Shown here in pieces: positions 1 to 64,000 of a DNA stretch of 64,000 nt; within the stretch, counting starts at the first letter, position 1; each line of letters begins with the position of its first letter. The DNA is from Fimbriimonas sp. Its GTDB lineage: Bacteria > Armatimonadota > Fimbriimonadia > Fimbriimonadales > Fimbriimonadaceae. The position numbers and the translations under genes were made by a program. The notes beneath the pieces were generated by a model. The model made no database searches. It had not been told where the DNA came from and saw only the letters and a program-made list of their open reading frames with translations. Location: assembly GCA_031292555.1 (NCBI GenBank), contig JARLGV010000111.1, positions 1 through 64,000 of the forward strand, read 5' to 3'.

Positions 1-1800
1 CAACTCGACTACAAGAACCCGGCACTCGCAAAGCCCGTTGCCGTAGGACAGAGTGAAACGGTTTCGACTCTTGTGGCCAAGGCTGCTCAAGCCGGAGGAC
101 TGGAGATCTGGGCGGACGCGCGGATTGCCAAGGATGAGGTGGACATCTTCGGTGAACAGGCAACCGCTTCCGAACTGCTTCGGGGCTTAGCACGGGCAGT
201 GTGCGGTACGTATCGGCGGGTTGGAGGCGCATACGTGCTCACATCCGACCTGGAGGGCCTGGCCACCCGTGGAACAAGAGCCCTTGCGGCCCGGGCACTC
301 GTCAAGCTAGACGTTCAGTCGAAGGTTGCCGAACTCCGCGACCAAATCCGAAATCAGCAACTGTTCGACCAGGTGGACTTTCTACCAGACGACCCATTTC
401 AAGCGAAGACGTTCCTTGTCACGAACCGTATGCCGACCTCATTCTACGCCGATCCAGGTTGGGTCTCCGAGTCGGTTATGAACCCTTCGATGCGAAATGC
501 GGTGCCGAACGTCAACGCACCGGGACCGGTGGACTCCGGCTTTGGACCCGGAAAGTCGCAGATGATTCCTGACCCCGCGTTGCGCGACAAGATCCACCTA
601 AAGGTAACTATCCGATATCGGTTCATCCTGCCGAATGGCATCGTGCTTGATAGCGAAGCGCTGGATCCCTTCTCGAACTCAATGATATCCGTGGGACCTC
701 AAGTTGAGAAGGTGACACTGCCTCTCGATTCAAGCTTGCTGAAGCTGGGATCGTCCGCGGGCTATCGTTCAGACGATCCGGACGCAGTAAGCAGGTTCTG
801 CGAACTCGCGAGAGAACACGGGATTGGAGAGGTCTGGATCGAAACACGGCGGCCGCAAGTGATCGACGCGGCACTGGCATCCGGCCTGATCATCGATCTT
901 GTCCTGCGTCCTTGGCAGATATTGCCGGGAGAGAGGTCCGAGATCGATCGCACTGTATTGGGGCAGACCGGCGGTCAGTTGAATCAGATTCCGACGGCAC
1001 GGCTTGATCTGGCCGCCGACCAATCGTACTTTTTTGCCGACAGCTTTTCTCCTGCCGTGGACCTACCCGATCATTGGACAAGGCTACTGGGATTGGCGTC
1101 GAAAAGGGGGATCCATCGATTGATCCTTATGGATCCGATCCCGGAAGGGTATCGGCATTCCGATTCGACCGACTACGAGCGGATCAGCCAGGGCCAAGAG
1201 ATCAGCAACGGAGTCCCTGTTCCAAAGAATCTAAGGGATCTGGTTCCGAACATCGGCGAGTTTGGATATACGACATCGTTGCGGCTTACCTGCCTGCGAA
1301 AGTTCGGAGTCGACCCAATCGATCTGGAACATCCGTTTCGGAGGGGACCCTACTCCCCGATCCCTTACTTCGGAGAAGGACAGATGGGGCAGTTCGAGTA
1401 CCCCAGAATGCGGTTCGGCGAAAACGATGAACTTACTGCGTTCGTAATGATCGAGAGAATGCGCAACGACCTGGCACTGTCGGCGCTTAAGAAAGCAGTC
1501 GATCGGCTGGCCGAGGCGGGACATCCGATCTGGCTGCAGTACGAATCCTATCTGCATGAGCGTCACCGCTCGCCCTTGGAGTTTGGGCCTTCGAGCGCTT
1601 TGACCGATCGATTCAGCCAGGAGCGCGATTCAAGCGAGATGATCACGATCAATCCGTTAACTGCCGAGGATAGCTCCGGCGCTTGGGTCTTTTCGATCCG
1701 CTGTGTCCTCGACAAACCCATGTGCTTCGACTTTAGCGACGTGAAACTGGCGAGACTTCCCGTTTACTTCGACCGCGTCTTCCGCAAGGCGAAGAACTGA
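1..1800 (+). CDS. Hypothetical protein with STN-like N-terminal module, 5' end outside window
   Basis: The reading frame is open through base 1, so the GTG at 73 is probably internal and the gene starts upstream of the window. The first ~80 visible residues (motifs GLEIWADARIAKDEV, ATASELLRGLARAV, GAYVLTSD) resemble the short secretin/TonB N-terminal (STN) fold, which is found in periplasmic or outer-membrane proteins. The rest (~500 residues) is not a family I recognise. It contains paired stretches such as GIGEVWIETRRPQ and GIHRLILMDPIPEG that could be strands of a TIM-barrel-like domain, then WLQYESYLHERHRS near the end. The stop overlaps the next start by one base (TGATG), implying translational coupling to the archaemetzincin. 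Function unknown; an envelope or secreted role is inferred from the STN-like part only. Confidence 0.6.
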   Translation, partial: QLDYKNPALAKPVAVGQSETVSTLVAKAAQAGGLEIWADARIAKDEVDIFGEQATASELLRGLARAVCGTYRRVGGAYVLTSDLEGLATRGTRALAARALVKLDVQSKVAELRDQIRNQQLFDQVDFLPDDPFQAKTFLVTNRMPTSFYADPGWVSESVMNPSMRNAVPNVNAPGPVDSGFGPGKSQMIPDPALRDKIHLKVTIRYRFILPNGIVLDSEALDPFSNSMISVGPQVEKVTLPLDSSLLKLGSSAGYRSDDPDAVSRFCELAREHGIGEVWIETRRPQVIDAALASGLIIDLVLRPWQILPGERSEIDRTVLGQTGGQLNQIPTARLDLAADQSYFFADSFSPAVDLPDHWTRLLGLASKRGIHRLILMDPIPEGYRHSDSTDYERISQGQEISNGVPVPKNLRDLVPNIGEFGYTTSLRLTCLRKFGVDPIDLEHPFRRGPYSPIPYFGEGQMGQFEYPRMRFGENDELTAFVMIERMRNDLALSALKKAVDRLAEAGHPIWLQYESYLHERHRSPLEFGPSSALTDRFSQERDSSEMITINPLTAEDSSGAWVFSIRCVLDKPMCFDFSDVKLARLPVYFDRVFRKAKN

Positions 1801-2390
1801 TGGGGCGATTGGGGCTGGGGCGTTTGTTGGCTGTCGCCGCCTGTGCCGGTTCGGTGGCGACTTTGTCGGCGAGAGCAGGCGATGATCCGCGAACTGAAAG
1901 CGTGGTGGGCGTGTTGCCACTGGGCCATCCCGACCAGCGAAACGTCGAGTTGGTTGAGGCGGCGCTCAAGCGGACGTACCGTTTCAAGGTTGTAGAACTC
2001 AAAGGCGTTCCGTTGCCCGACTCTGCCTACTATGCTCCTCGCCACCGATACCGCGCTGAGAAGCTCATCGCGTTTGAACAGAAGTGGCCGACATGGAAGG
2101 TGATCGGCGTGACGGATAGGGATATATCGACCACCCTCTACAAGAGCAAGGACTTCGGCATCATGGGGTTCGGGTACATCGGAGGCAGGTCGTGTGTCGT
2201 GTCCTCGCACCGCCCACACGAAAGAGTCGGAATTATCGCTATCCACGAAATAGGGCACACGTTGGGACTTCCGCACTGCCCCAATCCGAAATGCGTAATG
2301 CGCGACGGCGAGGGCAAGGGCCTCGTGGCGAAAACAACAGGCAAGTTCTGTGCGGTTTGCGCTTCAAAGATTCGGCAGTGGCTTAGATGA
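1800..2390 (+). CDS. amzA: Archaemetzincin-type zinc metalloprotease
   Basis: This 196-residue protein carries the archaemetzincin signature near its C-terminus: HEIGHTLGLPHC supplies the three zinc-binding histidines and the catalytic glutamate. It is followed by a cysteine and methionine (PNPKCVM) and then a CxxC pair (FCAVC), which in this family bind a second zinc. The length fits the family (about 180-200 residues). A hydrophobic stretch at residues 5-25 ending near SARA looks like a signal peptide, so the enzyme may be exported; many family members lack one. It is coupled to the upstream gene (TGATG) and its stop overlaps the next start (ATGA). Archaemetzincins are proteases of unknown substrate, common in archaea and patchy in bacteria. 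Confidence 0.88.
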   Translation: MGRLGLGRLLAVAACAGSVATLSARAGDDPRTESVVGVLPLGHPDQRNVELVEAALKRTYRFKVVELKGVPLPDSAYYAPRHRYRAEKLIAFEQKWPTWKVIGVTDRDISTTLYKSKDFGIMGFGYIGGRSCVVSSHRPHERVGIIAIHEIGHTLGLPHCPNPKCVMRDGEGKGLVAKTTGKFCAVCASKIRQWLR

Positions 2391-2989
2391 ACATTGAAAA
2401 TGGACTTGACGTGGTTATTCTTTCAGGCATGACAAAATGTGGGCTGCTCGCGTTGGTTTGGTCGGTTGGTGCGGCGATCTCGCTAGGCGGTCAAGCGCCG
2501 ACTGCAGACGAGCTAGTCAAGTCCGGTCTTGCCAAGGCGAGGGCAGAACACAAGAACGTACTGATAGATTTTCATGCTTCGTGGTGCCCCTGGTGCAAGC
2601 AACTCGATGCACTCTATGAAGACCCTCAGTTTGCCGAGAAGTTCAGGAAGAGCTACGTCATTGTTCCGATCACCGTCATCGAGCGGCCGTCACTGAAGGC
2701 GAAGACCAACGACGGATGGGATGCCCTGATGTTCAAGTACCGGAAACACAAGGATCAGGACATTCCCTACGTCGTGATCCTGGGTCCGACTGGAAAGCCG
2801 CTGGCTGACAGCTTTGAGAGATACGGTTCGGCTCTTCCCAACAACGCCGGCTTTCCCCAGACGCCCGAAGAGATTGACGCCTATATCAAGCAGATATCCG
2901 AAACGGGGAAGGGGTTTCAGTTTGCGGATCTGGCAAAGCTGAGGACGTTCTTCGTGAATGTGCGTGGGAAGTCGCACGGCGGGCACTAG
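2387..2989 (+). CDS. Thioredoxin-fold protein with CPWC active site
   Basis: The 200-residue protein has a thioredoxin-like core with the redox motif ASWCPWCKQLD at about residues 64-74 and the cis-proline region DIPYVVILGPTGKPL further on. It resembles the thioredoxin_7/DsbD-C-like group. The ATG at 2387 overlaps the previous stop (ATGA). A second in-frame ATG at 2429 begins a better signal peptide (MTKCGLLALVWSVGAAISLG), so translation may start there and give a 186-residue exported protein. The C-terminus has a His-rich tail (GKSHGGH). As third member of a tightly packed set with the STN-like protein and the protease, it may maintain cysteines in an exported partner; that is inference. Confidence 0.8.
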   Translation: MNIENGLDVVILSGMTKCGLLALVWSVGAAISLGGQAPTADELVKSGLAKARAEHKNVLIDFHASWCPWCKQLDALYEDPQFAEKFRKSYVIVPITVIERPSLKAKTNDGWDALMFKYRKHKDQDIPYVVILGPTGKPLADSFERYGSALPNNAGFPQTPEEIDAYIKQISETGKGFQFADLAKLRTFFVNVRGKSHGGH

Positions 2990-3057
2990 TCGAACGAACA
3001 AGGCGACACCTTGATTGATTGGGCAATGAGCAGATAATTGCGGGGTAAGATCGCCCG

Positions 3058-3672
3058 ATGGGTTTACGGGTCATCGGCGCAGGGTTGGGTCGGACAGGTA
3101 CGCATTCGCTGAAGCTTGGGTTGGAGCGGCTAACCGGCGAGCCCTGCTACCACATGGTCGAGGTGTTCAAGCACATGGACCACTGTCCTGTTTGGACGGA
3201 GGCTGCAAAGGGGAACATCCCGGACTGGAATCAGTTCCTGACCGGCTACGGAAGTGCCGTCGATTGGCCATCGGCCGCGTTCTGGAAAGAGATGTACGAT
3301 GCATTGCCCGGCTCGATCGTCGTGCTGTCCGTACGAGATCCGCAAGAGTGGTGGGATAGCGCCAGTTCGACGATCTTCCAGGCGATTGGCCATATGCCCG
3401 ACCCGAGTTGGCACGAGATGATCGACACAATCATGGCCAACCGATCGCACATCGACATGGTTCACGCCGACATGTGCATCGCATCCTTTCAGGCGCACAA
3501 CCAAGCGGTCATCGACTATGTGGCGCCCGAGCGCTTGGTCGTATGGAATGCGAAGGATGGCTGGGAACCGCTATGCAAAGCGCTTGGAGTTCCCGTCCCG
3601 AACGAACCGTTCCCCAAAACGAACACTCGCGCCGAGTTCCTTCAGCGGATGCACGATCGTGAGCAGGCCTGA
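3058..3672 (+). CDS. Sulfotransferase-like P-loop protein
   Basis: The 204-residue protein starts with VIGAGLGRTGTHSLKLGLE, the 5'-phosphosulfate-binding loop of the Sulfotransfer_4 group. Other typical elements are a buried VVLSVRDPQEWWDS strand and loop (the 3'-phosphate-binding segment) and the C-terminal LVVWNAKDGWEPLCKALGVP with PNEPFPKTN. The length is usual for the group. A TAAGAT hexamer at 3046-3051 sits 6 bases before the ATG, so the transcript may be nearly leaderless; there is no Shine-Dalgarno sequence. The substrate cannot be told. It stands alone between the thioredoxin-like gene and metY. Confidence 0.8.
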   Translation: MGLRVIGAGLGRTGTHSLKLGLERLTGEPCYHMVEVFKHMDHCPVWTEAAKGNIPDWNQFLTGYGSAVDWPSAAFWKEMYDALPGSIVVLSVRDPQEWWDSASSTIFQAIGHMPDPSWHEMIDTIMANRSHIDMVHADMCIASFQAHNQAVIDYVAPERLVVWNAKDGWEPLCKALGVPVPNEPFPKTNTRAEFLQRMHDREQA

Positions 3673-3881
3673 TGCTCGACCGATAGAGCGGCTGGGGCAC
3701 CCAAGACGCAGCCTCACACGAATTCGAGCTTTAGCGTCTGAATCTCACCTGGCGCCGGGCATGGACGAGCCTAACTATCGAAGGCGAGCGAAGGTTTGGA
3801 GCGCACTTTCGTAGGATGCCTTCCATATTCCAAGCGAGGAGTATCCGGTCTGGCCAACTTGTGAGATAGGCTCTTACCAAA

Positions 3882-5186
3882 ATGAGCAAAGAGTCCGTGT
3901 CCAAATCGTTTGAAACGTTGGCGCTTCACGCCGGCCAAAGCGTCGATCCTGCAACGAAATCCCGAGCGGTACCGATCTACCAGACGACGTCTTTTGTTTT
4001 CGACGATACGGCCCACGCGGCTAGGTTGTTCGGACTTCAGGAGTTCGGGAACATCTATACGCGGATCATGAATCCGACGACCGATGTCTTCGAGAAGCGA
4101 ATCGCCGGTCTCGAGGGCGGTACGACGGCGGTCGCTACCGCAAGCGGCCAGGCGGCTGAGACGCTGGCGATCACCACGATAGCGAGCGCGGGCGACGAGA
4201 TTGTTTCCTCAGCCTCGCTCTACGGCGGAACCTACAACCTATTTCACTACACGCTGCCCAAGTACGGTATCACGGTCCGGTTCGTCGATCCGTCCGATCC
4301 AGGCGCCCTCCGGAAGGCAATCAACGAGAAGACGAAGCTGATCTATGGCGAATCGGTCGGAAACCCCAAGTTGGATACGTTCCCGTTCGACGAGGTGTCG
4401 GCGGTCGCAAAGGCGCACGGCCTGCCGTTGGTCATCGACAACACCCTTCCAAGCCCCTATCTCGTCAAGCCGTTCGATCATGGCGCCAACGTGATCGTCC
4501 ACTCGGCGACCAAGTTCATTGGTGGCCACGGTACTTCGATCGGAGGAGTAGCGATCGACGGCGGGAACTTCGACTGGGGTTCCGGCCGTTTCCCGAATTT
4601 CACGGAGCCGGACCCGTCGTATCACGGCCTCAAGTACTGGGACGTGTTTGGCGCATTTCCCGGGTTGGGCAACGTGGCATTCGGTATCAAGGCCCGGGTT
4701 TCTGGTCTGCGCGATACCGGCGCGGCGCTTTCGCCGTTCAACGCCTTCCTGTTGTTGCAGGGCTTGGAAACGCTCCATTTGAGGTTGCAGCGCCACTCGG
4801 AGAACGGGCAGAAGATCGCCGAGTTCCTGGCCGCCCACCCGAAGGTCACCTGGGTGAACTACCCGGGCCTGCCGGATCATTCAGACCACGAGACTGCCAA
4901 GAAGTACCACTATCGGGGGCTGTATGGAGCGATCATCGGGTTTGGCATCGCCGGCGGTTCTCAAGCGGCCCAGGAGTTCATCGACAGGCTCGAGATCTTC
5001 TCGCTGCTTGCCAACGTGGGGGACGCCAAGTCGCTCGTGATTCATCCGGCATCGACGACCCACCAGCAGTTGACGGTTGAGGAGCAGGCGTCCGCCGGCG
5101 TTACCCCCGATTTCATCCGGTTGTCGGTCGGAATCGAAAACGTCGCCGACCTCATCGCCGACCTCACCCAAGCTCTGGGTTCGTGA
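3882..5186 (+). CDS. metY: O-acetylhomoserine aminocarboxypropyltransferase (MetY)
   Basis: The 434-residue protein is a PLP-dependent Cys/Met-metabolism enzyme. It shows ETLALHAGQ at the N-terminus, the cofactor loop ATASGQAAE, the PLP-stacking region YGGTYNLFHYTLP, DNTLPSPYLVKPFDHGAN, and the Schiff-base lysine in VHSATKFIGGHG. The insert GGNFDWGSGRFPNFTEPDPSYHGLKYWD and the overall length separate MetY from shorter cystathionine gamma-synthases. It makes homocysteine from O-acetylhomoserine and sulfide in cytosolic methionine synthesis. No SAM riboswitch is recognisable in the 209 bases upstream. It is transcribed alone, and the beta-galactosidase gene downstream converges on it. Confidence 0.93.
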   Translation: MSKESVSKSFETLALHAGQSVDPATKSRAVPIYQTTSFVFDDTAHAARLFGLQEFGNIYTRIMNPTTDVFEKRIAGLEGGTTAVATASGQAAETLAITTIASAGDEIVSSASLYGGTYNLFHYTLPKYGITVRFVDPSDPGALRKAINEKTKLIYGESVGNPKLDTFPFDEVSAVAKAHGLPLVIDNTLPSPYLVKPFDHGANVIVHSATKFIGGHGTSIGGVAIDGGNFDWGSGRFPNFTEPDPSYHGLKYWDVFGAFPGLGNVAFGIKARVSGLRDTGAALSPFNAFLLLQGLETLHLRLQRHSENGQKIAEFLAAHPKVTWVNYPGLPDHSDHETAKKYHYRGLYGAIIGFGIAGGSQAAQEFIDRLEIFSLLANVGDAKSLVIHPASTTHQQLTVEEQASAGVTPDFIRLSVGIENVADLIADLTQALGS

Positions 5187-5314
5187 TCCCAGCGTGCTGA
5201 TGCCATGTCGAACTGGGGCTGGCTGGTAACTCCCAAGGCGCGGTCCGATACGAGCCTAGGGCACCAACCCCAGGCTCGGCGTGCACGTGACCGAACAGGG
5301 CCAACTGCCCATGC

Positions 5315-8404
<3,090 letters not shown>

Positions 8405-8478
8405 CTAAGTTCATGCGGTGGGCATGCCTTCGCGTGCGATCTGAATACAAACTCGCCTGAATTGGCGGTGAACGGCAA

Positions 8479-8511
8479 AGCGCCCTCGTGCCAAGTTAGC
8501 TAGAGGGCGCT
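8479..8511 (-). terminator. Hairpin after the DUF4382 lipoprotein gene
   Basis: A 9-bp perfect stem (AGCGCCCTC with GAGGGCGCT) and a 15-base loop start 9 bases past the stop of the minus-strand gene. It is followed on that strand by only three Ts, so it may be a weak terminator or an mRNA 3' stabiliser. Confidence 0.5.
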
Positions 8512-8520
8512 CTCGAACGC

Positions 8521-10026
8521 TTATCGCAGGGGATTTGCGCTTTGCTGGCCGGCCTTTAGTAGCCCTTGAACGGTGGGAAGCAACCTGACCGACCGGGCGG
8601 CGATGGTGCTGGTTTTGGGATCGAGTACGCCCCTGACATCGACCGACGCTCCGGAGGCGACTGCGCCGAAAAACGTCGCCGCATCCGCGGCCGCATCGTT
8701 CACTTGGTAGGTAGTCAAGGTGCTCGTCTTGACCGAAAGCACAGCGTTCGGAGTCTGCCAGCCCCCGGTCCACATCGCGACCGAGACCGAGAACGATTGG
8801 GTGGAAACGTCGATGTTCGATACCGGACCCTCGACGTCTACCTTGTGCGATTGGCCTGGTCCGCCATTTCCGCCTCCTCCGGGGCTGCCCCCACTCACCG
8901 TCGGTATTAGCTGAACGGATACCGCATCGATTGTCGAGCCAGTGAGGGTCCCTTGGACCTGAATTTCGCTGGATCCGGCGGTCAATGCTGCGAAGAACTC
9001 GGCCTCGGTGTCGGTGACTCCGCTCACGTCGATGAAGGTGGTGGACGCCGAGACATTCACCGTGATAGAGGTCGATGGCGGTTCGAAGCCGCCGCACCCG
9101 TCGATCGTCATTGTGATCGTGTTGGTGCTGAGGCTGTCTGCCGTGACAGTGCCGATAACGCCTGCCGGCGGAGGCGGCAAGCCTCCAACCTGGATGATGA
9201 TCGCGGTCGCAACGAGGATGTTGTTCGCAGAATCGTAGGTTCCCGCCACCGTAACCATCTCGCCGTTGGCCAACGTTGGGTTGGGGCTTCCGTCCGAATT
9301 ATAGAGAACCGTGGATGCGTTCGTGCTGATCGTGACGTCCTGATTGGAGGTCACCGCGAGGTCGCTGCCGAGTGTCAAAGTGAAATCGGGAGAAGTTCCC
9401 GCCAGTCCAGTAACGAAGCCGAAGTAGTCGCCGCCGACAATGTGTCCGGGATCGATCGGTCCATTGGGCGGTCCGCACTGGAGGTAGTTGTTGTTCGGAG
9501 CGCTGACGGTGTTTCCATTTAGGTTCCAGTTCGCCAGGTTAAAGTCGACTACCAGGTTCTTGGTAGAGGCGGCGTTTTGGGGAGTCGCGAACTTGGCGGA
9601 CAGGACCGTCGTGCTTCCGCTCGAACCGGCGAAGGACGCCGTGACTGCGGTCGTTACGCCCTTGGGCACGATCGAAAGGCTCGACGAGACCGTTACATTC
9701 ACGCCCGTGAATATGCCGGCCGGCGCCGCGAATGCCGTGAGGAGCAGGTATTTCTGGCTGGTCGTGTCGTGCAACGATAGTAGGTCGACGACTTGGCCGC
9801 CAGCGGTTCCAGCGGTGTAGACGGTTGTCGCGGTGCCGGACGAGCCGACGAGGTCTACCTTCGTTACCGTTGCCCATACATGGTCGTAGTTAGTGTTGAT
9901 CGCGTCAGTCAAATACAGATTGGCCCTGGGTGTTCCAGAGGCACTCTCGGATCCGCCTCCGCCGCAGCCTGAGAGACCGAGGCCCATTACGACTGCTAGC
10001 AAGCTGGTTGCGAGGCTACGAAACAT
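8521..10026 (-). CDS. Lipoprotein with DUF4382 and DUF5666 repeats
   Basis: The start at 10026 is chosen because it gives a classic lipoprotein signal (MFRSLATSLLAVVMGLGLSG followed by Cys) and has GAGAGGTGG a proper distance upstream; an in-frame ATG at 10050 lacks both. The 501-residue product begins with a DUF4382-like domain (ANLYLTDAINTNYDHVWATV). At least three DUF5666-like beta modules follow, each ending in a phrase such as VQGTLTGSTIDAVSVQLIPT or VDVRGVLDPKTSTIAARSVR. It should be anchored in the envelope facing outward. Ligand and function are unknown. The final residues (GLLKAGQQSANPLR) are not typical of these families. The gene is monocistronic, with a hairpin after the stop. Confidence 0.75.
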   Translation of the reverse strand: MFRSLATSLLAVVMGLGLSGCGGGGSESASGTPRANLYLTDAINTNYDHVWATVTKVDLVGSSGTATTVYTAGTAGGQVVDLLSLHDTTSQKYLLLTAFAAPAGIFTGVNVTVSSSLSIVPKGVTTAVTASFAGSSGSTTVLSAKFATPQNAASTKNLVVDFNLANWNLNGNTVSAPNNNYLQCGPPNGPIDPGHIVGGDYFGFVTGLAGTSPDFTLTLGSDLAVTSNQDVTISTNASTVLYNSDGSPNPTLANGEMVTVAGTYDSANNILVATAIIIQVGGLPPPPAGVIGTVTADSLSTNTITMTIDGCGGFEPPSTSITVNVSASTTFIDVSGVTDTEAEFFAALTAGSSEIQVQGTLTGSTIDAVSVQLIPTVSGGSPGGGGNGGPGQSHKVDVEGPVSNIDVSTQSFSVSVAMWTGGWQTPNAVLSVKTSTLTTYQVNDAAADAATFFGAVASGASVDVRGVLDPKTSTIAARSVRLLPTVQGLLKAGQQSANPLR

Positions 10027-10197
10027 AAAATCCCACCTCTCGGGCGTCATTCACGCCGACCTCTGATTTCAGGCGAAAACACCCCACCTATACATGATAG
10101 TGCGAAAAGACGAAGAAATCATGAATGTCGGCTTTTGGCAGAGAAGCTACAGTAAAGACCGGTTTTAGCGCCAACTTTCGAGCCGGGTGGTAAGGTC

Positions 10198-12525
10198 ATG
10201 GCGGTGTTCGTTCTCGCTATGCTCGCTTTTGCCCATTTGGCTCACTTTCATGCCGGATCGCTAGACTTGGACCTCGATGGCGCCGGCTGCATCCAGTCGG
10301 TTTCGATCGGCGGCGGCCCGAATCTGGCGCCAAACCGCCCCCCCTCGCCCCTCCTTTCGCTGAGGGTTGCGGGTCATGTTATTGCACCAGACGCCGCCGG
10401 TTGGAACGCCCGTACAAAGACGCTAACGTTCCTCTATGGAAACCGCCGGGCAATCGTTCATGTGGAGACTCACGACTCGCACCTCTCGTTTGAACTACGA
10501 CGAGTTCAGCCGGCGGGCGAGGTCGAAGTGGCGATCTGGGGGCCGATCGCTACGGTATTGAAGCAGTCCGTTGGCGAGACGATCGGCGTCGTTCAGGGCA
10601 ACGGGCTAGCCTTCGGCTTGCAGGTGCTAAACCCGAAGACGCTCGGAGGCTTCCCGAACACCGAGGACGACATCGAGCCTTCTTACGACATTTTCGAGAC
10701 CGGGAACTTGGTCGATATGACGGACAAGGATGCCGCAACCGAGAACTATCGGGGCGACACCGCGAGGCCGACCGACTTTGGATCGGTGGTGCAGGCATAC
10801 ACGCGGAACCGGTCCAAGACACGCATCATCGCGAATTGGGCTCATCCGTTCTACACCGCACCGGCATTCAAGGACGGCGGAGTCGTTGGCAGCAAGATAG
10901 CGTTGTTTGGCTGCCGGGCAACGAGCGCGCTTGAAACTATCGGGCGCATCGAACTAGCCGAAGGGCTCCCGCACCCGATGCTGGACGGCATTTGGGGCAA
11001 GATGAGCCCGACTGCGCACCAGTCTTATCTCGTCATGGGCTTCGATACCCATAACCTGGACGAGTGCCTGAAGATCGCTCGGGCCGCCGGCCTCCGCTAC
11101 CTCTATTCAGACGGCTGCTTTGATACGTGGGGACATTTCAAGTTGAACCCCGGGGGCTTCCCCAAGAACTGGGAGAGCATGAAGGAGTGCGTCGACCGAG
11201 CGTCCGCCCAAGGCGTCCGGTTGGGAGTTCACACGCTCTCGAACTTCATCACGACGAACGACCCTTACGTAACGCCGGTCCCCGATCCTCGGTTGGCAGA
11301 AGTAGGCGAAAGTGTGCTGACCGCAGATTTTGGCGCAAGCGAAACCGATGTTACGATCGCGGATCCCAAGTTCTTCAACGAGATGGCGAACAATACCCTC
11401 CGGACGGTTCGGGTGGGCGATGAATTGATCGAATACGGTTCGGTTTCTGGATCGGCGCCCTGGACATTGCTCCAGTGCAAGCGCGGAGCGTTTGGAACCA
11501 GGGTTGCCGGTCACGCCAAGGGTTCGCGCATCGCAAAACTAATGGACCACGGTTATCGGACGTTCCTGACCAACGCCGCCCTGACGAAGGAGGTAGCCCA
11601 CAACCTGGCCGACTTCTTCAACAAGACCGGTTTGCGCCAAACATCGATGGACGGCCTGGAAGGTAACTGGTCGACCGGTATGGGGCAATACGGCCGCACG
11701 CTATTCGCTAAGTCGTGGTACGACGCCCTTGGGCCGGAACTGAAAGGGCAGGTGATCAACGACGCCAGTAATCCAGGCGCCTATAACTGGCACATCAACA
11801 CTCGAATGAACTGGGGCGAGCCTTGGTACGCCGGTTTTCGAAAGAGCCAGACCCAATACAGGTTGAAGAACCAGCACTACTTCCGCCGGAATCTTATGCC
11901 GGGAATGTTAGGCTGGTTTCAGGTTACGTCCGAAACGACGCCCGAGGACATTCAGTGGCTTTTGGCTCGAGCGGCCGGCTTCGATGCGGGATTCTGCATC
12001 ACCGCCAGCCTGGATTCGGTCCGGCACAATCCACACGAGCAGTCTATTTTGGCCCTCGTGAAGGCCTGGGAGTCGGCGAGGAATGCCCATGTTTTTCCGC
12101 CCGACCTGCTGCCCGGACTTCAGAACATCGAGAACGAGTACGAGCTTGTTCAAGCGTCGAACGACGCTTGGTCCCTCACGCCGATGACTTCGCACAAGTT
12201 CGAGGTCGGCTCCGAGTCGCAGACAGTAAGTTTCGAGGTTGGATCCTATGCCCAGGGCGGGAAGCTGATTCTACAGGTCCCCGCGAACACTAAGTTCAGT
12301 CAGTGGGAGGTCCGCCTCGATGCCAATGTGCTCAAACCCGATTGGCCCGCCGAAGTCGACGGGTATCGATACCTCTCGCTGGACCTGTCCAACGTCAAGC
12401 CGGGTACTCACAAGCTGTCTGTTTCCGGCCATCTAGGTGGCGGATCCAAGCCCACTCCGGTCGACGGCGAGCTACGAATCCCCCGCTCGGAGCCAGTCGC
12501 GCTGCACCCAAGGAGCGCGGATTGA
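10198..12525 (+). CDS. Putative exported glycoside hydrolase, clan GH-D-like barrel
   Basis: The 775-residue protein has a signal peptide (VFVLAMLAFAHLAHFHAG) and an N-terminal beta-sandwich (to about residue 270). A TIM-barrel-like part follows, with YLVMGFDTHNLDECLKIARA, LRYLYSDGCFDTWGHFKLNP, GVRLGVHTLSNFITTNDPYV and LRQTSMDGLEGNWSTGM. These resemble the strands of alpha-galactosidase-type (GH27/36/31) barrels where acidic residues end beta strands; the two catalytic aspartates may be in SDGCFD and SMDGLEG. The C-terminus (from ~650) is another beta-sandwich. An insertion at about 360-440 (TVRVGDELIEYGSVSGS) looks like a small beta domain. Family assignment and substrate are uncertain. Confidence 0.6.
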   Translation: MAVFVLAMLAFAHLAHFHAGSLDLDLDGAGCIQSVSIGGGPNLAPNRPPSPLLSLRVAGHVIAPDAAGWNARTKTLTFLYGNRRAIVHVETHDSHLSFELRRVQPAGEVEVAIWGPIATVLKQSVGETIGVVQGNGLAFGLQVLNPKTLGGFPNTEDDIEPSYDIFETGNLVDMTDKDAATENYRGDTARPTDFGSVVQAYTRNRSKTRIIANWAHPFYTAPAFKDGGVVGSKIALFGCRATSALETIGRIELAEGLPHPMLDGIWGKMSPTAHQSYLVMGFDTHNLDECLKIARAAGLRYLYSDGCFDTWGHFKLNPGGFPKNWESMKECVDRASAQGVRLGVHTLSNFITTNDPYVTPVPDPRLAEVGESVLTADFGASETDVTIADPKFFNEMANNTLRTVRVGDELIEYGSVSGSAPWTLLQCKRGAFGTRVAGHAKGSRIAKLMDHGYRTFLTNAALTKEVAHNLADFFNKTGLRQTSMDGLEGNWSTGMGQYGRTLFAKSWYDALGPELKGQVINDASNPGAYNWHINTRMNWGEPWYAGFRKSQTQYRLKNQHYFRRNLMPGMLGWFQVTSETTPEDIQWLLARAAGFDAGFCITASLDSVRHNPHEQSILALVKAWESARNAHVFPPDLLPGLQNIENEYELVQASNDAWSLTPMTSHKFEVGSESQTVSFEVGSYAQGGKLILQVPANTKFSQWEVRLDANVLKPDWPAEVDGYRYLSLDLSNVKPGTHKLSVSGHLGGGSKPTPVDGELRIPRSEPVALHPRSAD

Positions 12526-12842
12526 AGAGACTGCGCCGTTGAGAAGGGTTTAGCGGCAACCCAGTGGAGCGCAAATTGTGAATTGGTCGGTTTTGAAGAT
12601 CTGGCTGAGGTGAAGAAAGAGCAAGCACCAGAACAGGCGCACCACTTCCGAGACCGAGATCGGTAGCTTCCTTAAGTTGAAGCTTATTTCCCACATTAGA
12701 AACTCGATTCTTGCCTATGCAAGGCCGCGCCTTAGGAACTTGCCAAACTTGTCGCGTTGCTTCAGGCTAGCGACAAATATCTTGAGTGGTAAGGGAGCGT
12801 GTTCGTGGTGGCAGTGCCATGGTTGTTACCTTTGCTGATGGG
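12526..12842. other. Intergenic gap at the left border of the restriction-modification island
   Basis: These 317 bases lie between the convergent hydrolase and restriction-endonuclease genes. I see no tRNA, no convincing coding frame, no strong terminator and no transposon end. If the island has an attachment site on this side, it is not recognisable. Confidence 0.5.
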
Positions 12843-13799
12843 TTAATGCAGTGAAAGTTTGTATGGACCTAAGAATCGCTCGCCGTTGAAATGCACCATG
12901 TGTGTGGGTGCCTCGGCGATCCACACTTCGGTTTCCCAAGCGATGTCTCCCATGTATTCGTGAAAGGCTTTTCTGGTTAGAAACGTCGTCACGAACACCA
13001 ATCCGGCACGCGATCTGCAGAAGAGTTCGGTGAGTTCGGTTTTGCGTTTGGGATTGATTGGACCGTGCGAGGTGACGGCCTCGATCAAGACGAGCCAATC
13101 ACGTGCGGTGTCGTGAATGATCACGTCAGGCATCTTGCCGTGGCTGTCCATTTCGACGCCAAGGGCAGAAAGCCGTTCCTTGTCGAAGTGCGCGTATTTG
13201 TCGCCGGTGTCGCCGACATAAATCGAAGTGGCGCCGGGCGTGAAGCGCGGCGCAAACTCATTGATGATCTGCTCGACCAAAATATTCTGCCCGCCAGGTG
13301 TGAGCGTGATGGTTCTGCCCTCTGCAATCAGAAGCGGGATGCGTTCCATTTCGCGTTCACTTGCATAGCGCACGCGCAAGGTTTTGAGGGTTGAGAGAAA
13401 CAATGCAAGTGCCTTATCCCAATCGGTGCTTCCATATTGGCGGAGCAATTGGAGGGTGTTCGGTTCGATTTGATATACAAAAGCGGGACTGTTCACGGCC
13501 CGTTTTGGATTGTCTGGGTTCTGCAAAGCGATGCCGGCTTCGACGAACTGGTGCATGGTTTGCCGTCGGAAAGTTTCGCGAGTGTTAGGCGCGTATTCCT
13601 TGGCGTACTTGTTTTTGGCAAACGTCATGATTGGCGTGATGCCACGCAAAGGGGCACTCGCTTGGCCCCAAGGTTGATCAGGTCCCAGATCGAGCAGCGC
13701 AAGCAGCGTGTATGCGGATCGGTCGTTGATTTGTGCCCGTGGCAATCCCAGCAGCTCAAGAATGGCGTTGGCTTCTTTAAGGCGATCGGCAACGCTCAT
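12843..13799 (-). CDS. BsuBI/PstI-family type II restriction endonuclease
   Basis: The 318-residue protein shows the BsuBI/PstI endonuclease core: YVGDTGDKYAHFDKERLSAL, then PDVIIHDTARDWLVLIEAV, which carries the PD...(D/E)xK-like catalytic acids, followed by TSHGPINPKRKTEL. The N-terminal helical domain (LLGLPRAQINDRSAYTLLAL, WGQASAPLRGITPIMTF) is also typical of the family. Known members cut CTGCAG; that specificity is only a prediction here. The ATG overlaps the methyltransferase stop by 4 bases (ATGA), so the two genes are translationally coupled with the methyltransferase first, as expected for safe establishment. Confidence 0.92.
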   Translation of the reverse strand: MSVADRLKEANAILELLGLPRAQINDRSAYTLLALLDLGPDQPWGQASAPLRGITPIMTFAKNKYAKEYAPNTRETFRRQTMHQFVEAGIALQNPDNPKRAVNSPAFVYQIEPNTLQLLRQYGSTDWDKALALFLSTLKTLRVRYASEREMERIPLLIAEGRTITLTPGGQNILVEQIINEFAPRFTPGATSIYVGDTGDKYAHFDKERLSALGVEMDSHGKMPDVIIHDTARDWLVLIEAVTSHGPINPKRKTELTELFCRSRAGLVFVTTFLTRKAFHEYMGDIAWETEVWIAEAPTHMVHFNGERFLGPYKLSLH

Positions 13800-15346
13800 G
13801 AAATCACGCCTTCAACGATGGCGTCTACCTCGGCCTGGTCGGATGTGCATTTGCCTTGCGCTCCGATCGTGCGCAAGGCCTGGGCAGAAGGATAGCGAAG
13901 GGCCCTCAAGTCCGTCGCATTCACCTGTGTGTGTCCGTTAAATTGCCGGAAGTACTCATCGACCAGTGTTGTGTTCAGATAGAGAGCAAGGCCTCTTGCG
14001 AATTCCATATCGAGGGGCACGCCAGCACGATGGTAGTAGTTCAGGTGGTTTTCAAATCCAATGGCTTGTCCGGGCACTTCGGCCGGGTCAACCACGGCCG
14101 CGACGACGCGGCGGCGTTCTTCCTTCGAACTGAAGCGTTTGGTCAAAACATACGGACCACTCGGAACCATTAGATCTGCCGTATTTACGTTGACGTGAAG
14201 CGCCTGGGGCTTGCGCGTTTCCCGTGGCCACACCACGACACCATCAATCATGTTGGTGGGATAAATCAGCGGAATGGTTTCGTTATCCGGATACGCTCTG
14301 AGATGTTCCTTCGCGCGAAAATCCACGACGCGGCCGGTCGACACCTTAATACCAAGATCAACGAGCGTGCAGGGAAGCGCTGCCATCTCCGCGGCTACGT
14401 CCTGGGCCTCGTCGTCGCTTCGAATGTGAATAAAGCGCTGGCGATCATCTGGAGAAACCACTTCGGAAAATGGCGCGATGCGTGAAGAGACCGGCGAGAC
14501 GGCATCTTTGCTGGATGAGATTTGGACGGCGCCATTGCGCTTGTCTCGGTGCGCTGAGACGATCACCGTTTCTTGGAGCACTTCATCGTCCTTAAACGCC
14601 TCCTGGCGCGACTGAAAAACGTGGATGCGCCGAAGCGACATCTGTTCCAGGAACAACTGCCGGAAGGGCAGGAAATAGGGGCCATTACAAAAGCTTCGCG
14701 GGCAAATGGCCACGAGCTGGCCGCCGTGCTCGAGCAACTGAAGCGTAGCCGCAAGAAAAGCGGTGTAGAGGTTCGAAGTCTCAATGCCGATGGCTCGCGC
14801 GAACGACCTGGCGCCCGATGCGGAGTGCATTTTTTTGTAGGGTGGGTTTTGGATCGCAAGGTTAAAGCGAGGGTGGGCGGCATCCGCAAACAAGCTGGGA
14901 GATAGCCACGACGACGCGCGGTCGAGAAAATCTTCCTGCAGCACTTCGGACGCAAAGGAAACGCCGGCGGTCCCACACTCAGCAGCGCATAGCGCTAGCG
15001 TTTGATGTAAAGACTTCACCATCGTGGGGTCAATTTCCAAAGCTGTGACGTGAATGCTTCGAGGCTTGAACGGCCGCGATAGCAACTCCGCAACGGCTGC
15101 GGCCGTCAAGGATCCGACGCCGGCGCCGGCGTCGAGCAATTTCACGTCGTCCGTCTGGTTGCCGATCATTGAGACCATCAGAGCGGCGACGGGTGCCGGG
15201 GTCATGAACTGGCCAAACTCACTGCGGTGCTTAGGGTTCAAACGGCCGTTGGTTTCAATGCGCAACCGATCGACGGTCGCCAGAAGATCTCGCGAGGGCC
15301 AAGTTTGAATTGGCTGGAAGGTTGGTGCTGAGTGGGGAAGTGCCAT
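13796..15346 (-). CDS. DNA adenine-N6 methyltransferase of the BsuBI/PstI system
   Basis: The 516-residue protein contains motif I (LLDAGAGVGSLTAAAVAELL) and the catalytic motif IV (NPPY in IQNPPYKKMH), which marks adenine-N6 methyltransferases of the gamma/Eco57I-like order. FGQFMTPAPVAALM precedes motif I as in M.PstI-type enzymes. The C-terminal target-recognition part includes INLIYPTNMIDGVVVWPR-like and YVLTKRFSSKEERRR segments. It modifies the host sites cut by the downstream nuclease. A strong hairpin with eight Ts lies upstream, inside the end of the integrase gene, so this gene pair probably has its own promoter in the 36-base stretch between that T run and the ATG. Confidence 0.93.
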   Translation of the reverse strand: MALPHSAPTFQPIQTWPSRDLLATVDRLRIETNGRLNPKHRSEFGQFMTPAPVAALMVSMIGNQTDDVKLLDAGAGVGSLTAAAVAELLSRPFKPRSIHVTALEIDPTMVKSLHQTLALCAAECGTAGVSFASEVLQEDFLDRASSWLSPSLFADAAHPRFNLAIQNPPYKKMHSASGARSFARAIGIETSNLYTAFLAATLQLLEHGGQLVAICPRSFCNGPYFLPFRQLFLEQMSLRRIHVFQSRQEAFKDDEVLQETVIVSAHRDKRNGAVQISSSKDAVSPVSSRIAPFSEVVSPDDRQRFIHIRSDDEAQDVAAEMAALPCTLVDLGIKVSTGRVVDFRAKEHLRAYPDNETIPLIYPTNMIDGVVVWPRETRKPQALHVNVNTADLMVPSGPYVLTKRFSSKEERRRVVAAVVDPAEVPGQAIGFENHLNYYHRAGVPLDMEFARGLALYLNTTLVDEYFRQFNGHTQVNATDLRALRYPSAQALRTIGAQGKCTSDQAEVDAIVEGVIS

Positions 15347-15382
15347 TGATGATCTGCGTTAAATACTAGACGAATACGTACC

Positions 15383-15413
15383 AAAAAAAAGGGCGGGTTA
15401 GTAGGCCACCCGC
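15383..15413 (-). terminator. Intrinsic terminator at the end of the integrase gene
   Basis: On the minus strand GCGGGT pairs with ACCCGC across a 9-base loop and is followed by CC and eight consecutive Ts. The hairpin overlaps the last codons and stop of the integrase gene. It should end transcription of the DUF1016-integrase unit before the methyltransferase gene. Confidence 0.75.
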
Positions 15414-16363
15414 ATAATTTCTGAAAGCTCCAAGCGCGTCTCGCGGCGATCATAGCCTTTAGTTGTTCTCGAGTCGGCGTGGCCGGCAATGTTTTGCGCC
15501 GTCTCAAGGCTGCCGCCGTTTTCCAGGAACGTCGTGATGCCTGTGGCTCGGAACGAGTGACAGGAGAATAGGGAAGGGAGACCGGCGCGATCGAGACGGC
15601 GCTTTACCATCTGTAGCGCTTCGTCCCTATTCATTGCGCGGCCACTCAAACGGTTATGGGCCTGGCCGGTGAATGTCTGAAAGAGCGCAACGCCCTTATC
15701 GATCTTTGCGAACTCAATCCACGCGTCGAGGTCACGCGCTAACACTGGATGACAGGGGATTTCTCTCTCAACGCCGCCTTTTTCTTTAAGGCGGATCATC
15801 GTCTCGCGGCCGAGATCGATGTAGTCCTCGCGCATGAGCTGGCAAGCAGCGGAAGCGCGGGCGAAAGTGTAGGCCATCACGCCTATCAAAGCCCGATCGC
15901 GGAGATCAATCGGCTTTTTGTTACCGATGCTCGCAAACAATTGGTGCATCTGCTCCGGCTGCAGCGCCGGCGTCTTGCCTTCCGTTCTTCGGATCGGATC
16001 CGTTTTCACTTCTCGGGCGGGGTTGTGGCTCATGGCGCCGGTGGCCACCATATGAGAGAACAGCATCCGGAGCGCCGAAAGCTGCCGCTTGATTGTCGCC
16101 GGCCGCCTTTTCTCTTTGACGAGCTGGTCACGATAACGCGCCACATGGACGGCCGTGATCGCATCGAGTGCATAGCCTTTGCCTGCGCACCAGCTCGCGA
16201 ATTGCTTCGCATCGCGGATATAGCTCTCTCGTGTGTTCTCGTTCGAAATCTTTGCGGTGAAAAACTCCTCGGCGGCCTCATGAGGCGATTTGCGGCGGGG
16301 TTCGTCGTGGGCAGGTGATAGATGGCCTGCGAAAGTAGCCAAAACGGGAAGGGAAGTGTTCAT
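15398..16363 (-). CDS. Tyrosine recombinase (phage-type integrase)
   Basis: The 321-residue protein has a SAM-like N-terminal core-binding domain (SYIRDAKQFASWCAGKGYAL). The catalytic domain has all the expected residues: the first Arg in YTFARASAACQLM, the Lys region KEKGGVEREIPCHP, HSFRATG (HxxR), AGHADSRTTKGY with the second His/Gly and the Tyr nucleophile. The N-terminal 30 residues (LPVLATFAGHLSPAHDEPRR) are poorly conserved. The start codon overlaps the DUF1016 stop (ATGA). It may move the island or act on the nearby palindromes. No tRNA or direct-repeat att site was found close to it. Confidence 0.9.
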   Translation of the reverse strand: MNTSLPVLATFAGHLSPAHDEPRRKSPHEAAEEFFTAKISNENTRESYIRDAKQFASWCAGKGYALDAITAVHVARYRDQLVKEKRRPATIKRQLSALRMLFSHMVATGAMSHNPAREVKTDPIRRTEGKTPALQPEQMHQLFASIGNKKPIDLRDRALIGVMAYTFARASAACQLMREDYIDLGRETMIRLKEKGGVEREIPCHPVLARDLDAWIEFAKIDKGVALFQTFTGQAHNRLSGRAMNRDEALQMVKRRLDRAGLPSLFSCHSFRATGITTFLENGGSLETAQNIAGHADSRTTKGYDRRETRLELSEIMRVAY

Positions 16364-17403
16364 GAGTTTTGTGATGCGGAAGATTCGCTGAGCTCCTGTT
16401 CGAGCTGCTCGATCGTAGGCAGGGCAGTGCGTATCTCTTCAGGAAGGCTCTCGGTGAGCTGAAACGTCGAGACGCCTATCGGTTTGCTCATGTCGCGAAG
16501 CGCGTACTCGGCGAGAACACGGTTCTTGTCCTGGCAAAGGATCAGACCGATGGTCGGCGCGTCACCTTCGGTGCGAAGCAGGTCGTCGACTGCGGAGAGG
16601 TAGAAGTTCAGCTTGCCGGCGTATTCGGGTTTGAACTTGGTCGCCTTAAGTTCAATAACCACAAAGCAGTGAAGCCGCACGTGATAGAAGAGTAGGTCAA
16701 GGAAGAAATCCTCGCCGGCGACTTCAATCGGATATTGGCTGCCGACGAAAGCGAAACCCACACCGAGTTCCAACAGAAACTTCCGGACGTGGACCACAAG
16801 CGCTTTCTCGATCTCTCGCTCGTGCGACTCATCGCTCAGGCCCAGAAAATCGAAGTTATACGGGTCCTTGAGCAAATTGTTGGCAAGATCTGATTGGGGT
16901 GCCGGCAACGTGGCGCCGAAGTTGGTCGGGGCGGCGCCTTGGCGCTCGTGAAGCCTGGACTTGATCTGTAGCGAGAGAACGTTGCGACTCCAGCCGTTTG
17001 TAAGTGCTTTCTCCGCGTACCACCGCCTGGTCTGCGGATCATCAATGGTCTGGAGAAGGTGGATGTTATGCCCCCACGGCAATTTCGCAACAAGCTGTTG
17101 CGAAATTGGCTCATCCGGCCAGGCCTTCGCGAAAGCAAGCATGTAGTCGAGATTTCTCGAACTAAAACCCTTCATCTCCGGGAATGCCTTCATGAGGTCC
17201 GCTGAGAGCGCCGGGACGATCTTCTTTCCCCATCCTTGGGTTTCCTGTACGGCGGCAATACGCCGGCCAATGTTCCAGTAGAGCATCACCAGCTCGCTGT
17301 TGACCGCGACGACCGCGCGGATCTGTGCCGATCGGATCTGTTTCTTGAGGTCTTCAAGAAAGGGGCCGTATTCGGCGGGGATGGTTAGGGAAGTGTCATC
17401 CAT
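16360..17403 (-). CDS. DUF1016 (YhcG) family PD-(D/E)XK nuclease-domain protein
   Basis: The start at 17403 is supported by AGGAGA eight bases upstream; an earlier in-frame ATG would run through palindromes. The 347-residue product has the N-terminal DUF1016 domain (LYWNIGRRIAAVQETQGWGK, FSSRNLDYMLAFAKAWPD, LPWGHNIHLLQTI). The C-terminal nuclease domain has FVGSQYPIEVAGEDFFLDLLF, FVVIELKATKFKPEYAGKLN and TIGLILCQDKNRVLAEYAL, with the D...ExK catalytic triad. Family members are often found beside restriction or integrase genes, but their function is unproven. A perfect 13-bp-arm palindrome is embedded in the coding region at 17080-17108. Confidence 0.9.
   Translation of the reverse strand: MDDTSLTIPAEYGPFLEDLKKQIRSAQIRAVVAVNSELVMLYWNIGRRIAAVQETQGWGKKIVPALSADLMKAFPEMKGFSSRNLDYMLAFAKAWPDEPISQQLVAKLPWGHNIHLLQTIDDPQTRRWYAEKALTNGWSRNVLSLQIKSRLHERQGAAPTNFGATLPAPQSDLANNLLKDPYNFDFLGLSDESHEREIEKALVVHVRKFLLELGVGFAFVGSQYPIEVAGEDFFLDLLFYHVRLHCFVVIELKATKFKPEYAGKLNFYLSAVDDLLRTEGDAPTIGLILCQDKNRVLAEYALRDMSKPIGVSTFQLTESLPEEIRTALPTIEQLEQELSESSASQNS
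17080..17108. repeat. Perfect palindrome inside the DUF1016 gene
   Basis: The arms CAATTTCGCAACA and TGTTGCGAAATTG pair perfectly around AGC. In the gene's frame this encodes the ISQQLVAKL stretch between the two DUF1016 sub-blocks. The 13-mer GGCAATTTCGCAA recurs, inverted, in the palindrome cluster upstream of the gene, so the two are probably related. Confidence 0.85.
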
Positions 17404-17418
17404 GATCGGTTCTCCTAG

Positions 17419-17642
17419 TTTCGCAAGTGCCGCTTGCGAAATTGCCCAACAGCGTGCTGGACAGTCTTGCAACAGGCTGTTCCAAAAATCGAATCGCAGA
17501 CATTACTTCCATTCTTTTGCGTTTTTGCAAGCGTGCTTGCAAAAACCTCTGGCCGAATTTGTGCAGCAGGTGTCTGCACAAATCTAGGGACGGACAATAG
17601 CCGTGATTCGCCTCGCATAAAAGGAGTTATGCGAGGCGAATC
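17419..17642. repeat. Run of six different palindromes upstream of DUF1016
   Basis: Listed on the plus strand. 17419-17441: arms TTTCGCAAG/CTTGCGAAA, 5-base loop. 17446-17460: CCAACA/TGCTGG, one mismatch. 17467-17485: TTGCAACA/TGTTCCAA, one mismatch. 17521-17546: GTTTTTGCAAGC/GCTTGCAAAAAC, 2-base loop. 17557-17583: ATTTGTGCAG/CTGCACAAAT, 7-base loop. 17605-17642: GATTCGCCTCGCATAA/TTATGCGAGGCGAATC, 6-base loop. Several share a TTT-n-GCA core but differ in sequence, with matching changes in both arms. The first lies just upstream of the DUF1016 ribosome-binding site, so it would form a hairpin in the 5' leader. Confidence 0.85.
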
Positions 17643-17665
17643 TCTGAGGCAAAGAGTTAGAAGTC

Positions 17666-17715
17666 TGTCACTTTGCGAACTATTCGGCATTGATTTTTCT
17701 GGATTAAATGGCGTA
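17666..17715 (+). repeat. Solitary B-type transposon left end
   Basis: Bases 17666-17715 match the inverted right end of element B (29376-29425) at about 37 of 50 positions, including the terminal TGTCACTTTGCGAA and a late AAATGGCG block. It is oriented as a left end (element to its right). No partner with a matching target duplication was found, so it looks like the relic of an older insertion. Confidence 0.6.
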
Positions 17716-17778
17716 TTTGACAGCCACCAAAAAGTCAGTGCGGTGCCATTTGCTTTGGAACTATGATAGTGGTACGGG

Positions 17779-18326
17779 TTGTGGAATAGAGATCGGGCGG
17801 GCTTTCAGCCATTCCAGTTCAGTTTCTCCCTCGGGGCGACCTTCCGAAGGACCAAATCATTTAGCATTTATACTGTGGTGACGACGCTAATATGCAGTTT
17901 GATGCTCCTTGGCCCGGTTTCGCAGAAGGGCGGAGTGAAGCGCAATATCATACAGAATGTTCAATATGCGAGTGCGGACAACCCTGTTCTGTTGGACATT
18001 GGCCTGCCGAATTTCCACCGCCGCAATGGAAGGTCGCCTGGGGTAGTCGTCATTCACGGTGGTGGCTGGATAGCTGGCAACCGGCGTGACTCCGTCCCGG
18101 TAGAGGTCTCTTTTGCGTTAATGGACGCCGGCTATGTGGTTGCCAACATCGATTATAAACTCGGTGACAATTCTTGGCCGCAGAATCTCTTTGACTGCAA
18201 AAACGCAGTTCGATATTTTCGTCTGCACGCTCAAGAGTTTGGAATCGACCCTGATCGAATCGGTGTGGTTGGTGCTTCTGCTGGTGGCCACCTGGCAATG
18301 ATGACTGCGCTAACTACTGGTATTGG
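17779..18326 (+). pseudogene. Alpha/beta-hydrolase (BD-FAE-like esterase), 5' half, split by insertion
   Basis: This half carries an export signal (RRTKSFSIYTVVTTLICSLM), the oxyanion motif VVVIHGGGWIAGNRRD and the nucleophile elbow GVVGASAGGHLAMM. It then runs into a transposon end at 18327. The other half, with the catalytic Asp and His, is at 29426-29875. Joining 18326 to 29434 restores one frame (...ALTTGIG-EMEPKGPYSN...) of about 329 residues. The start is uncertain: TTG at 17779 opens the frame, but GTG codons at 17875/17878 follow a TATACT box directly and would give a shorter signal peptide. Because serine and Asp/His are on different halves, neither fragment should be active. Confidence 0.88.
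18319..18326. repeat. Target-site duplication, left copy
   Basis: GGTATTGG here and at 29426-29433 flank the 11.1-kb insertion. The expected duplication for Tn7/Tn5053-type elements is 5 bp; ATTGG inside this repeat would satisfy that if GGT at the right side belongs to the element, as the other right end (25032) is also followed by GGT. Confidence 0.8.
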
Positions 18327-18376
18327 TGTGACTTTCAGAATTATCTGACACCCAATCTTCAGAGATAACTGTCACC
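18327..18376 (+). repeat. A-type terminal repeat, outer left end (L1)
   Basis: It begins TGTGACTTTCAGAATTATCT and contains ATCTTCAGAGATAACTGTCA further in. It matches the inverted right end at 24983-25032 at 44 of 50 positions. Two repeated sub-motifs (AATTATCTG and TCAGAGATAA-TGTCACC) look like transposase-binding sites. Confidence 0.85.
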
Positions 18377-18570
18377 CATAGGAAGCCGGTGGCCGATACC
18401 TCGGGATGTCTCGTTCGGTTCTCTAACAGCCGACCATCGAGCATACGGCGGGAATTTCGGTCGTCGTCGCGCCCGAGCTTAGGCTATGATGAGCAAAGGC
18501 GGGCTACTGGGCAATTGTTGGCTGAGGACTCCCGCACGGGAACAGACTAACAAAAACAGGAACATATGTG

Positions 18571-19950
18571 ATGGAATCATCTACAACAAACCCTCTTAAG
18601 CACGATGGACGACGCCGGGTATTAGGTTGGATACTCCTGTCGCTTGGTTTAGTGTTCCTGCTCTTAAGCCCAATTCCTGGGCATCTCGCTGCTATGAGCA
18701 AAGCGGAAGCTACGGCGGGACAAATAGGGTCAAACGGAGGCATTCGACTCGATATCTTAGCAATCGACAATACAACACGGAGCCAGGAATGGCCGATCAT
18801 CCTAATTGACCAAGGATCTATGCAGCCTCTGCAAATTCGAGGTGTAATACCGTACTCTGGCGGCTATGTCGAGGTGGATAACGGCCCGGCAAGGTATCTG
18901 TCACGAGGGCCATTCGACTTTAGCCGCATTCCACGCCTCATTCTTCTGGGTTTTGTTGCCCTCATAGCTGCGGGGGCCGTACTTCTCTATCTCGATCGTC
19001 TACAGAAACTCCTCGCGTGGTCAAGGACTCGTAAAGGTCTTGCCTTCTTGGCACTTGTAACAGTTGGTGTGCTTGGCGCTCTTATATGGCTCGCCGCCAA
19101 ATCATTAGCGCCTGCCAATCCGGAATTCATAAATGCCGCCGATACCGGGGACATAGAAAAGCTTCGGGCCATCATCGGGCGTGGCGTGAACGTAAACGCG
19201 AAGAGCGAGCACGGTCACACAGCGCTGCAACTTGCAGCCGAGGGCGGACATGTAGAATGCGTGGACTTGCTTCTGAAGAGCGGAGCAGACGGGAACGAAC
19301 CGTGTGAGGGCGGCATAACCGCTCTGATGCTGGCGCTTCGCACTGACATGCCTTCAAAAAGTGAATTAGCAATCGTCCAGGACTTCATATCGCACCACGT
19401 AGACCTCAATGCAAGGGACGACTCCGGTTATGACGCCCTTATGATAGCAATCATTAACGATAACCTTGACGTGGCTCAGTTACTTGTCAAAGGCGGATCC
19501 AATGTGAATGGCAAGGACAAAGAGGGCACTACCCAATTAATGCACGCTTCCTTTGAACATCGTGGTACGCGCATGGCTCAATTCCTGCTTCGTTCAGGGG
19601 CTAAAGTGAATGAGCGAAGCGAATCCGGTGAGACTGCACTTATGGTCGCTTCTGGTCTTGGCAGTATGGATATGGGCTATTCAGGTAGTCATCTGGACAC
19701 CATGAAAGTACTGCTTGTCGCTGGTGCGGACCCTAACGCGAAAGATGTTGCGGGCAATACCGCGCTAATGGGGGCGGTACGCGGGCCTCTAGGTGATGGC
19801 AGCGCCGAAGAGTGCGTACGTGTTCTTCTAGCGGCACATGCCGATCCTAATGCAAAGGACAGCGGCGGGAAATCGGTACTCGCACAGGCACAGCAGATCG
19901 GCGCATCGCCAGCAGTTATTCGTGAGCTAAAAGCGCTTGGCGCTAATTAA
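18571..19950 (+). CDS. Membrane-anchored ankyrin-repeat protein
   Basis: The 459-residue protein has a hydrophobic helix at about residues 18-40 (ILLSLGLVFLLLSPIPG) and an extracytoplasmic-looking loop. Two more helices follow at about 120-140 and 155-175 (LILLGFVALIAAGAVLLYL; FLALVTVGVLGALIWLAA). From ~185 there are seven or so ankyrin repeats (GHTALQLAAEGGHVECVDLLLKSGA, SGETALMVAS, GNTALMGAV) reaching the C-terminus. By topology the repeats would lie on one face of the inner membrane as a protein-binding scaffold. AGGA lies 11 bases before the ATG; a GTG one codon earlier is possible. It sits between the two A-type left ends, so it is cargo of the outer unit only. Partner unknown. Confidence 0.8.
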   Translation: MESSTTNPLKHDGRRRVLGWILLSLGLVFLLLSPIPGHLAAMSKAEATAGQIGSNGGIRLDILAIDNTTRSQEWPIILIDQGSMQPLQIRGVIPYSGGYVEVDNGPARYLSRGPFDFSRIPRLILLGFVALIAAGAVLLYLDRLQKLLAWSRTRKGLAFLALVTVGVLGALIWLAAKSLAPANPEFINAADTGDIEKLRAIIGRGVNVNAKSEHGHTALQLAAEGGHVECVDLLLKSGADGNEPCEGGITALMLALRTDMPSKSELAIVQDFISHHVDLNARDDSGYDALMIAIINDNLDVAQLLVKGGSNVNGKDKEGTTQLMHASFEHRGTRMAQFLLRSGAKVNERSESGETALMVASGLGSMDMGYSGSHLDTMKVLLVAGADPNAKDVAGNTALMGAVRGPLGDGSAEECVRVLLAAHADPNAKDSGGKSVLAQAQQIGASPAVIRELKALGAN

Positions 19951-19978
19951 TGCTTTCGCAGCACAGAAATTCCCGCAG

Positions 19979-20028
19979 TGTCCCTTTCAGAATTATCTGT
20001 CTCTCGATCTTCAGAGATAATTGTCACC
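19979..20028 (+). repeat. A-type terminal repeat, inner left end (L2)
   Basis: It begins TGTCCCTTTCAGAATTATCT and matches the inverted A right end at 43 of 50 positions. The flanks (CCCGCAG on the left here; GGTTTGC after 25032) show no duplication. Confidence 0.85.
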
Positions 20029-20238
20029 GCCGGTCAAGGTGATGACAACCATCAGGCCCTCCCTGGCGGTTTCCACTATTTGCCGCGTGCGCCAGAATTC
20101 GAATCGAAGACAGTGCGATCCCCTTGCGTTCGCGCTCCAGGTCGGCTCCAGGTATCTGACCTGTCTAACCGATAAGATCTTACCCTCTAGCCAAAACATG
20201 GTTCAAAATGACTCGTTGCCTTGCAAGCCCTTAGTGCG

Positions 20239-21402
20239 TCATTTACTTCCCGCACGGTCCCGCAACAACTCCTTCATCTTATTATCGTGGGCCACTTTGA
20301 GGGGCGTCCGCCCGTCGACCTTGACGTTAACGTCAGCGCCGGCGTTGAGCAGTAACTCTGCGATGTGTATGTGACCTCCTAGTGCGGCCCAGTAAACGAC
20401 GGGCTGCCCGGAGAGCTCGGCTCCTTTGTCGACTAACAGTTGCACAACCGTCTCGTGGCCAGCGTACGCCGCCGTGCCAAGTGGCGTCGTGCTACCGGGC
20501 CCCGCCCCCGCATTGAGGTCGGCCCCGTATTCCAGGAGCAACTCCGCAACTTCCTTGTGGCCCGCTTTCGCCGACACGTGAAGTGGGGTTGTGCCATTGG
20601 GCCCAGACGCATTGACGTCGGCTCCATGGTCCAAGAGCAACTTGGCGATTTCGCGCTTACCAATCTTCGCCGAAACATGCAATGGAGTTTCATTATCGTT
20701 GTTCTTGGTGACGGGAGAAGCGCCCTTTTCTAGCAGCAGTGCTGCGATCTGTACATTCTGTGCCACATGAAGTGGCGTATTTCCTTGGCGATCCTGGCCG
20801 CTCGGATCGACCGTGCTTTGCAGTAGCTCTCTTACTAAGCTTTCGCTTTCGTTTTCCGCTGCCAGGAGCAAGGGTGCTGTCCCGTCATTAGAGACTGCGC
20901 TTGGATCGGCACCCATCGCCAACAGTGCCATTGCGGTTTCAACGTGGTTTGCCCGAATCGCCCAAAACAGCGGGGTAGTCCCATCTGTTGCCCTGCGATC
21001 CACATCGGAGCCGTCCTGGGCAAGATCTCGGATCAGATCCGCCCGGTTCGCCAATGCTGCCCAGTGTAACGGAGTCGATGAGGCCCTCATGTCCCGCACG
21101 AACTGAGATTGAGCCCTATCTGGACCGGCATCGCTAACCATCAATTGCCCACCGAAAAGTCCCGCAAGGAGGCCACCGCCTGCCAATGGCCAAGGATTGT
21201 TCATCATCTCTTGGCCAAAAGCAGCACCAGCGACCGCTCCGACCAGCCCTATGAGACCTATCATTAAAGGATCGAGAATCGCATCCGAATTTGACCCCGA
21301 CGGCTTGCGCCGACCCTGCCTTTTCGCCATGGAATTGCATTTCCTACAGGTGAATTCTACGAGATCCCGTCCGCAGATTGGGCAACCTTGAAACATTGCC
21401 AT
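20239..21402 (-). CDS. Zinc-ribbon, glycine-zipper ankyrin-repeat protein
   Basis: The 387-residue protein begins with a zinc ribbon (CPICGRDLVEFTCRKC). A glycine-rich hydrophobic segment follows (PLMIGLIGLVGAVAGAAFGQ and PLAGGGLLAGLFGG) at about residues 44-90, probably one or two membrane passes. About eight ankyrin repeats follow (TPLHWAALANRADLIRDLAQ, TPLFWAIRANHVETAMALLA, TPLHVSAKIGKREIAKLLLD, TPLHVSAKAGHKEVAELLLE). It is divergent from the recombinase-TniA-TniB operon of element A and lies inside it, so it is cargo or an accessory gene. It is not a close copy of the other ankyrin protein. Ligand unknown. Confidence 0.8.
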   Translation of the reverse strand: MAMFQGCPICGRDLVEFTCRKCNSMAKRQGRRKPSGSNSDAILDPLMIGLIGLVGAVAGAAFGQEMMNNPWPLAGGGLLAGLFGGQLMVSDAGPDRAQSQFVRDMRASSTPLHWAALANRADLIRDLAQDGSDVDRRATDGTTPLFWAIRANHVETAMALLAMGADPSAVSNDGTAPLLLAAENESESLVRELLQSTVDPSGQDRQGNTPLHVAQNVQIAALLLEKGASPVTKNNDNETPLHVSAKIGKREIAKLLLDHGADVNASGPNGTTPLHVSAKAGHKEVAELLLEYGADLNAGAGPGSTTPLGTAAYAGHETVVQLLVDKGAELSGQPVVYWAALGGHIHIAELLLNAGADVNVKVDGRTPLKVAHDNKMKELLRDRAGSK

Positions 21403-21550
21403 TCAACTATACATGACTCTCTTGGAGGCCGCCAACGATGATGGCGACGACCGCGTCCTTTAATTTAACACCTTCCCTTTCTTAGCAGTTGGCTTTGAAA
21501 ATGAGCGATCCACATGGGGGACAGCCAAGGATCGAACAGGCTAACGAGAA

Positions 21551-21578
21551 TCCTGTGATAATATTTGTTATCGCAGGA
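21551..21578. other. dif-like 11-6-11 recombination site upstream of the element A recombinase
   Basis: The arms TCCTGTGATAA and TTATCGCAGGA are complementary at 10 of 11 positions around the 6-base spacer TATTTG. This is the exact geometry of XerCD/dif-type crossover sites. It lies 90 bases upstream of the recombinase start. A perfect extra half-site is at 21646-21656. Confidence 0.65.
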
Positions 21579-21645
21579 AAAAGCCCTGCGCGTCGTGCGG
21601 TTTCAATCCTGACGGTTGGATCACAGCGGACCGCGAAATCTATTG

Positions 21646-21656
21646 TTATCACAGGA
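21646..21656 (+). other. Extra recombinase half-site
   Basis: TTATCACAGGA is the exact reverse complement of the left arm of the site at 21551-21578 and lies 12 bases before the recombinase start codon. It could be an accessory or autoregulatory binding site. Confidence 0.5.
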
Positions 21657-21667
21657 ACAAGAAACTC

Positions 21668-22570
21668 TTGGTGCAAACCGAACGTCAGCCGCCGGAATTG
21701 GACATGACGCTCCAGGAGAGTGTCGAGCGCTTTCTCGGCGACATGAACCGGGCAAACCATTCGCCGAACACGCAGCGCGCCTACAAGACCGATCTCGCCC
21801 AGTTTGCCGCTCTTGCCCCAGTCAGCTTGTGGGAGGTTTCGACAGACTCGCTTCGGGCATTTGGACAGTCCATCGAAAGTCTGGCCCCTGCTACGCGTGC
21901 CCGGAAGCAGGCCTCGCTTGCCAGCTTCCTAAGTTGGGCTTGCCGGCAGGATTTACTGATCGCCAATCCCATGGACCGAGTAGAACGAGTGCGGCGTGAG
22001 CCGCCTCTGCCTCGGGGGGTTGGCCGCCAGAGCGTTGAGCGTATCCTTGGCGTCATCGACGCGAGCGAGCTACGCGACCGGCTGCTCTTTCGGCTCATCT
22101 TCGAAACTGGATTGCGCATTAGCGAAGCGCTCGGGGTCCATGTCGAGGACCTTGACTTGGCCATGGACAATGAGCGGCTGACACTTACTGGCAAAGGTGG
22201 GAAACAGCGGACGATATTGCTCGACGATCCCCGCCTTCTGCGCCAACTCCGCTCCTATCTTAAGAAGATGGGATACCGGCATGGTCCCTTGTTCCGAGCC
22301 CAAAAGAATGGCCGGGGCGGGCCGCTGCGCTATCAATCCGTGCAGGAGCGGTGGGCTGGTTACTGTCGGGAAGTGGGTGTCGAATGCACGCTGCACCAGC
22401 TCCGGCACACCCATGCCACTGAACTCGTCAACGACGGGGTGAGTCTCGCCACGATCCGAAAGCGTTTGGGGCATCGCAATTTGCAGACGACCCTACGCTA
22501 TGCCGAACAGTCCGATGCTGCCGCAGACGCGGAAGTACGGGCCTGGCGCCGACGTCGCCTTGAACAATAA
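21668..22570 (+). CDS. XerC/D-like tyrosine recombinase of element A
   Basis: The 300-residue protein has the SAM-like domain (LGDMNRANHSPNTQRAYKTD). A complete catalytic set follows: LIFETGLRISEALG (Arg), LTGKGGKQRTILLDD (Lys), LHQLRHTHATELVND (HxxR), IRKRLGHRNLQTTLRYAEQ (His and Tyr). The start is TTG 21668, GTG 21671 or ATG 21704; the last gives the usual family N-terminus. It lies directly before tniA (10 bases between stop and GTG), so all three genes are probably co-transcribed. In replicative Tn3/Tn5053-like elements a site-specific recombinase resolves cointegrates; the dif-like site upstream suggests the same job here (inference). Confidence 0.88.
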   Translation: MVQTERQPPELDMTLQESVERFLGDMNRANHSPNTQRAYKTDLAQFAALAPVSLWEVSTDSLRAFGQSIESLAPATRARKQASLASFLSWACRQDLLIANPMDRVERVRREPPLPRGVGRQSVERILGVIDASELRDRLLFRLIFETGLRISEALGVHVEDLDLAMDNERLTLTGKGGKQRTILLDDPRLLRQLRSYLKKMGYRHGPLFRAQKNGRGGPLRYQSVQERWAGYCREVGVECTLHQLRHTHATELVNDGVSLATIRKRLGHRNLQTTLRYAEQSDAAADAEVRAWRRRRLEQ

Positions 22571-22580
22571 GGATATAGGG

Positions 22581-24038
22581 GTGGACGTTCTGCTATCAAA
22601 CCTGACGTCTGACGAGCGGGAACGTGCTTTGGAGCGGTTTCGTGTTCTCACGCCGTTTCTGGAAGACGGCCAAACTCTTCAATCGATAGCAGTCACATCC
22701 GGTCAATCGCTGCGCAACCTCAGACGGTGGGTCCGCCGATATCGAGCCGAAGGGCTCGCTGGATTGTCTCGGAAGGCGCGACGCGACGGCGGACAGCATC
22801 GGGTGCTGACCACCGAAATTTCGCATCTCATCGAAGGGTTGGCCCTGCAGAAGCCTCCTCTGACGGTTGCCGTCATCCATCGACAAGTTCGTCAAGTCGC
22901 TATCGGGGGCGGCCTTGTGCCACCCAGCTACTCCCTGGTTTATCAAATCGTGCGGGGCATTCCGGACGCCCTAATGACCCTGGCCCAGGACGGCAGCAAG
23001 GTTTACTCCCAAACCTTCGATCTGGTTCATCGGCGCGAAGCAGACGGCCCAAACGCGATATGGCAGGCGGACCATTGTCTGCTCGACATCCTACTGGTCC
23101 GGGAAGGAGAGCCACCGGCAAAGCCGTGGCTCACCATCGTCCTCGACGACTACAGTCGCGCGGTCGCGGGGTACTTCCTGACGTTCGATGCGCCTTCCTC
23201 ACTTAACACATCACTCGCCCTCCGCCAAGCTATATGGCGTAAAGAAAATCCCCACTGGCACATTTGCGGTATCCCGGACGTGCTCTACACAGACAATGGC
23301 AGCGACTTCACCTCGCTCCATCAAGAGCAGGTCGCCGCCGACCTAAAAATCCGCCTGATCTTTTCCCTGCCGGGGCATCCTCGTGGACGCGGTCGCATCG
23401 AGCGGTTCTTTCAAACGGTACAGGAAATGTTCCTTTGCGAATTGCCCGGCTACTCCCCGGAGGGTGGTGCGATGAGAGGTAAGCCAACGTTGACCTTGCG
23501 GGATTTGAGCGAATGTTTCGGGCGCTTTCTTTATGAAACCTATCACGTCCGTATTCAGAACGAGACCGGTACAACGCCCAACGCGCGTTGGGAAGCCAAC
23601 GGCTTTCTCCCGCGCATGGCAGACTCGCTGGAGCAGTTGGACTTGCTTCTGATCACGGTCGTCCGTTCACGCAAGGTGCATCCCGACGGGATCCACTTCC
23701 TGGGCATGCGCTACATCGATCCCAACCTGGCTGCGTACGTCGGGGAGAGCGTGATCCTGCGTTACGACCCGCGCGATGTCGCCGAGGTGCGCGTCTTTCA
23801 GCAAGACCACTTTCTCTGCCGTGCGGTCTGTCAGGAACTTGCCGGCGAGACTGTGCCTCTTCGCGACGTCCTCCAAGCTCGAAACCGGCGGCGACGAGAG
23901 CTGAAGCAGACCCTCACCGATCGTCAGCGGGTGGTGGACGCGCTGCTGCAGGTCCGAAGGTGGAACAAGGAAGACGGCAAGGACGAGCCTGCCGTCGCTC
24001 CCGCCTTGCCGGCGCTGAAGCGGTATATCCATGAATAA
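22581..24038 (+). CDS. tniA: TniA-like DDE transposase of element A
   Basis: The start is GTG 22581, matching the homologous gene at 26982 and with AAGGA 8 bases upstream; a longer frame would overlap the recombinase gene. The 485-residue product has an N-terminal helix-turn-helix (SLRNLRRWVRRYRAEGLAGL) and an rve/RNase-H core. The catalytic D164 is in WQADH, D238 in YTDNGSDF and E274 in GRGRIERFF; D and E are separated by 35 residues. A Mu-type C-terminal beta-barrel follows (ESVILRYDPRDVAEVRVFQQ). It would cut and join the A-type ends. It is clearly homologous along its length to the module B transposase but far from identical. Confidence 0.93.
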   Translation: MDVLLSNLTSDERERALERFRVLTPFLEDGQTLQSIAVTSGQSLRNLRRWVRRYRAEGLAGLSRKARRDGGQHRVLTTEISHLIEGLALQKPPLTVAVIHRQVRQVAIGGGLVPPSYSLVYQIVRGIPDALMTLAQDGSKVYSQTFDLVHRREADGPNAIWQADHCLLDILLVREGEPPAKPWLTIVLDDYSRAVAGYFLTFDAPSSLNTSLALRQAIWRKENPHWHICGIPDVLYTDNGSDFTSLHQEQVAADLKIRLIFSLPGHPRGRGRIERFFQTVQEMFLCELPGYSPEGGAMRGKPTLTLRDLSECFGRFLYETYHVRIQNETGTTPNARWEANGFLPRMADSLEQLDLLLITVVRSRKVHPDGIHFLGMRYIDPNLAAYVGESVILRYDPRDVAEVRVFQQDHFLCRAVCQELAGETVPLRDVLQARNRRRRELKQTLTDRQRVVDALLQVRRWNKEDGKDEPAVAPALPALKRYIHE

Positions 24039-24975
24039 GTTGCCGCCGGTCGGTGAAGACGGGTTCGTCGTCACACAGGAGTACCGCCGTTTCGCCGAAT
24101 TCTGCGACGCTTGCCGCCATTATCGCTACATCGGTCTTTGCTGCGGCCCGCCCGGTGTGGGAAAGACGCTCTCTGCTCGTCGATACGCCGGGTGGGCGAG
24201 GCTCGAAACCTGCGAACCTCGGAAGGAAACCATTGACGACCTATGCGAGGTGAAAGGAAGCAATACGGTCCTTTACACGCCGGAGGTAATCAACTCGCCA
24301 GGTCGGATTGGGCAAGACATCGAGACTCTGCGCCGCCGCCTACAGTCGATCCCATTCGAGATTCTCGACCGGCAGCAAAAGCCCGTCCTCGATGGTTTCC
24401 TTGCACACGAAGAGGAGCTTCGGAAGAAGTTCTATATGGAAACGGACTGGATGTTTGGCCCGCCAGTGAACAGAGACGCTCTTGATGGTGAACGGCTTGC
24501 CCTTTACGAGGAGATGGCGAAGCAGCGCTCCGAGATTCATGATCCGACAAGTTTGGTCCTGGTTGATGAAGCAGACCGATTGAAGATGGCCAGCCTTGAG
24601 CAGATGCGATCGATCTACGATGCGGGCGGGATTGGGTTGGTTTTCATCGGAATGCCCGGTCTTGAAAAGCGTCTTGCCCGGTACCCGCAGTTCTATTCTC
24701 GCGTCGGGTTCGTTCACACGTTTCGCCCTCTCGGAGCTAACCAGATGCGTGAACTTCTGCAGGAATGGAACCCACCGGATCTGCGGCTTCCCGAGAACAG
24801 CCTTAGGGACGGGGAAGCAGTGGCGGCAATCATCAGGATCACGGGCGGCAACTTCCGCCTTCTGCATCGCTTACTAGCGCAAGCCGCCCGACTGATGGAA
24901 ATCAACGGGATCGCCAGCGTCACCCGGCAGGTTGTCGAAACCGCTCGGGAAAGCCTGGTCATCGGCACCGGCTAA
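24031..24975 (+). CDS. tniB: TniB-like AAA+ ATPase of element A
   Basis: The 314-residue protein overlaps tniA by 8 bases. It has a Walker A loop (GPPGVGKTLSARRYA, Lys45), a Walker B (SLVLVDEADRLK, Asp179/Glu180), then a sensor-type IGLVFIGMPGLEKRL and ARYPQFYSRVGFVHTFRPL. The distinctive start YRRFAEFCDACRHYRYIGLC is shared with module B. In Tn5053, Mu and Tn7 the equivalent protein (TniB, MuB, TnsC) binds target DNA and recruits the transposase. The middle insertion (residues ~95-160, EILDRQQKPVLDGF, DWMFGPPVNRDAL) is less typical. The usual third partner TniQ is absent. Confidence 0.92.
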   Translation: MNKLPPVGEDGFVVTQEYRRFAEFCDACRHYRYIGLCCGPPGVGKTLSARRYAGWARLETCEPRKETIDDLCEVKGSNTVLYTPEVINSPGRIGQDIETLRRRLQSIPFEILDRQQKPVLDGFLAHEEELRKKFYMETDWMFGPPVNRDALDGERLALYEEMAKQRSEIHDPTSLVLVDEADRLKMASLEQMRSIYDAGGIGLVFIGMPGLEKRLARYPQFYSRVGFVHTFRPLGANQMRELLQEWNPPDLRLPENSLRDGEAVAAIIRITGGNFRLLHRLLAQAARLMEINGIASVTRQVVETARESLVIGTG

Positions 24976-24982
24976 CGTGCAG

Positions 24983-25032
24983 GGTGACAATTATCTCTGA
25001 AGATTTGGTGACAGATAATTCGCAAAGTGACA
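24983..25032 (-). repeat. A-type terminal repeat, right end
   Basis: Read on the minus strand it starts TGTCACTTTGCGAATTATCT and has ATCTTCAGAGATAATTGTCA further in. It pairs with L1 (44/50) and L2 (43/50). The tniB stop is 7 bases before it. Confidence 0.88.
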
Positions 25033-25114
25033 GGTTTGCTTCGCCGCGTCCGGAAAGGGACGTGCGAGATGGCTCGAAGGGTAGACGTGCGACGATGTAT
25101 AATCGGCTAAATAG

Positions 25115-25591
25115 GTCAAACCTCGGCCGGCCTTCGAACTGGACCGGAACTGCCTGCTTCCGCTCCCCGACTACTCGCCGTCGCGCATGACGTTCGCCCT
25201 TGTCGACAAACTCAGCCTGGTTCGCTTCGACGGCGTCTCCTACAGCGTTCCGACGAAATTCGTTCACAACTCGGTGCTCGTGCGGGCCAAGCCCTTCGAT
25301 CTGGAGATATTGTCCGGCGCCAAGCTTGTCGCCCGCCATGTCCGAAGCTACGAGCGGGGCCGAGGTTTCGCCACTTTGGAGCACTACCTCGACCTGTTGG
25401 AGCGAAAGCCCCGGGCGGTGAAGAACGCGCTGCCCGTAATTCAGGCAGGGTTGCCGGCGGAGTTCGAGACGTTCCGCCGATTCGCTAGCGACGGAACGGG
25501 GGTCGGCGACCGCAGGTTCCTAGGCGTCTTGTCTAGCGCTCGCGGTCGTCCTCCGCAGGGTACGACCGTCATTCGCGGTGCCGCACAGTGA
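25115..25591 (+). pseudogene. IS21-family IstA transposase, C-terminal remnant
   Basis: The frame opens after a stop at 25112 and reads LPLPDYSPSRMTFALVDKLS, then VRFDGVSYSVPTKFVHNSVL, LVARHVRSYERGRGFATLEH and YLDLLERKPRAV. These are the C-terminal beta-barrel and tail of IS21 IstA. The helix-turn-helix and DDE core are missing and no istB follows. The end (SSARGRPPQGTTVIRGAAQ) is not IstA-like. It is a decayed IS21 copy trapped between elements A and B. Confidence 0.8.
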
Positions 25592-25602
25592 TAGAATAGG
25601 CC

Positions 25603-26712
25603 GTGAGGATCGCTCCAGGATTGTTTGCGTTCGCAGTTGCGCTTCTGACGGGCGCCGGCGGTTGCGGCGAAGGACGCAAGCAGACCGCCGTGGTACAGGT
25701 AGGCAGCCAGGCTCGACCCGTGGATCCGCCTGCTGCTACCGGTAGGCTGATCTTTTGTGCTATGGAAAACCGCCGAAGTGGCATCTACATAGTGCATTCT
25801 GACGGAACTGGCTTGACCAGAATAAGTGTCCCCACCGACGAGGCGTGGACGTTCTCACTTTCATCCGCGGGCACCGTCGCCTATCTCGCTGGCGATATGA
25901 AGCTAATTCACGTGGCCAGCGTTGACGGCGGCAAAGATGCAGTCGTAACTCCGGGAACAAGGGGCAATGCGTTTCCCTCGTGGTCGCCGGACGGAAAGAG
26001 GCTCGCATTCAACCGGCTAATTGACGGCTCCTATCAGATCTTCGTTTGTGATCAGGATGGCACCAACACCCATCAGCTTACTCTCGACCCCGGTGACAAA
26101 TTCAGGCCAACTTGGTCTCCCGACAGCAAGTCATTGCTTTACACGCGTGAGCTAGCCCAGACCCAACAGTTGTTCGTCGTCACACCTGATGGTTCCAATC
26201 AGGTCAATCTGTCTAACAACACGTTCACTGATCATGGGGGTTGCTGGTCGCCGGACGGGACTAGCATCATGTTCACGCGCTATCGCGACGGCAAGAACCG
26301 CATTTGCACGATGAACGCGGATGGTTCTGGCCAGCGTGAAATTACAAGCGGCAGCCTGAACGACTCCGACGAAACGTGGTCGCCTGACGGGAGCAGAGTA
26401 GCTTTCATCAGATACGTCACGGATTACGACAGACGTATTTACGTGATGAAACCAGACGGCAGCGGCCAGCGTGAAATCCCTCTCGATAGCTGGATCGAGG
26501 CGAAAGATGAAACGCTAGAGCCAAGAGCGCCCGCATGGTCGCAGGATGGCCGATACATCGCTTTCGCGCTGATGCGGCATGGACTGGTCGGAGGGGGCTT
26601 TGACCAGCGATTCGCACGACTCGCGGTCGTGTCCGCAGATGGCCACGGTAAGCACTTCGTGACAGGCGCTTCTTTTGACCAGGTTGGCGATCCGCTATGG
26701 AGCCGCAACTAG
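25603..26712 (+). CDS. PD40 (TolB-like) beta-propeller lipoprotein
   Basis: The 369-residue protein starts at GTG 25603 with a short signal (IAPGLFAFAVALLTGAGG then Cys) that looks like a lipobox. It contains about five to six PD40 repeats with the typical phrase WSPDGK/WSPDSK (FPSWSPDGKRLAFNRLIDGS, RPTWSPDSKSLLYTREL, GGCWSPDGTSIMFTRYRDGK, DETWSPDGSRVAFIRYV, APAWSQDGRYIAFALM), forming one propeller. The fold is that of the TolB C-terminal domain; a protein- or sugar-binding role at the envelope is likely but unspecified. It lies between the A right end and B left end and so was carried in with the composite element. Confidence 0.8.
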   Translation: MRIAPGLFAFAVALLTGAGGCGEGRKQTAVVQVGSQARPVDPPAATGRLIFCAMENRRSGIYIVHSDGTGLTRISVPTDEAWTFSLSSAGTVAYLAGDMKLIHVASVDGGKDAVVTPGTRGNAFPSWSPDGKRLAFNRLIDGSYQIFVCDQDGTNTHQLTLDPGDKFRPTWSPDSKSLLYTRELAQTQQLFVVTPDGSNQVNLSNNTFTDHGGCWSPDGTSIMFTRYRDGKNRICTMNADGSGQREITSGSLNDSDETWSPDGSRVAFIRYVTDYDRRIYVMKPDGSGQREIPLDSWIEAKDETLEPRAPAWSQDGRYIAFALMRHGLVGGGFDQRFARLAVVSADGHGKHFVTGASFDQVGDPLWSRN

Positions 26713-26807
26713 CCTCCGCCTTCCACCACGCCTCTCGGTTCGCGGTGTTCGCGTTTCTAGCCCATTAAGGACTAGAGTCCGACATTAACCTTGTTTCAGC
26801 ATTGCTT

Positions 26808-26921
26808 CTAATTCATAGACCTGCACTCCGTGCACCTTGACCGGACGAGCCCGTGCTCGCACAAAGTCGCGTTGTGACCTTTTCGATCATCGAAGTGCTG
26901 ACATTTTCGGCAATCACTGTG
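26808..26921 (-). pseudogene. Cysteine-rich 3' gene fragment cut by element B
   Basis: On the minus strand, starting exactly at the element B border, one frame reads DCRKCQHFDDRKGHNATL then CEHGLVRSRCTECRSMN and a stop. The CxHGxxRxxCxxC spacing is that of a small zinc-knuckle motif and unlikely by chance in a shadow frame. Upstream of it the frame continues only into the transposon repeat, so the gene's 5' part is gone. Confidence 0.4.
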
Positions 26922-26971
26922 TTTCACTTTGCAAATTATCTGGCGTAAATATTTGCGCGCTATTTGGCGTA
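26922..26971 (+). repeat. B-type terminal repeat, left end
   Basis: It reads TTTCACTTTGCAAATTATCT followed by GGCGTAAATATTTGCGCG. Two GGCGTAA-like sub-repeats (TCTGGCGTAA and TTTGGCGTAA) resemble paired transposase-binding sites. The tniA GTG follows 11 bases later, so the promoter must lie within the end. Confidence 0.82.
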
Positions 26972-26981
26972 ACCTCGCGTA

Positions 26982-28457
26982 GTGGACCAACTGGCCGCTT
27001 TGTCGGAGGAAGCTCGAACGCTTGCACTCGGTCGTTTCCGCCTTCTACAGCCGCACTTGGAAAAGGACGTTTCCCTGAGGCTGGTCGCTGCGGACGCTGG
27101 AATCACCTTCCGGACAGCGCAACGTTGGGTTGGGTTTTACCATCGTTTTGGCTTGGTCGGGCTCTCCCGGAAAAATCGGGCAGACAAAGGAGAGCCAAGG
27201 GCGGTTTCCACGAAGCTAAAAGAGGCCATGGAGGGTCTTGCTCTTCAAAGACCCCCACTCCCCATTTCAGTCATTTGCCGCCAAATACGCCGCCTTGCTA
27301 AAGACACCGGGGAAGACTCTCCCAGTTATTGGGTCGTTTATCGTACCGTCACCGCATTGCCCTCAGACCTGACTACTCTTGCACACAAAGGGAGCAAGGC
27401 GTATGGAGAATCCTTCGAACTGATTCATCGGCGTGAAGCTGATGGCCCGAACGCAATTTGGCAAGCCGACCACACGCCCCTTGACATTCTGGTGTTGCGG
27501 CCCGATGGTCGAGTTGCGAATCCATGGCTCACGGTCGTAATCGACGACTACAGCAGGGCTGTGACCGGTTACTTTCTCTCATTCGAGCCTCCGTGTTCGC
27601 TTCACACTTCGCTGGCATTGCGCCAAGCGATTTGGAGGAAAGGAGATTCACGATGGGTCGTTTGCGGCATCCCTGATGTTCTTTACACGGATAACGGGAG
27701 CGACTTCACGTCGCGCCATCTTGAGCAAGTTGGTGCCGATCTTAAAATCCGGTTGGTCTTCTCCATTCCCGGCAAGCCAAGGGGCCGGGGCCGAATTGAG
27801 CGGTTCTTTTCGACCGTCAACGAGATGTTCCTCTGCGAGTTGGATGGCTATGCTCCCTCAGGCGGAACCGTGCGCGGAAAGCCGACGCTGACCCTTGCCG
27901 AATTGGATGCCAGGTTCCACACCTTTCTGCTTGACGTTTATCACCGGTGCGAAAACAGCGAAACCAAGACACGGCCGGTAGAGCGATGGGAAGCCGGTGG
28001 ATTCTTGCCCCGGATGCCCGACTCGCTCGAACAACTGGACTTGCTCCTCATTAGAGTGGCCAAGTCGCGGCAGGTAAGAGCCGATGGAATTTACTTCCAA
28101 AGTCTTCGATACATTTCAACCACGCTGGCAGCCTACGTTGGCGAAACGGTGACTCTGCGGTACGACCCTCGGGACATGGGCGAGGTCAGAGTCTTCCACG
28201 AAGAGAAGTTCTTGTGCCGGGCAGTTTGTGCCGAACTTGCCGGCGAAACCGTTCCTCTTCGAGAGATTATCACGGCTCGGAATCGCAGGCGCCGCGAACT
28301 GCGTGGGGTTCTAAAGGACCGTCAGAAGACCGTGGATACCCTCCTGGAACTGAAGTGTGGCGAGGGCAAGGAGAAGCTAGATGAGCCACCAACGCCAAGA
28401 ACCAAGCGAACGCCCAAGCGGACCACACCTGAACTCAAGCGATATCGGAACGAGTAG
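26982..28457 (+). CDS. tniA: TniA-like DDE transposase of element B
   Basis: The 491-residue product has the helix-turn-helix region (ITFRTAQRWVGFYHRFGLVG). In the catalytic core, D163 is in WQADH, D237 in YTDNGSDFTS and E273 in GRGRIERFF, again with 35 residues between the last two. The Mu-type C-terminal barrel reads GETVTLRYDPRDMGEVRVFH. It is co-linear with the element A protein, with blocks of near identity (EADGPNAIWQADH, MPDSLEQLDLLL, AVC.ELAGETVPLR) and diverged stretches. It starts with GTG right after the left terminal repeat, a typical IS layout. The C-terminal tail is Lys/Pro-rich (RTKRTPKRTTPELKRYRNE). Confidence 0.93.
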   Translation: MDQLAALSEEARTLALGRFRLLQPHLEKDVSLRLVAADAGITFRTAQRWVGFYHRFGLVGLSRKNRADKGEPRAVSTKLKEAMEGLALQRPPLPISVICRQIRRLAKDTGEDSPSYWVVYRTVTALPSDLTTLAHKGSKAYGESFELIHRREADGPNAIWQADHTPLDILVLRPDGRVANPWLTVVIDDYSRAVTGYFLSFEPPCSLHTSLALRQAIWRKGDSRWVVCGIPDVLYTDNGSDFTSRHLEQVGADLKIRLVFSIPGKPRGRGRIERFFSTVNEMFLCELDGYAPSGGTVRGKPTLTLAELDARFHTFLLDVYHRCENSETKTRPVERWEAGGFLPRMPDSLEQLDLLLIRVAKSRQVRADGIYFQSLRYISTTLAAYVGETVTLRYDPRDMGEVRVFHEEKFLCRAVCAELAGETVPLREIITARNRRRRELRGVLKDRQKTVDTLLELKCGEGKEKLDEPPTPRTKRTPKRTTPELKRYRNE

Positions 28458-28473
28458 CAAAGGACTGTCGGTC

Positions 28474-29367
28474 ATGGTCGAAACGCTCGAACATCGCCGG
28501 TTCGTGGAGTTCTGCGACGCTTGTCGCCGCTACCGATACATCGGGCTGTGCTTCGGAGCGCCGGGAGTTGGGAAGACACTGTCAGCGAGACATTACAGTC
28601 GCTTCGAGGCGGTTAAGGACTCGGACCGCCGGACGGCGTGCATTGCTGAAGGCGCCCCACCGGACACGGTCTTCTACACACCTTCGGTTGTGAACACGCC
28701 GCGCACCATAGACCTCGCCATTAGGCGCTCTCGCGACTCCATCCGAAACCTTGCAAAACGGCCCCTGAGACTTGAAATGGAAGAGAAGTTGAACGCAATC
28801 CGGCTACGAGACGAGAACTACAAGTCTGAGATTCTGCGCAAGCATGATTGGTTTTCAAGGCCAGTTCCCGAACTCAGACCCACATATGGTGAAGTGGCCA
28901 GGGCTTACTCCATAAAGGAAATGGAGATCGCTGACCCTACCGCACTCATCCTAGTCGACGAAGCCGACCGCTTGCGGATGGCAAGCCTAGAACAGGTTCG
29001 AGCCATCTTCGATGCCGGAAACATCGGCATGATTCTGGTCGGGATGCCGGGCATCGAAAAGCGTCTTGCCAGATACCCCCAGTTCTACTCTCGCATCGGA
29101 TTTGTGCATGAGTTTCGGCCCCTCGCCGCGAATGAGATTCGTGATCTCTTGGAAAAGGGCTGGGTGCCTCCCGGAGTGAACCTTCCCGAACGACCTCTCG
29201 ACCCAGAGACAATAGCGGCGATTATTCGAATGACGGCTGGCAACTTCCGACTTCTGAACCGCCTCCTAACCCAAATTGAGCGAATTCTTGAGGTCAACTC
29301 ACTCCAAGAAGTAACGAAGGCCGCTGTGGAAGCAGCTCGCGAGAGCCTGGTGATTGGAGAGGCCTGA
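28474..29367 (+). CDS. tniB: TniB-like AAA+ ATPase of element B
   Basis: The start at ATG 28474 has AAAGGA 9 bases upstream and gives the same N-terminus as the element A homologue (HRRFVEFCDACRRYRYIGLC). A longer frame overlaps tniA by 77 bases. The 297-residue protein has Walker A (GAPGVGKTLSARHYS), Walker B (ALILVDEADRLRMASLEQVR), the sensor stretch IGMILVGMPGIEKRLARYPQ and the C-terminal helical lid (IAAIIRMTAGNFRLLNRLLT). Its stop is 8 bases before the right terminal repeat. Target-capture ATPase by homology to TniB/MuB/TnsC. Confidence 0.92.
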   Translation: MVETLEHRRFVEFCDACRRYRYIGLCFGAPGVGKTLSARHYSRFEAVKDSDRRTACIAEGAPPDTVFYTPSVVNTPRTIDLAIRRSRDSIRNLAKRPLRLEMEEKLNAIRLRDENYKSEILRKHDWFSRPVPELRPTYGEVARAYSIKEMEIADPTALILVDEADRLRMASLEQVRAIFDAGNIGMILVGMPGIEKRLARYPQFYSRIGFVHEFRPLAANEIRDLLEKGWVPPGVNLPERPLDPETIAAIIRMTAGNFRLLNRLLTQIERILEVNSLQEVTKAAVEAARESLVIGEA

Positions 29368-29375
29368 GGTTCACT

Positions 29376-29425
29376 TGCGCCATTTATCGCGCAAAGAATT
29401 ACGCCAAATAATTCGCAAAGTGACA
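29376..29425 (-). repeat. B-type terminal repeat, right end of element B and of the composite
   Basis: On the minus strand it begins TGTCACTTTGCGAATTATTT, then GGCGTAATTCTTTGCGCG, pairing with 26922-26971. It is followed directly by the right copy of the target duplication. Confidence 0.85.
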
Positions 29426-29433
29426 GGTATTGG
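29426..29433. repeat. Target-site duplication, right copy
   Basis: GGTATTGG repeats 18319-18326 and continues into the hydrolase 3' half without a frame break. Confidence 0.8.
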
Positions 29434-29875
29434 CGAGATGGAGCCAAAGGGGCCGTACTCCAACGTTTCTGATTCCGTCAGGTGCGCGATAGACATGTAC
29501 GGGCCCGGCGACCTAAGCGTCGGCGACCGACAGGACGAGCCGTATCTCCGGGCAAGTATGAACAAGTTTGCACGCGCGTTCGGTGCCGCATCGCTCAACG
29601 ATGAAGTGCTACGCCAAGCCTCCCCGGTTCGCTACATCAAACATCGATCTCCACCCATAATGGTCATGTTTGGAAAGGCAGACGATATTCTCGAATGGAC
29701 GCAGGGCGAGGAGATTGCGGACGCGCTTCGCAAGAACGACGTCCCGACGGCTAAAGTGTTCTTGGACGACATTGGGCATAATTTCGATTGGGAAAGCTGG
29801 AACAGGCGACCTCTTACGCGGGACGTGAAACAGATCTCGTTGGCCTTTCTCAACAAGTATCTAGATGGTAATTAA
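29426..29875 (+). pseudogene. Alpha/beta-hydrolase, 3' half
   Basis: The frame supplies the C-terminal half of the split esterase: IMVMFGKADDILEWTQGEEI with the catalytic Asp, and FLDDIGHNFDWES with the catalytic His, ending ISLAFLNKYLDGN. It lacks its own start and nucleophile. The coding frame is undamaged up to its stop, so the disruption looks recent. An upstream ATG at 29439 could allow translation of a fragment, but it would be inactive. Confidence 0.88.
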
Positions 29876-30282
29876 TTCCCTTACTGAATTGTCTGCTGCT
29901 GGAATGAGTCTTTTTGGTGTGGCCCAACCGTGGTGCCAGCTGGCCGCTGGTCTACCAAGCAAGGTACGCGCAACGTGAATTGTAAGTCACCAAGGTCACA
30001 CCAAATGACTGGCTGAAACCTACGTTCCAATCAGGCTGGAGCGCGATTCTGCGGTCTTTGACGCCTTTCGTGTACACGGTCATCTTGGGGCGTGACATAC
30101 GTAAAAGTTCGGAGGTTTGACTGTCACCGCATGAGCCAGTGGATGGTTGCCGGCGTTGTTCGTTGTGCCATGCCGGTCAAGCGGGCGTGAACGACGTTGG
30201 GCGGGCTGAAGCCCGGGACACTTGGGAGGACTGAAGGCGGCGCTCCTTGTGAGAGGGGAAGTGGGGTACACCGGGGGGCGTC
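29876..30282. other. Intergenic gap before the sulfatase gene
   Basis: These 407 bases hold no convincing gene or RNA. Two GC-rich short palindromic stretches (GGGCGGGCTGAAGCCCG near 30200) are present. No transposon end of A or B type was recognised here. Confidence 0.4.
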
Positions 30283-31788
30283 ATGCGGATTCTCTATATC
30301 GATATCGACTCGTTGCGTCCGGACCACTTGGGCTGCTATGGATACCATCGGAACACGAGTCCTAACATCGATGTGTTGGCGGCACAGGGAGCCCGGATGC
30401 AAAGCTTATACGCGTCCGATACGCCCTGCCTTCCGAGTCGAACCGGGTTCTTCGGAGGGCGGTTTGGGACACGAACGGGAGTAGTCAACCATGGCGGCGT
30501 CTGCGCAGACCTCCAGCCCCAAGGACGCGACCGTGACTTCCGCTCGCGTGCGGCCGATAATTCCCTGGCCTCGCTCCTTACGCGATGCGGTTACTGGACC
30601 GCATCGGTAAGTCCGTTCCCTCGTCGCCACAGCGCTTACCAGATGACATACGGTTTCAACGAGACGATCGACACCGGCCGGGGTGGGATGGAGAATGCCG
30701 ACGAGATCTATCGGGAAGCCGAACGATGGCTCAAGGGGCGAGGCAAGGAAGATAACTGGTTTCTGCATGTCAACATGTGGGACCCCCATACGCCCTACGA
30801 CACGCCGGTGGAGTTTGGCAACCCGTTCGCGGAAGAGCCAATCGACCCATGGATCACCGAGGAGGTCATAGCCAGGCAGCGAGCCTCGTACGGTCCCCAC
30901 TCCGCCCACGAAGTACCTCATTACGACAACAAGATCGACCCTAAGCGTTGGACAATAGGGCGCGGTGAGATTCAGTCGCTCGAAGACGCGAAGGTGCACT
31001 TGGATGGATACGACTGCGGCGTGCGATACGCCGACATGTATGTCGGCAAGATCATCGCCTTGCTCGATGAACTCGGAGTGTTGGAGGAAACCGCGATCGT
31101 TGTCGCAGCCGACCATGGCGAGAACCTTGGCGAACTGAATATTTGGGGAGATCACCAGACGGCGGACGAATTCACAAACCACATTCCAGGTGTGATCCGC
31201 TGGCCGGGCGTCACACAGCCCGGTTCGGCTCTTTCCGGGTTCCGCTATCATCTCGATCTCGCTGCCACGATCGTCGACCTATGCAGTCCGAAGGGTAGGG
31301 ATGTGCTGGCTCAAGCCGGATGGGACGGGAGCTCATTTGCGCCTGGGCTTCAGTGCGGCGATGACACAGGACGCGGCAGACTCTTTCTAAGCCAGGGCGC
31401 GTGGAGTTGTCAGCGGACGGCGCGATGGAACAAGTGGATACTCATCCACACGATCGACACCGGCACGAAAGATTTCTCGGAGTGGATGCTGTTCGATCTG
31501 GAAGCGGACCCGCACCAGACGAGGAACCTCGTTTCGGAGTACCCGGAGGTCGTCGAAACGGTTGGTAAGGAGATCACCGAAGCGTTTGCCGAGATGTCGG
31601 TGGACTGTCCGGTAGGCGATCCGTTCGAAGTCGTGATTTCGGAAGGAGGACCATTACATGCGAGGGTCGGCGGCTACGACTGGGAACCGTATCTTAAACG
31701 TCTCACCGAAACCGGTCGCGGTCACCATGCCGACTGGCTGCGCGAGCATGGTAACGCGCCGAGGCCGTCTGAATTGGCAGCGTACTAG
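30283..31788 (+). CDS. Sulfatase (type I, formylglycine-dependent)
   Basis: The 501-residue protein has the N-terminal metal site DIDSLRPDHLGCYGY and the sulfatase signature TPCLPSRTGFFGGRFGTRTG, in which the Cys of CxPSR is converted to formylglycine. The metal-binding AADHGENLGELNIWGDH follows later. There is no signal peptide, so either it is cytosolic or the true start differs. The length is usual. C-terminal features (MLFDLEADPHQTRNLVSEYP) are common in the arylsulfatase/heparan-type groups. The substrate is not determinable; with fucosidase and glycosidase genes nearby, sulfated polysaccharide degradation is plausible. No anaerobic or FGE-type maturase is in the window. Confidence 0.9.
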   Translation: MRILYIDIDSLRPDHLGCYGYHRNTSPNIDVLAAQGARMQSLYASDTPCLPSRTGFFGGRFGTRTGVVNHGGVCADLQPQGRDRDFRSRAADNSLASLLTRCGYWTASVSPFPRRHSAYQMTYGFNETIDTGRGGMENADEIYREAERWLKGRGKEDNWFLHVNMWDPHTPYDTPVEFGNPFAEEPIDPWITEEVIARQRASYGPHSAHEVPHYDNKIDPKRWTIGRGEIQSLEDAKVHLDGYDCGVRYADMYVGKIIALLDELGVLEETAIVVAADHGENLGELNIWGDHQTADEFTNHIPGVIRWPGVTQPGSALSGFRYHLDLAATIVDLCSPKGRDVLAQAGWDGSSFAPGLQCGDDTGRGRLFLSQGAWSCQRTARWNKWILIHTIDTGTKDFSEWMLFDLEADPHQTRNLVSEYPEVVETVGKEITEAFAEMSVDCPVGDPFEVVISEGGPLHARVGGYDWEPYLKRLTETGRGHHADWLREHGNAPRPSELAAY

Positions 31789-31833
31789 GCACACCATCGA
31801 AACCATGTCTTTGCCGCCACGTAGGTTGATTCA

Positions 31834-32562
31834 GTGATGACCACGATGCGAACGATGCCTCCGCCTCCACGAAACGTGCGGATCAAACGGTCCAGCCACA
31901 TCCTGCGGGTTTTCGTTTGGGTGCTCCTCGCATTGACGGGTTTCGGCATTCCTCTCGGCATGAATCGACAGACACACCGGCTCACCCTGCTCATGGAGCA
32001 GGGACACATAGTCCACGCCCAGGTGATCACCGGCCGGATCTCACGCGGGAAGTCAACCAGCCACTACCTGACCATCACCTTCAGCGATCGCGGGTTTGTA
32101 TACTCGGGCGAACAGCGAGTTCCTTACTACATCTATGACACGTACGTACAGGCGCCTGAAGTACCGGTCGTGACTATGCCAGACGATCCATCTAGCTTCG
32201 AAGTTGGCGAGATGACCCAAGATCGGATTGATCACGCAAAGCTGCCTTGGGAGGTCCTTGGATCGATGTTTGCCGTGGTGATCGTGTTCGTGTTGGGCTC
32301 AATCGAATACACGTTGAACTTCGAACGGAGGTTGCTGACGAAGGGACAGGTGGCGATCGGGCGCGTCGAAGCCCTGATCCCAGGCAAAACCTCGTACGTT
32401 AAATACACGTACGTGACACGGTTCGGTGAACGTGCCGCAAAGCGGTCCACGCCGACGGTGCGCCGGTTCACGGTTGGCGAAGAGATCGAGGTTCTGTACG
32501 ATCCAGACAATGACAGGGACTCGTTGCCCACGAGCTTGTTCCAGATGTGCGAAATCGCCTAA
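31834..32562 (+). CDS. DUF3592-like membrane protein, paralogue 1 of 3
   Basis: The 242-residue protein has two transmembrane helices (about 30-50, FVWVLLALTGFGIPLGM; about 145-165, VLGSMFAVVIVFVLGSIEY). The loop between them has the pattern GRISRGKSTSHYLTITFSDR and VPVVTMPDDPSSFEVGEM. A C-terminal DUF3592-like segment ends EEIEVLYDPDNDRDSLP. The start is one of two adjacent ATGs (31834, 31837). It is the first of three tandem homologues with the same length and architecture, all with a PPPR...R.K/R.. N-terminus. Function unknown. Confidence 0.72.
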   Translation: MMTTMRTMPPPPRNVRIKRSSHILRVFVWVLLALTGFGIPLGMNRQTHRLTLLMEQGHIVHAQVITGRISRGKSTSHYLTITFSDRGFVYSGEQRVPYYIYDTYVQAPEVPVVTMPDDPSSFEVGEMTQDRIDHAKLPWEVLGSMFAVVIVFVLGSIEYTLNFERRLLTKGQVAIGRVEALIPGKTSYVKYTYVTRFGERAAKRSTPTVRRFTVGEEIEVLYDPDNDRDSLPTSLFQMCEIA

Positions 32563-32637
32563 TTTGCGGTCTGGGGACGAAGCATGAGACGGATGGCAGC
32601 CAGCTTGCGTGGAACCCACGTACAATGGGCCAGACCT

Positions 32638-33378
32638 GTGAATTCGTATTCGATATCGCCGCCCCCTCGGAGCATCCGGATGAGAACCGGGGCAATCGTT
32701 GGTCGGGTTCTCCTTTGGACTCTGATCGCTGTAGTAGCGTTGTACGTGCCGCACGGAATGACCGAGCAAGTGTCCCGCCTGTGGACTCTGATGGCAGCGG
32801 GAAGAACCGTTGACGGTCAGGTTCTCGACAGCCGAGTTCGACATGGCAAGTCGACGACCTACTACCTGACCGTCTCGTTTAGCGATCGAGGGTTTAGTTT
32901 CAGTGGGGAGCGTGAAGTACCGATGGGAATCTTCAACCGGTACTCGGGGCAATCAGCCATTCCGGTGTTAACGATGCCGACTGATCCAACCGATTTCGAG
33001 GTTGGACCTATCGACGAGTCGCGAATCAACTACTTGAGAACACAATGGCTGATCTTTGGCGGAGGCGCGTTTCTCGTCGTCCTGATTTTCGTGATCTCGT
33101 TCGAATACACGTCGGCAGTGGAGCGGGGACTTCTGGCAAACGGGCAGGTAGGGACCGGCTGCATCGACTCAGTGTATAGAGGGAGGAGCACGATCGTTCG
33201 TTACGAGTTCGAGACTCCGTACGGAGCCCGAACCGGCAAATTCTCTCCGGCTTTTCGTCGGCCCCGTATCCCTGAGATCGGCAGCCAAATCGAGGTTCTT
33301 TACGATCCGAACAATGATCGCCGCTCTATCCCATTGAAGATGGTCCAACTCTGGCAATTGGATGGAACACAGGCGTAG
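32638..33378 (+). CDS. DUF3592-like membrane protein, paralogue 2 of 3
   Basis: GTG 32638 is taken as start because it gives MNSYSISPPPRSIRMRTGAI, matching both neighbours; an upstream ATG at 32584 adds an unmatched tail. A TACAAT box ends 11 bases before the GTG and would put the transcript start at or next to it. The 246-residue product repeats the family plan: helix 1 (VLLWTLIAVVALYVPHGM), loop with VRHGKSTTYYLTVSFSDRGF, helix 2 (FGGGAFLVVLIFVISFEY) and the end GSQIEVLYDPNNDRRSIPLK. It is closest to paralogue 3 by eye. Confidence 0.7.
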   Translation: MNSYSISPPPRSIRMRTGAIVGRVLLWTLIAVVALYVPHGMTEQVSRLWTLMAAGRTVDGQVLDSRVRHGKSTTYYLTVSFSDRGFSFSGEREVPMGIFNRYSGQSAIPVLTMPTDPTDFEVGPIDESRINYLRTQWLIFGGGAFLVVLIFVISFEYTSAVERGLLANGQVGTGCIDSVYRGRSTIVRYEFETPYGARTGKFSPAFRRPRIPEIGSQIEVLYDPNNDRRSIPLKMVQLWQLDGTQA

Positions 33379-33425
33379 GCGCCACAACCTCTTGGCGATT
33401 CACACCGTAAAATAACCGGCAAGCA

Positions 33426-34157
33426 ATGATGGACTCGACTGTTCCCCCACCTCCTCGTGCAATTCGAATGAAGACCGGCGCGATCGTCGGCCGTACCGTC
33501 CTATGGTTGTTGGTCCTCGCTTGCTATATTGGGATTCCTTACGGAATGAGCCGTGAGGTGGCGCGATTGCAGACCCTGATGGAATCTGGCAAGACAGTAG
33601 TGGGGCGGGTTCTTTCCAGCCGTATCGTTCGCGGTAAGTCGTATGCCTACTACCTCTCGGTGGCGTTTAGCGACCGGGGCTTCAGCTACTCTGGCGAACG
33701 GCCGGTCTTCTCTACCTACTACTACAAGTACTGCAACCAGTCCGAAGTGCCGGTAGTCGCCATGCCCAACGATCCCGGTGACTTCGAGATCGGGGGCGTG
33801 GATCCGATGCAGATCGATTACGCAAGAAGACAGTGGCTGGTACCCGGGGGACTTTGGACGTTCATTCTCACTTTTTTTGTGATCATGTTCGAAGTCAGCC
33901 TTATCAGGGAGCGTTCGCTACTGAGGAGAGGGCAGGTGGCCCAGGGCCAAGTAGTCTCCGTAATCAAAGGGAAGGGCTCTGCGATCAAGTATCGGTTCGA
34001 TTCCCGATTCGGAACGCGCGAGGGGAAGTGCTCGGTGTCGTCGACGGCCAAGCTTGCGGGATTTTCGGAAGGGGTCGGAATTGAGATCCTCTACGACCCG
34101 AACAACGACCGCAGTTCTATCCCCGCCGTGCTGTTTCAGTTGGTCGAGCTGGCCTGA
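33426..34157 (+). CDS. DUF3592-like membrane protein, paralogue 3 of 3
   Basis: The 243-residue protein has helix 1 (VLWLLVLACYIGIPYGM), the loop VRGKSYAYYLSVAFSDRGFS, helix 2 (GGLWTFILTFFVIMFEVSL) and the end VGIEILYDPNNDRSSIPAVL. The central block of the three paralogues is better conserved than the helices, so the loop (outside) and C-terminal domain (inside) probably carry the function. A TAAAAT box ends 12 bases before the ATG and no Shine-Dalgarno is visible. Each of the three genes seems to have its own close promoter, which argues for separate duplication units and not one operon. Confidence 0.7.
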   Translation: MMDSTVPPPPRAIRMKTGAIVGRTVLWLLVLACYIGIPYGMSREVARLQTLMESGKTVVGRVLSSRIVRGKSYAYYLSVAFSDRGFSYSGERPVFSTYYYKYCNQSEVPVVAMPNDPGDFEIGGVDPMQIDYARRQWLVPGGLWTFILTFFVIMFEVSLIRERSLLRRGQVAQGQVVSVIKGKGSAIKYRFDSRFGTREGKCSVSSTAKLAGFSEGVGIEILYDPNNDRSSIPAVLFQLVELA

Positions 34158-34166
34158 TTTGGCTCC

Positions 34167-35888
34167 TTATGTCTGGCGCATATCAAGCCTGACCTCGTTG
34201 CCCACCGAGTCGATTCGAACTCCGGCGGCAGTGGGCTCAGCGTGTCCTCGCATGACCTTGACCGAATAGTTGAAGCTTTCAAAGCGGTAGTTCAGCCGGT
34301 CCTTCTCGATTGAAACGAAGGAAGTGCGATCGTGGGCCCACTGGAAGTCGAGAGCAAAAGTCTTGCCCTCGGGCAAGTCGTTTGCCCGAACTGAAAGCAC
34401 GTGCTCGCCTAGATCCAGGTGAAGTACTCCACCCGTTTTGATGGGAACGCCGATTTCGAGAGTCGAGCCTGATTCTCGCACATCCGCGAACGAGGTCGCT
34501 TCAATCGTTGACGTGTCACCTTGGGAATTGATGAGTACAAAGCGCCCCGCGCACTTGGTCTTCCCATCGCTCCAGTGGAGCGCATCCAACACCGCGGGCA
34601 GTCGCTGTTCAATTCCATGGATTCGAGTCGGATTATCAAGATACGGTTGGCGCAGCCGATCGCTATAGACGGCTATGTCGCGCAGGAATATCTCGCTTCC
34701 ACGCGAGTGGAGGTTCGCGCGGTAGAAGCGGCTTTGATACCAGATGCTTTTCTCGGCTGGGTTATCGTGCCCAAACGGGTCGGTAAGTTGCACTTGGGCC
34801 TGGGGCGGCGTCGTTGGGAAAGCGCTCTTGAATCGCCGACCGGTCTCTCCCATCGTCTCAATCGATAGAGCACCGGCGTCCCGCAGTTCTGCCAAAGCCG
34901 TCATTTGCATCGCGAAACCATCCCGCATGTCCGGCCAGCCGAAGCTGTTCTCCTGGCCCAATTGGGCATATGAAAACGCGAGGCAAGGAGTGTGGGCGAT
35001 CATATCGAAGAAGGTGTCGACGAAGTGCTTGCTGCGTCCCGACGGCCAGACAGGCTCCATCGTGTCTGGGGCGCTGGAAATCGCACCGTCATCGACGGGG
35101 TAGCGGAGGTCGTAGTAATAGACCGGGTCTTGACCGAGGAGGCGAAGGATCGGCGTGTGAATCTGGTTTCTCGCCTCGACGGCGGGGCTCCATGCATTGT
35201 TTCGGCACGGGTAGTAGCCAGCGATCGGGGCTCCCCAGATCGTGAAACCATCGGTGGAATCCTGGTCACGGCAAACCGCGAAGGCATCGATCGGATAGTG
35301 GTCACTAAGGTAGCCGACAGTAACGGCGTCAAGGTTCCACGACGCGATGGAGGCCGGGTACCGACCCCATATCTTCTTGAATTCGCGCATAGCCGTAACC
35401 GCCAGTTTGATCCGTTCCTCGTGGGTGTAGCCGATCAGATAGGCGACTGGCACGTGGTAGTCCCAGCCCCAGTCAGGGCGTCCCCGCCACTCGACTCCGG
35501 CTGCGTCGCAGAGCTTGTGGTTCATCTCGAACCAGAAACCGACCTCGTGGTTTGCCGGCATTTCCTTCTTGAGGTACTCGACGAACTGTCCGGACACGAG
35601 GGCGTCGAACTGGAGCAGCCAACTTGCCGGAAATCCGTGTTTCTTGACCTGCTCCATCTGGCCGACGAGCGGCGCCATCAAGTCGACGGGGCCCCGTGGC
35701 TCCTCGCCGCGCAGGAAGTTCATGATGTTGATCGATCGCAACGGCTTGAAGCCGGCTACCGTCGGAGAGGGAGATCCTTCGGCGAGGGCGACCCGGCCGA
35801 TCTCGCCGGCGCCGAACGCCACAAGCGTTCCCGCCCCGATCTGCAGAACCTGACGACGCGTGAACTCAGAAGCGGAGGGTTTGGTCAT
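34167..35888 (-). CDS. Tat-exported polysaccharide-deacetylase-like protein
   Basis: The start at 35888 gives a Tat signal (TRRQVLQIGAGTLVAFGAG); the frame extends 12 codons further up without improvement. The 573-residue mature part begins with SINIMNFLRGEEPRGP. A (beta/alpha) region follows with NHEVGFWFEMNHKLCDAAGV, WGWDYHVPVAYLIGYTHEER, RYPASIASWNLDAVTVGYLS and FAVCRDQDSTDGFTIWGAP, reminiscent of glycoside hydrolase/deacetylase barrels. From ~370 the chain turns to beta-sandwich sequence (ETGRRFKSAFPTTPPQAQVQ, LHLDLGEHVLSVRAND). It would act in the periplasm on carbohydrate; the exact activity is not assigned. Confidence 0.6.
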   Translation of the reverse strand: MTKPSASEFTRRQVLQIGAGTLVAFGAGEIGRVALAEGSPSPTVAGFKPLRSINIMNFLRGEEPRGPVDLMAPLVGQMEQVKKHGFPASWLLQFDALVSGQFVEYLKKEMPANHEVGFWFEMNHKLCDAAGVEWRGRPDWGWDYHVPVAYLIGYTHEERIKLAVTAMREFKKIWGRYPASIASWNLDAVTVGYLSDHYPIDAFAVCRDQDSTDGFTIWGAPIAGYYPCRNNAWSPAVEARNQIHTPILRLLGQDPVYYYDLRYPVDDGAISSAPDTMEPVWPSGRSKHFVDTFFDMIAHTPCLAFSYAQLGQENSFGWPDMRDGFAMQMTALAELRDAGALSIETMGETGRRFKSAFPTTPPQAQVQLTDPFGHDNPAEKSIWYQSRFYRANLHSRGSEIFLRDIAVYSDRLRQPYLDNPTRIHGIEQRLPAVLDALHWSDGKTKCAGRFVLINSQGDTSTIEATSFADVRESGSTLEIGVPIKTGGVLHLDLGEHVLSVRANDLPEGKTFALDFQWAHDRTSFVSIEKDRLNYRFESFNYSVKVMRGHAEPTAAGVRIDSVGNEVRLDMRQT

Positions 35889-35939
35889 ATTGGCTGGTAC
35901 GAAGTATGGAACATGCGGTGCCACCGCGTCCTTCGCGTC

Positions 35940-36299
35940 TCAGCTGAGCTTTGTCAAGTTCTCATCCACGTAGAACTGGATGAACTCGGTGGGACGTTTC
36001 TTGATCACGCCGGTGCCGGAGTACTCATGCCCGTCGTGCGTGAAGCGTACGTGGAACTCAAGCTGGCTGTGAGGGAACATCTCGTGGAGACGACTCGACA
36101 TTCGCCCGTAGATCTGGGTTTTGACCTCGACGTCCTGCCAGGGGGAGTGGGCATCCTCTCGCGTTTGGGTGACGGACTCGATCCATTGGGCCGCTTCTAC
36201 TGTTCCGTAAAATACGACTCGTTGAAGATCCCACACAATGACGGAGAGGTTATCAGCCCGAAGCCTTCTCCCGTTGCGTTGGGTTAGTTTAGTCGGCAT
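35940..36299 (-). CDS. Hypothetical protein
   Basis: The 119-residue protein is basic at the N-terminus and has no signal peptide or membrane helix. Recognisable stretches are LSVIVWDLQRVVFYGTVEAA, TQIYGRMSSRLHEMFPHSQL and FVRFTHDGHEYSGTGVI-like beta strands. I do not recognise the family. It is co-directional with the upstream protease and the downstream Tat protein but separated by gaps (122 and 51 bases). Confidence 0.5.
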   Translation of the reverse strand: MPTKLTQRNGRRLRADNLSVIVWDLQRVVFYGTVEAAQWIESVTQTREDAHSPWQDVEVKTQIYGRMSSRLHEMFPHSQLEFHVRFTHDGHEYSGTGVIKKRPTEFIQFYVDENLTKLS

Positions 36300-36365
36300 A
36301 GGTTCATCAAGGATGCCTCCAGCGACTTGAGTTCGTGGACGCGTCCTTCGAATCCGTTATACCTG

Positions 36366-36407
36366 CAAAAAGACGGGCCGTCCGCCAACCAGTGGCGGAC
36401 GGCCCGT
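36366..36407 (-). terminator. Strong intrinsic terminator of the S53 protease gene
   Basis: A perfect 15-bp stem (ACGGGCCGTCCGCCA with TGGCGGACGGCCCGT) and 5-base loop lie 14 bases after the stop. On the minus strand they are followed by C and five Ts. Confidence 0.92.
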
Positions 36408-36421
36408 GGGTTGCGACCAGC

Positions 36422-39400
36422 CTACGGAGTGACCGTGAGCGCTGCCGTCAAAGAGGCCGAGCCCAGGGTCGCCGTGAAGGTGATCGAAGTGTTCGCCGTG
36501 ACCTTGGCCGGTGTGATCGTGAATGTGGCAGTTTTAGCGCCAGCAGCAACCTTGACCGATGCCGGGACCGACGCGACCGTCGCATTCGAACTCTTCAGAT
36601 AGACCGTGACTCCACTGGAGCCGGCCGGGCCGGAGAGCGTGACGGTACCAGTGACCTTGTTCGTGCCGTTGCCGGCAATCGAGGATGCCGAAAGCGACAA
36701 GCTGGAGAGTGTCGGAGCAGTGACCGTAAGGGTCGCCGTCTTCGAGACTCCGCTTGTTGCCGTCAGGGTGACCGAAGCGTTGGCATTCACCGCGTAGGAG
36801 GTGACCGTCGCAGTGGCGCTTGTCTTGCCAGCCGGTACCGATACCGACGAGCTGCTGAAGTTGGCGGCGCTGGTCAGGCTCGAACCGAGCGAGACCGTCG
36901 TGCCCGAGGGGCCAGCCGGAGCGTTCAGCGTCACAGTAACCGTTGGATTCGTAACACCTCCAACTACCGAACTGGGTGAAACGGTGACCGAAGCCATTAC
37001 GGCTGGAGAGATCGTCGCGGTCGCGGTCGCCTTGGAAGTGACGTACGTCGCGGTGATGGTTACGGCCGTCGACGTGCTGACAGCCGATGCCGTAAAGGTG
37101 AATGTGCCCGACGTTTTGCCGGAAGGGATCGTAATCGACGTGGCTGAGAGCGTCGCCGAAATGCTGGACGTGGCCAAGCTGACGACTGCGCCGGCCACCG
37201 GAGCAGGACCAGTCAGAGTGACCGTTCCGGTCACCGTTGTTCCCAAGCCGCCGTACAGGCTAGTGCTGCTGAGGCTGAGCGAGGACACTGTCGCTGCCGT
37301 CACTGTCAGCCCCGCGGTTGCGGAGGACGTTCCGGAAGTTGCCGTGATGGTCGAAGTCGCGCTCGATGCGACCGCTACCGTCGATAACGCAAACGTTGCC
37401 GAGGTGGCGCCAGACGCGACCGTCACCGAGGCGGGGGTTGTGGCGGCAGCAGTATTGGACGAGGTGAGCGTAACCACCACTCCTCCCGTCGGCGCGGCTT
37501 CCGCGATTTTGACCGTTCCGGTCGTCGATGTACCGCCGACGACCGAACTGGAAGAGAGGGTCATCGAAGTGGGATGAGGCGACGTCAAAGTTAAGTTTGC
37601 CGTTGCTGAACTGCCCGACATGGAGCCAGTCAATGTGACGCTCGTGATGGCGCTAACGGCCTTAGTCGTGACCGTGAATGTTGCGCTGGATGATCCTGCT
37701 GCAACGGTTACGGTTGCCGGCACGGTTACTGCCGCGTTGGAAGAAGAGAGCGTGATTGTCTGTCCACCGGTCGGCGCCGCCATGTTGAGGGTGATCGAAC
37801 CCGTTAGGGTCGTACCGTTGCCGCCTTCGATGGAAGTTGCGCTCACCGAAACTCCGGCGATCTGCAGCGACACTCCCAGCACCTTGTTGACCAAGCCCTG
37901 GAAGTTCGTCGCGCCCCAACCGGTAACCATGTCCCAGCCGGCCGTCGCCGACGACGTTGAGCCGCTTGGCAAGTTGCCATTGCTGCCCGAGGTCACGTCA
38001 TAGAAGACGCTTGACAACCCGTTGTACGAGTACAGCAAGTCGTTGATGCGTCCGAATCGTCGTTTGCCGGCCGAATTGGCGGGGAGTCCGCCCTTGGCGA
38101 TAATCTGCTGCTCCGCGTCTGCCAGCGATGCTGCCATCGTTGGCGATGCGGCGCTCGTGCCGCCGAAGCCGTTATAGACTCCGGATGTGGAGAGAGTGAA
38201 TCCGGGATACGTTCCGGCCGTAAGATAAAGCGAGAATCCCGTGTTCGGATCGGCATTCGCCGCGATATCGGGGAACAGACGGTAGTTGACGCCCGAAGGG
38301 CCGACCGCGCCCTGATACGAAGGCTTGACGTTGAACGTATTCGAGACGGCCGTGACCCAGCCGCCGCCACTGCCGGACCAGCCGGTCTCCGTCGTGCGAT
38401 TACCGGTCGTGTCGGTCGTCGTCGAGGTGCCGCCTACCATCAGCACTTCGGGCTCGCAATCGGGATAGCCATACGTAATGGTGGTCCCGGTGTCGCCGGT
38501 TGCCGCGAGGTAGGTGATGCCTTGGGCGGTCATCGAAAGGTGAAGGTTGTGAGCGGAAGTCAGTGAACTGGCGCCCATGCTCCAACCGTAGCTTTCGGTG
38601 ATGATGTCGGCCGTGTTGTCGTTGACTTCCTGGGTGAGGACGTTAATGATGTCGCCACCGAAGCCGTCATAGACGATCACGTTTGCCAACGGAGCCACCG
38701 CCAGCGTGCATTGGATATCGAGGTCTCCCTCGACCTTTTGAGTGCCCGTGCCCGATCCGCCGTCGACGGTCTCAACCTTCACGTTCGAAAGGGCTCCTGC
38801 CGAAGGAATTGGCAGGCCCCAGTAGCTAATGAACGACGATGCGTTCGAAAGCCGAAAGCCATCCCAGCTAGAGATGCCGATTGTTCGACCGGAGCCGGTC
38901 GAGCCCGAACTGTACATGGACGCCACGCCATAGAGAGTTCGTGCCTGGCTTGGCGACAAGTAGCGTCGTTCAGGGCGAGTGAAGTCTTCAAGACCGGACA
39001 CGTCGATCACAAGCTTGCCTAGTTCGGACGGAATTGACGGCGTCGATGTGAAGGAGTAACGGTAGGGATCGGCCGCATCTGCCTTTTCGGTCGACGCGTA
39101 TTGTTCGATCGTCGTGCCAAATGCGTGCTCAGCCTGATCGACGGTCGAGTCGGCAAGGATGGTCAGCCGGTTCTTCGCAACAAGCTTGACATGCATCCCC
39201 TGCGATTGCAGGTAATGCGCCACCTGTTGAACCTGGGTCTGCGATAGGCCAAATTGGGCGCCAACCTGGTCCGGCGTCAGAAACTGCCGGTAGTTGGGGC
39301 TATAAGGGTTCGAAACTGATTCGACGAACGAATCGATTCCTGATGGATTGGCAAAGGGCATTCCGATGGCGAGATGAAGCGTCCGAAGAGGACTCGCATG

Positions 39401-39538
39401 GCCAATGTGGATTGCCCGCTGGATTGCCAAAGGAGGGGACATGTCCAGAGCGGAATGCTGCACGGGAGCGGCGATACCAAATGTCGGTATAGCCAACACC
39501 GCAGTGAGCGTGGCAAGTTGCTTTGTTCGTTTGGGCAT
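36422..39538 (-). CDS. S53 (sedolisin/kumamolisin) protease with Ig-like repeat tail
   Basis: ATG 39538 gives a good signal peptide (MPKRTKQLATLTAVLAIPTF); ATGs at 39568 and 39616 add unlikely leaders. The 1038-residue product has a Pro-kumamolisin prodomain (VSNPYSPNYRQFLTPDQVGA, GLSQTQVQQVAHYLQSQG). The sedolisin catalytic domain has the Glu/Asp pair in QKVEGDLDIQCTLAVAPLAN, the oxyanion Asp region DIITESYGWSMG and the serine in FGGTSAASPTMAASLAD. Calcium-binding DMVTGWGATNFQGLVNKVLG ends it. From ~550 there are six or so Ig-like repeats (AGVSVSATSIEGGNGTTLTG, MTLSSSSVVGGTSTTGTVKI) that are Thr/Ser-rich. It is secreted and self-activating at acidic pH by family knowledge. Confidence 0.93.
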   Translation of the reverse strand: MPKRTKQLATLTAVLAIPTFGIAAPVQHSALDMSPPLAIQRAIHIGHASPLRTLHLAIGMPFANPSGIDSFVESVSNPYSPNYRQFLTPDQVGAQFGLSQTQVQQVAHYLQSQGMHVKLVAKNRLTILADSTVDQAEHAFGTTIEQYASTEKADAADPYRYSFTSTPSIPSELGKLVIDVSGLEDFTRPERRYLSPSQARTLYGVASMYSSGSTGSGRTIGISSWDGFRLSNASSFISYWGLPIPSAGALSNVKVETVDGGSGTGTQKVEGDLDIQCTLAVAPLANVIVYDGFGGDIINVLTQEVNDNTADIITESYGWSMGASSLTSAHNLHLSMTAQGITYLAATGDTGTTITYGYPDCEPEVLMVGGTSTTTDTTGNRTTETGWSGSGGGWVTAVSNTFNVKPSYQGAVGPSGVNYRLFPDIAANADPNTGFSLYLTAGTYPGFTLSTSGVYNGFGGTSAASPTMAASLADAEQQIIAKGGLPANSAGKRRFGRINDLLYSYNGLSSVFYDVTSGSNGNLPSGSTSSATAGWDMVTGWGATNFQGLVNKVLGVSLQIAGVSVSATSIEGGNGTTLTGSITLNMAAPTGGQTITLSSSNAAVTVPATVTVAAGSSSATFTVTTKAVSAITSVTLTGSMSGSSATANLTLTSPHPTSMTLSSSSVVGGTSTTGTVKIAEAAPTGGVVVTLTSSNTAAATTPASVTVASGATSATFALSTVAVASSATSTITATSGTSSATAGLTVTAATVSSLSLSSTSLYGGLGTTVTGTVTLTGPAPVAGAVVSLATSSISATLSATSITIPSGKTSGTFTFTASAVSTSTAVTITATYVTSKATATATISPAVMASVTVSPSSVVGGVTNPTVTVTLNAPAGPSGTTVSLGSSLTSAANFSSSSVSVPAGKTSATATVTSYAVNANASVTLTATSGVSKTATLTVTAPTLSSLSLSASSIAGNGTNKVTGTVTLSGPAGSSGVTVYLKSSNATVASVPASVKVAAGAKTATFTITPAKVTANTSITFTATLGSASLTAALTVTP

Positions 39539-39785
39539 TGAATTGTGTAAGTCCAAATGGACGGACATCCGACATCCAATGTCAGCATGTTCTTCCCTGT
39601 TCTTAACAGAGTGCAAGCATTCAATCTCTTTAAAAGGTCACGATTTTGCGCGACCACAAACAGGGGGAGCTGGATCCGCCTCAGATAATTACTGGTATTT
39701 GGCGGCGGCATGAACTTGCCGAATCGTCCATGAACAAGTCTAGGTCGCAACTGTCTCAAAGGAGGACGATCGTTGCGAGGCGCGT

Positions 39786-41051
39786 ATGGTGGATTCAGCG
39801 TTGTACACCCGAACAGACCGGGACATTTTGCGAGGCTTGGTGGAGAAGGTTGCCACAGCCGCAGCCGACCCGGTAAATGAGGAGCGTGCCCGGCTCTGGG
39901 GCAAGCTCAACGACTTGGACTCTGAGCGCCCCATGGTGTGGATCACCGAGATCCCCTGGCATGAGTTTGCCGCTGAGCCGGAGTTGCAGATCGAGTGCAC
40001 CCAACCGTGGGCGCGTGGCCGGGAGTGGCAGTACCGGCACATGCTCTACCAATGGAAGCACTTTCCGGTCGACACGATCACCAGCCCGTACCTTTCCTGC
40101 CCGATCTCCCATCGAAGCACCGGATACGGGCTCTATCAGGAATCGGACGTCGTGATCACCGATCCGACCAGCGATGTGGTCTCTCGGGAGTACCATCCGC
40201 AAATCGTCGAACCCGAGGATATCGAGAAGATCCAAATGCCGCGCGTGACCCGGGACGACGAAGAGACGGACCGTAACTACCGGGCGATGTCCGACCTATT
40301 CTCCGACATCATGCCCATCCGCCTTACCGGAATCAAGCACATTTGGTACACCCCGTGGGATTACTTGGTGACGGTCTGGGGAGTGGAACAAGCTTTGATG
40401 GACTTGATCGTGCGACCGGAGATGGTGCATGCGGCGGTCGATCGTGTGGTGAAGGCGTGCATGATCGAATTGGACCAGTTCGTCGAACTTGGGCTGCTCG
40501 ACAATGGCAACGACAACACGCGCATGGGAAGCGGTGGGTACGGCTACAACAGCATTCTGCCGCCCGCGGATTTCAATCCTAAGCACGTGCGAACGTGCGA
40601 CATCTGGGGATGCTCGAACGCCCAGATCTTTTCAGCCGTTTCGCCGGAGATGCTCTGGGAGTTCGCCATCGAGCACGATCTGCCGTACCTCACGCGGTGG
40701 GGAATGAACTACTACGGATGCTGCGAACCGCTCGACCAGAAGATCGAGGTCTTGCGCCGGATTCCGAATCTACGCAAGATTTCCATGAGTCCGTTTGCAG
40801 ATATGAAACGGGGTTCGGAGCAGGTTGGAGCGGACTATGTGCTCTCCCACAAACCGACGCCGGCCCAGTTGGCAGTGGATTCCTGGTGCCTGGAGGAGGC
40901 TCGGGCAAAGCTCTATGAGGCCTTGGACGTGTCTAGGGGCAGTCACGTCGAAGTGATCCTCAAGGACATCTCGACGGTACGTCGCGAACCGCGCCGTCTC
41001 TGGGAATGGGGCGAGATGGCGATGGAAGTCGTGCAGGAGTTTGCCCGCTAG
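39786..41051 (+). CDS. Uroporphyrinogen decarboxylase-like (URO-D fold) protein
   Basis: The 421-residue protein belongs to the URO-D/methyltransferase superfamily seen in saccharolytic environmental bacteria. Typical parts are ERPMVWITEIPWHEF, YRHMLYQWKHFPVDT, IWYTPWDYLVTVWGVEQALM, LIVRPEMVHAAVDRVVKACM and WGMNYYGCCEPLDQKIEVLR, followed by LRKISMSPFADMKRGSEQVG. The conserved Cys pair in YYGCCEPL may bind metal. The strict HemE residues for porphyrinogen binding (N-terminal RQAGR) are missing, so it is not HemE. Members of this group are often guessed to be cobalamin- or zinc-linked methyltransferases. Confidence 0.78.
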   Translation: MVDSALYTRTDRDILRGLVEKVATAAADPVNEERARLWGKLNDLDSERPMVWITEIPWHEFAAEPELQIECTQPWARGREWQYRHMLYQWKHFPVDTITSPYLSCPISHRSTGYGLYQESDVVITDPTSDVVSREYHPQIVEPEDIEKIQMPRVTRDDEETDRNYRAMSDLFSDIMPIRLTGIKHIWYTPWDYLVTVWGVEQALMDLIVRPEMVHAAVDRVVKACMIELDQFVELGLLDNGNDNTRMGSGGYGYNSILPPADFNPKHVRTCDIWGCSNAQIFSAVSPEMLWEFAIEHDLPYLTRWGMNYYGCCEPLDQKIEVLRRIPNLRKISMSPFADMKRGSEQVGADYVLSHKPTPAQLAVDSWCLEEARAKLYEALDVSRGSHVEVILKDISTVRREPRRLWEWGEMAMEVVQEFAR

Positions 41052-41064
41052 CCGGCGGGCAGAG

Positions 41065-41547
41065 CTATTGCTGCCACCACGTTTCGAGACGGGCGCGCAG
41101 TGCCTTCTCTTGCTCGTCGCCCCAATAACCGCATTCGAGTCTGAAGAAGACCGACGAGTAGGGGATCAGGCATGGCGTCTTCACCACTAGAACCTTATAG
41201 ACTGAGGCGGCAACCGACATATTCTCCAAGATCTCCTCGTGAGGGGTTTCCTCGATCTGAAAAGACGAGAGTTTCTTACGGATGCTCTCCCTCATGTCCT
41301 CGACGCCCGGGATGTCGTCGTCTCTCAGGAACCCCAACTCGGCGTCGATGCATGCGACAGGACGCAAGTGCGGCGCCCGGTCGAAACCTTCAACCAGTTC
41401 GGCAAGAACATCCAAGTGAGGTGCGTGGGCCACCAAAGTCTCGATGCCCGTAGCGCACTGTTGGGGATATGCAGCGTCTGCCAGAATCACCCAATTGCGG
41501 TGCCCTAGCGCGTTGAGCCTGACGTCCAGATTGACAATCGTCTTCAT
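41065..41547 (-). CDS. RbsD/FucU-like protein
   Basis: ATG 41547 has GAGG 9 bases upstream and begins MKTIVNLDVRLNALGHRNW; a longer frame adds 24 residues of poor quality. The 160-residue product has the RbsD/FucU pattern LNALGHRNWVILADAAYPQ (the family's GHGD.I.I.DA.FP motif) and a long C-terminal half that is extended relative to RbsD (YKVLVVKTPCLIPYSSVFFR). The family are sugar mutarotases. It sits between the URO-D-like gene and the alpha-fucosidase, whose fucose product it could handle. The histidine at position 15 matches the catalytic His of the family. Confidence 0.68.
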   Translation of the reverse strand: MKTIVNLDVRLNALGHRNWVILADAAYPQQCATGIETLVAHAPHLDVLAELVEGFDRAPHLRPVACIDAELGFLRDDDIPGVEDMRESIRKKLSSFQIEETPHEEILENMSVAASVYKVLVVKTPCLIPYSSVFFRLECGYWGDEQEKALRARLETWWQQ

Positions 41548-41668
41548 GTTGCTCGCCTCATACCTGTACGCGCCGTTGCCGGTTGTCGGCAATTCCAAAC
41601 CGATCACAGGCACCGGCAAATGCAGGAGGTTATCAGTATATCGCTTAAGCCCAAGCTGCGAAGAGCAC

Positions 41669-42979
41669 CTAGCCCGGGCCAGGTAGGGGATGGCCGTCGG
41701 TCATCTCTTCGGAGGCTGAGCGATCCAGTTTGACTTCCACCACCGTGTCAATGGGATCCCGGTCGGATGGGGCAACTAGGATATGGACGCCGCTCGCGCT
41801 TTGCGAGAAGACTGGTTTGCCACCCCTGATCGTCCGTACTGACACGATCTTCGCCTTTAATGGCGGAAGACTCAAGTCACCGTCTGGCCAGCCGAAGACG
41901 TGAAGGTAAACGGACTTTCCACGGTAGGTAGATCCGCCCCAAGCGCCGTTTCGATAGGGGCCCCCGCGCGTTTTGTAGATGGTGTCGCCGTACGCTTTGA
42001 TCCAAGCGCCGACTTGAAGAAGTCGCCCGGATTGGTCGGCAGGGATAACGCCCGTCGCATCGGGCCCCACGTCGAGCAAAAGGTTGCCGTCGCCGCACGC
42101 ACACGAAACCAGAGATCGGATGCACTCCTCGTACGTCCGAACCGTTCCGTCCGAACGGTACGACCATCCTCCGCCATCTGGCGTCTTCACGATCGTCATG
42201 CACGTCTCCCAAGGGCGCGTGTTCTGGAATTCGCCTAACCTCTGCTCTGGCGTGTCGAAATCGCCTTGTAGCGCGGTGTTGTCGTCTCCATAGAACCGGC
42301 CGCGATTGTTGACGATGATATCCGGTTGGAGGCGGCGGACCAATTCGAGCATCTCGTCGGCCCTCCAGTACTTGATCGAGTCGCCCCGTCCAAAGCTGTC
42401 GAACCACATGACGTCGATTTTTCCATAGTTCGTCAGCAACTCCGTCAGTTGGCCCATCAGGAATGCGTGATACTTGCTTGAGTCAGGTGCGCCGTAGTCT
42501 GGCTGGTGCCAGTCCCTTGGCGAATAGTAGATTCCGACCTTCAGGCCCTCCTTGCGGCATGCTTGGAAGAGCTCCTTGAGGACGTCGCGTTTGAACGGAG
42601 TGTTGGCGATGCCGTAATCGGAGAACTTGGTGTGGAACATCGAGAACCCGTCGTGATGCTTCGAGGTGAACACGACGTACTTCATTCCGGCTTCTTTCGC
42701 CAGCTTGGCCCATGCGTCCGCGTTGAACGAGGATGGGTCGAACTTGGTGTAGAGATGATCGTACATCGGATCCTCGACGTACCCGGCCGGATCTCCAAAG
42801 ATGTCTAGCGGCTTGGAGCCCTTTCTGGACCAACTGATCTCGGTACCGGCGATTGACGACATGTCCCAGTGGATGAACATGCCGAACCGGGCCTCGGTCC
42901 ACCATTGCATCCGATTCGCATCTGGATTGGCTACCGATATCGAACTAAGGGAGAGCATCGCCGCCGCTAAGGAAAGCAT
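41669..42979 (-). CDS. Alpha-L-fucosidase, GH29
   Basis: The 436-residue protein has a signal peptide (LSLAAAMLSLSSISVANP) and the GH29 barrel: WWTEARFGMFIHWDMSSIAG, AGMKYVVFTSKHHDGFSMFH, KVGIYYSPRDWHQPDYG, and IDVMWFDSFGRGD holding the nucleophile Asp. TYEECIRSLVSCACGDGNLL and LLDVGPDATGVIPADQSGRL follow. The C-terminal beta-sandwich is short. It should release L-fucose outside the cytoplasm. It lies 121 bases upstream of the RbsD/FucU-like gene on the same strand, so they may form one unit for fucose use. Confidence 0.92.
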   Translation of the reverse strand: MLSLAAAMLSLSSISVANPDANRMQWWTEARFGMFIHWDMSSIAGTEISWSRKGSKPLDIFGDPAGYVEDPMYDHLYTKFDPSSFNADAWAKLAKEAGMKYVVFTSKHHDGFSMFHTKFSDYGIANTPFKRDVLKELFQACRKEGLKVGIYYSPRDWHQPDYGAPDSSKYHAFLMGQLTELLTNYGKIDVMWFDSFGRGDSIKYWRADEMLELVRRLQPDIIVNNRGRFYGDDNTALQGDFDTPEQRLGEFQNTRPWETCMTIVKTPDGGGWSYRSDGTVRTYEECIRSLVSCACGDGNLLLDVGPDATGVIPADQSGRLLQVGAWIKAYGDTIYKTRGGPYRNGAWGGSTYRGKSVYLHVFGWPDGDLSLPPLKAKIVSVRTIRGGKPVFSQSASGVHILVAPSDRDPIDTVVEVKLDRSASEEMTDGHPLPGPG

Positions 42980-43152
42980 GCCCGAACGTTACCTCACGGG
43001 TCCTTCCCGTCTGGTATGGATTGGGACTCGCGGGCCCGCGAGAGGCGGGCGGCCTATCGTTGGTTCGACACCGGAAGTAGTGGTGTCAGAAGAGCGTATC
43101 CGGAGGATAGGCAATCCGTCCATAACTAGAACGTGAAGGACCTTGAGCCGCG

Positions 43153-44157
43153 ATGCTTCATTTGATTTCTCTCGCCCTAGCAGCCATGGCGAGTGGGACG
43201 CCAGGATCTCCGGACGTTGCGAGGTTCGCCGCATCGTGCAAGGTTCGTTATTCCGACTACCCGGACAAGCGGTTCGATCCCGGCATCAGCGCAGCCCTCG
43301 AAACCGTCATCGACGACGTCGTGAGCAGGGCGAAGTTTGAGCCGAATCCCAGCGATCGTCAGATCAACTCGTGGCTACAGCCGTTTCTTCATGCGATTCA
43401 CGCCGAAGACACGAATGGCTATGACAGCAACGACTTCCGTGGCCTGGGGGCCGAAGTCTACCGGGTCGGAACTGCTCACATCGTCGTCGCCCGTATGGGG
43501 GCAGTAACCCGGTCCGTCGCATTCGATGCCGGCTGGGCGCCGATTCGGCTGCCCAAGTCGTACTTCTGGAATTCGCCCTGGAAGCCGTGGTTCAGGATGT
43601 TGCCATGCGGACTGGTGTTCTCTGAAGAGGTCTCGATTCAATCGACAGGTACGAGGGTTGGCATTCACTTGGAGTGGCTGCGTTTTGAGGGACGCTGCGC
43701 GGTGAGAATCTCCCACTTCAACGGACGCACCCGCTTGGACGACTTACCGGTCCAAGTGAGGGGAAACCGTGTGTCCGTGCAGACCGCCGACCGGGTACGT
43801 GCATTTTTCGACTACCCTTCGATCGTCCTGTTTCCTCGAGCGAGCACGTGGGTTTGTTCGAAATTGGGCGCCCACCTGGTTGAGTCCGTTCCTGGGAATC
43901 TGGCATTGAGAGCATTCGATCGCGCCCTGGCCCAAGCGTGGTCTGCCCGCCGGCCCAGCCGTCTTCAGCGGGAGATCCGGCGAGTATTCCCACGGGACCC
44001 AGACTCTGCATTCTACGATCTTGAGAAATGGTCTCAAATCAATCTCCCACATCGCGTCTCCCGCATAACGGTCAACGGCGAAGCATGGATTGACCTCAGG
44101 GCCGGTCGTGGCGGCTATCGCGTAATCCGCCTTGGGAAGAAATCAACCGTCAATTAG
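43153..44157 (+). CDS. Hypothetical exported protein
   Basis: The 334-residue product begins with a hydrophobic leader (LHLISLALAAMASGTPGSP), so it is probably exported. Visible features are two cysteines (ASCKVRYS, EGRCAVRIS), an aromatic stretch (LPKSYFWNSPWKPWFRMLPC) and a basic C-terminal part (ARRPSRLQREIRRVFPRDP). I do not recognise any family. It diverges from the fucosidase gene with 173 bases between. No ribosome-binding site is visible before the ATG. Confidence 0.55.
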   Translation: MLHLISLALAAMASGTPGSPDVARFAASCKVRYSDYPDKRFDPGISAALETVIDDVVSRAKFEPNPSDRQINSWLQPFLHAIHAEDTNGYDSNDFRGLGAEVYRVGTAHIVVARMGAVTRSVAFDAGWAPIRLPKSYFWNSPWKPWFRMLPCGLVFSEEVSIQSTGTRVGIHLEWLRFEGRCAVRISHFNGRTRLDDLPVQVRGNRVSVQTADRVRAFFDYPSIVLFPRASTWVCSKLGAHLVESVPGNLALRAFDRALAQAWSARRPSRLQREIRRVFPRDPDSAFYDLEKWSQINLPHRVSRITVNGEAWIDLRAGRGGYRVIRLGKKSTVN

Positions 44158-44258
44158 CAACCTGACGGCAATCACAGGTCAAGGGCGCGATGGAGCCAAC
44201 CCGACATCCGTTACTAGGGTTATCGCTGCCGGAATCGGCAGGCGGGGAGGCTAACGGG

Positions 44259-44657
44259 ATGAACGGTTCATTGTTCAAGATTATCAAATTATCGGTCTTG
44301 GCAGTCGGCTCAGTCGGCTTCGCAGCCCCATCCAATGCAGCGTATTGGAATCACCGGCACGGGTATGGATCGTGGGGCTACCGCTATCTTTCGGCTCGGT
44401 CCCAGATTGGCGTTGGAGCCTGTACTTACCCTTCGAGGTACCTGCGCACATACTTGCCGGAGGATCCATACGAAGCGCCGGCCGTCGTTCGTCCAGATGG
44501 ATCGATTTACGTGCCTTACTATGGGCCGGTTTGCAGGCCCGACATCTCCGTCGGATTCAGTGTCAGCACTGGCCCGTGGGGGTATCGCAGTTGGGGCAGG
44601 CCACCCGTCCGTTCAGGATTAGGGCACTTCGGTCGCGGCGGCGGCTTCCACCGCTAG
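44259..44657 (+). CDS. Small exported Gly/Tyr/Arg-rich protein
   Basis: ATG 44259 is chosen because GGGGAGG lies 8 bases upstream and it begins a signal peptide (MNGSLFKIIKLSVLAVGSVG...PSNA). The 132-residue product has a mature part rich in Gly, Tyr and Arg (YWNHRHGYGSWGYRYLS, GFSVSTGPWGYRSWGRPP, GHFGRGGGFHR). It looks like a low-complexity surface or envelope protein without known family. A frame start at 44190 would add 23 residues before the signal. Confidence 0.55.
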   Translation: MNGSLFKIIKLSVLAVGSVGFAAPSNAAYWNHRHGYGSWGYRYLSARSQIGVGACTYPSRYLRTYLPEDPYEAPAVVRPDGSIYVPYYGPVCRPDISVGFSVSTGPWGYRSWGRPPVRSGLGHFGRGGGFHR

Positions 44658-44734
44658 AAAATCTGAGTCATCCTGACCGGTGGCAACGCGGTGGCTCGGG
44701 GGACCGGATAGCGGTCCCCGATGGAGTCGAACGC

Positions 44735-45742
44735 TTAGGTGGCGCGCTTGGCGGCGGATCGGTTGGCCAGCAACTGGTCCGCGAGCACACCCACCATGAT
44801 GACGGCGCCCATCACCGCATAGTTGAGCGAACTTGGAATGCCGAGGAGGTTCACCAAGTTCTGCAACACCTGCAGAAGGATTGTGCCTAGTAGGATTCCC
44901 ACGACGGAACCCTCGCCTCCACGCAAGCTGCATCCGCCCAAAACCGCCGCTGCGATGCCGTATAGCTCATAGAAATTGCCGTGCGAGGACGGCGCGACCG
45001 CGTTCGTGTAGAACGCTATGAGCACGGCGGAGAGGCCGGCGAATAGCCCGCACAGGATGTACGCGCTGGCAATCACGCGCTTGGTGTTGATGCCGGAGAA
45101 TCGGGCTGCTTCTTCGTTACGGCCGATCGCATAGAGGTAACGGCCGTACACGGAACGATGCAAGACGACCCACATGATGACGCTCAGCACGATCAGGATC
45201 ACGAATGTGATCGGGAATCCCCAGAGGCTCCCGGTCGCGAAGTTCTGAAGGGACTCGAACCCCTTCGCGTCATGAAATCCCTTGGTCTCGTCCCCCGCGA
45301 TGTAGCGCGCCATCCCCCGATAGAACAGGAGGCCGCAGAGCGTCACGATGAACGGCTGTAACTTGACCCTGGTGATGAGGAAACCATGGAACGTTCCGAG
45401 CAGCGCGCCGATCGCGATGACGGCAATCACCGCGATTGGCCACGGCCAAAATCGGTTGTCAAGCCAACCCAAGGGCCAGGGAAAGTCGTTTTCCTTGGGG
45501 TTGAGGAACATCGCCAGCAGCACGCCCAGGAGGGCGAAGACGGAACCGAGAGTCAGATCGATTCCGCCCGTGATGATCACGAGGCCGACACCGATACTGA
45601 AGATGCCGTACATGCCGATGAGCCGGGCGGTGTTCTGCAGGTTCTGAATGCCCAAGAACTCGTGGCTCTTCATCGCGGTGGCGGCGCACACCACTACCAA
45701 CAGCACGAAGATCCCGGTCTCCTTTCGGAGGAGCCCCTTCAT
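44735..45742 (-). CDS. rbsC: Sugar ABC transporter permease (RbsC-like)
   Basis: The 335-residue protein is a BPD_transp_2 permease with 8-10 membrane segments (IGMYGIFSIGVGLVIITGGI, LTLGSVFALLGVLLAMFL, GALLGTFHGFLITRVKLQPF). It has the family's conserved loop AIGRNEEAARFSGINTKRV and the later AAAVLGGCSLRGGEGSVVG. Its start overlaps the ATPase stop (ATGA). Third gene of the operon (binding protein, ATPase, permease). The substrate is probably a pentose or a related sugar. Confidence 0.93.
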   Translation of the reverse strand: MKGLLRKETGIFVLLVVVCAATAMKSHEFLGIQNLQNTARLIGMYGIFSIGVGLVIITGGIDLTLGSVFALLGVLLAMFLNPKENDFPWPLGWLDNRFWPWPIAVIAVIAIGALLGTFHGFLITRVKLQPFIVTLCGLLFYRGMARYIAGDETKGFHDAKGFESLQNFATGSLWGFPITFVILIVLSVIMWVVLHRSVYGRYLYAIGRNEEAARFSGINTKRVIASAYILCGLFAGLSAVLIAFYTNAVAPSSHGNFYELYGIAAAVLGGCSLRGGEGSVVGILLGTILLQVLQNLVNLLGIPSSLNYAVMGAVIMVGVLADQLLANRSAAKRAT

Positions 45743-47232
45743 CCTTTTCGCCCCTTTCCGACTGCCAACCGCATAATGCTCTCCTCGTTACACTCGTTGC
45801 GCGGAAGAACTCCGGTGACGGCGCCCTCGTGCATCACCGCAACCCGGTCGCTCACTCCCAGCACCTCTTCCATGTCGCTGCTGATCATTAGGATCGCGAC
45901 CCCCTCCGATGTCAGCTTTCGCATCAGGTCGTAAATCTCTGCCTTGGCGCCTACATCAACCCCTCGCGTGGGTTCATCCATGATCAGCACCTTCGGATTT
46001 TGCATCATCCACTTGCCAACGACCACCTTCTGCTGGTTTCCGCCGCTAAGACTAGCCACCGCAACATCGAGATTTGGCGTCTTGACGTTGAACCGTTTGG
46101 ATTGGGTGGTTGCCGCGTCCGTTTCTGCCCGACGGTCTATGAGGCCGGCATGGGCGAACCGGCGTAGGCCAGGAAGCGTGATATTTTCCTTCACGCTCCA
46201 CTCGACGATCAAGCCCACTTGGCGGCGGTCCTCCGGTACTAGGCAGATACCGGCATTAATCGCATTGAGCGGCAAGCCAGTCGGAATCTGATTGCCATCC
46301 AGCCACACTTCGCCACCTAGTGGCTGGTCGGCTCCAAAAATAGCCAGCGCAGCCTCCGATCGGCCGGCGCCTACAAGTCCGGCCAGGCACAAGATCTCGC
46401 CGGCCTTCACCTCGAAGCTCACTTGCTCCGCTGGATAGCGCATCGTGCGCAGGTTTTTCACGACCAGCCGGTCGGCGCCAGCTACCGAGTCTCTTGCGGC
46501 AGCTCGTTCCAGATCGCGGCCAACCATCAGCCGGACCATCGCCTCGTGCGTGATGTGCTCTTGATCCAGGTCCCCCGCGTTCTTTCCGTCTCGAAGGGCG
46601 ACGACCCGGTCGGCGATCCCCTTTACTTCGCCGAGGCGGTGGGAAATGTACACGATTCCGACTCCCTTGCCCCGAAGCTCCTTGACGATCTCGAGCAACT
46701 GCTCGGTCTCCGTGAGCGTTAAGCTCGAAGTGGGCTCGTCCATGATCAGGACCTTCGCGTTGAGCGAAAGTGCCTTTGCGATCTCGACCATCTGCTTGTG
46801 GGCAAGCGAAAGTTTCTCGAGGGGCGTATCGACTGAAATCGGAAGGCCGAGTTTTTCGAGCAGGGCGCCCGCGTCCGCTCGCATCTTCGCTCGATTCATG
46901 ATTCCGAGCACGGTGGGTTCGCGGCCAAGATAGATGTTGCCGGCGACGTCCAGGTTGTCGAGGGTGTTCAGCTCTTGGTGAATGAGGGCGATGCCGAATT
47001 CGGTGGCACGGGCGACCGATCCGATCGTCTCCTGCTTGCCATCGATCAAAATCTCTCCCTCGTCCTGATTCACCAGCCCGCCGAGGATCTTCATCAAGGT
47101 CGACTTACCGGCGCCGTTCTCGCCGATCAGTGCGACCACCTCGCCCTCGTAGATCTTCAGCGAGACCCCTCCGAGGGCGACGACGCCGGGGTATCGCTTA
47201 ACGACGCCCCGGACTTCGATAAGTGGATTCAT
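45739..47232 (-). CDS. rbsA: Sugar ABC transporter ATPase (RbsA-like, double domain)
   Basis: The 497-residue protein has two ABC domains. The first has Walker A GENGAGKSTLMKIL and signature LSLAHKQMVEIAKAL, with LIMDEPTSSL. The second has signature LSGGNQQKVVVGKWM, with LIMDEPTRGVDVG, and a degenerate Walker A (LAGLVGAGRSEAAL), as in RbsA, MglA and XylG. It is cytosolic and drives sugar import with the neighbouring permease and binding protein. Confidence 0.94.
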   Translation of the reverse strand: MNPLIEVRGVVKRYPGVVALGGVSLKIYEGEVVALIGENGAGKSTLMKILGGLVNQDEGEILIDGKQETIGSVARATEFGIALIHQELNTLDNLDVAGNIYLGREPTVLGIMNRAKMRADAGALLEKLGLPISVDTPLEKLSLAHKQMVEIAKALSLNAKVLIMDEPTSSLTLTETEQLLEIVKELRGKGVGIVYISHRLGEVKGIADRVVALRDGKNAGDLDQEHITHEAMVRLMVGRDLERAAARDSVAGADRLVVKNLRTMRYPAEQVSFEVKAGEILCLAGLVGAGRSEAALAIFGADQPLGGEVWLDGNQIPTGLPLNAINAGICLVPEDRRQVGLIVEWSVKENITLPGLRRFAHAGLIDRRAETDAATTQSKRFNVKTPNLDVAVASLSGGNQQKVVVGKWMMQNPKVLIMDEPTRGVDVGAKAEIYDLMRKLTSEGVAILMISSDMEEVLGVSDRVAVMHEGAVTGVLPRNECNEESIMRLAVGKGRKG

Positions 47233-47241
47233 GCTTGCCGC

Positions 47242-48261
47242 TTAAGCCTTGCCCGTCTCTTTCTTCAGGTTGTCCCAGAATGCGTCGACGGTGTCCTTCG
47301 TGATGACGGTCGTGGGAACGTACTTCAGCTTGTTGGCCGGGATGTCCGACTTGTCACCGCGTATCGCCTTGGCAAGAAACTTGATCGATTCGTAGCCGAA
47401 TTCGAACGGCTGCTGGACGATCGTCGCGCTGATCGAACCTTCCTTGACGCCGGCGAGGGTTTCATCCTGCTCGTCGAAGCAAACGATCTTGACTTTACCG
47501 AGCTTGTTGGCGGCCTTGACGGCCGTGTAGATGGCAGGACCGTTGTAGCTATAGATTCCGACCAGGCACGCGACGTCGGGGTATTTGACCATCGTGTCCG
47601 ACACGTTGGCGACGGCTCGTCCTCGATCGTTGTCGTCCGTTCGAACGTCGATCACCGATACGTTCGAGCCCTTGAGCGCCTCTTCGATTCCGCCGATTCG
47701 CTCCTTGGCGTTTGCAGCGTCTTTCAAGCCGACGAACAGCATAATCTTGCCGCCACCCGGTATCGCCTTCTTGATCTCTTCGCCCGCCTGCTTTCCGGCG
47801 TCAACATTGTTCGTGCCGACGTAGCAAACGCGATCGGACGTCGCGGCGTCGCTATCGGTGGTGAAGATCATCGCTTTCTTGGCGGCGGCGTTGATCATGT
47901 CGGTCTCGTTGGCAGGGTCGCGAACGCTGATCGCAATGCCTTCGATACCTTTGACGAGCAGATCGTCGAGAGCTTCCTTCTGTTCGGCCGGCGTCCCATT
48001 TGGCAGATCGCGGAAATCGACTTGGATGCTCGGATCTTCGCTCTTGGCCTTTTCAATACCCTTGTTGGCGATCGCCCAGAAGTCGGAAGTGCCGTTCGTT
48101 ACGAAGGCCAACTTAACCGGCTTCTTGTCGCTAGATGCTGCCGTGGCAGAACCGCCGCCCGCCGGGGTCGTCGGAGTCGCTTCATCTTGCTTGCAACCCC
48201 ACACCGTCAAAGCAACAATTCCTGCGGCAATCAACTGTAAAGGAAATTCTCTCGTCTTCAT
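47242..48261 (-). CDS. rbsB: Periplasmic sugar-binding lipoprotein (RbsB-like)
   Basis: The 339-residue protein has a lipobox signal (LQLIAAGIVALTVWGC), then a linker rich in Ala/Ser/Thr/Gly. A Peripla_BP_4 domain follows (KLAFVTNGTSDFWAIANKGI, LLVKGIEGIAISVRDPANET, YVGTNNVDAGKQAGEEIKKA, GIYSYNGPAIYTAVKAAN, GSISATIVQQPFEFGYESIK). AGGAGAG is placed 8 bases before the ATG. It heads the import operon with 9 bases to the ATPase. No transcription factor is adjacent. Confidence 0.93.
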   Translation of the reverse strand: MKTREFPLQLIAAGIVALTVWGCKQDEATPTTPAGGGSATAASSDKKPVKLAFVTNGTSDFWAIANKGIEKAKSEDPSIQVDFRDLPNGTPAEQKEALDDLLVKGIEGIAISVRDPANETDMINAAAKKAMIFTTDSDAATSDRVCYVGTNNVDAGKQAGEEIKKAIPGGGKIMLFVGLKDAANAKERIGGIEEALKGSNVSVIDVRTDDNDRGRAVANVSDTMVKYPDVACLVGIYSYNGPAIYTAVKAANKLGKVKIVCFDEQDETLAGVKEGSISATIVQQPFEFGYESIKFLAKAIRGDKSDIPANKLKYVPTTVITKDTVDAFWDNLKKETGKA

Positions 48262-48392
48262 CGTGGACGCTCTCCTGGTGCCTCTTTGGCCCGCATAGAT
48301 TGTACTGTGCCTGGCTTATCGCGAAGCTGTTCAGCCATTTCTGTCGTAAACTTATAGTAAGGATCAGCGAACTTTGTCGCGGAGGTTATGGA

Positions 48393-48965
48393 ATGGAGAT
48401 ATCGAATCGTTCGGTCGTCTTGCTCTGCATAACGGCGGTTGCCGTGGCATATATTCTCCGAAGCGGTCCGTCGACGACTGTTCAAACTCCTCCGGCAGAC
48501 GCTGCTCCGGTAGTTGCGTCAGATACGTCTGGTACAACGACCCACGCTCGGCGAGAGCCGCTCGACTCCGACTTCCGGATGATCGACCAGAGCATGCCGG
48601 TGACCGGTGGGCAACTGATCGAAGGGAAGGTGCAGCCGATTCAGGCCCCGGCCGAGGACGTCGCCGATCAGACCCAAGACACGACGGCGGACGATCCGCT
48701 CGCTGACCTCTATCCGGAGGATCAGGCCCAGACGGATACTTACGTCGCGCCTCGAGCTTCGCGGGAGAATTCCGCCGCTTGGGCGTATGACGCCCCAAAC
48801 GATCGCTCCGGCGACCTAACCGATCGCGAGATGTTCGATCGCATGCTTGGCTTCATGGACGATGACCAACGATCTCAATTCCGCATCGTTTGGACCGCAA
48901 TGGACCCCACCGAGCGTGACCGATTCCTCGACGAAATGCGAGGCAACCCCAACCAGGGGCGGTAG
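48393..48965 (+). CDS. Hypothetical membrane-anchored protein
   Basis: ATG 48393 follows GGAGG by 7 bases. The frame extends back to 48135, but only as an antisense shadow of rbsB. The 190-residue product has one N-terminal helix (SVVLLCITAVAVAYILRSG), a long disordered Pro/Thr/Asp-rich region (residues ~28-130) and a folded-looking C-terminal end (DREMFDRMLGFMDDDQRSQF, MDPTERDRFLDEMRGNPN). It diverges from the sugar-import operon. No family recognised. Confidence 0.6.
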   Translation: MEISNRSVVLLCITAVAVAYILRSGPSTTVQTPPADAAPVVASDTSGTTTHARREPLDSDFRMIDQSMPVTGGQLIEGKVQPIQAPAEDVADQTQDTTADDPLADLYPEDQAQTDTYVAPRASRENSAAWAYDAPNDRSGDLTDREMFDRMLGFMDDDQRSQFRIVWTAMDPTERDRFLDEMRGNPNQGR

Positions 48966-49232
48966 CGCGTTTCGCGCAAGGCGATCAGGTTTACTTCGGC
49001 CTCAAAAGGGAGAGGCTCGGCAATCTTGTTCGCAGAGTCCACGGGTTCGGTGTGTCTAGCTGCATGCTTTCTCCGTCAGCCCATGGCGTAGATACGTTCA
49101 CGAATAGCGGCCCCCCGGACGGACCGCGTTCGGCGAATCTGTTACCTTGGATTTCTGACCATAATTTGGCAAGAATGGAACCCGTTCGGTTGCGGATCGT
49201 CCGGAATGGGTAGGGGGATCTGAATCGTTCAA

Positions 49233-50183
49233 ATGGGCGCCGATCACCAACTCGCCGTCGATCCAGGATCGAACGTGCATTCATTGGCCGAAGTCTTCGG
49301 AGCGGAGTGCTTGAAGTGGCCTCGTCTTCGCGAGTCGCTGTTGCACGCGGTTAACCCGGATGACGTCCATGACCTACGGGTTTCGATCCGGCGGGCTCGA
49401 ACGCTGCTGAAGGCGATAATCACTCCGCACTCTTCGGAGGTCTTGGCCCACGACCAGGCCCTGCGAGACCTCTTTCATCTCTTGGGAGAGGTTCGCGACA
49501 TCGACATCGCTTTCGCGGGGATCTGCGAATTTGAGCTGGAGCCCCTCCTTGAAATTCAGGGCCGCCTGTTGCGCATGCGTAGGAACGCGACAAAGCACCT
49601 TCAGGCCGAGCTTTCGCAAGCATGTGTACTCGACAAAGCGATGGACCTTCAGCGCGCGTTTGCTGAGTCCGACGGAGCAGAGCCGGAGTTGAGCTTCGAA
49701 AACAAGATACGGGATGCCCGCCGCAAGGTGATGGAAAGCTTCAATATTGTCGCCAAAGATGCCGACTTGGGTGAGGTACATCGGCTTCGAAGGCGTGTCA
49801 AGCGGCTCCGCTATGCCGTAGACCAGTTCGAATGGCGCTTCGGCCTCACGGGAGATCGATTCGGCGACCGCATGGTAGTGCTTCAGGACCGATTGGGTGC
49901 GGTGATGGACGATATCGTGACGAAGCGCACGTTGCTCAGTCTCGGCCTGACCAGCGGTGCGTCGGTCGAAGAATGCAAGTTCTTGGTCACCAAACTGGAC
50001 AAAAGAATCCTCATCGAAGAGAGCAAACTTCTTCGGCTCAAGGACCGCATCTCGGGCAAGGGATGGCGAAACCTCAAAAACAAAATGAGAGCGATTTGCG
50101 ACGTACTTAGCTCATCAGCAGTACAGGCGCCTACCGCAGCCGGCGAAGAGCCGGCTGCGGGCCAAGTTTCAGCTTCCGCCTAA
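49233..50183 (+). CDS. CHAD-domain protein
   Basis: The 316-residue protein contains the CHAD signature twice: VNPDDVHDLRVSIRRARTLL near residue 45 and DLGEVHRLRRRVKRLRYAVD near residue 180, each with the conserved His and basic residues on helices that bind polyphosphate in known members. It has no CYTH domain, unlike many CHAD proteins. There is no signal peptide. The C-terminus (VQAPTAAGEEPAAGQVSASA) is encoded by a perfect 11-bp hairpin. It converges with the BNR gene, overlapping by 4 bases. Confidence 0.88.
   Translation: MGADHQLAVDPGSNVHSLAEVFGAECLKWPRLRESLLHAVNPDDVHDLRVSIRRARTLLKAIITPHSSEVLAHDQALRDLFHLLGEVRDIDIAFAGICEFELEPLLEIQGRLLRMRRNATKHLQAELSQACVLDKAMDLQRAFAESDGAEPELSFENKIRDARRKVMESFNIVAKDADLGEVHRLRRRVKRLRYAVDQFEWRFGLTGDRFGDRMVVLQDRLGAVMDDIVTKRTLLSLGLTSGASVEECKFLVTKLDKRILIEESKLLRLKDRISGKGWRNLKNKMRAICDVLSSSAVQAPTAAGEEPAAGQVSASA
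50134..50160. repeat. Hairpin within the 3' end of the CHAD gene
   Basis: CCGCAGCCGGC and GCCGGCTGCGG pair perfectly around GAAGA. It lies before the stop and has no T run on either strand, so it resembles a REP-type palindrome or an attenuator of the convergent transcripts more than a terminator. Confidence 0.6.
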
Positions 50184-53167
50184 GTCCTGGGAGGGACCGA
50201 GGCGGCGATCCGAGCGAGCATGGCTCGGATTTGGCGTAAGGCACGACGCTGTTGGGGATTAGGGGCTGCAGGTGCGCTACGGACCGATCCGTTCAGTCCT
50301 GACAGGATGGCCGTTTCGTACCGCAAGCTACCAACGTCTTTCGGACTGGCGCCCATCGCCAGCCGGATTCGACTCTTCGCTGCAGACGACAAGTCCCTGG
50401 ACTTCAAGGCCTTGGCCATTCGATTGAGAAGCGCGTTGGCCACTTGGATCTCGTCCTCCATTGCGATCTCGACCTCGAACTGCGAACGGAGATCATCGTC
50501 GGTCGCCTGCAACCGGGGATCCCGGAGCAGCGTGAACGACTGGGTGTACGTCTTTCTGCCTGATCGCATCTCGATTCGATAGGTCCCGGGCGGGACCATC
50601 GGGCCGCCGTCGTTCTGGTAGTGGAACTCCCACACGAACCGATGGGAGCCGGAAGTTGCGGCAGGCGGCTGCTTCGGGTGAACCCAATAGGCTGGGACAT
50701 CGAGTTGCCTCAGGTCGTAGACTTGGGGCTTGTCGGTGCTGCCGAAGCGACTGATGCGGCGACCTTTGCTATCGGTGATCGTAAAGGTGACCGCCCCGGA
50801 GCGGCTCAGCGAGTAGTCGATATTCACACCCCAAGCCGGATTGGAGCCCTGAGGTTCCTCGGGCGGGAACGGAGTGCCCTCATCGAACATGCCGAAGCCA
50901 AAAGTGCCGGCGCGTTGAAAGATGACGGTCGGCGAAGGTTTGAACAGGATGGTTTCCGAACTCGCGATCGGTGATCTTAGCTGTCGAAGCGGGCTTGCAT
51001 CGTCCAGTATCCAGACCGAGCGGCCGTGGGTGCCGACTACCACGTCGTTATCGCCGAACACGATATCGCGCATTGAGGCGGCAGGGAGGTTTAGCTGCAA
51101 CGAGTACCAGTGATCACCGTCGTCGAGGGAAACGTATACGGCGCGGTCGGTGCCGGCGTAGAGGAGTCCGGCTCGCTTGGGATCTTCTCGGACCACGTTA
51201 ACCCAAACGTCGTTGGGAAGGCCATGGGTGATCTGGGTCCAGTGTCGCCCGGCATCGCGGGTCCGATAGATATAGGGGCGGTTATCGTCGAGCCGGTGAC
51301 GATCGACCGCCGCGTAGGCGGTGTCGGCATTGAAGTGAGAGGCGTCGACGACTCCCACTTTGCTCCATGGCGTCAGGGCCTGAGGCGTGACGTTCGTCCA
51401 ATGGACGCCTTCGTCGTGGGTGAGCCAGATGAGGCCGTCGTCCGTCCCTGCCCAGATCTCGTGCCTTCGGACCGGCGAGGGGGAGATCCAGTAGACGACG
51501 CCCTTGCGCGGCTTGCCGTCGCTATCGGCGGCCGTTGTTGGGTCGAGATTGGCCGGAATCGGAGTCGTCGGTCGGGTGAGGTCCGGACTGATCAACGACC
51601 AGGTCGCGCCGGCATTGTCGGTGCGGAAGATCCGCTGATGGCTCATGTAGAACACATGGGGATCGGTGGGCGAGACGATGATTGGGAGGGTCCAGGTGCT
51701 GCGCCAGTCTGTATCGGGAAAGTAGGTCGTTGCCCCAAGGTCCTGCTCCCATGCGGTTTCGAATTGCTCTCGGCTGCCGCCGTTTCCGTAGAGCAATCCC
51801 GGATGCAAGGGATCGGGGGCGATGGTGCCGGACTCGCCTCCCACATCGATGGGCCGAGTATCCATCGCGCTGATCCCGGTGTGGATTGTTCGACTGGGAA
51901 CTGCGATCGCACCTGAATCTTGCTGGGCGCCGTAAATCCAGTAGGGAAACCGGTTGTCGGTGACGACGTGATATAGCTGGGCGGTCGGCTGGTTGTACCA
52001 GGAACTCCAAGACTTCGCACCATCAACGGAGACTACGACCCCTTGATCGCTGCCGAGGATCATATGGCTCGGGTCGTTCGGGTTGATCCACATGGTGTGG
52101 TAGTCGTCCCCTCCCGGCGCTCCCTTGATCGGAACGAAGGTCTTGCCGGCATCGTCGGACAGGTAGGTGGACGTGTTCATCGCATAGACGCGATTGGGGT
52201 TCTTGGGATCGGCCGCCAACTCGGAGAAGTACCAGCCCCTTCCCCAAATGCGCGGCTCGCCGTCGGTGTGTGTCCATGTCTGGCCGCCGTCATCCGATCG
52301 ATAGGCGCCGCCCAATTTGGGGTTGGCTGAATCGATCATAGTGAAGATCCGGTTGTGGTTGGCGGGAGAAATCGCGATTCCGATGCGCCCGACTGAAGCG
52401 GGAAACCCGTGCCCGGAGATCTGGGTCCAGGTAGCGCCAGAGTCGCTGGACTTGTAGAGGCCGCTGCCCGGTCCGTTGCTTGGCGGATAGATCGACCACG
52501 GTGGCCGACGGGTCTGCCACATGCACGCGAAGATCACGCTGTGATCGTCGGGGTCCATCGCCAGGTTGATCGCGCCGGTGTCTTGGTTCTTGTAGAGGCA
52601 TCGTGTCCAGGTCTTTCCGCCGTCGGTCGTCTTGAATACTCCCCGCTGCGTGTTGGGTCCGTAAGGGTGGCCGAGAGCCGCGACATATGCGATATCGGAG
52701 TTGTCCGGGTCGATGACGATCCGTCCGATCTGTTCGGTGTCGGTCAAGCCGATGGACTGCCAGGTGCGACCGGAATCGGTCGACTTGTAGAGTCCCGATC
52801 CCTGCTGGATGCTCGACCGCATGTCCGCCTCGCCGGTCCCGACGTAGATAACGTTCGGGTCGCTCGGGGCGACCGCAACCGCGCCGATGGATGCGACCGG
52901 CACACGGTCGAAGGTCGGTTTCCATGTCCGCCCGGCGTTTTCGGTAACCCAAACGCCTCCTCCGACCGATCCGAAGTAGAACTTTTCTATCTCCCCGGGA
53001 ACGCCGGCAACCGCAATCGCACGTCCTCCCCGAAACGGCCCGGCCAGCCGCCAATGTAGGTCGCCGATATTCGGCGCCCCCTCGCCCGCCGGCGAATATG
53101 CGTAGGCAGATGTAAGCAAAGAGGCCAATGCCACCGCCATCAGTGGCGAACAGAGCCGCGAAAACAT
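50180..53167 (-). CDS. Exported BNR/Asp-box (VPS10/sortilin-like) propeller protein
   Basis: The 995-residue protein has a signal peptide (LMAVALASLLTSAYAYSP) and numerous Asp-box motifs of the type S.D.G.TW (KSTDSGRTW, KTTDGGKTW, KSSDSGATW, RSDDGGQTW, RTDNAGATW, RTRDAGRHW), each at the turn of a propeller blade. It opens with DLHWRLAGPFRGGRAIAVAG, usual in this group. Around residue 780 it changes to a C-terminal beta domain (YSLSRSGAVTFTITDSKGRR). Members are annotated as glycosyl hydrolase or exo-sialidase-like without proof. Periplasmic or secreted. Confidence 0.85.
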   Translation of the reverse strand: MFSRLCSPLMAVALASLLTSAYAYSPAGEGAPNIGDLHWRLAGPFRGGRAIAVAGVPGEIEKFYFGSVGGGVWVTENAGRTWKPTFDRVPVASIGAVAVAPSDPNVIYVGTGEADMRSSIQQGSGLYKSTDSGRTWQSIGLTDTEQIGRIVIDPDNSDIAYVAALGHPYGPNTQRGVFKTTDGGKTWTRCLYKNQDTGAINLAMDPDDHSVIFACMWQTRRPPWSIYPPSNGPGSGLYKSSDSGATWTQISGHGFPASVGRIGIAISPANHNRIFTMIDSANPKLGGAYRSDDGGQTWTHTDGEPRIWGRGWYFSELAADPKNPNRVYAMNTSTYLSDDAGKTFVPIKGAPGGDDYHTMWINPNDPSHMILGSDQGVVVSVDGAKSWSSWYNQPTAQLYHVVTDNRFPYWIYGAQQDSGAIAVPSRTIHTGISAMDTRPIDVGGESGTIAPDPLHPGLLYGNGGSREQFETAWEQDLGATTYFPDTDWRSTWTLPIIVSPTDPHVFYMSHQRIFRTDNAGATWSLISPDLTRPTTPIPANLDPTTAADSDGKPRKGVVYWISPSPVRRHEIWAGTDDGLIWLTHDEGVHWTNVTPQALTPWSKVGVVDASHFNADTAYAAVDRHRLDDNRPYIYRTRDAGRHWTQITHGLPNDVWVNVVREDPKRAGLLYAGTDRAVYVSLDDGDHWYSLQLNLPAASMRDIVFGDNDVVVGTHGRSVWILDDASPLRQLRSPIASSETILFKPSPTVIFQRAGTFGFGMFDEGTPFPPEEPQGSNPAWGVNIDYSLSRSGAVTFTITDSKGRRISRFGSTDKPQVYDLRQLDVPAYWVHPKQPPAATSGSHRFVWEFHYQNDGGPMVPPGTYRIEMRSGRKTYTQSFTLLRDPRLQATDDDLRSQFEVEIAMEDEIQVANALLNRMAKALKSRDLSSAAKSRIRLAMGASPKDVGSLRYETAILSGLNGSVRSAPAAPNPQQRRALRQIRAMLARIAASVPPRT

Positions 53168-53391
53168 GAGTACGAGTCTAGCGCAAACGGGCAGCGGATG
53201 CTAAGCGACGAGGCCGGCAAGTCCGCACCGCTGCCTCCGCGGCAGCGCCAGAAACGATCGGACACGGGGAACTCTGCGGGCAAGCCGCTTGCCGGACCGC
53301 GGTTCGCCGATTTTCGTCAGCCAGATGCCATCGATGTGCAGTAGGATAGATGGAATCGACTGTTTGATTTGTTGGGAATTGGAGGGAGTTG

Positions 53392-54276
53392 ATGGGCACA
53401 GTGGTTCATGTGGCGATTGTTCCGCGCGGGGTTTCGGTGGAAATGGAGGAGGTTCACGCGGTGGCGGCGGCGCTCTCTGTCCAGGTCGCGCGTGACTTCG
53501 GGCCGATCTGGGGGATTTCGGCGACGGTGGCCGCGTTTGCCAAGTCGAGCCAGGTTCCGGTCGGTTACTGGCCGATCTATATCGAGAACCCAGCGAAGCT
53601 GCCCAAGGGTATGGGAGGCGTTCATATGGACGGCTCGAATCAACCGTATTCATTGATCGAGAACGGGGAACATTGGTCCCTCGATGCGAGCCACGAATGT
53701 TTGGAGATGCTTGTCGACCCTGCAGGGAACCGGACTCAAGTCGGTCCGCTCCTTAAGCAGGCGGTTCTTCCGGGTCACACGACGACTCAAGTGCAATACG
53801 TCGTCGAGGTGTGCGATCCGATCCAGGACGCCCAATATGCCTATGAGATCGATGGCATCCTAGTGTCCGACTTTTTTACACCCAATTTCTACGATACGGT
53901 TGGGGCGCCGGGAGTGCGGTATGACTTCACGGGCGCTCTGTCCGCCCCGCTTCAAGTTCTGACCAACGGATACGTGTCTTGGATCGATCCGACTACGGGA
54001 AACACGATGCAGTTTCGGAATTTCCTGGATGCCGGCGGCCATCCGGCGCCTGAGATTCTGAACCTGACGGCATCCGCCCAGTTCGGACAAACTCTGGGCA
54101 GGGAAGCGCTTCGACCAGCAATCGACCGTGTAACGTGGCCCCCAGACCTTCGAGCGAGCTTGACGCAAGATCAACGATCCGCGCTTACATTACGGCGAAA
54201 CGAAGTGAAGAAGGCTGCCGCCGCCCGATCCGCTCGACACGAACGCGATATTTCGGATGCCTATCGGCAGACTTAA
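53392..54276 (+). CDS. Hypothetical protein with SHExxE motif
   Basis: ATG 53392 follows GGAGGGAG. The 294-residue protein has no clear signal peptide. The most striking part is WSLDASHECLEMLVDPAGN near residue 100, where His, Glu and Glu would be placed as in an HExxE-type metal site. It is followed by VEVCDPIQDAQYAYEIDGIL and VSDFFTPNFYD. This DASHExLEML.DP pattern recurs in uncharacterised proteins, so it is probably a real family, perhaps a metallohydrolase. The N-terminus (VHVAIVPRGVSVEMEEVHAV) forms a small alpha/beta part. Confidence 0.6.
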   Translation: MGTVVHVAIVPRGVSVEMEEVHAVAAALSVQVARDFGPIWGISATVAAFAKSSQVPVGYWPIYIENPAKLPKGMGGVHMDGSNQPYSLIENGEHWSLDASHECLEMLVDPAGNRTQVGPLLKQAVLPGHTTTQVQYVVEVCDPIQDAQYAYEIDGILVSDFFTPNFYDTVGAPGVRYDFTGALSAPLQVLTNGYVSWIDPTTGNTMQFRNFLDAGGHPAPEILNLTASAQFGQTLGREALRPAIDRVTWPPDLRASLTQDQRSALTLRRNEVKKAAAARSARHERDISDAYRQT

Positions 54277-54362
54277 CGCAAGTCAACCGACTTTAGAGCC
54301 AAACTTGGCTTGGATCGCAGAGCCCGAACGAATAGTGACGGAAGCCCGTCAAGGGTAAGAAC

Positions 54363-54932
54363 ATGGCGAGAGAGATCGGAGCTTTCAAGGAGAAGACGGT
54401 CGGTTGCCTAATGGTGATCGGTTTGCTGGTCATCGTCTTATCGAGCATCCTGCTATGGACCTTCTCGGTCGCCGGGATCTACCGCGGCACCTACACGAGG
54501 ACCCCCATCACCAACGAAATCACCGATGCGGGGAGTTTGAACTGGGCACCCCTGGCAATTCTTGGGATCGTGGTCGGCGTGCTCATGGTCGGCGGCGGAA
54601 TCGGCTACGGCCTTTGGACGGCGGTCAGCCAAAACAAGGGACCGCGAAGGACCGAACCGAACTTTAGGGTGTTGGCACGCTATTGTTATGACCGGTCGAT
54701 GAATTTGATCACGGCGGAGTGGGATATTGACGCTGCGGATCGACCCAAGTTCTATGTACGGGGCGTCTTCCAGGACGGATCCGTCTGCGAGTTCGAGACG
54801 ACGGAGCAGGTCTACTATCAGGCTGGAGAGGGCATGACGGGGGAAGCGGAAGTCCAGGGGAAGTGGCTCGGGCGTTTCGTTCCCTATATCGGTGTGCCGC
54901 CCGCCTCTGCGGACCCCCTCGGTTTGCAGTAG
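54363..54932 (+). CDS. Hypothetical two-helix membrane protein
   Basis: The 189-residue protein has helices at about 14-37 (GCLMVIGLLVIVLSSILLWT) and 60-84 (LAILGIVVGVLMVGGGIGYG) and a soluble C-terminal domain. The domain (FRVLARYCYDRSMNLITAEW, FYVRGVFQDGSVCEFETTEQ) has a beta-barrel look like that of DUF2500/DUF3592 relatives. AAGGGTAAG lies just before the ATG. Unknown function. Confidence 0.6.
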   Translation: MAREIGAFKEKTVGCLMVIGLLVIVLSSILLWTFSVAGIYRGTYTRTPITNEITDAGSLNWAPLAILGIVVGVLMVGGGIGYGLWTAVSQNKGPRRTEPNFRVLARYCYDRSMNLITAEWDIDAADRPKFYVRGVFQDGSVCEFETTEQVYYQAGEGMTGEAEVQGKWLGRFVPYIGVPPASADPLGLQ

Positions 54933-54975
54933 TGTAGCCCCCGCGCGAAGGTGGTATTAGGTGGGAACAACCATC

Positions 54976-54981
54976 TATAAT
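54976..54981 (+). promoter_or_regulatory. Perfect -10 box, probably giving a leaderless transcript
   Basis: TATAAT ends 9 bases before ATG 54991. A transcript from this promoter would begin at or within a few bases of the start codon. The -35 region is weak (TGGTAT at about 54952). An in-frame GTG at 54961 would be upstream of the promoter, which favours ATG 54991 as the real start. Confidence 0.6.
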
Positions 54982-54990
54982 TGGGGACCC

Positions 54991-55599
54991 ATGCAAGACG
55001 CCGCTGAGATTTGGAAACAGGCGCTTCCCTCGATCATGCAAGGCATCACTGGGCGCGGCGTGTGGGCTGCGCTGAACGCAGTGCAACCAATCGCCTACGA
55101 GGACGACGTCTTGGTCATCGGCATTCCCCATGTCGACAGCGAATTGGCGGGCCACCTCCGCCTTCCAGCGACGAAGCGCATTATGGAGATTGCGGTCTCC
55201 AAGGTTCTCGGCAAGAACACCGCGGTTCGCCTGATCGACGGCACCCACGCTTCGGACTACGAACTTGCGAAACGGCGCGACGTCGAACGGCGACGTTTGC
55301 AGGAAGCCGAGATGGTGAAGATGCGCGCCGAGATGGCCGCGAAGTCTTCATGGGAAACGATCTACGAGCAGCTTAGCCGGAGATTCGCCGCCGTCTCGAA
55401 CAAGTCCCTCCCTCAGAATCGAGCCCGGTTCTACGAGGAAGCGGTTGCGCTGATCGCGGATGTCAGGAGGTCGCAGGAGTCCTTCGACGATCTCGGTGAG
55501 CGGAACTTCGCCCGTTGTTTGGAGCGCCTGGCTCAGTATTCGGAGGTCCCCAGCACGCTTGTCGCGTCGGACGTACTCCGTAGAGCCGGCGAATTGTGA
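54991..55599 (+). CDS. Protein with a DnaA-domain-I-like N-terminus
   Basis: The 202-residue protein begins AEIWKQALPSIMQGITGRGV, followed by WAALNAVQPIAYEDDVLVIG and IPHVDSELAGHLRLPATKRI. The order W..AL, W..L, D..LVI..P matches domain I of DnaA (DnaA_N). In place of the AAA+ and DNA-binding domains there is a charged helical part (KRRDVERRRLQEAEMVKMRA; FYEEAVALIADVRRSQESF). It could interact with DnaA or its partners, but that is inference. The next gene begins two bases after its stop. Confidence 0.6.
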   Translation: MQDAAEIWKQALPSIMQGITGRGVWAALNAVQPIAYEDDVLVIGIPHVDSELAGHLRLPATKRIMEIAVSKVLGKNTAVRLIDGTHASDYELAKRRDVERRRLQEAEMVKMRAEMAAKSSWETIYEQLSRRFAAVSNKSLPQNRARFYEEAVALIADVRRSQESFDDLGERNFARCLERLAQYSEVPSTLVASDVLRRAGEL

Positions 55600-55600
55600 G

Positions 55601-56362
55601 TTGTCTGAGGTCGTGATTCTGGGCTCTGGCACGAGCAACGGCGTGCCTATGCTCGGCGTGAAATACCCTCCCGCGTTTCTAGCCAACCCAAAGAACCATC
55701 GGTCCCGGGCGTCCATCATGGTCATGGGACCGACCGGCAACCTCCTAGTCGATTGCACGCCGGAGATGCGACTGCAAGTGACCGGTCTGGGGATCACCGA
55801 GATCGAGGCGGTCGTTATAACCCACACCCACGCTGACCACATCATGGGAATGGACGATCTGCGCTCGCTCTGCATGCGCACGAAGGCGCCGGTGACGGTG
55901 TACACGCTCAAGCATCACGAAGCGGACATACGCCGCGTCTTCGCCTACGCCTTCCATGAATATCCGCCCGGCATCGTCGTTCCTCGGTTTGACTTAAAGG
56001 CGATTCCGGACGTGCTTCAGGTGGGCGGTCTCGACGTGCACTCATTCGTGGTCGACCACGGCCCTTCGAAGGTGATTGGTCTTCGAGTGAACAACCTCGC
56101 CTATGTGACCGACGTTAGCCACATCCCGGCGGAAGCAGGGGCCAAGCTGCACGACCTCGATATCCTGATCCTTGACGCCGTGCGATATGAGCCGCATCCG
56201 AATCACTTTCACATGGCTCGGGCCATCGAAGTGGCTCGGGCGATCGGGGCAAAGAAGACCTATTTCACCCACCTGTCAGACGATTACGATCACGACCTGG
56301 TTAACAAAACGCTGCCGGAAACGATGGAATTGGCCTACGATGGCCTCCGTCTAGCTATCTGA
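55601..56362 (+). CDS. MBL-fold phosphodiesterase (PhnP-like)
   Basis: TTG 55601 is taken as start because it gives MSEVVILGSGTSNGVPMLG, the family's normal N-terminus, 1 base after the upstream stop; GTG 55613 is the alternative. The 253-residue product has the metallo-beta-lactamase motifs VVITHTHADHIMGMDDLRSL (HxHxDH), a later FVVDHGPSKVIGLRV, YVTDVSHIPAEA (Asp) and YFTHLSDDYDHD (final His). The same layout is found in PhnP and related cyclic-phosphate or nucleotidyl phosphodiesterases. No other phosphonate gene is near, so the substrate is open. Confidence 0.86.
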   Translation: MSEVVILGSGTSNGVPMLGVKYPPAFLANPKNHRSRASIMVMGPTGNLLVDCTPEMRLQVTGLGITEIEAVVITHTHADHIMGMDDLRSLCMRTKAPVTVYTLKHHEADIRRVFAYAFHEYPPGIVVPRFDLKAIPDVLQVGGLDVHSFVVDHGPSKVIGLRVNNLAYVTDVSHIPAEAGAKLHDLDILILDAVRYEPHPNHFHMARAIEVARAIGAKKTYFTHLSDDYDHDLVNKTLPETMELAYDGLRLAI

Positions 56363-56541
56363 GGAACCTCGCCGGTAGGTCCAAACATGGGTCGGATGGC
56401 CATAAAGAGGCCTATAGGAGCTGGGCAAATGGCAGTTTTTGACCCGCAAGTTAATAATATCTATTGCGCGGATAACCGCAGGACACCTCGACACCGTAAA
56501 TTTAGCACCGCAGATGTGTAAACTCAAGGAGCGCGCGGCTC

Positions 56542-57348
56542 GTGAAAAGCAACAACGATAGCCCCTCTACCATGCTACTTTCGCCCGAGACTCTCAAGAA
56601 CACATGGGAAGACTTTTCGGTTTATAAGAAGCCGCTCGCTAGAGCGGACTTAATCCAACACTACTCGTATCTCGTCAAGGTGACTGCTGGTCGCCTGTTC
56701 GCAGTGCCTCCGGTTGGATCGGACAAGGAAGATTTGATCAGTGCCGGTGTGATCGGGCTGATCAAAGCGGTCGACCACTACGACCCGACTCGCGACGTGA
56801 AGTTTGAAACCTACGCCATTGCTCTGATCCGCGGGGCCATCCTTGAGATGGTTCGGCAGGAGGACTGGGTACCCCGTTCGATCCGCGAAAAAATGCGAAA
56901 CCTGGATCGAGCGACTTGCGCACTTGAGAATGAGTTGGGCCGCTTGCCTTCCGAATTGGAGATTGCCGAGCGAATGGGGATCCCGACCAAGGAAGTGTCC
57001 GAACTCATGGTGCGGACTACTCGAACTATGGTGCATAGCCTGGACGAGGTCGTAGGGAGTTCAAGCGGCGAGGGACCCAAGTTGATCGATCTGGTCGTCG
57101 ACGAGGGGACGGATACCGAGGACGAAGTTGAGGCCAGGGAAGTACGGCGCATTCTCGTGCAGTGCACGGATCGACTTCCGGAGCGCGAGCGCTTGGTGGT
57201 GTCACTTTATTACGATCGCGGCCTAACGTTCCGCGAAATCGGTGGGGTGCTGGGCGTAAGCGAACCTCGCGCCTACCATCTTCACACTCAAGCAATGAAC
57301 CGCCTGCGCACCTCAATGAAGGAGCACGGCATCACTCAGCCCTGCTGA
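56542..57348 (+). CDS. RNA polymerase sigma factor, FliA/WhiG type
   Basis: The 268-residue protein starts at GTG with AAGGAG 10 bases upstream. It has sigma region 2 (HYSYLVKVTAGRLFAVPPVG, DLISAGVIGLIKAVDHYDPT, VKFETYAIALIRGAILEMVR) and region 3 (RSIREKMRNLDRATCALENE, LGRLPSELEIAERMGIPTKE). Region 4 has LPERERLVVSLYYDRGLTFR and EIGGVLGVSEPRAYHLHTQA. Lack of region 1.1 and the length place it with group 3 sigma factors such as FliA, WhiG or SigF relatives. No flagellar genes are adjacent. The next gene starts 20 bases on, so they may be co-transcribed. Confidence 0.93.
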   Translation: MKSNNDSPSTMLLSPETLKNTWEDFSVYKKPLARADLIQHYSYLVKVTAGRLFAVPPVGSDKEDLISAGVIGLIKAVDHYDPTRDVKFETYAIALIRGAILEMVRQEDWVPRSIREKMRNLDRATCALENELGRLPSELEIAERMGIPTKEVSELMVRTTRTMVHSLDEVVGSSSGEGPKLIDLVVDEGTDTEDEVEAREVRRILVQCTDRLPERERLVVSLYYDRGLTFREIGGVLGVSEPRAYHLHTQAMNRLRTSMKEHGITQPC

Positions 57349-57368
57349 ACACTTTGAGAGCAAACCCT

Positions 57369-58379
57369 TTGACCAAGTACAGTCATGTTTTCGTCGCCGC
57401 GGCTATCGGTCTTGTCGTGGTCGGCTGCCATTCAGGATCGAGCGGTTCACTGCCGGATGGGAACGGGCTTCAAGGGGTCGCTGCTACGGTCAACGGGGAG
57501 ACGATTACGCTGCCCGAGTTCAGCCAGCACACCGATTTGAAGCAGACCGTGCAGGTGATGACGCCCCAAGGAGCTCAGCAAACCCAGGTCATCGGCAACC
57601 TCGGCCTGCAATCGCTTCAGGAGTTGGTCGACCAGAAAGTCCTGATGCAGATGGCGAAGGAGCAGGGCGTTCTTCCGACTGACGCCGACGTCGAGGCGGA
57701 AGTCAAGCTGCAGACCGCCATCCGCAAAGACTACATGAAGCTTCTTGAGGATCAGGGCTGGACGGATGCGCAGATTCGCCAGGAACTTGCGATAGGCTTG
57801 GCCCGCCAGCATCTGGTCATGAAGGGAGTGGACGTGTCGCCGAAGGATGTCGACGACTATATCAAGAGCCATCCCGAAAAGTTCAGCGATCCGGCGCTTG
57901 CGACGATCTACTTCATCGAGGCCAAAACCGATGCGAAGAAAGCGCAAGTCGACAAGCGATTGGCTGCTAAGGACAAATTCTCGGTGGTCGCGAGCCTGCT
58001 TAGCGACGAACCCCACGCACGGTCGACGGGCGGATTGTTTGCTTCCAAGGATGTGTCGAAGATGCCGCCGAAGATCCAGCAGATCGTCAACGAGACACCG
58101 GTCAAAGGAACGTCCAACTGGGTCAAGTTTGGTCCAAGTTTCTTTAAGTTCTACGTCGACGAAAAGGTCGCCGCCAAGAGCAGGTCAGTTTCCGACGCTC
58201 AGAAAGAACTGGTGAGGAGGCTGATCGCGATGGAAAAGGGCGAAGCCAAGAACAACTTCACGAAGCAGTTTTACGAGAAGCTAAAGGCCGCGAAAGTAGA
58301 GGTGTCGGTCCCATATCTGCGGCAGCAGTGGCAGAAGACATGGGACCAGATGTCAGATCCGACGACTAAGCCGCAATAG
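57369..58379 (+). CDS. SurA/PrsA-like peptidyl-prolyl isomerase lipoprotein
   Basis: TTG 57369 is the likely start: it gives a lipoprotein signal (KYSHVFVAAAIGLVVVGC) and GAGAG lies upstream. The 336-residue product has a SurA_N-like chaperone part (VAATVNGETITLPEFSQH, LQELVDQKVLMQMAKEQG, DADVEAEVKLQTAIRKDYMK, SPKDVDDYIKSHPEKFSDPA). A reduced parvulin-like domain follows (FIEAKTDAKKAQVDKRLAAK, VVASLLSDEPHARSTGGLF). It assists folding of exported proteins at the outer face of the membrane. The isomerase domain seems diverged from active parvulins, so chaperone function may dominate. Confidence 0.82.
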   Translation: MTKYSHVFVAAAIGLVVVGCHSGSSGSLPDGNGLQGVAATVNGETITLPEFSQHTDLKQTVQVMTPQGAQQTQVIGNLGLQSLQELVDQKVLMQMAKEQGVLPTDADVEAEVKLQTAIRKDYMKLLEDQGWTDAQIRQELAIGLARQHLVMKGVDVSPKDVDDYIKSHPEKFSDPALATIYFIEAKTDAKKAQVDKRLAAKDKFSVVASLLSDEPHARSTGGLFASKDVSKMPPKIQQIVNETPVKGTSNWVKFGPSFFKFYVDEKVAAKSRSVSDAQKELVRRLIAMEKGEAKNNFTKQFYEKLKAAKVEVSVPYLRQQWQKTWDQMSDPTTKPQ

Positions 58380-58674
58380 CGGTTCGGTCTTTCAGTGCTT
58401 CTGCGAGCATCTGGCAGTGCTCGATAGTGAATTCGTCGGTCTCGACGAACTCGCGCAGATCTTCGGCCAGGCCCCTGAAATCGGGTTCGCACCACGTTCC
58501 GAACGGCTCCTTCTCGCTATCGAGTTTGGCCAAGGTTAGCCTCAGCCTGCCCTCAACCTCAAATCCATCAATTCCGTGGCTGATGAGGTGAGGGATCGAC
58601 GTATAGACGCCGAGAACGTTCGAATGACCTTGGGGGTCGACGGATTCTGTGACCCAATATAGCTTTCTAAACAT
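58366..58674 (-). CDS. Hypothetical protein
   Basis: The 102-residue protein reads as a compact acidic domain (YWVTESVDPQGHSNVLGVYT, LRLTLAKLDSEKEPFGTWCE, FRGLAEDLREFVETDEFTIE). It does not match a family I know. It has no signal peptide and overlaps the end of the convergent isomerase gene by 14 bases. Its codon use looks like that of neighbours, supporting a real gene. Confidence 0.6.
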   Translation of the reverse strand: MFRKLYWVTESVDPQGHSNVLGVYTSIPHLISHGIDGFEVEGRLRLTLAKLDSEKEPFGTWCEPDFRGLAEDLREFVETDEFTIEHCQMLAEALKDRTAIAA

Positions 58675-58781
58675 GATGAGCTTAAGAGACGAGGCTCCTT
58701 TGCCTGATTCCTCCGTTAAACTTGTTTGTTTAGCTTACCAGGGACAAGCATATTTACCTAGTCCCACTTTTGTGAAATAGG

Positions 58782-59708
58782 TCATGCGGTCCATACGAAG
58801 GGTGATTCGTCGGTCAAAATCCGAGCGCTTTTTGCGTAGGCTTCAAGCAAATACTCCGGCAAAGTGAATAGTGCCTGATGGAACCTTGGCGTGTAGTACC
58901 GATTTCTTATCCTACGCTCTTGGAATCTCTTTGCGATCTCTTCGGCGGACAATGCAAGCGGATCGTATTTCTTGGAAGCAAGTACGAAGCCCCATGGCTG
59001 GAAGAAGGTCGACACGATGCCGTAGTATCCCGCGACGTAGGGGAACGTCTCTTTCATGCTCTCAAGGGTCTTGATGCAGGACATCATGCACTCGGGGTAA
59101 TTCTCGTTGGCGCTGCCGGCCTGCATCGCGAACACTCCGTCGTCTCCCATCGCGTCGGCGCAAATCTGGAAATACTCGCGTGTAAACAGAAACTGACCAG
59201 GGCCGTCCTCGTGGGGATTGGGGAGATCGCTGAGAATCACGTCGATTCCGGCACCCTTGTGCTCGACGAGCCATTGGCGGGCATCGGTGTGGAGAAGTGT
59301 AGTGCGCGGATCTTCGAACGCGCCTTGATGCCACTCCGGCATGTGCACCTTGACCATATCGACGAGTTCCTCGTCGATATCGACCATCGTCGCATTGGTC
59401 ACCGTATTGTGCTTGAGTGCCTCCCGCAATGTTGCGCCCTCGCCGCCGCCGCAAACGACGACGTTCTTGGGGTTGGGGTGCAGCGTCATCGCCGGCTGGC
59501 TCATGCACTCGTGGAACACGTATTCGTCAAGCAACGATGTCTGGATGTTGTAGTCCAAGAACAGAGACTTGCCAAATCGTGGCACGTCGCAGATTTGATA
59601 GGTCTGGTACTTGGTCTTGCCTTCGAGAATCATCTTCTCGACTCGGTAGTGCCAGGTCGCGGCCGAGGTGTGGGTTTCGGCGATAAACATTCCGGTTGCG
59701 TCGTTCAT
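58782..59708 (-). CDS. speE: Spermidine synthase (polyamine aminopropyltransferase)
   Basis: The 308-residue protein shows the spermidine-synthase fold: TKYQTYQICDVPRFGKSLFL, DEYVFHECMSQPAMTLHPNP, the SAM-binding VVCGGGEGATLREALKHNTV, TMVDIDEELVDMVKVHMPEW, and the catalytic-loop ILSDLPNPHEDGPGQFLFTR. The usual DSTDP motif is SDLPNP here, as in some thermospermine/agmatine-type relatives, so the amine acceptor is uncertain. The decarboxylase gene next door supplies decarboxylated SAM; a hairpin separates the two. Confidence 0.9.
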   Translation of the reverse strand: MNDATGMFIAETHTSAATWHYRVEKMILEGKTKYQTYQICDVPRFGKSLFLDYNIQTSLLDEYVFHECMSQPAMTLHPNPKNVVVCGGGEGATLREALKHNTVTNATMVDIDEELVDMVKVHMPEWHQGAFEDPRTTLLHTDARQWLVEHKGAGIDVILSDLPNPHEDGPGQFLFTREYFQICADAMGDDGVFAMQAGSANENYPECMMSCIKTLESMKETFPYVAGYYGIVSTFFQPWGFVLASKKYDPLALSAEEIAKRFQERRIRNRYYTPRFHQALFTLPEYLLEAYAKSARILTDESPFVWTA

Positions 59709-59794
59709 TGGTTGGGTTCAGGTGCGATGTCGGTGATAGTAGCGAAAGCTAATCAGTGATTATCGGGGGGCGAGGCGTTAAGTTGACCCCACAT

Positions 59795-59831
59795 AAAAAA
59801 GGAGTATGACGGATACCGCCATACTCGTTTT
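59795..59831. terminator. Bidirectional-looking hairpin between speD and speE
   Basis: GAGTATG pairs with CATACTC, with an inner CGG/CCG after one mismatch and a 3-base loop. Six As precede and GTTTT follows, so a T run exists on either strand. It should end or reduce speD transcription before speE. Confidence 0.7.
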
Positions 59832-59851
59832 CGATCATGGGCCTTCGTGCG

Positions 59852-60463
59852 TCAACGGTCTACGTCGTGCTGCAGTCCGCGACGGACCACAAGGAACTTG
59901 ATTCGCTCCGGCTGGAATCGGTCTCGTAGTACATCCACTGCTTTATGCACCAACACGGTGCCCCCGCAGTAGAAGAGATCGATGGCCGCATAGCGGTGCT
60001 CGGGCCAAGTATGGATCGTGTAGTGCGATTCTTGGATAATGACGGCGCCGCTGACGCCGTATGGCTTGAATTCGTGGAACGACTGTTCGACTACGGTGGC
60101 CTTGCTGGCATCGGCCGCATCTCGCATCGCTTTGGCGACGAATGCCTCCGCCTCCAGATTCTTGCCCTGACAGCCGTACATCTCTATTAGGAGATGGGAG
60201 CCGAGAGACGGGCTCTCGTCGGGGCGGAATGGTAGGCCCTCTTCATCCTTACCTAGCCAATCGCTGAACGCTTCTGGATCGGCGGCCGGAATAAGGGTCC
60301 AGCCAGCTTCGTTCTCGATTCTGGGAGGTGCCGACACGGCCATAGGGGATCGATCACGCAACCGAAAAAGCTTCTTGATCCAAGACAGCTTCACTTCGGT
60401 CGGTGCCGGTACGGCGATTGCCCCAAGAACAATGGAGCTAGCAAGGATAAAAGGGTTTGCCAA
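59852..60463 (-). CDS. speD: S-adenosylmethionine decarboxylase proenzyme with N-terminal extension
   Basis: The C-terminal ~120 residues are a SpeH-type decarboxylase: SHLLIEMYGCQGKNLEAEAF, SFHEFKPYGVSGAVIIQESH, YTIHTWPEHRYAAIDLFYCG. The Ser of ESH is the processing site that becomes pyruvoyl. TTG 60463 has GAGG 9 bases upstream, giving 203 residues; ATG 60343 would remove the first 40. With the TTG start, an unusual N-terminal hydrophobic stretch (FILASSIVLGAIAVPAP) precedes the enzyme, perhaps a membrane anchor. The enzyme feeds the aminopropyl donor to the spermidine synthase. Confidence 0.88.
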   Translation of the reverse strand: MANPFILASSIVLGAIAVPAPTEVKLSWIKKLFRLRDRSPMAVSAPPRIENEAGWTLIPAADPEAFSDWLGKDEEGLPFRPDESPSLGSHLLIEMYGCQGKNLEAEAFVAKAMRDAADASKATVVEQSFHEFKPYGVSGAVIIQESHYTIHTWPEHRYAAIDLFYCGGTVLVHKAVDVLRDRFQPERIKFLVVRRGLQHDVDR

Positions 60464-60753
60464 TCACATAGACCTCACGTTTGACGTGCGCAGACACAAG
60501 ATAGCTCTTGCGCGAGAAACCCGACGAAATACTTGTTGAGCGGTATAGGAATGGCGGACGGGTCTCTGCGGCGCTTCTGCGTCGAGAGGGGCCTTACCCG
60601 GGCGGTACAGGCCGCACCCTTCGAGATTCTCAATCCTAAACATCGTTTCCGCTACAACTAAGAGGTTCTCTCCTAGGGCAGTCTTTTGCTGCCATAGCCA
60701 CACCACGGTTATCCGTGACGCACGGGGGATGATACCAGACCCCCGCCCCGATG
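60464..60753. other. Intergenic region upstream of speD
   Basis: These 290 bases must contain the speD promoter. I see no clear tRNA, riboswitch or long hairpin. A minus-strand frame through part of it has no family features and is not called. Confidence 0.4.
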
Positions 60754-61404
60754 TCAATTCGAATGAAGCAATCTACCGTCCGCCAACCTGACAATTCTGT
60801 CTGCCTCCTCAAGCATGCTCGGGTCGTGAGTGACCATAACCAATGAGCCGTTGGCCCTCATTCCGTTTAGAAGCTTGACGACGCTCAGTCCGTTGGAGTG
60901 ATCGAGCGCTGCGGTCGGTTCGTCAGCGAACACGACCTTAGGGAATCCAAGGAGGGCTCTTGCCACACAGACCCGTTGCCGTTCACCACCGCTAAGCTCA
61001 TGAGGATGGCGGTGCGTCTTGTGACCCAGGCCCAGGCGGTCCAGCAGTTCCATTGCCTCATCTACCCTTGATTCCCCCGGTTTGGAGACGAGAACGTTCT
61101 CCAAAGATGTCAGGTAACCGAGAAGGTAGGGCTGCTGAAAGACAAAACCGAACTCGCCGATGCGCAACCGGCTTCGTTCTTCTTCCGGCATTTTGGTGAG
61201 GCTCGCGCCGTTGTATAGTACGTCTCCGCTCGTCGGGATCTTCAGTCCGCTCAGAAGGTACAGGAGCGAGGACTTTCCAGAGCCTGAAGGACCCAGTATT
61301 CCAAGAAACTCATTCTCTTGTACGCCCAAGTCGATCTCCTGGCAGGCGTACACCTTCCGCCCCTGATCCAAATAGGCGAGCGACGCCGCCTCTGCTCGAA
61401 TCAA
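60754..61404 (-). CDS. ABC transporter ATPase (LolD/MacB-like)
   Basis: The 216-residue protein has Walker A LGPSGSGKSSLLYLLSGL, Q-loop FVFQQPYLLGYLT, signature ELSGGERQRVCVARALLGFP and Walker B VVFADEPTAALDHSNG. It is of the LolD/MacB/FtsE type that partners FtsX-like permeases. It overlaps the permease gene by 4 bases (ATGA). Confidence 0.93.
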   Translation of the reverse strand: MIRAEAASLAYLDQGRKVYACQEIDLGVQENEFLGILGPSGSGKSSLLYLLSGLKIPTSGDVLYNGASLTKMPEEERSRLRIGEFGFVFQQPYLLGYLTSLENVLVSKPGESRVDEAMELLDRLGLGHKTHRHPHELSGGERQRVCVARALLGFPKVVFADEPTAALDHSNGLSVVKLLNGMRANGSLVMVTHDPSMLEEADRIVRLADGRLLHSN

Positions 61405-62639
61405 ACCAATCTCCGCTCGACCACGCCGACCGGGTCGAATTTCCTGAACCGCAGGATGACGGTGAAAGTGGCGACGATGAGGATCGAAAGAGGGATCGGG
61501 ATAGTGTAGCAGTAGGCCTGAACGTCGAAAACGTCCAGCGAATAGGCTTTCGGCTCCATGAGGACCTTGGATGCGAGGTTGAGCAGACCGAATGTGAGGA
61601 TAAGGCCCAGTAACCAGCCCAAGGCGATCACGGACACCGATTCGAGGAGGACTCGACGCAGCAGCTGGTGCTTGGTGTAGCCGATCGCCTGAAGCAGTCC
61701 GAACTCCACCAGCCTCTGCGACTGATAGATATTCATGAGCATGCCCATCATAAAGGTGATCACCAACGCGAGGGCGCTTATGACGACATTCAGAATCAGG
61801 TAGAGGGTTGCAAACATCTCGCGCGTGTTCTGCTCGATCTGAAAGTAGGCAAAGACAAGAGGACGCTGTCCTTTGAATTTCTTCACTGTCCAGTGATCGA
61901 GCTTGTTCTGGTCCACGCTGTTATGCGCGAAGATGAGTGCGTCGTCGACCGGAGGGAAGTAGTTGTCCCGCTGGTATTCGATCGAATCGATCATGAACCA
62001 TCGGTCGGTTTCAGCGATGCCGACTACCTTGATCTTGTCCGGCGCGTAGTTCTCGATATCGTCCGGCTTCAGCACCGTCGACCCGATCTTTAGCCCCAGG
62101 TTTTTGGCGACTGGGCGGCTGACGATCGCTTCCGGCGCGCCTGGATTGGGGTACCTGCCGATTACCCTGCCACAACCCTGTCGGGCTGCGTAGTATCGCA
62201 TGTCGTCCTGCGTCAACCCGAGCATGACGAACGGCCACTTGCCGACGATGCTGCGGACGATCGCGCTGCTGGCTCGGCAAATGATGATTCGCTCGATCCT
62301 TACCGGCGAATGCTCCTTGATCGTGGAAACTAACTGGGGAAGGAGGCTTGGGTCTCCCCGAGGAGTAATGCCGGTTTCCTCTTTTGCGTACCGGTAAACG
62401 ATGCGAATCGAATAGGGGATCGAGTCGATCATCGCGATAATCCCGGACACGAGCATGACCGCCAAAACGATCACGGCGGTCAGGGGTATCGTCTTCCCGG
62501 CGTTCCTAAGCAGATAGGTGGAGGGCGCCAACGGGCGAAGCACCCGTCGCTTGCGCGATAGCTGGACCTCCGACTGAGCATCCTTGGCGTTACGGTTGTC
62601 CGTTTCGGATGTCCCTTCGGTATCGGATGAAGATCTCAT
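61401..62639 (-). CDS. FtsX-like ABC permease
   Basis: The 412-residue protein has the MacB-PCD/FtsX layout: a cytoplasmic N-terminal tail, helix 1 at ~53-75 (IPLTAVIVLAVMLVSGIIAM), a large external domain (residues ~80-280) and three helices at the C-terminus (LILNVVISALALVITFMMGM, SVIALGWLLGLILTFGLLNL, YTIPIPLSILIVATFTVILR). The ATG at 62639 lies inside the preceding RibD-like gene (50-base overlap). The pair with the ATPase would export or extract a lipid-linked or peptide substrate, not identifiable here. Confidence 0.85.
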   Translation of the reverse strand: MRSSSDTEGTSETDNRNAKDAQSEVQLSRKRRVLRPLAPSTYLLRNAGKTIPLTAVIVLAVMLVSGIIAMIDSIPYSIRIVYRYAKEETGITPRGDPSLLPQLVSTIKEHSPVRIERIIICRASSAIVRSIVGKWPFVMLGLTQDDMRYYAARQGCGRVIGRYPNPGAPEAIVSRPVAKNLGLKIGSTVLKPDDIENYAPDKIKVVGIAETDRWFMIDSIEYQRDNYFPPVDDALIFAHNSVDQNKLDHWTVKKFKGQRPLVFAYFQIEQNTREMFATLYLILNVVISALALVITFMMGMLMNIYQSQRLVEFGLLQAIGYTKHQLLRRVLLESVSVIALGWLLGLILTFGLLNLASKVLMEPKAYSLDVFDVQAYCYTIPIPLSILIVATFTVILRFRKFDPVGVVERRLV

Positions 62640-63291
62640 TGCCTATCGCGTGATGTTCGACGAGGATGTATTGTTGCAGATCCTCTCTCGCCAGTGGTTC
62701 TCCGTCGGCGTAAGTCGGCACATCGCGACCGAGTTTGACCTTTGGCGCGACAGTCAAGAACAGCTCGTCGATCAGATTTGCGGCGAGCAACTGTGCGTTC
62801 AACTCGCTTCCCCCCAATACTAGCAGCCGCCGTATGCCGAGTTGCGCCCTAAGGCGCGCAAATGCCGCCGGGAAATCGACCGAAGCCGCTTCCGATCCCA
62901 GTAGCCGTACCGGTGGCCGAACTACGCCCTGTAGATTGGAAGGGCCGACAACATACGCCTCGCCATCGGAGAGGAAGCGAGAATCATAGGGAATCGATCC
63001 AGAAGCGGAAACGACGATTCGAATGCGAGGGTTCGGGTTCCAAGCCTTGGGCGCGGTCCGGAGGGTTTGGGCGCCGATCATCACGGCGTCCGCGGTCTCG
63101 GCGATCCGCCGCATGAGCAGATGGTCGGTCTTGCTCCCCAGATCCAGAACGTCGTCCGAGCGGGATCCGCTCAGAATCTTGCCGTCGATCGTCGATACCA
63201 TATTGATGAACGCATACGGCCGATCAAGGGGCACTTCGGCCGGAGCCAGGTCGGAATAGACATGTGTGCCGTCTGCCCTTTCTGCGTTCAT
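62590..63291 (-). CDS. RibD-C/DHFR-fold reductase
   Basis: ATG 63291 gives 233 residues; the frame runs further upstream only as a shadow of the DsbA-like gene. The chain has the RibD C-terminal fold: YAFINMVSTIDGKILSGSRS, LLMRRIAETADAVMIGAQTL, RIVVSASGSIPYDSRFLSD, LRAQLGIRRLLVLGGSELNA, LIDELFLTVAPKVKLGRDVP. There is no deaminase domain, so it could be the reductase step of riboflavin synthesis on its own or an orphan NADPH reductase. Its end overlaps the permease start by 50 bases. Confidence 0.86.
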   Translation of the reverse strand: MNAERADGTHVYSDLAPAEVPLDRPYAFINMVSTIDGKILSGSRSDDVLDLGSKTDHLLMRRIAETADAVMIGAQTLRTAPKAWNPNPRIRIVVSASGSIPYDSRFLSDGEAYVVGPSNLQGVVRPPVRLLGSEAASVDFPAAFARLRAQLGIRRLLVLGGSELNAQLLAANLIDELFLTVAPKVKLGRDVPTYADGEPLAREDLQQYILVEHHAIGNEIFIRYRRDIRNGQP

Positions 63292-63308
63292 CTCGGTTTC
63301 CGTCGATT

Positions 63309-63905
63309 CTACGATGCCTCGCGAAGAGCCTTTCGCAGCCTCGATAGGGGCTGTTCCGCATATCGCTTTTCGCCGATCGTGAATGTCGGCACATTGTAGA
63401 TCCCGCTGGTATACGCCGGCTCGTCGAAACCGACGACATTGTCTTTGAACCGCTTGGTCTCGATTGCGCTTGCCAGATCGTCCAAGTTGACCACGATTCC
63501 GCTCGCCAATCGAATAATAACGGATAGGTCGTTGATTTCCTCTCCCCGCTCCCAATAGGCGCGATACAGCGCTTCTACAAGCTGGTCGGCAACGCCCTCC
63601 GTCTTGGCGTACTCCACGGCTTGATGCGCGTTGTAGGTGCGCATCTTCTTCGGTTTGGTCGCGGCCGGCATTTCGATGTCGTCGGCGGCAAGCAGGAACT
63701 CGAATCGGCTGAGCACCGGAGGCTTGTTGGCTGGGGGCTCGGGAGCAGGAGGGTAGTCCGGCCATTCCAACTCGATGGGGAATAGCTCGTAGCCGATCCA
63801 GTCGAACTTCACGCCGAATTCCTCTTCGAGCTGCTTAGCCTGCAAGAACCCCACCCAGCACCATGGGCAGATGAAGTCGTGTGCAACTGGTATCGTTGAG
63901 TTCAT
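63309..63905 (-). CDS. DsbA-family (FrnE-like) thiol oxidoreductase
   Basis: ATG 63905 begins MNSTIPVAHDFICPWCWVGF, the standard FrnE-like N-terminus with CPWC active site. The 198-residue product has the thioredoxin fold with a helical insert (MRTYNAHQAVEYAKTEGVAD, LVEALYRAYWERGEEINDLS) and the cis-Pro region GIYNVPTFTIGEKRYAEQPL. There is no signal peptide, so it is cytosolic. The start overlaps, on a shared CATG, the start of the divergent lipoprotein gene. The RibD-like gene follows after 17 bases. Confidence 0.9.
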   Translation of the reverse strand: MNSTIPVAHDFICPWCWVGFLQAKQLEEEFGVKFDWIGYELFPIELEWPDYPPAPEPPANKPPVLSRFEFLLAADDIEMPAATKPKKMRTYNAHQAVEYAKTEGVADQLVEALYRAYWERGEEINDLSVIIRLASGIVVNLDDLASAIETKRFKDNVVGFDEPAYTSGIYNVPTFTIGEKRYAEQPLSRLRKALREAS

Positions 63906-64000
63906 GGTTCGATTGTGCCTCCGCGCGGTTGCGGTCTGCGCAATCGTCTTCACAAGTTTTGGATGCAGCGGCCAAAACCTTGAGGGCTCCTGGCTTGGTC
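63904..64000 (+). CDS. Lipoprotein, 3' part outside window
   Basis: The 32 visible residues are a good lipoprotein signal (VRLCLRAVAVCAIVFTSFG then Cys at the lipobox, followed by SGQNLEGSWLG). The frame is open to the window end. It is divergent from the DsbA-like gene, the two ATGs sharing CATG. Nothing can be said about the mature protein. Confidence 0.6.
   Translation, partial: MVRLCLRAVAVCAIVFTSFGCSGQNLEGSWLG

Follow-up and report, generated by a model that had tools for sequence, protein, structure and literature searches.

A block of 11.1 kb in the window (the whole 64-kb stretch of Fimbriimonas sp. DNA that was analysed), running from 18327 to 29425, is material held in one insertion point of an esterase gene. 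The block contains two Tn552/Tn5053-like TniA/TniB transposons, A and B, and lies between two copies of an 8-bp repeat, with an A-type end on the left and a B-type end on the right. Two readings of these mixed outer ends are rated nearly equal. Slightly ahead, at a probability of roughly 45%, is recombination between near-identical right-end termini, which would have replaced the right end of an A element at a site that was already duplicated. The other is a single transposition in which one transposase paired the unlike ends. A chance match, an assembly artefact and other histories share the small remainder. Under either reading, the block shows a route by which such composites arise.

The interrupted esterase gene

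The sequences on either side of the block are the two parts of a BD-FAE alpha/beta-hydrolase gene, divided between the flanks with the repeat in frame (Table 1). Joining the flanks with one copy of GGTATTGG gives a single open frame, and removal of both copies breaks it. The sequence-only reading had proposed a search of related genomes for the empty site; none was found in the collections searched, and because the best-matching esterase relatives are only 35–41% identical, the test was done on the protein level. There, the rejoined esterase aligns without gaps over the junction (...TTGIGEMEPKGP...) with four relatives from other genomes (L040, L041, L042 and L046), and more distant homologues have small gaps at the variable loop holding the junction. 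This gapless read-through with a single copy of the repeat indicates that the block fills one insertion site.

Table 1. Features of the block and of the esterase gene that it interrupts (window positions; "." for no strand)
Feature	Position	Strand	Remarks
Esterase gene (BD-FAE), 5' part	17779..18326	+	PF20434 positions 1-110; ends with left GGTATTGG
Left copy of 8-bp target duplication, GGTATTGG	18319..18326	.	abuts A left end
A-type left end	18327..18377	+	two transposase-site repeats; 98% identical to G005 A left end
Ankyrin-repeat protein (cargo)	18568..19950	+	
Second, decayed A-type end (TGTCCC...)	19979..20028	+	no duplication with any right end
Ankyrin-repeat protein (cargo)	20239..21402	-	
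Putative res region	21551..21660	+	TGTGATAAtatttgTTATCGCA core and second inverted copy; function inferred
Tyrosine recombinase of A, putative cointegrate resolvase	21668..22570	+	PF00589, 3e-31
TniA-A transposase	22500..24038	+	HTH, rve, Mu C-terminal; DDE motifs present
TniB-A AAA ATPase	24031..24975	+	AAA_22
A-type right end	24982..25032	-	outer 12 bp (TGTCACTTTGCG) B-type
24-bp right-end direct repeat, copy 1	25012..25035	.	23/24 identical to copy 2
IS21-type IstA transposase remnant (C-terminal part)	25187..25591	+	PF22483; IS21 inferred from family match
TolB-like beta-propeller protein	25603..26712	+	PF07676
B-type left end	26922..26972	+	begins TTTCAC
TniA-B transposase	26982..28457	+	rve and Mu C-terminal; 61% identical to TniA-A
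TniB-B AAA ATPase	28381..29367	+	AAA_22
B-type right end	29375..29425	-	outer 24 bp identical to G004 B right end
24-bp right-end direct repeat, copy 2	29405..29428	.	23/24 identical to copy 1
Right copy of GGTATTGG	29426..29433	.	abuts B right end
Esterase gene, 3' part	29426..29875	+	PF20434 positions 129-215; gapless join

GGTATTGG occurs only twice in the 64 kb, both times on the plus strand. The A-type sequence TGTGACTTTCAGAATTATCTG directly follows the left copy and the B-type sequence ...CAAATAATTCGCAAAGTGACA directly precedes the right one, so that both junctions lie exactly where the sequence-only reading had placed them. That reading had allowed, as its alternative, successive insertions and a deletion that happened to leave a matching repeat. 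An origin of this kind, with independent events and a repeat matching by chance, is strongly disfavoured. Most family copies checked have no duplication, which makes rearrangement common, but an abutting 8-bp match arises at only about 4e-5 of random position pairs in this window, seven inward-facing end pairs are available, and the flanks correspond exactly to the halves of a single gene. When all recognisable ends on the examined contigs of four genomes were scanned, short MITE-like pairs included, an abutting exact repeat of at least 7 bp was found only at 18327/29425. The scan otherwise listed one 6-bp match with weak ends and, where ends were poor or shifted, two 8-bp matches that each contain a single mismatch; it gave no target duplication for the cognate A pair or the cognate B pair within the block.

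An assembly artefact, in which the common 24-bp right-end sequence led reads of an A insertion to be joined with those of a separate B insertion, is very improbable. The genome is in 140 contigs, and a metagenome-assembled genome is among its near relatives, which leaves room for a misjoin. Against it, the assembly holds just one A and one B transposase, and the outer flanks make up one gene with one duplication. A length of 24 bp is also shorter than the k-mers usual for a final assembly graph, which argues against a join at this repeat.

The length of the duplication was compared with that of relatives with cognate ends. Four of these have duplications, of 6, 7, 8 and 8 bp: CCTGAC on a Scytonema plasmid, CGGTGGC in Acinetobacter variabilis, CTTTCAGC on Dinoroseobacter shibae pDSHI01 and GGTTTGCG on Methylobacterium fujisawaense plasmid 2. 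Many other family copies have good ends and no duplication. Consequently, 8 bp is normal for the family and a missing duplication is uninformative. For Tn552, 6-bp repeats are reported, with 10 bp on certain plasmids and no repeat on others (PMC3276174), and Tn5053 makes 5-bp duplications (PMC3960245). The TniA/TniB transposon of D. shibae is present on several plasmids (L098, L097 and L116), and an 8-bp duplication was seen at one of the three copies examined.

Two related transposons and their ends

Both elements encode a DDE (rve) transposase with a Mu C-terminal domain and an adjacent AAA ATPase. The A module, 21551–25032, additionally has a tyrosine recombinase, and B is made up of transposase and ATPase only, with no recombinase between 26922 and 29425. 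The ATPases are 52% identical. Identity of the transposases varies by region, from 45–47% in the end-binding part to 73% in the catalytic domain.

The gene content resembles that of several known systems. Like Tn552 of Staphylococcus, which has two transposition genes (p480 and p271), a resolvase, inverted-repeat ends and a short duplication (PMC3276174), and like the replicative, res-associated Tn5053/Tn402 family with its tniA-tniB type module (PMC3960245), the block combines a transposase with an ATPase. The 8-bp duplication at its mixed pair differs from the 5-bp duplications of the latter family (PMC3960245). The block departs from Tn552 in the tyrosine recombinase of A, in the lack of a recombinase in B, and in the presence of both elements at a single site whose outer ends are mixed. 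The Tn5053/Tn402 family also carries TniQ and the serine resolvase TniR, and neither was seen among the proteins searched here. In place of a serine resolvase of its own, element A encodes a tyrosine recombinase accompanied by a putative res; on that feature A and B are called Tn552/Tn5053-like and not members. Relatives with this gene order occur widely on plasmids. Those on staphylococcal plasmids have transposases 46–47% identical, and the closest plasmid relative of TniA-A (56%) is an element of Scytonema sp. NIES-4073 (AP018266), which has a tyrosine-recombinase-like gene upstream and perfect 22-bp ends (TGTCACTTTGATAATTATTTAG) but differs from the block in its cognate ends, 6-bp duplication and cargo. 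Insertion near res sites is a mark of Tn552/Tn5053-like transposons. In many of the plasmid relatives a recombinase gene adjoins the transposase; the target of the block is inside an esterase gene. The nearest solved-structure relative of the transposases is TnsB, PADLOC matches them to the V-K TnsB model, and TniA and TniB match the TnsB and TnsC of type V-K CAST systems. A type V-K CAST was considered and rejected, as no ORF of the block (largest 512 aa) is long enough for Cas12k.

Each outer end has its own partner inside the block, as the sequence-only reading had it. The A right end is 88% complementary to the A left end over 51 nt, and positions 26924–26972 of the B left end pair with 29375–29423 (49 nt, 84%). 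TG...CA termini with repeated transposase sites are found at the A ends and at the B right end; the B left end starts with TT both here and in the copy of G004, a third genome of the genus. The decayed end at 19979 is similar to a solo A-type end at G000:C135:90368. The outer 12 bp of the A right end are those of B right ends, and five other A ends differ from them at three positions, which suggests that A and B right ends exchanged sequence earlier. Such an exchange would supply the homology that recombination between ends needs. The 24-bp direct repeat, CA[G/A]ATAATTCGCAAAGTGACAGGT, has one mismatch and includes three flanking bases (GGT) outside the element. The two ends share 17 of their outer 21 positions, and the inner halves differ between types at both repeats (TCACC vs GCGTAA).

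Origin of the mixed outer ends

In the reading placed slightly ahead, the block combines two related replicative transposons into a mosaic at one esterase site. The first event would have been insertion of an A-family element through an A-left and an A-type right end of its own, with duplication of GGTATTGG. Later, B and 1.9 kb of neighbouring DNA would have been placed to the right of the A module, ahead of the second GGTATTGG copy, by recombination of right-end termini over 21–24 bp of near identity. A B-bearing segment may have integrated at the A right end, or a nested insertion may have been followed by loss of the DNA between the original A right end and that of B. Either exchange would swap the right end abutting the duplication and leave the duplication itself unaltered. 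The tyrosine recombinase and res of A would probably serve to resolve cointegrates; the order of events, these roles and the identity of the acting transposase are inferred from the present arrangement. Removal of 25033–29425 in silico leaves a normal A element whose ends are cognate and whose GGTATTGG duplication is perfect.

Recombination between ends accounts for the single site by ordinary steps, with the needed homology present and reaching past the element boundary. The B-type outer bases of the A right end point to an earlier exchange of this kind, the divergent end-binding regions and inner halves argue against easy cross-use of ends, and the model predicts that B would have lost its cognate duplication. 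Against it, more steps are needed than for one hybrid transposition. Repeats of 21–24 bp are near the lower limit for homologous recombination, and this one is correspondingly short. Integration would call for either a 4.4-kb circle devoid of replication genes or a donor segment bordered by right ends, and neither was found; the nested version presupposes another A right end, since lost, and no duplication accompanies the inner A pair (19979/25032). Furthermore, the outer part of the A right end must have been B-like before the exchange took place, as one crossover with an A end of the usual kind would put A-type bases at 29425. That feature does not by itself separate the two models.

Nearly as probable is that one TniA synapsed the A-left end with the B-right end of an element whose transposase is 61% identical (about 46% in the end-binding region) and moved both modules as an 11.1-kb composite in one event, making GGTATTGG. 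A and B would have lain 1.9 kb apart in the donor, and the cointegrate would have been resolved by the tyrosine recombinase of A. The 8-bp duplication is of family-typical length and lies exactly at the mixed pair and at no other, and the outer bases of the two ends are largely common to both. Cognate pairs with no duplications are expected if the outer copies stayed in the donor, the flank of the A right end (GGTTTGCT) resembles the genuine target of the Methylobacterium copy, and the fewest events are needed at this site. The divergence of the end-binding domains and the difference of the inner binding sites at both repeats weigh against cross-pairing, and the phylum sample yielded no donor and no second A-left/B-right junction. 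A literature search on non-cognate end pairing in the Tn552/Tn5053-like family gave nothing usable.

The single site, the duplication and the mismatched outer ends described by the sequence-only reading are thus real, and the hybrid event that it drew from them is not proven. Its conclusion that one of the transposases can pair a non-cognate end does not follow: with right-end termini that are nearly identical, a crossover or deletion between them keeps GGTATTGG automatically, and the duplication does not discriminate. For the same reason, insertions followed by deletion need no chance match, contrary to what that reading supposed.

An ordinary composite transposon likewise has passenger DNA between two elements and an outer end pair bordering one duplication, but its outer ends belong to two copies of a single element and are cognate, which those of the block, with its diverged transposases, are not. 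If hybrid pairing occurred, end specificity in Tn552/Tn7-type systems would be looser than binding-domain divergence suggests, unlike elements could mobilise the DNA between them, and diverged family members could build composites. If the ends recombined, then for ends with about 20 bp in common, a perfect duplication around a mismatched pair would be no proof of hybrid transposition.

Related copies and surroundings

Among 291 genomes of the phylum, other carriers of A or B were limited to G004, with B at 89% identity, and G005 (L003), an uncultured Armatimonadetes metagenome-assembled genome of the same genus with an A transposase 92% identical. The collections searched contained no second A-left/B-right junction, which the sequence-only reading had suggested looking for elsewhere. 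No donor or second copy of the enclosed DNA was found in the same genome or eight relatives, the exceptions being isolated A-type ends and, in G019, an IS21-like stretch, and no relatives were found on viral contigs. The A elements of the block and of G005 are homologous at the left end and in everything rightward from 21551, and the DNA between is unrelated. The break falls exactly at the inverted-repeat site upstream of the recombinase gene, so the left-arm cargo was probably exchanged there by site-specific recombination.

No duplications were found at the G005 A element, the G004 B element or the short MITE-like pairs. The G005 element (L003 6195-6235 / 12531-12570) lies between inverted, not direct, copies of GGTAGCAAC, an arrangement reminiscent of insertion into a palindromic recombination site. 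MITE-like elements of about 130–260 bp with B-type ends and no target duplication occur in several genomes of the genus, for example at 1838–2099 and 5788–5943 of L081 (G000:C119) and in L082, L083 and L084.

A B-like right-type end (TGTCACTTTGCGAACTATTCGGC...) at 17666–17720 faces right about 110 bp upstream of the esterase ORF. It has no partner, and TAGAAGTC, the sequence flanking it, is unique within the window; this end may be a remnant of an earlier insertion by which the esterase gene arrived. Further upstream, on the minus strand of 12843–17472, a BsuBI/PstI-type restriction enzyme, a Type II methyltransferase, a tyrosine integrase and a DUF1016/YhcG nuclease follow in a row, likely a mobile defence island adjoining the insertion. 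Downstream, at 31834–34157, three successive genes encode similar proteins of 242–264 aa, two of which match DUF3592.
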